From assembly GCA_016871055.1 (NCBI GenBank), contig VFZW01000024.1, positions 1 through 33,200 of the forward strand: DNA of 33,200 nucleotides, read 5' to 3'. Shown here in pieces: positions 1-33,200 of this stretch (its first letter is position 1; each line of letters opens with the position of its first letter). The translations under genes and the position numbers were made by a program. The notes under the pieces were generated by a model. The model saw only the letters and a program-made list of their open reading frames with translations. It was not told the DNA's origin and made no database searches. This stretch comes from Acidobacteriota bacterium (GTDB lineage Bacteria; Acidobacteriota; Terriglobia; Bryobacterales; Bryobacteraceae).

Positions 1-137
1 TGTATGTAAAGACACTCGATCACTATTACATGACTACATATAGTAGCAATAAATGTGAGTTAAGCGTTGTCACATCAACCACTTGACGGCGAAAGCGGTG
101 ATTCAAAGAGGGCTAAGATCCGTCGGGACGGAAGCCA

Positions 138-384
138 TTGCCGAAGATTCAGTTCGCTAACCTGCCCAGACCAGTCTGGCAGCATCTGCTCCAGCGAGTC
201 GATGAGCGAAGGATCTCCGTTGCGGACTTGATGGCTCTGCAGGAATGGGTGAAGACCGGTCCTATCGCGCCCGATGGCGATTGGTACAAAGACTTCGGCT
301 CGTTTTTTCTGTGTGGCACCGGTCAATTCCCCAAAGACGGTGTTGGAAAAGGGAATGAAGCCGTTTGGCGATCCGATCGGATAG
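138..384 (+). pseudogene. Small hypothetical protein, frameshifted (about 81 aa when repaired)
   Basis: A TTG start at 138, after an in-frame stop at 114-116, opens 66 codons that look like a real protein: LPRPVWQHLLQRV, then WVKTGPIAPDGDWYKDFGSF, then LCGTGQFPK. At base 336 the frame appears to slip. Skipping that G continues the protein as TVLEKGMKPFGDPIG and stops at TAG 382-384, five bases before the convergent receptor gene ends. Without the skip, the frame runs antisense through the receptor gene to 626 with no protein-like character. From memory, small bacterial hypothetical proteins with a WYKDFGSF-LCG-PKT pattern exist, but I cannot name the family or its function. The extra base is either a true inactivating frameshift or a sequencing error. 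Confidence is moderate because both halves are short. Confidence 0.5.
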
Positions 385-389
385 AACTG

Positions 390-3300
390 TCAGAAGATCA
401 ACTTCAACCCGACAAAGATGCGGCGCTCTTCCTGACCGGTTTGCGTGTTGTTCACCTGGCCGAAGATTGTGCTTGCCGGCGCGACGTTTGGCGGGCTGAA
501 GTTGGGTGTGTTGGTCGCGCCTTCGGCTTCGCCGCGCAGTTGCACCTTGAGCTTTTCGTGCACTTGGAAGTTCTTGAGGATCGACATGTCCCACACGTTG
601 ATGCCGTCGGCGCGGATGTTCGATAGGCGCAACGGGAACGCGCGGAGATTCTGATCGAGCTGGAAGGCGGCGCGGCGTTCGAAGTTCGCGGTATTGAACC
701 ATTGGTGCACGCTGGGCTTCGAGAGATTCAGTTGATCGTACGTGCCGGTGAGGATCACGTTGCCGAAGCCGATCGGCGCGCCGGATTGTCCCTGGTACAA
801 CGCCTGCAATTGCCAGCCGCCGAGCCAGCGGTTGCTTTTGAACACGGGCAGGTCCCACATGCCGGCGAAGGTGAGGCGCTGCGTGCGGTCGATGTCGGAG
901 ATGACATGCGAGGGCAATCTGTCGGTTGGGTTCAAGTAAGCGACGGCCTCCATCGCCTTCGACCACGTATAGTTCGCTTGCACCATGAAGCCGTGCGCGA
1001 AGCGGCGCTCGAAGCGGGCGGTGAAGGCGTGATACCAGGCGGCGCCGGCGGGGAGTCCAGTTTGCAGCCCGCCGAAGTGCGGGAAGGGCCGCAGCAATTG
1101 CGTGCGCGCGGTGTTGGCGTTGGCGAAGAGGCCGACGCCTCGGAACGCTTCGATGTTGCGGAACGGGTTCGGGACGGCGCCGGTGAGGAAATTGATCGTG
1201 GTGTTGTCGCGAAAGGGAGAGGTGCTCATGTACCGCTCCGGAATCGGGTTTAGATCGGCGCTCACGCGCAGTCGAACGCTCTTGTTGCCCTGATAGCCGA
1301 ACTCGAGGACAGAGTTTTTCATTGGCTCGAATTGGAGGTTGTAGCTCCAGCGTTGGGTGATTGGGCGGCGTCCATCGGCGGCGAAAAATCCGGGTGATCG
1401 GCCGACGAAGGTCGCGAGGCCTTGTGATGCGCCTTCGGGTTTGTCGACGCCAGCGGGGAACGGATTCGTCGATGAGGCGACGTACGTCAGGCCGTTGTCG
1501 TTGGACGCAACGACGTTGGTGCGGCGGTTGAAACCGGGCTGGGACACGTCGGAGAAATCGGCGCCGAGCAGGCCGTAGAAAAAGCCGTAGCCGCCACGCA
1601 TGACGATCTTCGGGGTCATGCTCCAGGCAAAGCCGATGCGGGGCATGAAGGCCGAGTACGATGCCGGGCGCAGTTCGCGCGGGACGCCGTTGCGGCCGGA
1701 AAACGTCAGGCCGCCGAGCGTGCGGAAATTGGCGGCGGCGATTTCGGGAATCGGCGCGCGAGCATAGTTGGCGCGGGCTTGGGCTTCGATGGGATTGGGC
1801 GTGGTGAAGTCGAAGTCGGCCGAGTTGCGGTTGTAGCGCTCGACGACGGGGCCTTCGTATTCCCAGCGCAAGCCGGCATTGATGGTCAGGGTTTTTCGGA
1901 CGCGCCAATCGTCCTGCACGAAGAGCGAGTGGAAGGGGCTCTCTTCCGCGCGCGAGTCATTGATATCGATGCCGCCGGCGGTGGGGATGCCGTAGAGCAT
2001 GCTGGCGAAATTCTGGCCGGCGCCGGGCGAGCCGGGCGAGTTGTCGAGCGGACCGCGTGTGTAGAGATCGCCGTAGGTCAAGGCCGGCGATACGTTGCCG
2101 AACGTGGTGGAGTTGTCGAAGGTCAAACGGCCGTCGAAGCCGAACTTCAAGCTGTGTTTGCCGCGCGTCCAGTTCAACACGCTGAGCAGCGAATGGGTGT
2201 AGTAGCGCTGGTCGAAGCCGCCGTCGTTGCCGAGCGGGAGCATGCCGGTTACGGTGATCGCGGGGAACGTCACGCCGCGCGGGTCGAGCGAATTGGTTAG
2301 AGATGTGGGGAAACCGAACTCGGCGAGGTTGTAACCCTTGTTGACGAAGCCTTGTTTTTCGCTGAACCAGGTGTAGCCGTAGCGGACGTCGAGAGTCATC
2401 GTCGAACTCAGCACGCCGACGGTGTCGAGCGCGTAGCCTCGATAGGGGCGCTCGCGCAAGCGGCCGCGGACCGGCGAGCCGGGCACCCATTGATCGAAGT
2501 TGCCGTAGAAGATCGATTGCGAGTAGCGGCCGAAGCTGCGCCACTTCTCGTTCCAGTTGTGATCGAAGCGCACGATGGGTTGATAGAGATCCTGCTTGTC
2601 GGGGCGCGCGCGGACGTAGTTGTTGGTGAAGTCGGCGGTGCCGGCGCCGCTGGGCAGCGGGAAGTATTTGTAGAAGGCTTGCGCGCTGGGCGAGATGCGC
2701 GCGGCGGGGACGATATTGCCGGGCACGGGCTGGCGGCGGAAGCGCGCGCCTTCGGCGGTGATCGAGAAGGGATCGAAGATTTGATAGGTTGCGCCGGCTT
2801 GCAGCAGCGCGGAAAAATCGCCGCGGCGCATGGCTTCAGTGGGGACCGTTGTTGGGCCCGCGACGGTGCGCAGGCGATTGTGCGACTGATAGCCGAACAT
2901 CCAGAATGTGCGGTTGCGGCCGTTGTAGATTTTCGGAATCATGACCGGCCCGCCGACGGCGGCCGATTGGCGCTGCCAGCGCGTGAAGGGCGTGTTGTCC
3001 TTGATTTTTTGAGGCGTGATGGGGCCGGTGGCGGGGTTGTAAATGAAGCCGTTGGTGAAGAAATTGCGCGTCATCATTGGGCCGGCGGCGACCGAGTAGC
3101 CGAGTGTTCCGTGGAGATCGTTGCCGCCGGATTTCATCGAGACGTTGATCTGGCCGCCCGAGGTGTGGCCGACCGCGGCGTCGTAAGCCGAGGTATCGAC
3201 GCGCACCTCTTCGACCATGTCGGCGGGCGGGATGAATGCGGTGCGGCCGCCGTAGGCGTTGTTGGAAACGCCGTCGACGTTGTAGTCGACGCCGCCCAAG

Positions 3301-3830
3301 CCGGAGCCGCCGACGCGCACGGCGCTGGATTGATCGATGTTCCAAGGGCCGTCGTAGGGGAGCGAGGCGAGCGCGGTGCCAGGGGCGAGCGAGTAGAGCC
3401 AGGCGATCGAACCGCTGCGGATCGGCATGTTGGCGAGGATCTTTTGATCGATGACCTGGCCGACGGTGGCGGTGGCGGTTTCGAGCACGGGCGATTCGCT
3501 GGTGACTTGAATTTTCTCGGCGGCGGCACCGGGCTCAAGCGTGACGTCGATGCGAAGGCGGTCACCGATGCGGACGGTGAGACCGCCGCGGGTGAAGGTC
3601 TTGAAGCCGCCGAATTCGGCGGTGAGAGTGTAGTCGCCGGTGGGGAGATAGTTGGCGTCGTAGACGCCTTCGGCATTGGTGGTGAAGCGTGAGACGACGT
3701 TGGTGCGGGTGGCGGTGAGAGTGATGGCGGCGCTGGGGATGACGGCGCCGGAGGTGTCGGTGACTGTGCCGCCGATGAAGCCGCGGGGGTCTTGGGCGGC
3801 GAGGGTAAGGGCGAATGCGAGGAACCTCAT
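390..3830 (-). CDS. TonB-dependent receptor, Oar-like, with carboxypeptidase-regulatory domain (receptor 1)
   Basis: This is a 1146-aa outer-membrane receptor. A very short export signal (MRFLAFALTLAA, predicted cut before Gln13) is followed by a carboxypeptidase-regulatory-like beta domain at about 17-100 (GGTVTDTSGAVIP; GDYTLTAEFGGFKTF). Next comes a TonB plug at about 120-240 (NMPIRSGSIAWLYSLAPG; YNVDGVSNNAYGGRT; EVRVDTSAYDAAVGHTSGG) and a long beta-barrel ending in the terminal Phe of outer-membrane proteins (GLKLIF). I saw no clear TonB box. The substrate cannot be told; in Acidobacteriota this family is very numerous and usually assumed to import oligosaccharides or other large solutes. 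The ATG at 3830 is the only reasonable start, because an in-frame TAG lies five codons upstream. No good Shine-Dalgarno site precedes it. It stands alone, convergent with the small frameshifted gene. Confidence 0.93.
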   Translation of the reverse strand: MRFLAFALTLAAQDPRGFIGGTVTDTSGAVIPSAAITLTATRTNVVSRFTTNAEGVYDANYLPTGDYTLTAEFGGFKTFTRGGLTVRIGDRLRIDVTLEPGAAAEKIQVTSESPVLETATATVGQVIDQKILANMPIRSGSIAWLYSLAPGTALASLPYDGPWNIDQSSAVRVGGSGLGGVDYNVDGVSNNAYGGRTAFIPPADMVEEVRVDTSAYDAAVGHTSGGQINVSMKSGGNDLHGTLGYSVAAGPMMTRNFFTNGFIYNPATGPITPQKIKDNTPFTRWQRQSAAVGGPVMIPKIYNGRNRTFWMFGYQSHNRLRTVAGPTTVPTEAMRRGDFSALLQAGATYQIFDPFSITAEGARFRRQPVPGNIVPAARISPSAQAFYKYFPLPSGAGTADFTNNYVRARPDKQDLYQPIVRFDHNWNEKWRSFGRYSQSIFYGNFDQWVPGSPVRGRLRERPYRGYALDTVGVLSSTMTLDVRYGYTWFSEKQGFVNKGYNLAEFGFPTSLTNSLDPRGVTFPAITVTGMLPLGNDGGFDQRYYTHSLLSVLNWTRGKHSLKFGFDGRLTFDNSTTFGNVSPALTYGDLYTRGPLDNSPGSPGAGQNFASMLYGIPTAGGIDINDSRAEESPFHSLFVQDDWRVRKTLTINAGLRWEYEGPVVERYNRNSADFDFTTPNPIEAQARANYARAPIPEIAAANFRTLGGLTFSGRNGVPRELRPASYSAFMPRIGFAWSMTPKIVMRGGYGFFYGLLGADFSDVSQPGFNRRTNVVASNDNGLTYVASSTNPFPAGVDKPEGASQGLATFVGRSPGFFAADGRRPITQRWSYNLQFEPMKNSVLEFGYQGNKSVRLRVSADLNPIPERYMSTSPFRDNTTINFLTGAVPNPFRNIEAFRGVGLFANANTARTQLLRPFPHFGGLQTGLPAGAAWYHAFTARFERRFAHGFMVQANYTWSKAMEAVAYLNPTDRLPSHVISDIDRTQRLTFAGMWDLPVFKSNRWLGGWQLQALYQGQSGAPIGFGNVILTGTYDQLNLSKPSVHQWFNTANFERRAAFQLDQNLRAFPLRLSNIRADGINVWDMSILKNFQVHEKLKVQLRGEAEGATNTPNFSPPNVAPASTIFGQVNNTQTGQEERRIFVGLKLIF

Positions 3831-3890
3831 GATGAAAATACTCTATCTGAGATTGGCGCTGGCGTGGGGTATTTGGGAGAATAGGGAGGC

Positions 3891-3966
3891 GGGCCCTTAG
3901 CTCAGCGGTTAGAGCAGCGGACTCATAATCCGTCGGTCCCCGGTTCAAATCCGGGAGGGCCCACCA
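3891..3966 (+). tRNA. ileX: tRNA-Ile (anticodon CAU), CCA encoded
   Basis: A full cloverleaf is visible in 76 bases. The acceptor stem is GGGCCCT/AGGGCCC with discriminator A and an encoded CCA. The D arm carries AGCTCAGCGGTTAGAGC, the anticodon stem is GCGGA/TCCGT, the anticodon loop is CTCATAA (anticodon CAT) and the T arm is CCCGG-TTCAAAT-CCGGG. The body resembles E. coli ileX much more than initiator tRNA: base pair 1-72 is G-C, and the GGG/CCC anticodon stem of initiators is absent. It should therefore be the minor isoleucine tRNA whose C34 is changed to lysidine by TilS so that it reads AUA. Elongator Met is the main alternative. A weak promoter could be TTGGCG at 3853-3858 with GAGAAT at 3877-3882. 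Confidence 0.9.
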
Positions 3967-4621
3967 ACAAGTTACCAGGAGCGAAGTCGACGGCGAACCA
4001 AGGCGCAAACTCCGGGGCTGATTCCGGTGCCCATGCGGCTACGAACTGAACTTGGATTGCCTCGTTCGATTCAAGTGGCGGCGGCTGAACGGCAAATCCG
4101 TTCGGCTTGTAGAGCACCGTCAGGGCTTGTACCGCAGCGCTGCGAGCCAGCCGGATCGGAAACAGTCCTCCATTCCTGCGATGGGCGACAATGGCCTCCA
4201 AGTCTTGGGTTCCGAGCGTGAGTGTGATGCCGGAATGATTCCATTCTTGTGCTTCCAAATACTGGCCGCTACATGGGCCACTGGGTCCGATGATTGCCTC
4301 GCTGTCGTGCGTGCACTCGAACGAATAGCCTGACAGCGTCCGATTTGCGCGTAGGCGTATGAGGGCCACAACACAGTTGTCGACAAACATCCCTGGAGGC
4401 AGGCGAGATGTGACTGTCGACACGAGGACTTCGGCCTCCAGTTGATCGTCGACAAGACTCCAATCCGTTCCGAGTTCCGTTGAGATGGCGCCGGTGCGGT
4501 TTGCAATGAACGACTCGCCATTCACGACGAGGTCGAGAGAAAATGCGGCGAGCGGCGTTCGGATCTGTGGCGGGCGCGGCGCAGTTGAGCGCGGCCAGCT
4601 ATCGGGAAACAACATCGGCAC
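3923..4621 (-). CDS. Hypothetical protein whose C-terminus reads through the tRNA
   Basis: This ORF of 232 codons starts at GTG 4621, or at ATG 4615 two codons later. The body (for example DLVVNGESFIANRTG, GMFVDNCVVALIRLRANRTL, EWNHSGITLTLGTQDLEAIV) has a natural amino-acid mix with alternating hydrophobic stretches, suggesting a beta-rich soluble protein. I do not recognise a family. The last dozen residues, GPPGFEPGTDGL, are simply the antisense translation of the tRNA gene, and the stop lies inside the tRNA. The original stop may therefore have been lost when the region was joined to the tRNA, or the gene may be a truncated remnant. It has no signal peptide or membrane segment. It is divergent from hipB, across an inverted repeat. 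Confidence 0.45.
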   Translation of the reverse strand: MPMLFPDSWPRSTAPRPPQIRTPLAAFSLDLVVNGESFIANRTGAISTELGTDWSLVDDQLEAEVLVSTVTSRLPPGMFVDNCVVALIRLRANRTLSGYSFECTHDSEAIIGPSGPCSGQYLEAQEWNHSGITLTLGTQDLEAIVAHRRNGGLFPIRLARSAAVQALTVLYKPNGFAVQPPPLESNEAIQVQFVAAWAPESAPEFAPWFAVDFAPGNLLVGPPGFEPGTDGL

Positions 4622-4628
4622 TTCAAGT

Positions 4629-4674
4629 GTAGTTCAACACACCCTCCGCGCGAATCGGGTGTGAAGCTAACTAC
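4629..4674. promoter_or_regulatory. Compound inverted repeat between divergent genes
   Basis: GTAGTT (4629-4634) pairs with AACTAC (4669-4674), and inside it CACACCC (4638-4644) pairs perfectly with GGGTGTG (4657-4663). That gives 13 pairs in two blocks with a 12-base loop. It sits between the start of the hypothetical gene on the minus strand (4621) and the hipB promoter. No T-run follows on either side, so an operator or leader hairpin is more likely than a terminator. Confidence 0.4.
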
Positions 4675-4703
4675 GACGCTTAGTATGTTACCGTCTATTT
4701 TTG

Positions 4704-4744
4704 TGAACGTTATAAGACTCACTGTATTGTATACTGAACGTTAT
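4704..4744 (+). promoter_or_regulatory. hipB promoter with two 10-bp direct repeats (likely autoregulatory operator)
   Basis: TGAACGTTAT occurs at 4704-4713 and again at 4735-4744, 31 bp apart or close to three helical turns. Each copy contains the palindrome AACGTT. Between them, TATACT at 4730-4735 matches the -10 consensus in five of six positions. The second repeat covers the hipB ATG at 4743, and a start point about seven bases after the -10 element would fall on or next to that ATG. HipB-type antitoxins normally bind repeated sites over their own promoter, so these repeats are good candidates for the operators. No convincing -35 box was seen. Confidence 0.55.
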
Positions 4745-5057
4745 GAAGACATCGATTCCTGTCGCCCGGCTCTTGCGCAAGCTGGGCGAGGACATTCGCG
4801 ACGCGCGGCGGCGGAGGCGGATTGCGACCGCTGTCATGGCCGAGCGGACGTCCATGAGCCGGACTACTTTGAACCGGATTGAGAAGGGCGATCCGAATAC
4901 GAGCATTGGCAGTTACCTCGCCGTGTTGTACGCGCTAGGCATCGCCGACCGGTTTGCCGACGCGGCCGACCTGCGGCATGATGAGACCGGCATGTGGCTC
5001 GAAGATGAGCACTTGCCGAAACGTATTCGAAGTGGGAAGCAGGACGACAAGAAGTGA
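4743..5057 (+). CDS. hipB: XRE-family HTH antitoxin, HipB-like
   Basis: This is a 104-aa DNA-binding protein. A helix-turn-helix lies at about residues 27-60 (ATAVMAERTSMSRTTLNRIE, then the KGDPNTSIGSYLAVLYALGI turn and helix). A charged C-terminal tail, LPKRIRSGKQDDKK, is typical of XRE antitoxins paired with HipA kinases. Its role is to bind and neutralise HipA and to repress the operon. The ATG at 4743 is the only start that keeps the whole fold; the next Met is residue 32, inside the HTH. No ribosome-binding site precedes it, and the -10 element lies only seven bases upstream, which suggests a leaderless message. Its stop overlaps the hipA start by 4 nt (GTGA). Confidence 0.88.
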   Translation: MKTSIPVARLLRKLGEDIRDARRRRRIATAVMAERTSMSRTTLNRIEKGDPNTSIGSYLAVLYALGIADRFADAADLRHDETGMWLEDEHLPKRIRSGKQDDKK

Positions 5058-6316
5058 GTGTGGATAAGGAGACGTTCGTCTACGTTGATTTCGCGGGAGG
5101 GACACATCTCGTTGGCCGGTTGTGGAGCCACACCCGCCGTGACCGAGAAAGCGCCACCTTCGAATACAGCCGATCCTGGCTCGCGGACAAAAATCGTTTC
5201 TCGCTCGAACCCGCGTTGCACTTGAGCCCCGGCCCGCATCACACGGCCGCCGACCGCGCAATGTTCGGCGCGATTGGCGACTCCGCGCCCGATCGATGGG
5301 GGCGCGTGCTCATGCGCCGCGCCGAATGGCGGCGCGCGGAGCGCATTAAGGAAACGCCGCGGACGCTGCGCGAGATCGACTACTTATTAATGGTCGACGA
5401 CGAGACTCGCCAAGGCGCGCTGCGATTTGCGCGACAGGAGGGCGGGCCGTTCCTGGCTGACGACGCCGAGAAAAAGATTCCTCCGTTAATCGAACTTCCG
5501 AAGCTGCTGCGCGCGGCGGATCGAGTCTCAGATAACACGGATACGGAAGACGATCTGCGGTTGCTGCTTGCGCCGGGTTCGTCGCTGGGTGGTGCGCGGC
5601 CGAAGGCGTCGGTGCGGGATCGCGATGGGCAGCTGGCGATGGCGAAGTTTCCGAATCGTAACGACGATATCGACGTGATGCGGTGGGAGGCGGTGGCGCT
5701 GACGTTGGCGGCGAAAGCGAAGATAGAAGTGCCGTCGTGGCGGTTGGAGAACGTCGCGCGGCGTCCGGTGTTGATCCTGCGCCGGTTCGACCGCTCGGGC
5801 GCCTGGCGACGCCCGTATCTGTCGGCGATGAGCATGATCGGCGCGCGCGATAACGAGCAGCGCAGCTACATGGAGTTCGTCGATGCGCTGCGGCGGCACG
5901 GCGCGACGGCGAAGTGCGATATTCGCGAACTGTGGCGGCGGATCGTATTCAATGTCCTCATCGCAAATACCGATGACCACTTGCGGAATCATGGTTTCCT
6001 GTATCGTGGCATCGACGGATGGACGCTTGCGCCCGCATTCGATTTGAATCCGACGCCCGCCGATTTGAAGCCGCGGATATTGAGCACGGCGATCAACATG
6101 GACGACAGCATGGGGTCGATCGATCTCGCCTACGAAGTGGCCGCGTACTTTGAGACCGGGCCGGCGGAAGCGAAGAAGATCGTGCGCGAAGTGGCCAAGG
6201 CCGTATCGAATTGGCGAAAGTTCGCGGTGGAGTTCGGTGTTGCGAAACGCGAGATCGACCGCATGGCGACGGCTTTTGAATATCCGATTCAAAAGGGCGC
6301 GGCGAGGGCGGTATAG
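5054..6316 (+). CDS. hipA: HipA-family serine/threonine kinase toxin
   Basis: The protein is 420 aa, about the usual length for HipA. The N-terminal HipA subdomain occupies about 1-120 and the kinase core about 165-400. Visible motifs are GSSLGGARPK (175-184), where Ser177 aligns with the autophosphorylated Ser150 of E. coli HipA; K198 in AMAKFP, the likely ATP lysine; NTDDHLRN (305-312) with catalytic Asp307 and metal-binding Asn312; and AFDLNP (328-333) with the DFG-like Asp330. All key residues are present, so the kinase should be active. E. coli HipA phosphorylates GltX and stops translation, giving persistence; the target here is unknown. The GTG start at 5054 overlaps the hipB stop, so translation is coupled. 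A secreted Kelch gene follows after only 8 bp. Confidence 0.92.
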   Translation: MSVDKETFVYVDFAGGTHLVGRLWSHTRRDRESATFEYSRSWLADKNRFSLEPALHLSPGPHHTAADRAMFGAIGDSAPDRWGRVLMRRAEWRRAERIKETPRTLREIDYLLMVDDETRQGALRFARQEGGPFLADDAEKKIPPLIELPKLLRAADRVSDNTDTEDDLRLLLAPGSSLGGARPKASVRDRDGQLAMAKFPNRNDDIDVMRWEAVALTLAAKAKIEVPSWRLENVARRPVLILRRFDRSGAWRRPYLSAMSMIGARDNEQRSYMEFVDALRRHGATAKCDIRELWRRIVFNVLIANTDDHLRNHGFLYRGIDGWTLAPAFDLNPTPADLKPRILSTAINMDDSMGSIDLAYEVAAYFETGPAEAKKIVREVAKAVSNWRKFAVEFGVAKREIDRMATAFEYPIQKGAARAV

Positions 6317-6324
6317 TCGGTTTC

Positions 6325-7911
6325 ATGAGGCGCACCGTTCTTGCCGCGATTGCGATGGCCGTCGTCCACGCCCAAGGCGTATGGGAGCGCCGGGCCAATT
6401 ACCCGATTTCGGCGGCGGAGGTTTCGGCGGCGGAGATCGAAGGGAAGATCTACGCCGTGTGCGGGTTGACCGCCGAAGGACCAACGAACGGATTGTTCGT
6501 TTATGACCCATTCCGCGATGCCTGGACAGCGGGCGCCAGAGCGCCGGTCGCGGGCGATCACTGCAACGTCGCCGCGGCGAATGGGAAGCTGTATCTGCTC
6601 GGCGCGATACGGATCGGGAGCGCGTTTGTCGATGGCAACACGTATGAATACGACCCGCGGCGCGATCGTTGGAGCAGCGTCGCGCGGATGCCGACGCCGC
6701 GCGGGGCGAGCGGGGTTGCCTCCGACGGGCGGCGGATTTATGTCGCCGGGGGGACTGTCGCCAACGCCTTCGAGGTCTTCGACTCACAGAGCAACGAATG
6801 GACGCGGCTGCCGAATATGCCGACCGGCCGCGATCATCTGACGGCGCAGTTCACCGGCGGAAAATTCTACGCACTCGCGGGCCGCAACAGCCGCGATGTG
6901 GCGACGGTGGAAGAGTTCGATCCCGCTTCGAATACATGGCGCGCGCGCCGCTCCGCGCCGACGGCGCGTGGCGGCGTGGCGAGCGCCGTCGTGGATGGGA
7001 AGATCTACGTCATGGGCGGCGAAGGCGCCAGCGGCACGCCGCAGAACACGTTTCGGCAGAACGAAGAGTATGATCCGGTGGCCGATAGTTGGCGCGCGTT
7101 GCCCGATATGCCGACGCCCCGGCACGGCCTGTACGCGGCCGCTGTTGGACGCGCGATCTTCACGCCAAGTGGCGGGCCGATCGCGGGTGCGACCTATTCC
7201 AACGTAAACGAGGCGTACATCGTCGCGCCGGCTTCCCCGCCGTCGTTCGATAGCGGTCCGGTGAATGCGGCGAGTTATTCGAGCGAGCTTGGCGAGGGCG
7301 TGCTGTTGACCTGGTTCGGCCGCTCGTTCGCTCCGGCAGCGCAGGTATCGACGGGGGCGGCGACACAACTGCTTGGCACGCGCGTCACGTTGAACGGCGC
7401 GGCGTTGCCGTTACTCGCGGTTGCGCCCGGGCAAGTCTCGTTCCGGCTTCCGGCGGCAGGCGAATTGCGAATTATCAGCGCGGGCGTGGAGTCGGCGGCG
7501 TTTCGAGTGGCGAGTGTCGCGGCGGCGAGTCCCGGGATTTTTTCGTTGAGTCAGGATGGCAAGGGCCAAGGAGCGATCTTGGTCGCGGGCACCGGCCTGC
7601 TTGCGCGATTAACGCGGGATGCGTTTAGTTTGCCGGCGCGGTTGAATGGCGTTGTCGAAATATACTGCACCGGCTTGGGCGCGACCGATCGCGGCGCGGA
7701 TGGTCTCGAACGCACGCGTGTTTCCGTGACTGTCGAAATCGACGGCCGGAACGCGGAGGTCCTTTACAGTGGACTCGCGCCGGGGCTATTTGGCGTGTAT
7801 CAAGTCAACGTGCGCGTGCCGGCGGAGACGCGTGTGGGAAATGCGGTTGAGGTGCGGCTGCGCGCGGCTGGAACGGTGAGCAATGTGGTGACGATGGGGG
7901 TGACGGATTGA
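6325..7911 (+). CDS. Secreted Kelch-repeat protein with C-terminal TIGR03437-type domain
   Basis: This is a 528-aa exported protein. The signal peptide MRRTVLAAIAMAVVHA is cut before Gln17. Five or so Kelch repeats fill about 25-300, each with a K/R-IY-GG blade start and an F/YDP/S...W end (GKIYAVCG, GKLYLLGA, RRIYVAGG, GKFYALAG, GKIYVMGG; EYDPRRDRW, EFDPASNTW, EYDPVADSW). They would form a beta-propeller. From about 311 to the end lies a beta-sandwich beginning PVNAASYSS and containing IYCTGLGATDRG and LFGVYQVNVRVP, which matches the TIGR03437 domain common in Solibacter relatives. Its function is unknown; binding or surface display is likely. It follows hipA by 8 bp and overlaps the next gene by 4 nt (TTGA), so it could share the hipBA transcript. 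There is no strong Shine-Dalgarno site. Confidence 0.88.
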   Translation: MRRTVLAAIAMAVVHAQGVWERRANYPISAAEVSAAEIEGKIYAVCGLTAEGPTNGLFVYDPFRDAWTAGARAPVAGDHCNVAAANGKLYLLGAIRIGSAFVDGNTYEYDPRRDRWSSVARMPTPRGASGVASDGRRIYVAGGTVANAFEVFDSQSNEWTRLPNMPTGRDHLTAQFTGGKFYALAGRNSRDVATVEEFDPASNTWRARRSAPTARGGVASAVVDGKIYVMGGEGASGTPQNTFRQNEEYDPVADSWRALPDMPTPRHGLYAAAVGRAIFTPSGGPIAGATYSNVNEAYIVAPASPPSFDSGPVNAASYSSELGEGVLLTWFGRSFAPAAQVSTGAATQLLGTRVTLNGAALPLLAVAPGQVSFRLPAAGELRIISAGVESAAFRVASVAAASPGIFSLSQDGKGQGAILVAGTGLLARLTRDAFSLPARLNGVVEIYCTGLGATDRGADGLERTRVSVTVEIDGRNAEVLYSGLAPGLFGVYQVNVRVPAETRVGNAVEVRLRAAGTVSNVVTMGVTD

Positions 7912-8198
7912 GTTCAGTCGGGATTCTCGTTGCCGGCGGGAATCATTTCATCGTGCGCGGCCCGGAGCCGTCGCACGATGAGGCACGCGCGTTGGCCCGA
8001 TTTTGGTCACTGATTCAAATCGGCCGCGAGACGCCCGATGCGCTGCGCGCGTGGCGGATCAGCGCAAGCGAGTTTCGCGAGGAGTTGGAATGGGCTCGCA
8101 TCATGGCCATGGACGAAGCGCCGTCACAAGCGGTGGCGGTGTTGCTTCGGGAACTCGCCGCGCGCGGCATCGCAATCGAGACCGTTACCATGAAGTAG
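7908..8198 (+). CDS. Hypothetical 96-aa protein
   Basis: A TTG start at 7908 overlaps the Kelch gene stop by 4 nt (TTGA). There is no ATG or GTG start in frame near the N-terminus, which supports the TTG. The N-terminal part, GILVAGGNHFIVRGPEPS, is followed by helical stretches rich in Ala, Glu and Arg (DEARALARFWSLIQIG, EFREELEWARIMAMDEAPSQ). It looks like a small soluble alpha/beta protein with no signal peptide or membrane segment. I recall similar hypothetical proteins in Acidobacteriota but no function. The following 53-aa gene begins directly after its stop codon, so the two are probably co-translated. Confidence 0.65.
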   Translation: MSSVGILVAGGNHFIVRGPEPSHDEARALARFWSLIQIGRETPDALRAWRISASEFREELEWARIMAMDEAPSQAVAVLLRELAARGIAIETVTMK

Positions 8199-8360
8199 AT
8201 GCAGGAATCGCGCCGCATACCGGGCCGTTATGTTGTCTACTTCATCATCGCGTTCGCCGTGTTCTGCGCGGCGTTTGCCACTTGGGGCATCCGCGTACTT
8301 CGCAGCCGTCCGCTGCCGAATCAACGCCCGCCCGAGCTCATCCCGCTGAAGCCGCGCTAA
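8199..8360 (+). CDS. 53-aa single-pass membrane microprotein
   Basis: The ATG at 8199 begins on the base right after the TAG of the previous gene, and the reading frame ends at TAA 8358-8360. The product starts MQESRRIPGRYV. One clear membrane segment follows at about residues 12-30 (VVYFIIAFAVFCAAFATWG), then a basic and proline-rich tail (RVLRSRPLPNQRPPELIP). Positive charges flank both sides of the segment. It is too short for most gene callers. The back-to-back placement after the 96-aa gene, a good hydrophobic helix and a stop that coincides with the end of the convergent kinase remnant all support it being real. No family is recognised. Confidence 0.6.
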   Translation: MQESRRIPGRYVVYFIIAFAVFCAAFATWGIRVLRSRPLPNQRPPELIPLKPR

Positions 8361-8884
8361 CGCCGCTTCAGCGCCGCGCGGAGGTCGTCCCAGGCCGGTT
8401 TCACATGCGGCCCGGAAATGCCGTCCGCTTCGATACGCTTCATCTCCGTCTCGGCGCGCATCAGGTATTCGCGTTCCTTTTCGCCGCCAAACGTCTCGCC
8501 GGCCGACATCAACGCGCGAACGACCAGGGTGCGCACGCGCGGCGAATTGCTGCTCGCGAACTTGCGACTCGTGGCATAGGCCGCAATCGTTCCGGCGAGT
8601 TTTCGCGCGTCGTCCGTCTTGCCGAGTTTCAGCAGAATCCGAGGGTAGATTACGTAACACTCCAGCAGCATACGCGCGCGGTCGTTATCCCTCGGATCCT
8701 TGCGCGCGAGCGCGCTCAGCTTCGCCTCGGCGGCCTGCACGTGTTCGAGCGCAGCCGCCCATCTTTCGCGTACGATGGCGTCCTCGGCGAGCATGTAACG
8801 CACGCAGGCCGCGTTTTCGGCCAATCGTCCGTTCTCGGGATCGGCCTTGGCGAGATCGTCCAGCAACCGGCGCGCCTCCTCCAT
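8357..8884 (-). pseudogene. C-terminal TPR-like fragment of the Ser/Thr kinase, separated by an in-frame stop
   Basis: This 175-codon ORF is in exactly the same frame as the kinase upstream. Only a TAA (8923-8921) and 12 sense codons (KTNKERDKALRS) separate the two. Reading through gives a continuous helical protein: RASTA-stop-KTNKERDKALRSMEEARRLL, then DDLAKADPENGRLAENA. The fragment has TPR-like helix pairs and ends with WDDLRAALKRR. It is best explained as the natural end of a kinase of about 916 aa that was cut by one nonsense change. If translated at all, it would need readthrough or reinitiation at the ATG 8884. Its last bases overlap the convergent microprotein gene by 4 nt. Confidence 0.7.
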
Positions 8885-8920
8885 CGAGCGCAGCGCCTTA
8901 TCGCGCTCCTTATTTGTCTT

Positions 8921-11107
8921 TTATGCGGTGGATGCGCGGAGCAGCGCGAATCCGAGATCCAGCCGCGCCTTCCTGTCTTGCGGGTCGACCGAGACCAGCC
9001 AGCGCGCGATTTCGACAACACGCGTATAAGCGGCGGCGCCCTCGGCGGTGCGGCCAAGGTGCAATCCGTCCTGGCTGCCGAGCGTATCGCCGATGTGGCT
9101 CTGGGCGATCATCAAAACGCGCTGGCGTTGCGCGTCGTCGGGCGACTCCTTTGCCAGGCGCTCCTGAATGCCGGCATTCTGCTGGAACGCCTTGAGCCCG
9201 TCCTCGACCTTGCCTTTTCGGTTCAGCACGATGCCAAGCGTGGCGTAGCTGGAACCGAGTTGCGCGAGGCGCAGGCGATTTGTAATGCCCATGAACGTCA
9301 GTTCCTCGCGGATCTGAACGGCGCGCTGCGCGCTCACCAGCGCGTCGTCGAGGCCGATGGAGGCCGACGCGCGCGCCAGTTGATCGTGGGCCGAGGCGAG
9401 TTCGTGCAATCCTTCGGCGTCGTTATTGGTTCCCTTTACGTACGCCTCGCCGTGCGCGATCGCCTGTTTGAAGTGCGTGACCGCGCCGGCGGTATCGTTG
9501 GTGTTGCGCAGGATCGTTGCGAGTTTATTGTGTGCGCGCAGCAGATTCTCCCGCTCGGCGACCGGTTCGCCTTCCCGCTTCCACACGCCTTCAAGCAGCC
9601 GCACCGACTCGCGGTAGCTGGCGAGAGCTCCCTTGCTGTCGCCAATGTTGGAGCCAAGCGGATTGCCCTGCACATCGCCGACGCGCTCATAACCCAGTGC
9701 GATTTCCTTTTGCAGCGCATTGTCGGAGCCGGCGTCCTGCGCCAGTACCCGGAGATATTCAAGTCCCTTTTCGACGATCAACTGGCGCGCCTTCGTACCG
9801 CCCGGCAAATTGACCACGGCGTCGTGAAACTCGAACAAAAACGCCTTCGACAATCCGCGAACCTGTTCGAACCGCCGTTGATTCACCTGCGCCTGCCGCC
9901 ACTGCAAAAAGCCACCGGCGAGGAGCGACGCGGCCACCGCGCCCGACAGCGCTACCGTCACGCGGTTGCGCTTGAAGAACTTCGACGCGCGATAGGCGAA
10001 TGAATCGGGCCGCGCCAACACCGGAAGCCCCTGTAAGTAGTTGCGGATGTCTTCCGAGAACTTGTCGACGCTGGCATAACGTCGCTCACGCTCCTTGTGC
10101 AGCGCCTTCAGAATGATGTTGTCGAGGTCCCCGCGCAGCTCGCGCCGCGAAACAGGTCCGGTCTCGCCGGCCGCCAGCGACGGCCGCACCGGCAGCGTCT
10201 CGCAGATGATCCGTTCGATGGCGGCCAGGGACGTGTCGCCGATTTTCTGCGCCTTCGTGCCGGTGAGCATCTCGTAGAGAATGACGCCGAGCGAGTAGAC
10301 ATCGGTGGCCGTGGAGACGGGCTCGCCGCGTACCTGCTCGGGGCTGGCGTATTCGGGCGTGAGCATCTGCGCGCCGGCGACGGTGACGGTTTCGTCGCCG
10401 GATTCGTCCATCACGCGCGCGATGCCGAAATCAAGCAGCTTCACCGCACCGGCTTTGTCGACGAGAATATTGCCGGGCTTCAAGTCGCGGTGCACGACCA
10501 ACTGCTGGTGCGCGTACACGACCGCCGCACAGATGTCGAGAAACAACAAGATCCGCCGCTCCAGATTGAGCTTCATCTCATTGCAATACTGCGTGACGGT
10601 GACCGCATCCTCGACATACTCCATCACCAGAAACGGCAGACCGTTGGCGCTGGTGCCGCCGTCGAGGAGCCGTGCGATATGCGGGTGTTCGAGCCGCGCG
10701 AGAATCTGGCGCTCCTGTTCGAAGCGGCGAAGCACATTGCGTGAATCGAGGCCCACGCGCAGGAGCTTGATGGCGACTTCCTTTTCGAAGGCCGCATCGT
10801 CGCGCACGCCACGGTAGACCGCGCCCATGCCGCCGCGGCCGAGAAAGCCGGTGATCTTGTAGTGGCCCAGCCGCTGGCCTATGGCCTGTTCCTCGGTCGC
10901 CAGCGACCACGCTTCGGCGCCGTCCATCATCGCCTTGCCGATCGTGCCACCTTCGTCGCCATCGACGGCGAGCATGGCCTGCACTTCGGCCATCAGTTCC
11001 AGATCGTCGCCGCATTCTTTCTCAAGGAACGCTGTCCGCGAGCCCGCCGGTTGATCGAGCGTAGCATTAAAGAGTTCGTCGATGCGCGCGAAACGCTCGG
11101 GGCTCAT
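8921..11107 (-). CDS. Membrane Ser/Thr protein kinase (PknB type) with TPR-like sensor half, prematurely stopped
   Basis: The likely start is ATG 11107, which overlaps the sigma factor stop (ATGA) and gives MSPERFARIDELFNATLD, the usual beginning of this kinase group; an ATG 11 codons upstream is less likely. The product is 728 aa. Counting from 11107, the glycine loop GRGGMG is at about 90-95, the ATP lysine in VAIKLL at 114, HRDLKPGN at 206-213, DFG at 226-228 and the SPE activation-segment end at about 255. One membrane helix (VTVALSGAVAASLLAGG) at about 382-398 separates the cytoplasmic kinase from an extracytoplasmic helical, TPR-like region. All catalytic residues are intact. The TAA at 8923-8921 cuts off about 187 residues that continue in frame. 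It probably phosphorylates the neighbouring ECF sigma factor. Confidence 0.9.
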   Translation of the reverse strand: MSPERFARIDELFNATLDQPAGSRTAFLEKECGDDLELMAEVQAMLAVDGDEGGTIGKAMMDGAEAWSLATEEQAIGQRLGHYKITGFLGRGGMGAVYRGVRDDAAFEKEVAIKLLRVGLDSRNVLRRFEQERQILARLEHPHIARLLDGGTSANGLPFLVMEYVEDAVTVTQYCNEMKLNLERRILLFLDICAAVVYAHQQLVVHRDLKPGNILVDKAGAVKLLDFGIARVMDESGDETVTVAGAQMLTPEYASPEQVRGEPVSTATDVYSLGVILYEMLTGTKAQKIGDTSLAAIERIICETLPVRPSLAAGETGPVSRRELRGDLDNIILKALHKERERRYASVDKFSEDIRNYLQGLPVLARPDSFAYRASKFFKRNRVTVALSGAVAASLLAGGFLQWRQAQVNQRRFEQVRGLSKAFLFEFHDAVVNLPGGTKARQLIVEKGLEYLRVLAQDAGSDNALQKEIALGYERVGDVQGNPLGSNIGDSKGALASYRESVRLLEGVWKREGEPVAERENLLRAHNKLATILRNTNDTAGAVTHFKQAIAHGEAYVKGTNNDAEGLHELASAHDQLARASASIGLDDALVSAQRAVQIREELTFMGITNRLRLAQLGSSYATLGIVLNRKGKVEDGLKAFQQNAGIQERLAKESPDDAQRQRVLMIAQSHIGDTLGSQDGLHLGRTAEGAAAYTRVVEIARWLVSVDPQDRKARLDLGFALLRASTA

Positions 11108-11673
11108 TTTTCGCCAGGCTGCAACTGAACGCGAATCCACGCTTCGGCGGAGCGCAGATCGCGGCTGACCGTGGCCTTCGACACGCCGGTCGCTTCAACG
11201 ATTTCGTCAAGCGTCAGGCCGCCGAAATATTTCATCTCAAGAATCTTGCCTTTGCGGGTGTCCATCTTTTCGAGATTTTGCAGGGCTTCGTCGAGGGCGA
11301 GAAACGGGGAGTCGGCTCTGTCGTCGCCGATGTCGATGCCGATGCCGTCGAGCGAGACCTTCTTGCCGCCGCCTCTTTTCCCGGCGCGGAACTTGCGGGC
11401 GGAATCGACCAACACCTGGCGCATCAAGTGCGCGGCGACGCCGAAGAAGTGGGCGCGGTTTTGAAAGTCGGGGACATCCTGGCCGATCAAGCGGACGTAG
11501 GCTTCATGGACCAGCGCGGTGGGCCGAAGCGTGTGGCCTTGGCGTTCGCGGTTGATGTAATTCTCGGCGAGCTTGCGCAATTCGTCGTAGACAACGGGTA
11601 GCAGAGCGTCCAACGCGGCGCGATTTCCGTCGCGCCATTCGACGAGTAGTTTGGTGACTTCGGGCCGCATCAT
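11104..11673 (-). CDS. ECF RNA polymerase sigma factor (Sigma70_ECF / TIGR02999 type)
   Basis: The product is 189 aa from ATG 11673 (or 188 aa from the adjacent ATG 11670). Region 2 lies at about 15-95 (LLPVVYDELRKLAENYI; LRPTALVHEAYVRLIG; FFGVAAHLMRQVLVDSAR). Region 4 lies at about 130-185 (LEMKYFGGLTLDEIVEATGV, then SKATVSRDLRSAEAWI). The open frame extends far upstream to 12249, but that part is antisense to the receptor gene and low-complexity, so it is rejected. The TGA overlaps the kinase ATG, so the two are translated together. Sigma factors of this group often lack an anti-sigma partner and are instead linked to Ser/Thr kinases, as in the EcfP/PknT pair, where phosphorylation activates the sigma factor. 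The role here is inferred from that precedent. Confidence 0.92.
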   Translation of the reverse strand: MMRPEVTKLLVEWRDGNRAALDALLPVVYDELRKLAENYINRERQGHTLRPTALVHEAYVRLIGQDVPDFQNRAHFFGVAAHLMRQVLVDSARKFRAGKRGGGKKVSLDGIGIDIGDDRADSPFLALDEALQNLEKMDTRKGKILEMKYFGGLTLDEIVEATGVSKATVSRDLRSAEAWIRVQLQPGEK

Positions 11674-11719
11674 CTCGATTCTTTTGAGTCTAACACCGGC
11701 CGTGGGGCGAACCGGCGAT

Positions 11720-11749
11720 TTGACATCGATCAGACGGGGTGTTTTTAAT
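11720..11749 (+). promoter_or_regulatory. Sigma70-type promoter of receptor 2
   Basis: A perfect -35 box, TTGACA, lies at 11720-11725. An 18-bp spacer leads to TTTAAT at 11744-11749, which matches the -10 consensus in five of six positions. The start point would be near 11756, giving a leader of about 38 nt before the receptor ATG at 11794. It lies between the divergent sigma factor and the receptor. Confidence 0.65.
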
Positions 11750-11793
11750 GGTAGCCAGGGTACTTTCCATCCGTACCCGCAAAGGGGTTGTTC

Positions 11794-14700
11794 ATGACAA
11801 AACTGCAAATCGTAAACTGGCGGCGCTGTTCGGCGCTGCTGGCCCTGATTGCGCTGGCTGGGGTGCTTGCCATACCCGCCGCCGCACAGGTACTTTACGG
11901 CTCGCTCATCGGCACGATTGAAGATGCCACGGGCGCCGTTGTTCCCAACGCCAAAGTTTCGATTACCGAGAAGGCCACGGGTTTTACCCGGGACACGACA
12001 TCGGACGCTGCCGGCAACTACTCGCTGCCGAGCATTCCGGCCGGCAACTACACCGTGAAAGTCACGGCGAATGGCTTCAAGACGCAGACACGCGAGGGCG
12101 TTGCGGTAACCGTAAACTCGACGGTACGTATCGACACGAAGCTCGAAGTCGGCGCGGTTTCCGATCAGATCACGATCGAATCGACCGCGGTGCAGTTGCA
12201 GACGGACCGGTCGGACACGAAGTCGGAGATTGTCGCGAGTACTGTGCAACAGTTGCCGTTGAATCAGTACCGCAACTATCAGGCGTTGATCAATCTGGTG
12301 CCTGGCGCTACGCCGGCGGCGTTCCAGAATTCAGCAACCGACACACCCGGACGCGCGCTAACCACCAACGTCAATGGCACCTCCCGAAATAACAATGTGA
12401 CCCGCCTCGACGGCGCGACCAACGTCAACATCTGGCTGCCCCATCACGTCGCCTACGTGGCTCCCGCTGAAACCGTCGATACCGTCAGCATCACGACGTC
12501 CTCCTTCGATGCCGAACAGGGCATGACGGGCGGAGCGGCTATGACGGTCGCCTCCGCCAGCGGCACGAACAACATCCATGGCGCCGCCTGGGAGTTTCAC
12601 GAAAACGAAAAGATCAGGTCCCGGCCGTACTTCATGCCGGTAACGGCGACCAAGCCGCTCTACAAGCTGAACATTTTCGGCGGCAAGATCGGCGGTCCGG
12701 TGATCAAGAACAAGCTCTTCTACTTCGGCCATGTTGAATTGACCCGGCAGGCAAATGGCGGTTCGAGTTTCTTCAACTTACCTAACGCCGCTATGCGCGC
12801 TGGCGACTTCTCGAACTTCATCGCTCCGAATACCCAGGGAACGGTTTTCGATCCGGCGACCGGCACCTCGACCGCGAACCGCACGCCATTCCCCGGCAAC
12901 CGCGTGCCTTCGGCCCGCTTCAGTCCACAGGCGCTCCGTATCCTACAACTCGTTCCAACACCCAATAGCGAAGGAACACAAATCGTTGGCGCCAACCGCG
13001 CCATTTCGCAAAATCACTTCGTGACTGCAACCGGCAAGTTCGACCGCACCAACTACGATTGGAAGGCCAACTGGAACCGCAACGACAAGCACACGATGTT
13101 CTTCAAGATGTCGGCGCTCGATGCGGATGTGGGCGGCGTGTTCGGTCTCGGGCAAGCGGGCGGCGTCGGCGTCGGCGGCGATCCCGGTACCGGCTTTACG
13201 CGGCAGTACCTCGGCACGGTCGGCACGAACTACACGATCTCGCCGACTATGCTGTGGGATGCGACATTCGGCCTGACAAATATGGATCAGACGGTGCAGG
13301 GCACCGATTTCGGCAAGAATTGGGGCTCGGAAACGTTCGGCATTCCCGGCACCAATGGCTCCGACATTCGCCAGAGCGGCCTGCCCGTGTTTAATATGAA
13401 CGGTCTCAGCTCCTACGGTCTCGCCCAGGGCTGGATGCCGCTGTTCCGCGACGAACGCAGCTACACGTTTACCACGAACCTGTCGATCATCAAGTCCAAG
13501 CATGAAATTCGCATGGGCTTCGACCTGGTGCACCATCAGTTGAACCACTGGCAGCCGGAGAATGACAATCCGCGCGGGCGTTTTGAATTTGGTGGCGGTG
13601 TTACGACGCTGAGCACCGGCGTCGCCCCGGTGCAGGCCAACGGCTTCGCGCAGTTCCTTCTCGGCATGCCGAATGCCATGGGCAAGAGCCTTCAGTATGA
13701 ATTACTCACCGGCCGCGAATGGCAGATGGGCTGGTACCTCCGCGATCGCTGGCAAGCCAACCGCAACCTGACCATCAACTATGGCGTCCGCATCGAGCGT
13801 TATCCGTTGATGTCGCGCGGCGGCGGCAAAGGCCTCGAACTGCTCGACGTCAACACGCAGCGCATTACGCTCGGCGGACGCGGTCCGATTCCGACCAACC
13901 CGGGCATGTCGGTGCAACCGCTGTTTGTTACCCCGCGCGTCGGTATCGCTCTGCGCGTCACCGACAAGACGGTCATTCGCTCGGGCTACGGCATGACGAT
14001 CGACCCGCTGCCGTTCTCGCGTCCGTTGCGCGGCTTCTATCCGCTGACGATCGCGAACACGTTCCAGCAGAATACTCCCTTCGAGAATTTCGGATCGCTA
14101 ACAACCGGCATCCCCGCGATCCCGGTTCCGGATCTGTCGTCCGGCGTGATCCCGCTGCCCGGCGGCATCGACATGCGCAGCCCGTGGGGCAAGATCAATC
14201 GCGGCTATATTCAATCCTGGAACTTCACGATTGAACGCCGCCTTGCTCCCAACATGACCGCTACGGTGGGTTATGTCGGTACGCAGACGACGAACCAACT
14301 CGCCGACCGCGATATCAACGCGGCCGCTCCGGGCGCCGGCAACAACGGCCGCCCGCTGTTCGCGCAGTTCGGCCGCAACCGCGACTTGAAGATGTGGGAC
14401 GGCTGGTTGAGCTCGAACTATCACGGCCTACAGACTTCCGTCCGCGGCAACCCGACGAAGGATCTGTTTCTCCAGGGCGCCTACACTTGGGCAAAAGCCA
14501 TCAACATGACCGATGACGACGGCTGGGCAAGCGTCGGCTGGAACTGGGGCCCGGTAATTGGCCGCAACCGCGCCGTGGCCGGTTATGACCGTCCGCATGT
14601 GTTCCAGATGGGCTTCCTCTACAACCTGCCGGTTGGAAAGGGCAAGAAGTTCGGCAGCTCGATGAACTCCGTGGCGAATGCGATCGCCGGCGGTTGGCAG

Positions 14701-15141
14701 GCCGGCGGCATCTACTCCGCCTACTCCGGAACGCCGTTCACGATGGGCGCCGACGGTGCTCGCCTGAACGCTCCGGGCAACACGCAGACCGCCGATCTTG
14801 TTGGTGAGTTCAAGTACCTCCACGGCAAAGGCACCAACACACCGTACTTCACCACGTCCGCCTTCGCGTCGCCGACGCCTCCCGGCTCGGCCCCGCGCTT
14901 CGGCAACACGGGCCGCAACCGCTTCCGTAATCCCGGCGTTGCCGGCATGGACGCCAACCTCATCAAGACGGTGAACCTCACCGAGGCGATGAACGTACAG
15001 TTCCGTATCGAAGCGGCGAATGTCACTAACACGCCGCGCTTCGGCGGAGCTTCTTCCGGCGTCGAAAGCGGTACCTTCGGCCTAGTTACGTCGGCCTTCG
15101 GCGAGCGGCAGCTTCGCTTCGGCGCACGCTTCCAGTTCTAA
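11794..15141 (+). CDS. TonB-dependent receptor, Oar-like, with carboxypeptidase-regulatory domain (receptor 2)
   Basis: This is an outer-membrane receptor of 1115 aa. The start is set at ATG 11794 because AAAGGGG (11781-11787) lies six bases upstream; a TTG two codons earlier has no such spacing. The signal peptide is long (MTKLQIVNWRR, a hydrophobic core, IPAAA) and cut before Gln32. A carboxypeptidase-regulatory domain follows at about 34-115 (GTIEDATGAVVPNAKVSI; GNYTVKVTANGFKTQ), then a plug at about 125-250 (YQALINLVPGATP; RLDGATNVNIWLP; SSFDAEQGMTGGAAM), then a barrel ending RFGARFQF. The substrate is unknown. The consensus promoter, strong ribosome-binding site, C-rich codon endings and stop-codon hairpin all suggest high expression. 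It is divergent from the sigma factor/kinase pair and may be one of its targets (inference). Confidence 0.94.
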   Translation: MTKLQIVNWRRCSALLALIALAGVLAIPAAAQVLYGSLIGTIEDATGAVVPNAKVSITEKATGFTRDTTSDAAGNYSLPSIPAGNYTVKVTANGFKTQTREGVAVTVNSTVRIDTKLEVGAVSDQITIESTAVQLQTDRSDTKSEIVASTVQQLPLNQYRNYQALINLVPGATPAAFQNSATDTPGRALTTNVNGTSRNNNVTRLDGATNVNIWLPHHVAYVAPAETVDTVSITTSSFDAEQGMTGGAAMTVASASGTNNIHGAAWEFHENEKIRSRPYFMPVTATKPLYKLNIFGGKIGGPVIKNKLFYFGHVELTRQANGGSSFFNLPNAAMRAGDFSNFIAPNTQGTVFDPATGTSTANRTPFPGNRVPSARFSPQALRILQLVPTPNSEGTQIVGANRAISQNHFVTATGKFDRTNYDWKANWNRNDKHTMFFKMSALDADVGGVFGLGQAGGVGVGGDPGTGFTRQYLGTVGTNYTISPTMLWDATFGLTNMDQTVQGTDFGKNWGSETFGIPGTNGSDIRQSGLPVFNMNGLSSYGLAQGWMPLFRDERSYTFTTNLSIIKSKHEIRMGFDLVHHQLNHWQPENDNPRGRFEFGGGVTTLSTGVAPVQANGFAQFLLGMPNAMGKSLQYELLTGREWQMGWYLRDRWQANRNLTINYGVRIERYPLMSRGGGKGLELLDVNTQRITLGGRGPIPTNPGMSVQPLFVTPRVGIALRVTDKTVIRSGYGMTIDPLPFSRPLRGFYPLTIANTFQQNTPFENFGSLTTGIPAIPVPDLSSGVIPLPGGIDMRSPWGKINRGYIQSWNFTIERRLAPNMTATVGYVGTQTTNQLADRDINAAAPGAGNNGRPLFAQFGRNRDLKMWDGWLSSNYHGLQTSVRGNPTKDLFLQGAYTWAKAINMTDDDGWASVGWNWGPVIGRNRAVAGYDRPHVFQMGFLYNLPVGKGKKFGSSMNSVANAIAGGWQAGGIYSAYSGTPFTMGADGARLNAPGNTQTADLVGEFKYLHGKGTNTPYFTTSAFASPTPPGSAPRFGNTGRNRFRNPGVAGMDANLIKTVNLTEAMNVQFRIEAANVTNTPRFGGASSGVESGTFGLVTSAFGERQLRFGARFQF

Positions 15142-15152
15142 ACTGGAAGCGT
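15126..15152 (+). repeat. Perfect 12-bp inverted repeat across the receptor 2 stop codon
   Basis: ACGCTTCCAGTT (15126-15137) pairs perfectly with AACTGGAAGCGT (15141-15152) around the 3-base loop CTA. The receptor TAA (15139-15141) sits at the tip. No T-run follows directly, so it looks like an mRNA 3' stabilising hairpin or the first part of a tandem terminator. Confidence 0.65.
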
Positions 15153-16426
15153 TGCAACTACCAACCACAATCGGGCGCCTGTTACCGCGGGCGCCCTTTG
15201 TGTTTTTGTGTGTTGCGTTGGCGCAGACGCTCCCCGAACGCGCCACGCAACAGATGGCGGCGGGGTTGTTCGATCAGGCGGAGATCTCGTATCGCGAGTT
15301 GATCACGCAGATGCCCGCGAACCCTGGCTGGAAGTTGAATCTGGGCATCGCGCTGCACATGCAATCGAAAGACGCCGAGGCGATCGGGCCGCTTGCGGTC
15401 GCGGTGCGCGCGATGCCGCAGTCGTTTCCGGCGCATGCGTTGCTGGGGACGTCGTTGATGCGGCTTGGGCAGCCGGCGAAGGCGGTCGCGCCGTTGCTTC
15501 GGGCCGTGGCGTTGCAGCCGAAGGACCCGCAAGGCCGGCGCATTTTGGCCGATGCGTATTTGCAGTTGAATCAGCCGCGTAACGCGGTGGCGCAGTTGGC
15601 GGTGCTGACGCAGTTGGAGCCTCTCGATCCGGGCGCGTGGTATGTGCTGGGCCGCGCGAATGAGCAAGCGGCGGCGCAGGTTTTTGAAGAGCTTCGTAAA
15701 TTGGATCCGGAGTCGAAGGCGTTCTTGTTGACGCTGGCGCGTGTGCGGCGCCAGCAGCAGCGGTTGCGGGCGGCCGAGGCGTTGGAAGCGCAGGCTGGCG
15801 GGCGTGTGGCGAATGCGAAGGCCGACGCGCTGGCGCGGCAGATCGAAGTCTTCAACGAGGGCGCGCGCAAGGCGTTCGCGCAGCTCGGCGGGCTGCCGGA
15901 TAATCCCCAGATCCACAAAGTCAAAGCCGAGACGCTGCGGGCGAACGGTAAACACGCCGAAGCCGTCGAGGAGTGGCGCGCGGCGTTGAAGTTCACGCCA
16001 CAAGATCGCGATGTCGAGCGCGAACTGGCGGCGTCGCTGTATTCCGCCAATCAATTCCTGGAGGCGCTGAATACGCTCAACCGGCTGCTGGTGCACGACC
16101 CCGATAGTGCCGAATTGCATTTCCTCAAAGGCGATTGCCTGCTGTTGCAAGGGAATCCGGAAGAGGCGCTCGAACCCCTTGGCGAGGCGGTGAAGCGGCG
16201 GCCTTTCTTGCTGGAGGCGCGGGCATCGTTGGCGCGGGCGCTGATCGCCGTGAATCGCGGCGCGGAGGCGGTGGCGCATTTGGAAGCGGCCGCACCGGCG
16301 CTGGATACGGATGGCTCGCTGCACTTTCAGCTGAGCCGGGCTTATCAGGCCGCGGGGATGGCGGAGAAGGCGGCGGGGGCGCTTAGGCGTTCGCAGGAGT
16401 TGAGGGCGGAAATTACTCCGCCTTGA
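15152..16426 (+). CDS. Exported TPR-repeat protein
   Basis: This protein of about 424 aa is almost wholly made of tetratricopeptide repeats. TPR-like pairs begin near residue 30 (AAGLFDQAEISYRELI; PANPGWKLNLGIAL) and recur to the end (FPAHALLGTSLMRLGQ, GKHAEAVEEWRAALKF, NPEEALEPLGEAVKRR, GSLHFQLSRAYQAAGM). The TTG start at 15152 gives a sensible signal peptide: an n-region with two Arg, then APFVFLCVALA, cut before Gln25. The later GTG 15200 would lose the basic n-region. The start is uncertain because no Shine-Dalgarno site is well placed and a terminator-like hairpin lies inside the first codons. TPR proteins scaffold periplasmic complexes; pairing with a TonB receptor is common in this group. 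Its 3' end overlaps the convergent vapC gene by 14 bp. Confidence 0.82.
   Translation: MQLPTTIGRLLPRAPFVFLCVALAQTLPERATQQMAAGLFDQAEISYRELITQMPANPGWKLNLGIALHMQSKDAEAIGPLAVAVRAMPQSFPAHALLGTSLMRLGQPAKAVAPLLRAVALQPKDPQGRRILADAYLQLNQPRNAVAQLAVLTQLEPLDPGAWYVLGRANEQAAAQVFEELRKLDPESKAFLLTLARVRRQQQRLRAAEALEAQAGGRVANAKADALARQIEVFNEGARKAFAQLGGLPDNPQIHKVKAETLRANGKHAEAVEEWRAALKFTPQDRDVERELAASLYSANQFLEALNTLNRLLVHDPDSAELHFLKGDCLLLQGNPEEALEPLGEAVKRRPFLLEARASLARALIAVNRGAEAVAHLEAAAPALDTDGSLHFQLSRAYQAAGMAEKAAGALRRSQELRAEITPP
15173..15206 (+). terminator. Rho-independent-like terminator after receptor 2
   Basis: GGGCGCC (15173-15179) pairs with GGCGCCC (15190-15196) over a 10-base loop and is followed by the T-rich run TTTGTGTTTTTG. 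It lies 31 bases after the receptor stop, and it also lies within the first codons of the TPR gene if that gene starts at TTG 15152. It could therefore lower downstream expression relative to the receptor. Confidence 0.5.
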
Positions 16427-16829
16427 TCTGAACGACGTTTAGGCCCGCTACTCCGAGAAACGCCTCGTCGCGACTTACTACTGTCGCGCCGATAGCCAAA
16501 GCCGTTGCGGCAATCCAGAGATCGTTCTCTTCCATGCGCCTGCCGGCGAGTTGCCGCTCCATCTTGATCCGTGCGTAGTGTGGTCCGGCCTCAATCGGAA
16601 CCTCGCGATGCTCGACCTGGTCTAAGACCAATGCGGCTTCGGCGGCAAGGGCGGCTTTTCGTTTGCCCGCCGGCAAGACGGAAATGCCGAATAAGAGTTC
16701 ACCGAGAACGATCGAACAGATTATTGCCTGCGCGCCGGGCTCCGTCGTCGGAGCCCATTTGCTGAGTCCACCGGTGATCCGCATCAGGTCGCTGACTGCG
16801 TTGGTGTCAAGCAGATAGATTCGTGCCAA
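16413..16829 (-). CDS. vapC: PIN-domain ribonuclease toxin, VapC-like
   Basis: The 138-aa PIN domain is complete. The four acidic residues that bind metal are visible: Asp8 (LLDTNAVSDLM), Glu44 (VLGELLFG), Asp103 (NDLWIAATAL) and Asp121 (VVSRDEAF). VapC toxins are Mg-dependent endoribonucleases that cut tRNA or rRNA; the target here cannot be told. The gene begins one base after the antitoxin stop codon, as usual for such pairs, and runs convergently into the TPR gene with a 14-bp overlap. Nothing indicates inactivation. Confidence 0.9.
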   Translation of the reverse strand: MARIYLLDTNAVSDLMRITGGLSKWAPTTEPGAQAIICSIVLGELLFGISVLPAGKRKAALAAEAALVLDQVEHREVPIEAGPHYARIKMERQLAGRRMEENDLWIAATALAIGATVVSRDEAFLGVAGLNVVQIKAE

Positions 16830-16830
16830 C

Positions 16831-17100
16831 TCACTTCCTTCGAGGATAGAGGATGTATCTCTTTTCGGGCGGTTCCTGCGCCCTTAGAACTTCGAGGAAT
16901 TCTTCCATCGTTTCGTCATCCACCGTCTGCGGCCGATTAAGGATATTAAGCAGCGCAGCTTGAGATCCAGGCCGCGGCTGCGTGTTTGCGGCGAGCAGGC
17001 GTTCCGTCGCAACTTCGCTGACGCTTGCATGCTGCATCGCGGCCTCGTCTTCCAACTGGCGTGCCAACTCATCGGGAATCTCGATTACCAACTGAGCCAT
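16831..17100 (-). CDS. vapB: Antitoxin of the VapC pair (ribbon-helix-helix-like, VapB/Phd-type role)
   Basis: This is an 89-aa protein. Its N-terminus, MAQLVIEIPDELARQLEDEA, has the strand-then-helix pattern of ribbon-helix-helix antitoxins (SVSEVATERLLAA continues the second helix). A linker with NILNRPQTVDDETMEEFLEV leads to a basic tail, RYILYPRRK, likely to contact the PIN toxin. It should neutralise VapC and repress the pair. The ATG lies 17 bp after the stop of the DUF1501 gene on the same strand, so it could be read from that operon as well as its own promoter. I saw no clear operator. Confidence 0.8.
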   Translation of the reverse strand: MAQLVIEIPDELARQLEDEAAMQHASVSEVATERLLAANTQPRPGSQAALLNILNRPQTVDDETMEEFLEVLRAQEPPEKRYILYPRRK

Positions 17101-17117
17101 GTCTTTATTATCGCGCC

Positions 17118-18467
17118 CTACGCCAGCACCTGCTTAATCACATTCCCATGCACATCGGTCAGGCGGAAATCGCGCCCGGCGTAGCGGAACGTCAGCCGCG
17201 TGTGATCGATGCCGAGCAGATGAAGGATGGTCGCATTGAGGTCGTGCAGATGCGTCTTGTTCTCCACCGCCACTCCGTCGACATCGCAACGGCCGTAGCG
17301 CATGCCGCCCTTTACCGCGCCGCCGGACAGCCACATCGTATAGCCGCGGTTGTTGTGCTGGCGGCCGTCGCCGCCGGGGCCTTGCTCCCAACTGGAACGG
17401 CCGAACTCGCCGCCCCAAACGATGAGCGTATCCTTCCACAACCCGCGCTGTTTCAGATCCGTGATCAGCGCGCTGATGGGCTTGTCGATCGCCGCCGCGT
17501 TCGCCGTCATGCGCGCTTTGAGGCCGTTGTGATGATCCCATCCGCCGGTTGAAATTTCGATGAAGCGCACGCCGGCTTCGGCCATGCGGCGCGCGGCCAG
17601 ACACTGCGTGCCGAAGTCGCGCGTGGCGGCGTCGTTGAGGCCATAGGCATCCTTCATCGCTTGCGGCTCGTCGGCGATGCCGAGCACTTTTGGCACGGCG
17701 GCCTGCATGCGGAACGCGAGTTCGTAGGACTCGATCAGGCCTTCGAGTTCGTTGTCGGTCTGTGCCTTGTCGAGCATGCCGCGGTTCATCTCTTGAATGA
17801 GATCGATCTGCTTGCGTTGCTCGGCGGTGGTCATCTTCGTGTTGCGAATATTGGCGATGGGCGGCTGATTCGGCGCGATCGTGATGCGCGTGCCCTGATA
17901 GGTCGCCGGCAGAAACGCCGAACCGTATAGCGCCGCGCCTCCGATATTGGGCGGATTCAACGTGACGAAGCCAGGCAGATCGGAGTTCTCGGTGCCGCGG
18001 CCATAGACGGTCCATGCGCCGAGCGCGGGCCGCACGAAGGTGAAGCTGCCGGTGTGGAGGAAGATCGACGCCTGCGGATGCGCGGGCGAATCGGTGTGCA
18101 TCGCGTTGAGCAGGCACAAATCGTCGGCGTGTTTGGCCACATGCGGGAACGCTTCGGAAATCGGCAGGCCGCTCTGGCCGTGCTTGTTGTACTTGAACAC
18201 CGAACCGAGCAGATTGCCGCGGCTATTGCCGGTCTTTTTGCCGGCCGCCGTTTCGATCTCTTCGTTGTGATCGAACGTATCGTGCTGGCTGGGCGCGCCT
18301 TGCATGAACATGAAGATGACGCGCTTGACCTTGGGCTCAAAGTGCGGCTTCTTCGGCGCGAGCGGGTTTTGATATGACTTGGCCGCCTCCGCGGCCATGC
18401 CGGCCGCGGCGAGGTAGCCGAATCCGCAGGATGTTGTCTTCAAAAAATCGCGGCGGTTCTTAAACAT
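17118..18467 (-). CDS. DUF1501 protein with Tat signal
   Basis: The 449-aa product starts at ATG 18467. The Shine-Dalgarno AGGGGAG (18480-18474) lies six bases upstream, while the ATG at 18473 would directly abut it. The N-terminus MFKNRRDFLKTTSCGFGYLA is a twin-arginine signal. The body is alkaline-phosphatase-like in fold class (DUF1501, sulfatase relatives): VKRVIFMFMQGAPSQHDTFD near the start, GVRFIEISTGGWDHHN in the middle, and DTLIVWGGEFGRSSWEQG then GDGRQHNNRGYTMWLSGG toward the end. It is probably a folded, cofactor-bearing periplasmic protein. DUF1501 genes nearly always sit beside a DUF1549/DUF1553 gene, as here (12 bp apart). The biochemical role of the pair is unproven; polysaccharide or sulfated-polymer metabolism has been suggested. 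Confidence 0.92.
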   Translation of the reverse strand: MFKNRRDFLKTTSCGFGYLAAAGMAAEAAKSYQNPLAPKKPHFEPKVKRVIFMFMQGAPSQHDTFDHNEEIETAAGKKTGNSRGNLLGSVFKYNKHGQSGLPISEAFPHVAKHADDLCLLNAMHTDSPAHPQASIFLHTGSFTFVRPALGAWTVYGRGTENSDLPGFVTLNPPNIGGAALYGSAFLPATYQGTRITIAPNQPPIANIRNTKMTTAEQRKQIDLIQEMNRGMLDKAQTDNELEGLIESYELAFRMQAAVPKVLGIADEPQAMKDAYGLNDAATRDFGTQCLAARRMAEAGVRFIEISTGGWDHHNGLKARMTANAAAIDKPISALITDLKQRGLWKDTLIVWGGEFGRSSWEQGPGGDGRQHNNRGYTMWLSGGAVKGGMRYGRCDVDGVAVENKTHLHDLNATILHLLGIDHTRLTFRYAGRDFRLTDVHGNVIKQVLA

Positions 18468-18479
18468 GCTCATCTCCCC

Positions 18480-20849
<2,370 letters not shown>

Positions 20850-20908
20850 GGTTCCTCAGTTAGTTGAACCCTTTTCTGAATGAGAGAGTTGCTGCCTAGA
20901 TCATACAA

Positions 20909-20929
20909 CTTCGGCAAATGCAGCCGAAG
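20909..20929. terminator. Perfect 7-bp hairpin after sixA, overlapping a possible promoter
   Basis: CTTCGGC (20909-20915) pairs with GCCGAAG (20923-20929). It directly follows the sixA stop on the minus strand, with TTGTAT after it, a weak terminator signature. A minus-strand TATGAT (20905-20900) that could serve as the -10 box of the cytochrome/DUF1501 operon lies right next to it, so it may instead be an operator. Confidence 0.45.
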
Positions 20930-20930
20930 C

Positions 20931-21413
20931 CTATAGGGCGAGCTTCGGGGCCATCATCCACTTGAGGACCGCGCGCGGCCGGGCGCCGAATTCGAAGACG
21001 TCGATGCGAACGAGGGCGCCCTTCTTGAAATCGACGGCGAGTTCCGGCGCGGAAAGTAGATAGGCCATCATGCCGCTCATGTGCGGCTCGTGGCCGACCA
21101 AAAGCAGGCTGGGCTCTCCGCGCATAGCGCGGACTTCGGCCCAGGCTTCCGCCGGCGAGGCCATGGGCACAAGGGCGTTCGAGGGCACGAGCTTTTCGTC
21201 GTAGCCGAGCAGCTCAGCCGCCAGTTCCGCCGTTTGCCGTGCGCGAACGTAGGGGCTGGTGACGATCAGGCTTGGCGCAACACCCGCCGTTCTTGCGCGC
21301 TTCAATATCTCGCGCAGAGGCTTGGAACCCTCCGCGGTCAGTGCTCGCTCCGCGTCGGCGCTCCCGGGTTGGGCATCTTCGGCGATGCCATGCCGGAGGA
21401 GGTAAAGTTGCAT
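20931..21413 (-). CDS. sixA: Phosphohistidine phosphatase SixA
   Basis: This is a 160-aa member of the histidine phosphatase family, the usual short length of SixA. The catalytic RHG sits at residues 7-9 (MQLYLLRHGIAED) and the second histidine is His108 in LLVGHEPHMSG. Arg57/Arg59 in TSPYVRARQTAE complete the phosphate pocket. SixA removes phosphate from phosphohistidine on phosphotransfer proteins, acting in the cytoplasm. No signal peptide is present. It is divergent from the O-antigen ligase-like gene, with 47 bp between starts, and has no obvious partner kinase in the window. Confidence 0.9.
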   Translation of the reverse strand: MQLYLLRHGIAEDAQPGSADAERALTAEGSKPLREILKRARTAGVAPSLIVTSPYVRARQTAELAAELLGYDEKLVPSNALVPMASPAEAWAEVRAMRGEPSLLLVGHEPHMSGMMAYLLSAPELAVDFKKGALVRIDVFEFGARPRAVLKWMMAPKLAL

Positions 21414-21460
21414 GGGCTGTCGAAGTTGTTCTTATTCTGCCATACTCTTCTAGTTTCGGG

Positions 21461-22678
21461 ATGCAAACTTTTCTATGCCGGGAGAACGCTCCGGCACTCG
21501 CGGCTGGCGGCGCTCTGGCGCTCAGCGTCGTTTCGATTGCGGGTTCGCAGATCCTGCTTGGGCTGTCGATTGTACTGACGATTCGCCAGTGGCGGACGGC
21601 GGCGTATCCGCGCGGGGCTTATCTATTGGTACTGTTCGCGGCGCTCACGGTAGCCGCTGTGCTGGCCGCGCCGTCGCCAGCGGCGGGATTTCCGCAAATC
21701 AAGAAGTTCTTTGTTTACCTGATTGTTCCCTGCATTGCGGTGGCGTATTCCGGACCCGGGTTCGCGCGCGGCGTCTTCGCGGGAATCGGCGCGGGCGGCG
21801 GACTGTCGGCGGTTTGGGGCTTCATTCAGTACGCCCGCAAGTACAACGCGGCCGACACCGCGGGCGTGCCGTTCACGCAGTTCTATATCGACAACCGCAT
21901 CACGGGATTCATGAGCCATTGGATGACCTTTGGCGGTACGATGATGTGCGTTTCGTTGCTGGCCTCCGCGTATGTCCTGTTCCACAGGCCGGTCCGCTGG
22001 CGCATCGCGGCGCTCGCGCTGCTCGCCGCCGTCGCGATCAATCTGGCGTGGACGCGCGGCATCCTGATCGGCACACTCGCCGGCGGCTTGTATCTGATCT
22101 TCCGCTGGCGGCCGGCCTTCGTGCTGGCGACGCCGGTGCTGGCGATCGGGGCGTTCTTCGCACTGCCCGAAGCCGAAAAGGCGCGAATCGTTTCGATCGT
22201 CCGTCCGCGCGGCGAACTTGATTCGAACTCGCATCGCGTGGCGCTGTTCTTCACCGGCGTCGAGATGATCAAGGGCAATCCGCTGCTCGGCGTTGGGCCG
22301 GAACATATCAAGTACGAGTTCGAACGTTACGCGCCGGAGAGCGTGCCGAGGCCGGTTCCGCGGCACTGGTACATCGGGCATTTGCACAATGTCTACGTGC
22401 AGTTCGCGGCCGATCGCGGCATTCCGGCGATGCTGGCGATCATCGGATTTCTGATTTGGAATTTGTGGACAATCGCCCTAGCGCGCGGCGATGCCGGGAC
22501 GCGGTGGATGCTGCACGGCGTCGCGGCGTTTCTGGCCGGCGTGCTGGTCGCCGGCGTGTTTGAGCACAACCTCGCCGACAGCGAGATCCTGACGTTGACG
22601 CTTGGAATGCTGACGATCGGTGCGCGTCTAGCCTACGATTCGAGTACGACAACCGCCATCACCAACCCGGACGTATGA
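21461..22678 (+). CDS. O-antigen ligase/polymerase-like membrane protein (Wzy_C domain)
   Basis: The 405-aa polytopic membrane protein starts at ATG 21461; the upstream extension to 21272 is antisense to sixA and rejected. About ten hydrophobic helices are visible. The Wzy_C core begins near INLAWTRGILIGTLAGGLYL. The large periplasmic loop follows with the hallmark stretch GNPLLGVGPEHIKYEFE, then GHLHNVYVQFAADRGIPAML. Those features are typical of WaaL ligases and Wzy polymerases, which join lipid-linked glycans in the inner membrane. Ligase or polymerase cannot be decided from sequence by eye, and no glycosyltransferases are nearby. The 3' end overlaps acpS by 46 bp. Confidence 0.85.
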   Translation: MQTFLCRENAPALAAGGALALSVVSIAGSQILLGLSIVLTIRQWRTAAYPRGAYLLVLFAALTVAAVLAAPSPAAGFPQIKKFFVYLIVPCIAVAYSGPGFARGVFAGIGAGGGLSAVWGFIQYARKYNAADTAGVPFTQFYIDNRITGFMSHWMTFGGTMMCVSLLASAYVLFHRPVRWRIAALALLAAVAINLAWTRGILIGTLAGGLYLIFRWRPAFVLATPVLAIGAFFALPEAEKARIVSIVRPRGELDSNSHRVALFFTGVEMIKGNPLLGVGPEHIKYEFERYAPESVPRPVPRHWYIGHLHNVYVQFAADRGIPAMLAIIGFLIWNLWTIALARGDAGTRWMLHGVAAFLAGVLVAGVFEHNLADSEILTLTLGMLTIGARLAYDSSTTTAITNPDV

Positions 22679-23010
22679 GTGATCGTCAGATGAATTCGAT
22701 GTACGCCCAAGGCGTCGGCGCGCTGTTTGGCGACACCCGATAGGTGGAGCGTCGGTTTGCCGGATTCTTCGCGGCCGACGGCCAGATCCTTCCATGTGAT
22801 ACCGCCGGCGAGTCCGGTGCCGAGCGCCTTCATCCCCGCTTCTTTCGCGGCGAAGCGCCCGGCGAGCCTCTCGTCGGCGTTGGCCTTCGACATGGCATAG
22901 TCGATCTCGGCCTGCGTATAGACGCGATTTAGAAACCGCGCGCCGAAGCGTTCGCGCGAAGCCCGGATGCGCGGAACTTCCGCCAAATCGATGCCGAGGC
23001 CGAGGATCAT
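22633..23010 (-). CDS. acpS: Holo-[acyl-carrier-protein] synthase AcpS
   Basis: The 125-aa enzyme transfers 4'-phosphopantetheine from CoA to a serine of acyl carrier protein, an essential step for fatty-acid synthesis. Both metal-binding motifs are present: Asp8 in GLGIDLAEVPRI and Glu57 in FAAKEAGMKALGTG. The C-terminal HLTITHTSGLVMAVVV strand matches the family. Length is normal. The last 46 bp overlap the convergent ligase-like gene, and the start lies 30 bp from the divergent cbiM start, so any promoter here must be shared or lie inside cbiM. Confidence 0.94.
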   Translation of the reverse strand: MILGLGIDLAEVPRIRASRERFGARFLNRVYTQAEIDYAMSKANADERLAGRFAAKEAGMKALGTGLAGGITWKDLAVGREESGKPTLHLSGVAKQRADALGVHRIHLTITHTSGLVMAVVVLES

Positions 23011-23040
23011 TCCTCAATTATGAGCGGTAGAATAGGATCT

Positions 23041-23937
23041 GTGCATATCGCCGACGGAATCTTGTCCGCGCCGGTCTGGGCTGCCCTCGACGCGGCCGCG
23101 ATCCCTGCTATCGGCTTGGCCGCGCGGCGGACTCGCGTGGAGCACGCGCCGCTACTTGGAGTCATGGGCGCGTTTGTATTCGCGGCGCAGCGGATGAACT
23201 TTCCGGCGGGGCTTGGTACGAGCGGACACTTGTTGGGCGGCGCGCTGTTGGCGATGACGCTCGGCCCCGGCGCGGCGACGATCGTTCTTACGGCGATTCT
23301 GGTCTTGCAAACCTTGGTGTTTCAGGACGGCGGGATTTTAGCGCTGGGCGCCAATGTGTTCAACATGGCGCTGATCGGGGTTTGGGCGGCGTGGATTCCG
23401 TACCGGTTTCTGGCGCAAGGAAAGTGGAAAAACTTCGGCTACTTCGCGGCGGCTTTCCTATCGGTTCTCGCTTCGGCGGCGGCGGCGATGATCGAACTGC
23501 GCGTTTCGGGCGTAGCGCTGAATGGCGCGGTTGTTTCGATTTCCGCGGCGGTGTTTGTCACGACGGCGATCATCGAAGGGCTGATCACGGTTGCGGTCAT
23601 GCAGACGATCGAAAAAATGAATCCCGGCTGGCTGCAAACTCCCGACACCCGGCCGAGCCGGGCGATGGGTCTGCTGGCAGGCGCCGCAGTGTTGCTGATG
23701 GCCGTTGGCGTGTTGTTTATCTCCGGCGCGCCGGATGGACTGGAAGCGCTTGTCGCGCAGCTTGGTTTGGAGTCGCGGGAGGTCGCCTATTTTCAGGCGC
23801 CGATGGCCGAATACGAAGCGCGGATCGCGGGCGGCGATTGGAGCCGCAAGGCGCTGGCGGGATTGGCGGGGTTGGGAATGATCTACATACTCTGCGCGGG
23901 CGTCGGCCGGTTATTGGTACGGCAAAGGAGCGCATAA
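23041..23937 (+). CDS. cbiM: Co/Ni ECF transporter substrate-binding component, CbiM fused to a CbiN/PDGLE domain
   Basis: The start is placed at GTG 23041 because it yields MHIADGILS. In the CbiM/NikM family the N-terminal Met-His is structural: His2 binds the metal. Starting at ATG 23020 would bury this residue behind seven extra amino acids. AGGA lies at 23034-23037. The 298-aa product has about eight membrane helices and conserved CbiM segments: RMNFPAGLGTSGHLLGG and QDGGILALGANVFNMA. The C-terminal part, from about residue 225, contains APDGLEAL and one last helix, that is, a CbiN-like PDGLE domain fused to CbiM. It captures Co2+ or Ni2+ in the membrane and works with CbiQ and CbiO. Metal choice cannot be decided; no cobalamin genes or riboswitch lie in the window. 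Confidence 0.92.
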   Translation: MHIADGILSAPVWAALDAAAIPAIGLAARRTRVEHAPLLGVMGAFVFAAQRMNFPAGLGTSGHLLGGALLAMTLGPGAATIVLTAILVLQTLVFQDGGILALGANVFNMALIGVWAAWIPYRFLAQGKWKNFGYFAAAFLSVLASAAAAMIELRVSGVALNGAVVSISAAVFVTTAIIEGLITVAVMQTIEKMNPGWLQTPDTRPSRAMGLLAGAAVLLMAVGVLFISGAPDGLEALVAQLGLESREVAYFQAPMAEYEARIAGGDWSRKALAGLAGLGMIYILCAGVGRLLVRQRSA

Positions 23938-23938
23938 G

Positions 23939-24613
23939 TTGGGGCCGCTGGCTCGGCGGGATGCGCGCGCGAAGTTAGCGGCGGCGCTCGTCTTTTTGGT
24001 CTGCGTTGGAACGACGCCGGCGGGTAACTATCAGCGGATGGCGGCACTGGCGGCGGTCGCGATCGTTTGGATTGCCATCGCGCGCGCGGGATTGTTTCGA
24101 TCGCTCTTCCAGGCCTCGGCAATCTTGCCTTTTCCCTTGTCGTTTGGGTTGGTCAGTTGGTGGGTCAGCGGCGACCCCACGCTTGCCGTGGCGCTTGTGG
24201 TGCGGAGTTATCTGTCGGCATTAGTGGTTGTGCTGCTGATGAGCACGACCACGCTGGCCGACATCTTCCGGGGCTTGCAGTCGTTCGGAGCGCCGGCGGT
24301 TCTTGTGTTGGTCTTGCAGTCCCTGACCCGATATCTTCAGGTCGTCGTCGACCAGGGACTGCGGATGCGCCGCGCATCGATCAGCCGGTCCGGCAACACG
24401 GGCCGGCGTTATTCGCTCTGGCGGCGGGCCGGCGGGGCGCTTGCGGTCCTGTTCGGTAAATCGTATGGCCGGGCCGAGAACGTTCATCGGGCCATGCTGG
24501 CGCGGGGTTTTCAGGGGACATTCATCGCGCTGCGTCCGCATGCCTTGGAATGGCGGGATTTCGCGCTGACGGCTGTCGCGGCCGCGATGAGCGTGGGGGC
24601 GGCGTGGCGATGA
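23939..24613 (+). CDS. cbiQ: ECF transporter transmembrane component CbiQ (EcfT)
   Basis: A TTG start at 23939 is supported by the strong Shine-Dalgarno AAAGGAG at 23924-23930, eight bases upstream; the cbiM stop is one base before. The 224-aa membrane protein has about five helices and the coupling-helix signature AENVHRAMLARGFQG near residues 178-192, typical of EcfT proteins that transmit ATPase motion to the S component. The second ARG-like box is less clear (RMRRASISR). Its stop overlaps the cbiO start (ATGA), so the three genes form one translational unit. Confidence 0.9.
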   Translation: MGPLARRDARAKLAAALVFLVCVGTTPAGNYQRMAALAAVAIVWIAIARAGLFRSLFQASAILPFPLSFGLVSWWVSGDPTLAVALVVRSYLSALVVVLLMSTTTLADIFRGLQSFGAPAVLVLVLQSLTRYLQVVVDQGLRMRRASISRSGNTGRRYSLWRRAGGALAVLFGKSYGRAENVHRAMLARGFQGTFIALRPHALEWRDFALTAVAAAMSVGAAWR

Positions 24614-25296
24614 TCATCGAGGTCAAGGGGCTGAGTTATCGGTACTCCGACGGCACGGATGCGCTGCGCGGCGTCGACTTTCGAATGGAGGCGTCGGAGT
24701 CGGTTGCGTTGTTCGGCTCGAATGGCTCCGGCAAGACCACGTTCCTGCTCCATGTAGCCGGATTGCTGGAGGGCGAAGGATCGGTGCGCATCGCCGGGGA
24801 GCCTTTCACCCGATCGTCCGCACCGGCGCTGCGAGAAAAAGTCGGGTATGTGTTTCAGGACTCCGACGATCAACTGTTCATGCCGACTGTCTTGGAGGAC
24901 GTGGCGTTTGGACCGCTCCATCGCGGGATGGAGGCGAGAGAGGCCGAGAACCGCGCTCTCGAATTGCTGCGTCAGTTGGGTATTTCGGAACTCGCCGGCC
25001 GCGCGCCGTATCATCTGAGCGCGGGCGAGAAGAAGCGGGCGGCGCTCGCGGGCGTGCTGGCCATGCAACCTGAAATTCTTATCTTCGACGAGCCGACCAC
25101 GTTTCTGGATCCGCCGGGACAACGCGAGCTGGCACACTTACTTCTTGCGCTGCCGCAGGCGAAGTTGATCGCCACGCACGATGTCTGGTTCGCGCGTCAG
25201 GTGGCCAGCCGTGCGCTGTTCTTCGAGAAGGGCCGGGTCGTCGCCGATGGCCCTGTCGACGAAGTGGCCGCTCGTTTTGACTGGCGGTTGCACTGA
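24610..25296 (+). CDS. cbiO: ECF transporter ATPase CbiO
   Basis: The 228-aa ABC ATPase starts at ATG 24610, overlapping the cbiQ stop; a longer start at 24550 would lie inside cbiQ and is rejected. Motifs are Walker A GSNGSGKTT (about 38-46), the Q-loop in VGYVFQDSDDQLF, signature LSAGEKKRAALAG, Walker B ILIFDEPT and switch ATHD. All catalytic residues are present. It energises Co/Ni uptake by CbiMQ. With a single ATPase gene it would act as a homodimer, as in the RcCbiMNQO system. Confidence 0.94.
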   Translation: MIIEVKGLSYRYSDGTDALRGVDFRMEASESVALFGSNGSGKTTFLLHVAGLLEGEGSVRIAGEPFTRSSAPALREKVGYVFQDSDDQLFMPTVLEDVAFGPLHRGMEAREAENRALELLRQLGISELAGRAPYHLSAGEKKRAALAGVLAMQPEILIFDEPTTFLDPPGQRELAHLLLALPQAKLIATHDVWFARQVASRALFFEKGRVVADGPVDEVAARFDWRLH

Positions 25297-25338
25297 ACCA
25301 AGACGCTGGCGCGCGGGACGCTATCATAACGAAGGCGC

Positions 25339-26988
25339 ATGCCGAATCCCGTCGTCCATCAAGAAACGTACTTCTTCTTCCCATTCGTCATCGACAAGGA
25401 AGTTGTCGCCAGCGCGCATGGCGACTTCTGGCCGCCGCTGCGAAGTTGGATCGACGGGCTCGACGAATGGATTCGCTCGGAGAACTGCGCCACCGCTTCG
25501 CCGATCCGCACGAAGCTCGGCGGCTGGCGGCGCGCCAGCTACGAACGGTTCGATCTCGAGTCGCCCGCCTACCAGGACATGGTCTTCTTCCATCCCTTCG
25601 TGCGGCGCGTTTTCTTCGACACCAAGACCGGCGGTCAAGACACACTCATTCGCGTGTATGAGATTACCGCGCCCGAAGGCGGCCCCGTGTTGTGGCACGC
25701 CGAAGACCTTCGCAAACGCTCCTGCACCGTCGCGGTAAAAGACCTGCGGCTCTTCCTGTTCGCCAACGGCGTGGGCATTCTTTCGATCGGCGTCGAGCGT
25801 TCGGACTGCTCGGTACGCGAAGCGCTGTGGATGAACGAGATGATGCGCAAGGTCTACCCGACCAGCGGCCGCCAGCGCCGCGAAGGCCGCATCCCGTCTT
25901 ACTCGCGGTTAGTGCACGAAGGCGACATCCTGGCCGAGGAGACCTTCGAATCGGGCGCGATCGTGCAGTTTCAACCACCGCTGTCGAAGCTTGTGCAATC
26001 GCTGCTCTACTTCCTGAATTACGACGCCAACGAGTACGAGCAGATCTTCGACGAGCGCATGATTCCCTACACCTACGTCACGATCGCGCGCGATTTCGGC
26101 GAAGGCGAAAAAATTCAGATGCTGTTGAGCCGGTTGCTTTATGTCGACCGCGATGGCGAAGGATACCGCTACGATCCCGCATTCACTCGCGAGCAGATGA
26201 AAGAGCACTGCTACACGCGCTGGGCGCACGAGGGCACCTACTACGGCTTCACGCGTTATTCGAACGTCACGCTCGCTTACGAGCAAGGCACCCGCGGGCT
26301 TCATCTCGCCTCCGAGGGCGACCTCATCCAGCGCATGTTCCAAGGCCGCTACTACCTCATGGCGATCGTCGCGCTCTTCTACCGCGTCACGCTCCTCGAC
26401 TTCGCCGAGAACGTCGCGCTCGTTTCGCGCCGGCTCTATCACGATCTTGAGCTCGGAACGCTGCAACATCAAAACATGGGCATCGCCACTGATCTTCGCA
26501 GCGACTTTCTCAACTTCTGCAACTACTGGCACTTCGACGAACTCGCCAACAAAGACGAGGAGATCGAACACTTCATGATGCAGTGCAAGGCCTATCGCGT
26601 TGAAGAACTTCGCGCGCAAGTGGAGCAGGAGATCGAAAAGATGAATGCCGCGATCAACGAGTACAACCAGTTCCGGTCGACCGAAGCCGTCAACCGCCTA
26701 GCGATGCTGTCGACCATCTTCGGCGCGGGCGCGGTGATCACCGGGTTTTTCGGCATGAACTTCGGCAGCGAGTTTGCACGTTATCTGTTCAATCCCGACG
26801 GTGGCACGCACCATATTCACGACGCTGCTGTGTGGAGCGTGTCGATCATCGCGCTGACAATCGTCTTTCTCGGCGTGTGGCTCGTGGCGACCAATTGGAA
26901 CGACTACCGCGGCATTCTCCGCTTGCGCGGTTCGCGGCGCTACCGGCTTCACCGCTGGTTTAGCCTGCGCTCAGGCGGAAATCATTGA
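25339..26988 (+). CDS. CorA-like GMN-motif membrane protein with enlarged N-terminal region
   Basis: The 549-aa protein has the CorA-type end. A long stalk helix (EELRAQVEQEIEKMNAAINE, about 422-441) runs into TM1 (LAMLSTIFGAGAVITGFF) with the metal-selecting GMN at 472-474. A short loop and TM2 (VWSVSIIALTIVFLGVWLV) follow, then a basic cytoplasmic tail. The GMN motif and two-helix layout are family hallmarks of Mg/Co channels. The cytoplasmic part is about 430 residues against about 250-290 in ordinary CorA, and its first half (FFFPFVIDKEVVASAHGDFW; VFFHPFVRRVFFD) is unfamiliar to me. It lies 42 bp after cbiO, so it could belong to the same metal-transport unit. Function as an ion channel is inferred; a regulator or divergent transporter is possible. 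Confidence 0.75.
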   Translation: MPNPVVHQETYFFFPFVIDKEVVASAHGDFWPPLRSWIDGLDEWIRSENCATASPIRTKLGGWRRASYERFDLESPAYQDMVFFHPFVRRVFFDTKTGGQDTLIRVYEITAPEGGPVLWHAEDLRKRSCTVAVKDLRLFLFANGVGILSIGVERSDCSVREALWMNEMMRKVYPTSGRQRREGRIPSYSRLVHEGDILAEETFESGAIVQFQPPLSKLVQSLLYFLNYDANEYEQIFDERMIPYTYVTIARDFGEGEKIQMLLSRLLYVDRDGEGYRYDPAFTREQMKEHCYTRWAHEGTYYGFTRYSNVTLAYEQGTRGLHLASEGDLIQRMFQGRYYLMAIVALFYRVTLLDFAENVALVSRRLYHDLELGTLQHQNMGIATDLRSDFLNFCNYWHFDELANKDEEIEHFMMQCKAYRVEELRAQVEQEIEKMNAAINEYNQFRSTEAVNRLAMLSTIFGAGAVITGFFGMNFGSEFARYLFNPDGGTHHIHDAAVWSVSIIALTIVFLGVWLVATNWNDYRGILRLRGSRRYRLHRWFSLRSGGNH

Positions 26989-28554
26989 TCACTTCGCCCG
27001 CGCGAACCGGGGATTTTTCCGCGAACCGTCGATCATAATTTTCGAATACGTTCCGGCGCCGGCCTTGGAAAAAAACGGATCCACCGGCTTCAGGGCCCAT
27101 CGTTTCCAGCCGGTTTGCGTCTGCGAGACTCGCGCCTTCAACTTCACGTCGCCCTTGAATCCCAAGTGTTCGCTGTCGAGATTGTAATCCCCTTCGAGCG
27201 CCATGTCGGCGCCAGGAATCGCAAAGGTCAGATAGTCGAAGTGAATCTGCTCGTTCGCCATTTGGAACCGTCCGCTGAGGTTCGACACGACTTGGTCGAT
27301 TTCTTCGTTCTTCGGCTGTCCCTGCGCCTGGCGGCTCATCTGATCGATCTTGTCCTGAATGGCCGACTTCAAGAACTTTCCGTCCGCGATCGTGAACGTA
27401 CCGTTCAGTTTCAACTTCTCGATCACCTTGCCCGTGAGCGGCGGCACCAACACGCGCGCCTTCAAGTCGATCATCCCCGTCATGAACGTCTGGTCGCCGC
27501 GCATCGCCAGGCGCAGTACGTCCTCCAAGTGTCCGCGCTTGATGACAACATCCAAGTCCGTCGTGCGGCGCGTGTCGCCGTCGTGTTTGAGAACTCCGCC
27601 GGTCACCACCATCGCCGTCTTGCCCAGCCGCGCGTGGACCGGCGTCAACTTCGTGTTTCCATTCGTGCCGTCGATTTCGGCATTAAACCGCGCATGCAGC
27701 GGCAGCTTGTTTCCCGAGATCTTGAGCGCGAAGTCGGGCACCGTGGCTTCGCCCTTGGCGCGAAGTGCGTTCAGGCGGCCTTCGAACTTGCCCGTTGATC
27801 GCAGCGTGCCGCGAATCGCGGAGAATACCGAGAGATCGGCGTGTTCGAACAGGTAGTCGCCCGAGAGCGGCGTCTCGCCCGGTTCCTCCTTGTTCCACGG
27901 ACCGAAGCTGCCGCTGGCCGTCACATCGCCCGGCGGCTTGGCGTTGCGAATGCTGGCTTCATATCGGAAGGGCACGTTGATCCCGGCCTGTTGCAATTGG
28001 ACTTTTTTCAACTCGAACTGTAGCGGCTGCTTCGTCTTGTCTTTGGGCAGAATCGTTAGCTTCGCGTCGCCGATCAGGACCTCCTCTATCACGACGTTTG
28101 ACTTCGGCGCGCCCGTTATTTGCACCTGCCCCGTTTGCAGCGCGGGCCGCTCTCCCTTGGGCGGAATCACAATCTCGACGCCTTCCAGCACCACGCGCTT
28201 GACGTTCTTGTCGCGGTCGAACAGCTTGCCCAGATCCAACTCAAAGCGCATCGATTTCATGCGCAATAGCGGATCGGCGCCTTTGCGGACCGAGATGCCG
28301 CTGCCCGTAACGTTCGCCATCGTGCCCACGCCCTTGGTCAGATATAGTTTGATCGGCGAGAATCCCGGGAGTTCGACGTTGAACTGCTCCAACTCCACAT
28401 CGGCGCCGTATCGATCGCGCATGTAACCCACCGCTTGCTCGCGAATGTACGGAGAGATTTTGTGGATGTAGTTCGACGCGAGATAAAAAAGCACACCGGC
28501 GCCGATAGCCGGAACCGCTACGATCCCTCCGATCCAGAGTAACTTCCGCTTCAT
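26989..28554 (-). CDS. AsmA-family envelope protein
   Basis: This 521-aa protein has an N-terminal membrane anchor (LLWIGGIVAVPAIGAGVLFYL) and a long beta-rich periplasmic body. The AsmA pattern is visible early (SPYIREQAVGYMRDRYG, then ADVELEQFNVELPGF) and late (KLNGTFTIADGKFLKSAIQD; LSGRFQMANEQIHFDYLTF; DMALEGDYNLDSEHLGFKGD), as in AsmA-like C-terminal domains. AsmA proteins bridge or influence lipid transport between inner and outer membranes. The ATG overlaps the xylanase stop (ATGA), so it is translated from that message. It is convergent with the CorA-like gene with no gap between stops. Confidence 0.85.
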   Translation of the reverse strand: MKRKLLWIGGIVAVPAIGAGVLFYLASNYIHKISPYIREQAVGYMRDRYGADVELEQFNVELPGFSPIKLYLTKGVGTMANVTGSGISVRKGADPLLRMKSMRFELDLGKLFDRDKNVKRVVLEGVEIVIPPKGERPALQTGQVQITGAPKSNVVIEEVLIGDAKLTILPKDKTKQPLQFELKKVQLQQAGINVPFRYEASIRNAKPPGDVTASGSFGPWNKEEPGETPLSGDYLFEHADLSVFSAIRGTLRSTGKFEGRLNALRAKGEATVPDFALKISGNKLPLHARFNAEIDGTNGNTKLTPVHARLGKTAMVVTGGVLKHDGDTRRTTDLDVVIKRGHLEDVLRLAMRGDQTFMTGMIDLKARVLVPPLTGKVIEKLKLNGTFTIADGKFLKSAIQDKIDQMSRQAQGQPKNEEIDQVVSNLSGRFQMANEQIHFDYLTFAIPGADMALEGDYNLDSEHLGFKGDVKLKARVSQTQTGWKRWALKPVDPFFSKAGAGTYSKIMIDGSRKNPRFARAK

Positions 28555-30260
28555 GGAGTGATATCGATTATGACGCCATCGGCGCCCATTTTCGCCGTCA
28601 CCGTCTTTGATCGATCGCCCGCGCGGGCCGTTACCTCATATTCGCCATGAAACCCGCGAACGATTGCCGCGCCGTTCTTGTCCGATTTCAGGTCCGCGTT
28701 CGTCCACCACTGCTTATAGACCATCTCGCGCCACACATCGAAGTTTGGCTTCGTCGACCAATCGCGGCGGAACATCGCACAGCGAGGCCTCCAGTGGCGG
28801 CCCTCCCAGAAGCCCCACATCAGGAACGCGTTCGCCGATGGGTGGCTGAAAAACGTGATCAGCAGATCGCGCGTGAATCGGGCCTGCAGCGCCTCGTCGG
28901 CTGTGTCGAAGTCGAACTCGGTGATTTCGATCGGCTTGTTGAAGACCGCGAAGCGATCGAGAATGCGGAGCATCTGCTCGGGCGGCGTGGGCCCGCTGAA
29001 ATGTCCTTGCATGCCGATGCCATCCACGGGCGTGCCGAGCGAATCGAGATACGAAATGGTCTGGTAGTAGTGATTGCGGTGCGCCAAGTTGCCGCCGCCG
29101 GCGGACAGGATGTTGTAGTCGTTGATGTACAACTTGGCCGCCGGATCGCCCCTTTGCGCGAGACGGAACCACGCCGACATCTCCTCATCGCCGAGGATGC
29201 GTTGGAGGTCGCGATTCGTGTACGGCTCGTTCAACACATCCCAGTCTTCGAGTTCGCCCGCGGTCGCCCGCGTCACTTCCGAAATGTGATCGCGCACGCG
29301 CGCACGCAACGCCTCCGTGTTGTTTTCCAGTGTCCGCACGCTCGCCGGCAGATATTGCCAGCCCGGCCACACGAGGTTGTGTCCGCGAATCCGGGAGATT
29401 CCGTTCTGCTTCAGCCACCGTATCCCATCGAGCGGCCTCTGGCGGTTCTGTTCCCACTGCGGCCACTTCAAATCGTTCTCGAACACAACCATGTTGAAGT
29501 TCGCCAACACAGCTTCGCGATAACGCTGACTATCGGTGCTCGTGCCGAGCAGTTGATCGGCGGCCACGGCGGTGCCCCAGCCAAACGCGTGCCGCTTCAT
29601 GCGCACCTCGACCGCGGCGTCTTCGATCGGCTTGCCGTTCTCGTCGCGAACGTTCACCGTTAGATCGGCCTTGCGCAACTTATCGATACGCTCCACGGCG
29701 GCTTTGCGCCACTCGGCGTCGTGGTCCGCTCCTTCGTAGAACGGATCGACGCCAACGTCGGCGGGCGTCGCCTCCGTGCCGTAATTGATCAGCGTGATGT
29801 TCGACACTTCGACGGTCTGCACCTGCTGGCCCATCCAGAAATCGACGAAGTAGTCGTTGCCCTGATACGTCTCCGTCATCCGAAATGCGATTTTGACGGC
29901 GCGCGATTGCGCGGTCGACAAAACCGGCTGCGCGTACGACTTCGTGAATGGCGAGACCGCCTGCTCGACGTTCAGGCGCGTCGAACACTCCTCGGGCGCA
30001 AGGCACCGGATGTTGAACGCCGCTACCACCAGATCGTTGCGCTGCGCCGGAACCGGAATGCGAGCGCGGATTCGCATCGCCCACTCGGTCGACGCCGGCG
30101 CGTTTGGCGGAATGGAGATCGTCGTCAGTCGCCACGTGTCGCCGTCGCGCTCGGCTCGGCCGGCGGTCTCGCCCGATGTCGGGCCGCTGTAGACGAAGAC
30201 CGGCCGCAGATCGGTTTGCGCGAAGGCGGCCATCGCCGACACTAAGAACAGAGATCGCAT
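28551..30260 (-). CDS. Secreted GH10 endo-1,4-beta-xylanase
   Basis: The 569-aa enzyme has signal peptide MRSLFLVSAMAAFA cut before Gln15. A beta-sandwich, carbohydrate-binding-like region at about 16-190 follows (for example AFRMTETYQGNDYFVDFWMG). The GH10 barrel spans about 195-530: FGWGTAVAADQL, GHNLVWPGW at 293-301, acid/base Glu345 in WDVLNEPY, YINDYN at 378-383, GMQGHF at 416-421, and nucleophile Glu448 in EITEFDFD. All catalytic residues are present. It should cut xylan chains outside the cytoplasm. The ATG overlaps the stop of the lactamase-fold gene by one base (TAATG), and its own stop overlaps the AsmA gene, so three unrelated functions share one translated chain. Confidence 0.93.
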   Translation of the reverse strand: MRSLFLVSAMAAFAQTDLRPVFVYSGPTSGETAGRAERDGDTWRLTTISIPPNAPASTEWAMRIRARIPVPAQRNDLVVAAFNIRCLAPEECSTRLNVEQAVSPFTKSYAQPVLSTAQSRAVKIAFRMTETYQGNDYFVDFWMGQQVQTVEVSNITLINYGTEATPADVGVDPFYEGADHDAEWRKAAVERIDKLRKADLTVNVRDENGKPIEDAAVEVRMKRHAFGWGTAVAADQLLGTSTDSQRYREAVLANFNMVVFENDLKWPQWEQNRQRPLDGIRWLKQNGISRIRGHNLVWPGWQYLPASVRTLENNTEALRARVRDHISEVTRATAGELEDWDVLNEPYTNRDLQRILGDEEMSAWFRLAQRGDPAAKLYINDYNILSAGGGNLAHRNHYYQTISYLDSLGTPVDGIGMQGHFSGPTPPEQMLRILDRFAVFNKPIEITEFDFDTADEALQARFTRDLLITFFSHPSANAFLMWGFWEGRHWRPRCAMFRRDWSTKPNFDVWREMVYKQWWTNADLKSDKNGAAIVRGFHGEYEVTARAGDRSKTVTAKMGADGVIIDITP

Positions 30261-31069
30261 TACGGATTGGCGCGCTTCTGCCGCTCGAATTCCTCGTTGA
30301 ACGCTTTTCCCTTCTCGTCAACGTAGGCCTTGTAGCCCGCGGGATCGATGAACGGATTCGGCCCTTTGCCGATCCTGGCGTACTTGCCCTCGCCGTCATA
30401 GAACTGCGGGTGCGCGCCGAGAAAGATGTCGCACTTCAGCGCACGCAGTTTCTTGAAGCTGTTGCGATAGTCGTCGGCGATCAACGGATAACTCGCGTTC
30501 TTCCACAACAGATAACCGGGGTTGTAGCCGACGCTGCAAACAATCACGACGTCGTAACTCTTACCACCTTCGCTTGCCTTCATCGACCATGTCGTGCAGC
30601 CGTTCGTATGCCCCGCCGTGAGATGCGCCTTTAGGGTCGTGCCGCCGAGTTTGACCTCGTCGCCGTCTTTCAGAACCTTGTCGATCGGATGCGGCTCGCC
30701 GAGCGCCATGCGCCGCAACAGCGGGACATCCTGCTCGAGCGCCATCACCTGCGCGCCGCCGGTGAGCCCTTTCAGCATCGCATCGGCCTCCATGTGATCG
30801 CGGTGCGCATGGCTGCCGAGGATGATTTTGATATCGGAGATCTTGAAGCCGAGCTTTTCGATATTCGCGCGCAGCTGCGGCACCGTGGATTCGAAATCGC
30901 TGTTGATCAAAATATGCCCGGCGCTCGTGGTGATCAGAAACGTCGACAACTCCGCGGTGCCAATTGAGTAGACGTTGCCGATAACCTTGTGCGCGGGGAA
31001 CGGCTTGTTCCATTCGCGTTGGGCGAAAAGCGAGGCGCTAACGGCGAGAAGGAGAATTGCACGGGCCAT
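30260..31069 (-). CDS. Exported metallo-beta-lactamase fold hydrolase, subclass B3 type
   Basis: The 269-aa protein has signal peptide MARAILLLAVSASLFA cut before Gln17. The zinc ligands fit subclass B3: HAHRDH at 87-92 (His116, His118, Asp120, His121 in standard numbering), His154 in AGHTNGCTTW, and His220 in GAHPQFYD. The DGG-type loop is replaced by INSDFE. B3 enzymes hydrolyse penicillins and carbapenems, and soil bacteria carry many; an acyl-homoserine or other ester substrate is possible. It starts 47 bp after the asparaginase gene stops on the same strand, and ends in the xylanase start codon. The activity is inferred from motifs only. Confidence 0.9.
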   Translation of the reverse strand: MARAILLLAVSASLFAQREWNKPFPAHKVIGNVYSIGTAELSTFLITTSAGHILINSDFESTVPQLRANIEKLGFKISDIKIILGSHAHRDHMEADAMLKGLTGGAQVMALEQDVPLLRRMALGEPHPIDKVLKDGDEVKLGGTTLKAHLTAGHTNGCTTWSMKASEGGKSYDVVIVCSVGYNPGYLLWKNASYPLIADDYRNSFKKLRALKCDIFLGAHPQFYDGEGKYARIGKGPNPFIDPAGYKAYVDEKGKAFNEEFERQKRANP

Positions 31070-31116
31070 TGGTTGATTATGGCGCGGTTCCAGTCGCGAG
31101 GGCCACCGCCCGAACG

Positions 31117-32181
31117 CTACTTCCGTTCGTACAGATACACGCAGTTTTCCAGGCGGCTATTCCCACTGCCATCGTTAACCGCAAACTGCCGCGATACAAA
31201 GCCGGTCCGCCGCAACTGCCCGTTCCACAGCGATCCGCCGGCGTAAGTGCCATCTTTCCGCAATGCGTAGAAGTTGATATCAAACTTCGTCAGCCGCGCC
31301 TTGTCGTCATTGAAGTTGCGCGAAATGCGTTTCAACACATCGAGCACCGCGTCCTTCGGCGTCATGCCGTGCCGCATGTTTTCGACGATCGAATGCGCGC
31401 CGGCCACGCGAATGTTCTCCTCGCCGCGCCCGGTGGATCCCGCCGCGCCCACGTCCTGATCGACATAGAGGCCCGCGCCGATAATCGGCGAATCGCCCAC
31501 GCGGCCAGGTATCTTCCACGCCAACCCGCTGGTCGTCGTGCAGCCGCTCATCTCGCCTTTCGCGTTCAGCGCCAGACAGTTGATCGTCCCTGTTGGCGGG
31601 TTCTTGGCGCGGCCCCACGCATACGCGAGCAACTCATCGGACGCCTCGGGAAAAAGCCGGCGCAGCACCATCGGGGCATCGACGCCGTCGGTCCAATTCG
31701 GCAGGTGCGACTTCTTCCACGCCAGCCACGCCAGCCGCGATTTCTCCGTCAGCAGGTTCTCTTCCGCGAACCCCATCGACTTCGCGAACCGCAGCGCGCC
31801 TTCGCCAACCAGCATGATGTGGTCGGTCTCAGTCATCACAAGCTTCGCGACCTTCGACGGATTCTTGATGTTCCGAATCGACGCCACGCTGCCCGCGCGG
31901 CGTGACGGCCCGTGCATCACCGAGGCGTCCAGTTCGACGACGCCCTCTTCATTCGGCAGCCCGCCATAGCCCACCGAATCGTCGTTCGGATCGTTCTCGT
32001 TTACGTTGACGCCGGCGATGACGGCGTCGAGCGTGTCCTTGTTCGCGCGCATATGCGCCATCGCGATATTGCAACACTCAATGCCATTCGCGCTTGAGAT
32101 GACGATGTTCTTCGCGCCGCCCGGCTGCGCCGCCGCGGGCATCGCCGCGGCTCCCACGATCCAACTTCTCCGGCTCCACAT
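31117..32181 (-). CDS. Exported glycosylasparaginase/isoaspartyl-peptidase-like Ntn hydrolase
   Basis: The 354-aa protein carries an Arg-rich, Tat-like signal MWSRRSWIVGAAAMPAAA cut before Gln19. The Ntn-hydrolase body matches N4-(beta-N-acetylglucosaminyl)-L-asparaginase. VGYGGLPNEEGVVELDA comes early; the self-cleavage site GTIN puts the nucleophile at Thr199; and GRVGDSPIIGAGLYVD is the conserved substrate segment. Autoproteolysis before Thr199 would give alpha and beta chains. The residue before the nucleophile is Gly rather than the Asp of human AGA, and Asn replaces the following Gly of HDTIG, as I recall for many bacterial members. It would hydrolyse Asn-linked sugars or isoaspartyl peptides in the periplasm. 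It starts 29 bp from the divergent FxLYD-like gene. Confidence 0.9.
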   Translation of the reverse strand: MWSRRSWIVGAAAMPAAAQPGGAKNIVISSANGIECCNIAMAHMRANKDTLDAVIAGVNVNENDPNDDSVGYGGLPNEEGVVELDASVMHGPSRRAGSVASIRNIKNPSKVAKLVMTETDHIMLVGEGALRFAKSMGFAEENLLTEKSRLAWLAWKKSHLPNWTDGVDAPMVLRRLFPEASDELLAYAWGRAKNPPTGTINCLALNAKGEMSGCTTTSGLAWKIPGRVGDSPIIGAGLYVDQDVGAAGSTGRGEENIRVAGAHSIVENMRHGMTPKDAVLDVLKRISRNFNDDKARLTKFDINFYALRKDGTYAGGSLWNGQLRRTGFVSRQFAVNDGSGNSRLENCVYLYERK

Positions 32182-32210
32182 AGCGAGGGACCTCCGTTAC
32201 ACTGTTGAGA

Positions 32211-32615
32211 ATGTCCACGGCTTTCCGGTTCGGCGCCGCGTTGGTGCTGATTGCAACATTGTTGTATCCGCAGGCGAAGAAAAGCAAGAAGCCCAAAGCG
32301 CCGGATGCGGTTCTCGAGAAGATCGAAATCAAGCGCGAGGGCGAAATCATCCTGCTCGACGGCGTGATTCGTAACACGTCCATCAAGCCAATCCGAGGCA
32401 TGGTGCTGCACTTCGAGTTCTTCGCGCCGAACAAGAAATCGCTGGCGGTCATGAACGGGCCGATCGAATCGGCCATCGTCGAACCGGACGAGCAAGCCGA
32501 GTTCCGGCTGCAAGTCAAAGCCCCGACGACCGCCGTTTCGCTCGTCGTTGAAGCGCGTGACAGAGATCAAAAAGACCTGGTGATCGACAAAAACGGGCCC
32601 TATCCGATCGAATAG
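32211..32615 (+). CDS. Small exported FxLYD-like protein
   Basis: The start is ATG 32211; TTG 32205 is in frame but adds only two residues. The 134-aa product has a hydrophobic leader (FGAALVLIATLLYP) and a lysine-rich linker (KKSKKPKAPD). A beta-sandwich follows at about 33-125 (REGEIILLDGVIRNTSIKPI; GMVLHFEFFAPNKKSL; EPDEQAEFRLQVKAP). The pattern of a strand, NTS, a glycine turn, then V-L-F-FFA resembles FxLYD domains. Role unknown; such domains are usually extracellular. It is 24 bp before the cyclophilin gene, so probably co-transcribed. Confidence 0.7.
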   Translation: MSTAFRFGAALVLIATLLYPQAKKSKKPKAPDAVLEKIEIKREGEIILLDGVIRNTSIKPIRGMVLHFEFFAPNKKSLAVMNGPIESAIVEPDEQAEFRLQVKAPTTAVSLVVEARDRDQKDLVIDKNGPYPIE

Positions 32616-32639
32616 CGACGGTACAATGAAAACAACGTC

Positions 32640-33200
32640 ATGAAGTCTCGCTACCTACTGGCCGCTCTAATGCTGCCGTCTCTTCTGCAAGGCCAGTCGG
32701 CAAATCCGACGGTCCGTTTCACTACCAGCAATTGGGGCGACATCGACGTCGAACTCTTTGCCGACACCGCACCTCGAACTGTGGCGAACTTCTTGAACTA
32801 TGTGCGCCGCGGAGACTACAACAACACATTCATCCATAGAGCTGTGTCCGTCGGCATCAGTGTCATACAGGGCGGTGGTTTCACTATGAAAGGAAGTACT
32901 TTCGCTGAGATAAAGTCCGATCCGCCGATTGCTGATGAATTTCGTACGCCAAACACCCGTGGAACCATCGCGATGGCGAAGACGAGCCAGCCGAACTCTG
33001 CAACCAACCAGTGGTTCTTCAATGTCGCGAACAACTCGTCGAGTCTCGACCGGCAAAATTTTTCGGTTTTCGGTCGAATCATTAATCCGGGCGGGCTGGC
33101 GGCAATGAACGATATATGGAACCTCCCCAGATTCGCCATCGGCCCAGGTTTTGAAGGTACCCCAATGGTGAATTTCCAGCCAGGTGTCACGACGGTTACC
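32640..33200 (+). CDS. Cyclophilin-type peptidyl-prolyl cis-trans isomerase, partial (runs off the end)
   Basis: The frame opens at ATG 32640 and stays open for 187 codons to the window edge. The leader MKSRYLLAALMLPSLLQG suggests export. The cyclophilin core is clear: TAPRTVANFLNYVRRGDYNN, TFIHRAV with the catalytic-pocket Arg, IQGGGFTM, GTIAMAK, PNSATNQWFFNVANN, and FSVFGRI. Missing residues were not noticed in the visible part. It assists folding in the periplasm by isomerising Xaa-Pro bonds. The C-terminus, and any extra domain after the core, lies outside the window. Base composition is somewhat less GC-rich than that of its neighbours. Confidence 0.92.
   Translation, partial: MKSRYLLAALMLPSLLQGQSANPTVRFTTSNWGDIDVELFADTAPRTVANFLNYVRRGDYNNTFIHRAVSVGISVIQGGGFTMKGSTFAEIKSDPPIADEFRTPNTRGTIAMAKTSQPNSATNQWFFNVANNSSSLDRQNFSVFGRIINPGGLAAMNDIWNLPRFAIGPGFEGTPMVNFQPGVTTVT

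What the first reader, a model, noticed from the sequence alone, without database searches (positions are those of the whole stretch)
25339..26988. CorA-like protein with about 430-residue cytoplasmic region
GMN at 472-474 and the two-helix end are plain, but the front half is much larger than in known CorA, ZntB or Mrs2 and has aromatic-rich segments I do not recognise. It may be an undescribed CorA branch with an added sensor or enzyme-like domain.
Basis: partly seen in the sequence, partly recalled or inferred. Interest (0 to 1): 0.55.

Follow-up and report, generated by a model that had tools for sequence, protein, structure and literature searches.

The report
CRISPR-type CorA channel without CRISPR
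This acidobacterial gene encodes a membrane-channel-like protein of the kind that some CRISPR systems use to halt infected cells, but here it sits alone, away from CRISPR genes, so it may be a separately used version of that channel whose trigger is not known.

Summary
In detail: window 25339-26988 (+) encodes 549 aa with GMN at 472-474 and one predicted helix (421-473) joining stalk and TM1. The large front half is not undescribed: PADLOC's CorA models cover residues 48-516 (E 2.6e-65), residues 1-336 alone score 1e-38, and four ordinary-length CorA proteins match only the models' C-terminal end. A CorA from a type III-B CRISPR locus scores far higher on the same model. So this is a relative of the SAM-AMP-type CRISPR CorA effector. 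What is new is the setting: in 52 related loci (605 kb) no array, cas or NrN match was found; the relatives form one clade (100/100) and occur in 75 of 200 sampled genomes of the family. R170, D238 and R240, in motifs matching the mutated SAM-AMP-site pairs of B. fragilis CorA, are invariant in 43 of 43 rows and six of six CRISPR-linked CorAs; three CRISPR-free proteobacterial relatives keep only R240. Presence does not track the family's near-universal Csm/Cas10 module. Best reading: a ligand-gated pentameric channel used outside CRISPR; ligand, gating and pentamer are inferred. The main rival is a metal transporter, since this genome shows no other CorA and no MgtE.

The parts
25339..26988 (+). 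Stand-alone large CorA protein, 549 aa (stop included)
25339..26346 (+). Residues 1-336: cytosolic front domain, homologous to the front domain of type III CRISPR CorA effectors
   Evidence: PADLOC PDLC01174 E 1e-38 with this part alone; hhalign 97% with CRISPR III-B CorA; AlphaFold2 pLDDT 82, pTM 0.85
25846..25851 (+). R170-K171 (motif R-K-x-Y-P), aligned with the R-R-x-Y-P motif of two CRISPR III-B CorAs
   Evidence: alignments; both invariant in 43 of 43 rows; link to B. fragilis R152-R153 (PMC10600005) inferred by motif and order
26050..26061 (+). D238-E239-R240-M241, aligned with the D-D-R-M motif of two CRISPR III-B CorAs
   Evidence: alignments; D238 and R240 in 43 of 43 rows, position 239 E in 40 and D in 3; link to B. 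fragilis D219-D220 (PMC10600005) inferred by motif and order
26347..26985 (+). Residues 337-549: CorA module (membrane-proximal helices, stalk, two TM helices)
   Evidence: Pfam CorA 420-515; fold matches to CorA over 337-518
26599..26757 (+). Continuous stalk-TM1 helix, residues 421-473
26752..26760 (+). GMN motif, residues 472-474, invariant in 43 of 43 rows
26809..26892 (+). TM2 helix, residues 491-518
23020..25296 (+). cbiM-cbiQ-cbiO (ECF cobalt/nickel transporter) directly upstream, 42 nt before the CorA gene; among the fetched loci this order was seen only in L001, L002 and L079 (the window's genome and a 98% identical one)

Best explanation
The gene encodes a chromosomal, CRISPR-free member of the large-CorA family whose CRISPR-linked members include the SAM-AMP-activated effectors of type III systems. 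Shown here: the front domain is homologous to that of CRISPR CorA; the back half is a CorA module with stalk, two TM helices and GMN; R170, D238 and R240 of the proposed ligand site are kept; the acidobacterial proteins form one clade; and no array, cas or NrN match lies in the 52 loci examined. Inferred: the protein is a pentamer; its front domain binds a small adenylated nucleotide or a related metabolite between subunits; binding opens the TM pore and lets ions through, slowing or arresting the cell. The ligand and its maker are unknown. The family's near-universal Csm/Cas10 module is not supported as the maker.
For: PADLOC PDLC01174 E 2.6e-65 over 48-516 and PDLC01043 3.6e-55. Residues 1-336 alone 1e-38, while 4 of 4 ordinary-length CorA proteins (325-388 aa, taken as canonical by length) match only the models' C-terminal end with at most 28 bits. 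The CorA part of the Haliscomenobacter NrN-CorA fusion, beside annotated Cas10, Cmr3, Cmr4 and Cmr6, scores 8.9e-125 on the same model. hhalign of front domains with two III-B CorAs 97%, E 1e-10, against 0.1-0.6% for 3 shuffled controls. R170, D238 and R240 occur in 43 of 43 acidobacterial rows and 6 of 6 CRISPR-linked CorAs, while 3 of 3 proteobacterial CRISPR-free relatives keep R240 but not R170 or D238 (CRISPR links). 0 of 52 acidobacterial loci (605 kb) has an array or a hit to 13 cas/NrN references; the same searches find arrays in L054, L102 and L161, NrN in L054, and Cas10 plus RAMP genes in L137 and L138. One clade at 100/100. G024 carries both kinds: a III-D locus with NrN, CorA and Cas10 and, on another contig, the stand-alone CorA.
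Against: No ligand, pore or phenotype was measured. G000 shows no other PF01544 protein and no MgtE, so a transport role cannot be dismissed. The gene follows cbiMQO in this lineage. GMN is intact, which fits an ion channel of either kind. The second members of the two site pairs differ: K171 for R, and mostly E239 for D. The B. fragilis CorA sequence was not held, so the match to R152-R153 and D219-D220 rests on motif and order; the authors themselves could not exclude that those mutations act through quaternary structure. Front-domain homology alone does not single out CRISPR effectors: a proteobacterial set of three CRISPR-free members plus L054 also matches (91%, 303 columns). CorA-linked CRISPR loci usually carry a SAM-AMP-degrading enzyme; NrN was found in 2 of 22 genomes searched and not in G000. 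The array/cas scan sees at most about 6 kb on each side and used no Cas1, Cas2 or Cas6 reference.
Confidence: 0.6

Rival explanations
1. An ordinary divalent-cation channel (Mg2+, Co2+ or Ni2+) whose enlarged front domain only regulates opening by metal or metabolite. It is a housekeeping transporter that happens to share its sensor domain with CRISPR effectors.
For: GMN and the two-helix end are intact. It is the only PF01544 match in G000 and no MgtE was found there. It follows cbiMQO with a 42-nt gap in the window's lineage.
Against: Long CorA does not simply replace canonical CorA: canonical-type PF01544 matches occur in 12 of 75 genomes with it and 28 of 125 without it (Fisher p 0.36), and 97 of 125 genomes show neither. 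cbiMQO adjacency is not seen in the other fetched loci. The front domain matches CRISPR-type CorA models, not the canonical CorA profile.
Confidence: 0.25
2. A trans-acting effector of the Csm/Cas10 module that nearly all sampled genomes of the family carry at another chromosomal site; the short Cas10 makes the messenger that opens this CorA.
For: G000 has the short Cas10 with GGDD near a contig end, and Csm2-5 follow it in most fetched relatives. 69 of 75 CorA-positive genomes have the short Cas10.
Against: 116 of 125 CorA-negative genomes have it too (Fisher p 1.0). CorA is kept where GGDD is altered: 5 of 19 CorA-positive against 3 of 21 CorA-negative genomes, plus G003 and G004 in the window's own genus. 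Six CorA-positive genomes lack the short Cas10, among them the near-complete G400, where no Cas1, NrN or PF22335 match was found either.
Confidence: 0.1
3. A former CRISPR effector that lost its locus and is drifting toward loss.
For: Copies in G005 and G011 of the window's genus have an in-frame stop, and some other copies are frame-broken.
Against: 97 invariant positions over 43 rows, and matches in 26 of 76 genera, most of them full length.
Confidence: 0.03

Closest known systems
Type III CRISPR-associated CorA effector (B. fragilis Cmr CorA, PMC10600005; PADLOC PDLC01174, PDLC01043)
   Same: Homologous front domain, CorA-like TM end, R-[RK]-x-Y-P and D-[DE]-R-M motifs.
   Different: No CRISPR array, cas or NrN match beside it; forms its own clade; K171 and mostly E239 in place of R and D.
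Canonical CorA / ZntB / Mrs2 channels (PF01544)
   Same: GMN, stalk-TM1 helix, TM2; fold match over 337-518.
   Different: Pfam covers only 420-515; NCBIfam CorA 13.4 bits against a cut-off of 200.75; the front half has no match to the canonical profiles.
Proteobacterial CRISPR-free large CorAs (Azospirillum, Vitreoscilla, Ferrovum)
   Same: Same overall architecture; no cas gene or array in the stretches fetched.
   Different: Lack R170 and D238 of the site; in the tree they join the CRISPR-linked CorAs of G024 and L054, not the acidobacterial clade.

Membership tests
Type III CRISPR CorA effector family (sequence family) | Homologous cytosolic front domain | tested here: met
   PADLOC 1e-38 with residues 1-336 alone; four ordinary-length CorA controls do not match in this part; hhalign 97%
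Type III CRISPR CorA effector family (sequence family) | C-terminal CorA-like TM module | tested here: met
   Pfam CorA above cut-off; stalk-TM1 helix and TM2 in the model
Type III CRISPR CorA effector family (sequence family) | Conserved residue pairs of the proposed SAM-AMP site | tested here: inconclusive
   R170, D238 and R240 kept; second pair members are K171 and mostly E239; B. fragilis CorA itself was not held, mapping by motif and order
Type III CRISPR CorA effector (as a CRISPR component) | Encoded in a type III CRISPR-Cas locus | tested here: not met
   the genes named around it in the window are not cas genes, no direct repeats in 16000-33200; no array, cas or NrN match in 52 related loci
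Type III CRISPR CorA effector (as a CRISPR component) | SAM-AMP-degrading partner (NrN, DEDD or lyase) | tested here: inconclusive
   NrN model: none in G000, 2 of 22 genomes overall; DEDD and lyase not searched
Type III CRISPR CorA effector (as a CRISPR component) | Binds SAM-AMP | not testable with these tools
   needs purified protein
Canonical CorA magnesium transporter | Whole-length match to the canonical family | tested here: not met
   PF01544 only 420-515; TIGR00383 13.4 bits, cut-off 200.75
Canonical CorA magnesium transporter | GMN motif and two TM helices | tested here: met
Canonical CorA magnesium transporter | Pentamer with a funnel | not testable with these tools
   only monomers could be predicted
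Trans effector of the family's Csm/Cas10 module | Presence follows that of the short Cas10 | tested here: not met
   69 of 75 against 116 of 125, p 1.0

The most novel reading that the evidence does not exclude
Acidobacteria use a SAM-AMP-like second messenger outside CRISPR: an unidentified enzyme makes the adenylated nucleotide under some stress and this stand-alone CorA opens in response. CRISPR type III systems would then have taken up a pre-existing signalling channel; the tree shows CRISPR-linked and CRISPR-free CorAs interleaved but, being unrooted, fits departure from CRISPR as well.
Probability: 0.2. Interest if true: 0.8.

Novelty: new variant of a known kind. Interest (0 to 1): 0.55.

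Why it matters
In the passages I read of four papers (PMC10600005, PMC11229360, PMC12669027, PMC12255297; [quoted passage not shown] the listings of searches showed no paper on CRISPR-free members. Two older surveys that may bear on this, recalled as Shmakov 2018 and Shah 2019, were not held. A CRISPR-free clade that keeps key residues of the proposed ligand site lets one ask what such channels sense without detection of phage RNA, and whether CRISPR borrowed them. One genome (G024) holds both kinds, a natural comparison. It also warns that defence-gene models such as PADLOC's CorA will label chromosomal genes that are in no CRISPR locus.

Tried and rejected
Enzyme-like front domain: no Pfam or NCBIfam match there at E up to 1, no PDB sequence relative, and no trustworthy fold match for the domain alone (best Foldseek E 0.05; best Z 4.4, rmsd 4.9, 177 aligned, arginine kinase McsB). 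Fold search of the whole model is weakly specific: CorA leads Foldseek (E 1e-4), but in the VIA list CorA (Z 8.3, rmsd 10.4, 170 aligned) is hardly above helical bundles of other proteins, such as the GAT domain of GGA1 (Z 8.1, rmsd 3.5, 101 aligned).

Csm-module link: tested by co-occurrence and by the GGDD state, not supported. I labelled G417 as CorA-positive in script 83; it is CorA-negative, so I recounted intact GGDD as 14 of 19 and 18 of 21. The 40 genomes were picked by me from the listed matches, one per genus except genus g11 with two, not drawn at random. PF22335 is an imperfect test for Cas10: it rang on a GGDEF protein in G024 and missed the III-D Cas10 there. So 'no Cas10' in G400 rests on PF22335, the short-Cas10 profile, no Cas1 and no NrN, and a divergent Cas10 could still be missed.

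Conserved operon partner: none found across the fetched loci; synteny is by subclade. Viral copies: one scan, 48 pattern stretches, none a relative. Plasmid copies close to P0001: none, only weak matches to Arcobacter CorA on three plasmid records. Rfam in window 20000-33200: none at gathering score, so no cobalamin riboswitch was found before cbiM. Canonical CorA replacement pattern: absent. The tree has no outgroup and long branches; which state (CRISPR or stand-alone) is ancestral is open. In both trees L054 was put in the proteobacterial group before its CRISPR array was found. Rows left out: Paenibacillus L055 and G346 from the second tree for very long branches, G342 as identical to L012; L011 and L045 (frame-broken) from the alignments, and L002, L003, L006, L008, L029, L043, L046 and L052 from A1 as near copies, broken or cut. 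The Paenibacillus front domain did not match at all (0.7%).

Full report
WHAT IS THERE. Window 25339-26988 (+) is a 549-aa ORF with GMN at 472-474. Pfam CorA matches only 420-515 (E 9.5e-9, above its cut-off); the NCBIfam CorA model gives 13.4 bits against 200.75. No PDB chain is related by sequence. Upstream, 42 nt away, is cbiO of a cbiM-cbiQ-cbiO set; downstream on the other strand is a gene with only weak, sub-cut-off similarity to AsmA/YhdP, then GH10, a B3 metallo-beta-lactamase and an asparaginase-type gene.

FAMILY. In alignment A1 42 homologues are 48-74% identical to P0001; 97 positions are invariant, 59 of them in residues 1-336. In the window's genus 19 of 19 genomes match, among own plus 60 relatives 23 of 61. 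A profile finds it in 75 of 200 sampled genomes of the family (60 of 141 good ones; 26 of 76 genera). With the CRISPR-type CorA model, 9 of 297 sampled genomes of the phylum match. Two of these (G069, G078) are CRISPR-linked: Cas10 and RAMP homologues lie beside CorA. One (G346) is a weak match. The other six show no cas match in the fetched stretches (G173, G256, G271, G342, G247; G000: window).

THE FRONT HALF. PADLOC's PDLC01174 matches P0001 over 48-516 (E 2.6e-65) and PDLC01043 over 72-517 (3.6e-55). With residues 1-336 alone PDLC01174 gives 1e-38, whereas four ordinary-length CorA proteins (325-388 aa) match only the models' C-terminal end (13-28 bits). PADLOC calls these models only 'CorA-like'; that PDLC01174 fits CRISPR CorA is shown by the Haliscomenobacter plasmid gene, an NrN-CorA fusion followed by Cmr1 (PADLOC), Cas10/Cmr2, Cmr3, Cmr4, Cmr6 and, further on, Cas1 and Cas2, which scores 8.9e-125. 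Profile comparison of front domains with two CRISPR III-B CorAs gives 97% and 289 columns; three column-shuffled controls give 0.1-0.6%. The other comparisons were: two further CRISPR-linked CorAs 92% (175 columns), the proteobacterial set (three CRISPR-free plus L054) 91% (303 columns), Paenibacillus 0.7%. So the domain is a property of the wider large-CorA family, CRISPR-linked or not. AlphaFold2 predicts it alone with pLDDT 82 and pTM 0.85; Foldseek and VIA find no trustworthy PDB match. In the full model one helix spans 421-473 and a second 491-518.

LIGAND SITE. PMC10600005 (passages read) reports that CorA of the B. fragilis Cmr system binds SAM-AMP, that it was modelled as a pentamer, and that mutating R152-R153 or D219-D220, conserved at a domain interface, abolishes immunity; the authors note that altered quaternary structure cannot be excluded. 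I did not hold that sequence. In Haliscomenobacter and Arcobacter CRISPR CorA the motifs R-R-x-Y-P and D-D-R-M lie in the right order; in P0001 these columns hold R170-K171-x-Y-P and D238-E239-R240-M241. R170, K171, D238 and R240 are present in 43 of 43 acidobacterial rows; position 239 is E in 40 and D in 3. R170, D238 and R240 are also present in six CRISPR-linked CorAs: Haliscomenobacter, Arcobacter, G069, G078, G024 and L054. L054, first taken for stand-alone, has a five-repeat array and an NrN-like gene. Three CRISPR-free proteobacterial relatives (Azospirillum, Vitreoscilla, Ferrovum) have G in place of R170 and Y or F in place of D238, while R240 stays.

SETTING. In 52 acidobacterial loci (605 kb; up to about 6 kb on each side of the gene) there is no array and no hit to 13 cas/NrN reference proteins, which include no Cas1, Cas2 or Cas6. 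The same searches find arrays in L054, L102 and L161 and NrN in L054 and Cas10 plus RAMP genes in L137 and L138; no array was found in the CRISPR-linked L137, L138 and L214, whose stretches may not reach one. No neighbour is shared across the loci; the cbiMQO order appears only in L001, L002 and L079, and metK-ahcY-tig lie upstream in one subclade. The tree puts all 19 acidobacterial rows in one clade (100/100). Among the other rows, Haliscomenobacter, Arcobacter, G069 and G078 join weakly (73/43), and the CRISPR-linked G024 and L054 stand with, and just outside, the three CRISPR-free proteobacterial CorAs (100/99 for these five). It is unrooted and has long branches.

IS IT A TRANS EFFECTOR? 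Nearly all sampled genomes of the family carry a short Cas10 (185 of 200); in 18 of the 20 fetched loci that hold it, homologues of Csm2, Csm3, Csm4 and Csm5 were all found with it. CorA presence is independent of it: 69 of 75 against 116 of 125, Fisher p 1.0. GGDD is intact in 14 of 19 CorA-positive and 18 of 21 CorA-negative genomes that I picked, almost always one per genus. G003 and G004 of the window's genus have GGYD and GGHD and keep CorA. G400, whose match starts at the same coordinate as in isolate F-183 (AP025252.1; compared by hand), has CorA but no short Cas10, PF22335, Cas1 or NrN match. G024 is not such a case: it holds a separate III-D locus with NrN, CRISPR CorA and Cas10 that PF22335 missed.

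IS IT A METAL TRANSPORTER? It is the only PF01544 match in G000 (96% complete) and no MgtE was found; other Mg2+ transporters were not searched. Yet canonical-type CorA matches are found in 12 of 75 genomes with, and 28 of 125 without, the long CorA (p 0.36), so it is not a plain substitute.

VERDICT. Shown: homology to CRISPR CorA effectors over nearly the whole length, CRISPR-free setting within the stretches seen, one clade, kept site residues. Inferred: pentamer, ligand gating, adenylate ligand, pore opening. New variant of a known kind; most novel reading: SAM-AMP-like signalling outside CRISPR. Papers: PMC10600005, PMC11229360, PMC12669027 and PMC12255297 were seen as passages; the others only as search listings.

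Noticed in passing
L126:6205-7614, L140:5258-9957 and loci L141-L160: A type III-A-like module (short Cas10/Csm1 of about 430-500 aa, Csm2, Csm3, Csm4, Csm5) is near-universal in the family: short Cas10 in 185 of 200 genomes, beside an rluA-type gene in eight fetched loci of the window's genus. Of 20 genomes searched for Cas1, 10 had none; 9 of those 10 carry the short Cas10. No direct repeats beside it in L126 and L140. Pfam found palm2 and Csm1_B but no HD domain in L126.
   Followed up: partly
L156, L160, L153, L154, L159 and, in L173-L212, eight genomes: The GGDD motif of this short Cas10 is altered in 5 of 15 aligned and 8 of 40 fetched copies, for example GGYD, GGHD, GGDE, GSDD, AGDD, GEDD and GGND, with the rest of the protein kept, as if the module has a use without the cyclase.
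   Followed up: partly
L214:7065-14998 and L215:3058-6144: G024 has a III-D locus with NrN, CRISPR CorA and a Cas10 that the Pfam palm model missed, besides a Cas9 gene and the separate stand-alone CorA.
   Followed up: partly
L007:2242-5943 and the same genes in L008 and L010; further off in L009 and L011; L031:43-1206: metK (SAM synthetase), ahcY (SAH hydrolase) and tig lie upstream of the CorA gene, same strand, in one subclade of the window's genus; metK also lies some 4.8 kb away on the other strand in L031 (Pfam run on L007 and L031 only). Possibly chance synteny.
   Followed up: partly
L054:4699-10425: Rhodospirillales MAG: CRISPR CorA with an NrN-like gene and a 5-repeat array; other neighbours look like Cas2, a reverse transcriptase and DrmB-type proteins by eye (recalled, not searched).
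   Followed up: partly
L056:401-1321 and L061:4199-5119: A gene that looks like polyphosphate kinase 2 (recalled, not searched) is directly upstream of the large CorA in both Ferrovum loci.
   Followed up: no
window 30260-31069 (-): Subclass B3 metallo-beta-lactamase, above NCBIfam's cut-off (272.7 bits against 240), between GH10 and an asparaginase-type gene.
   Followed up: no
genome G000: No canonical CorA and no MgtE found in the window's genome; its magnesium uptake route is unknown. 97 of 125 sampled family genomes without the long CorA show no canonical CorA match either.
   Followed up: partly
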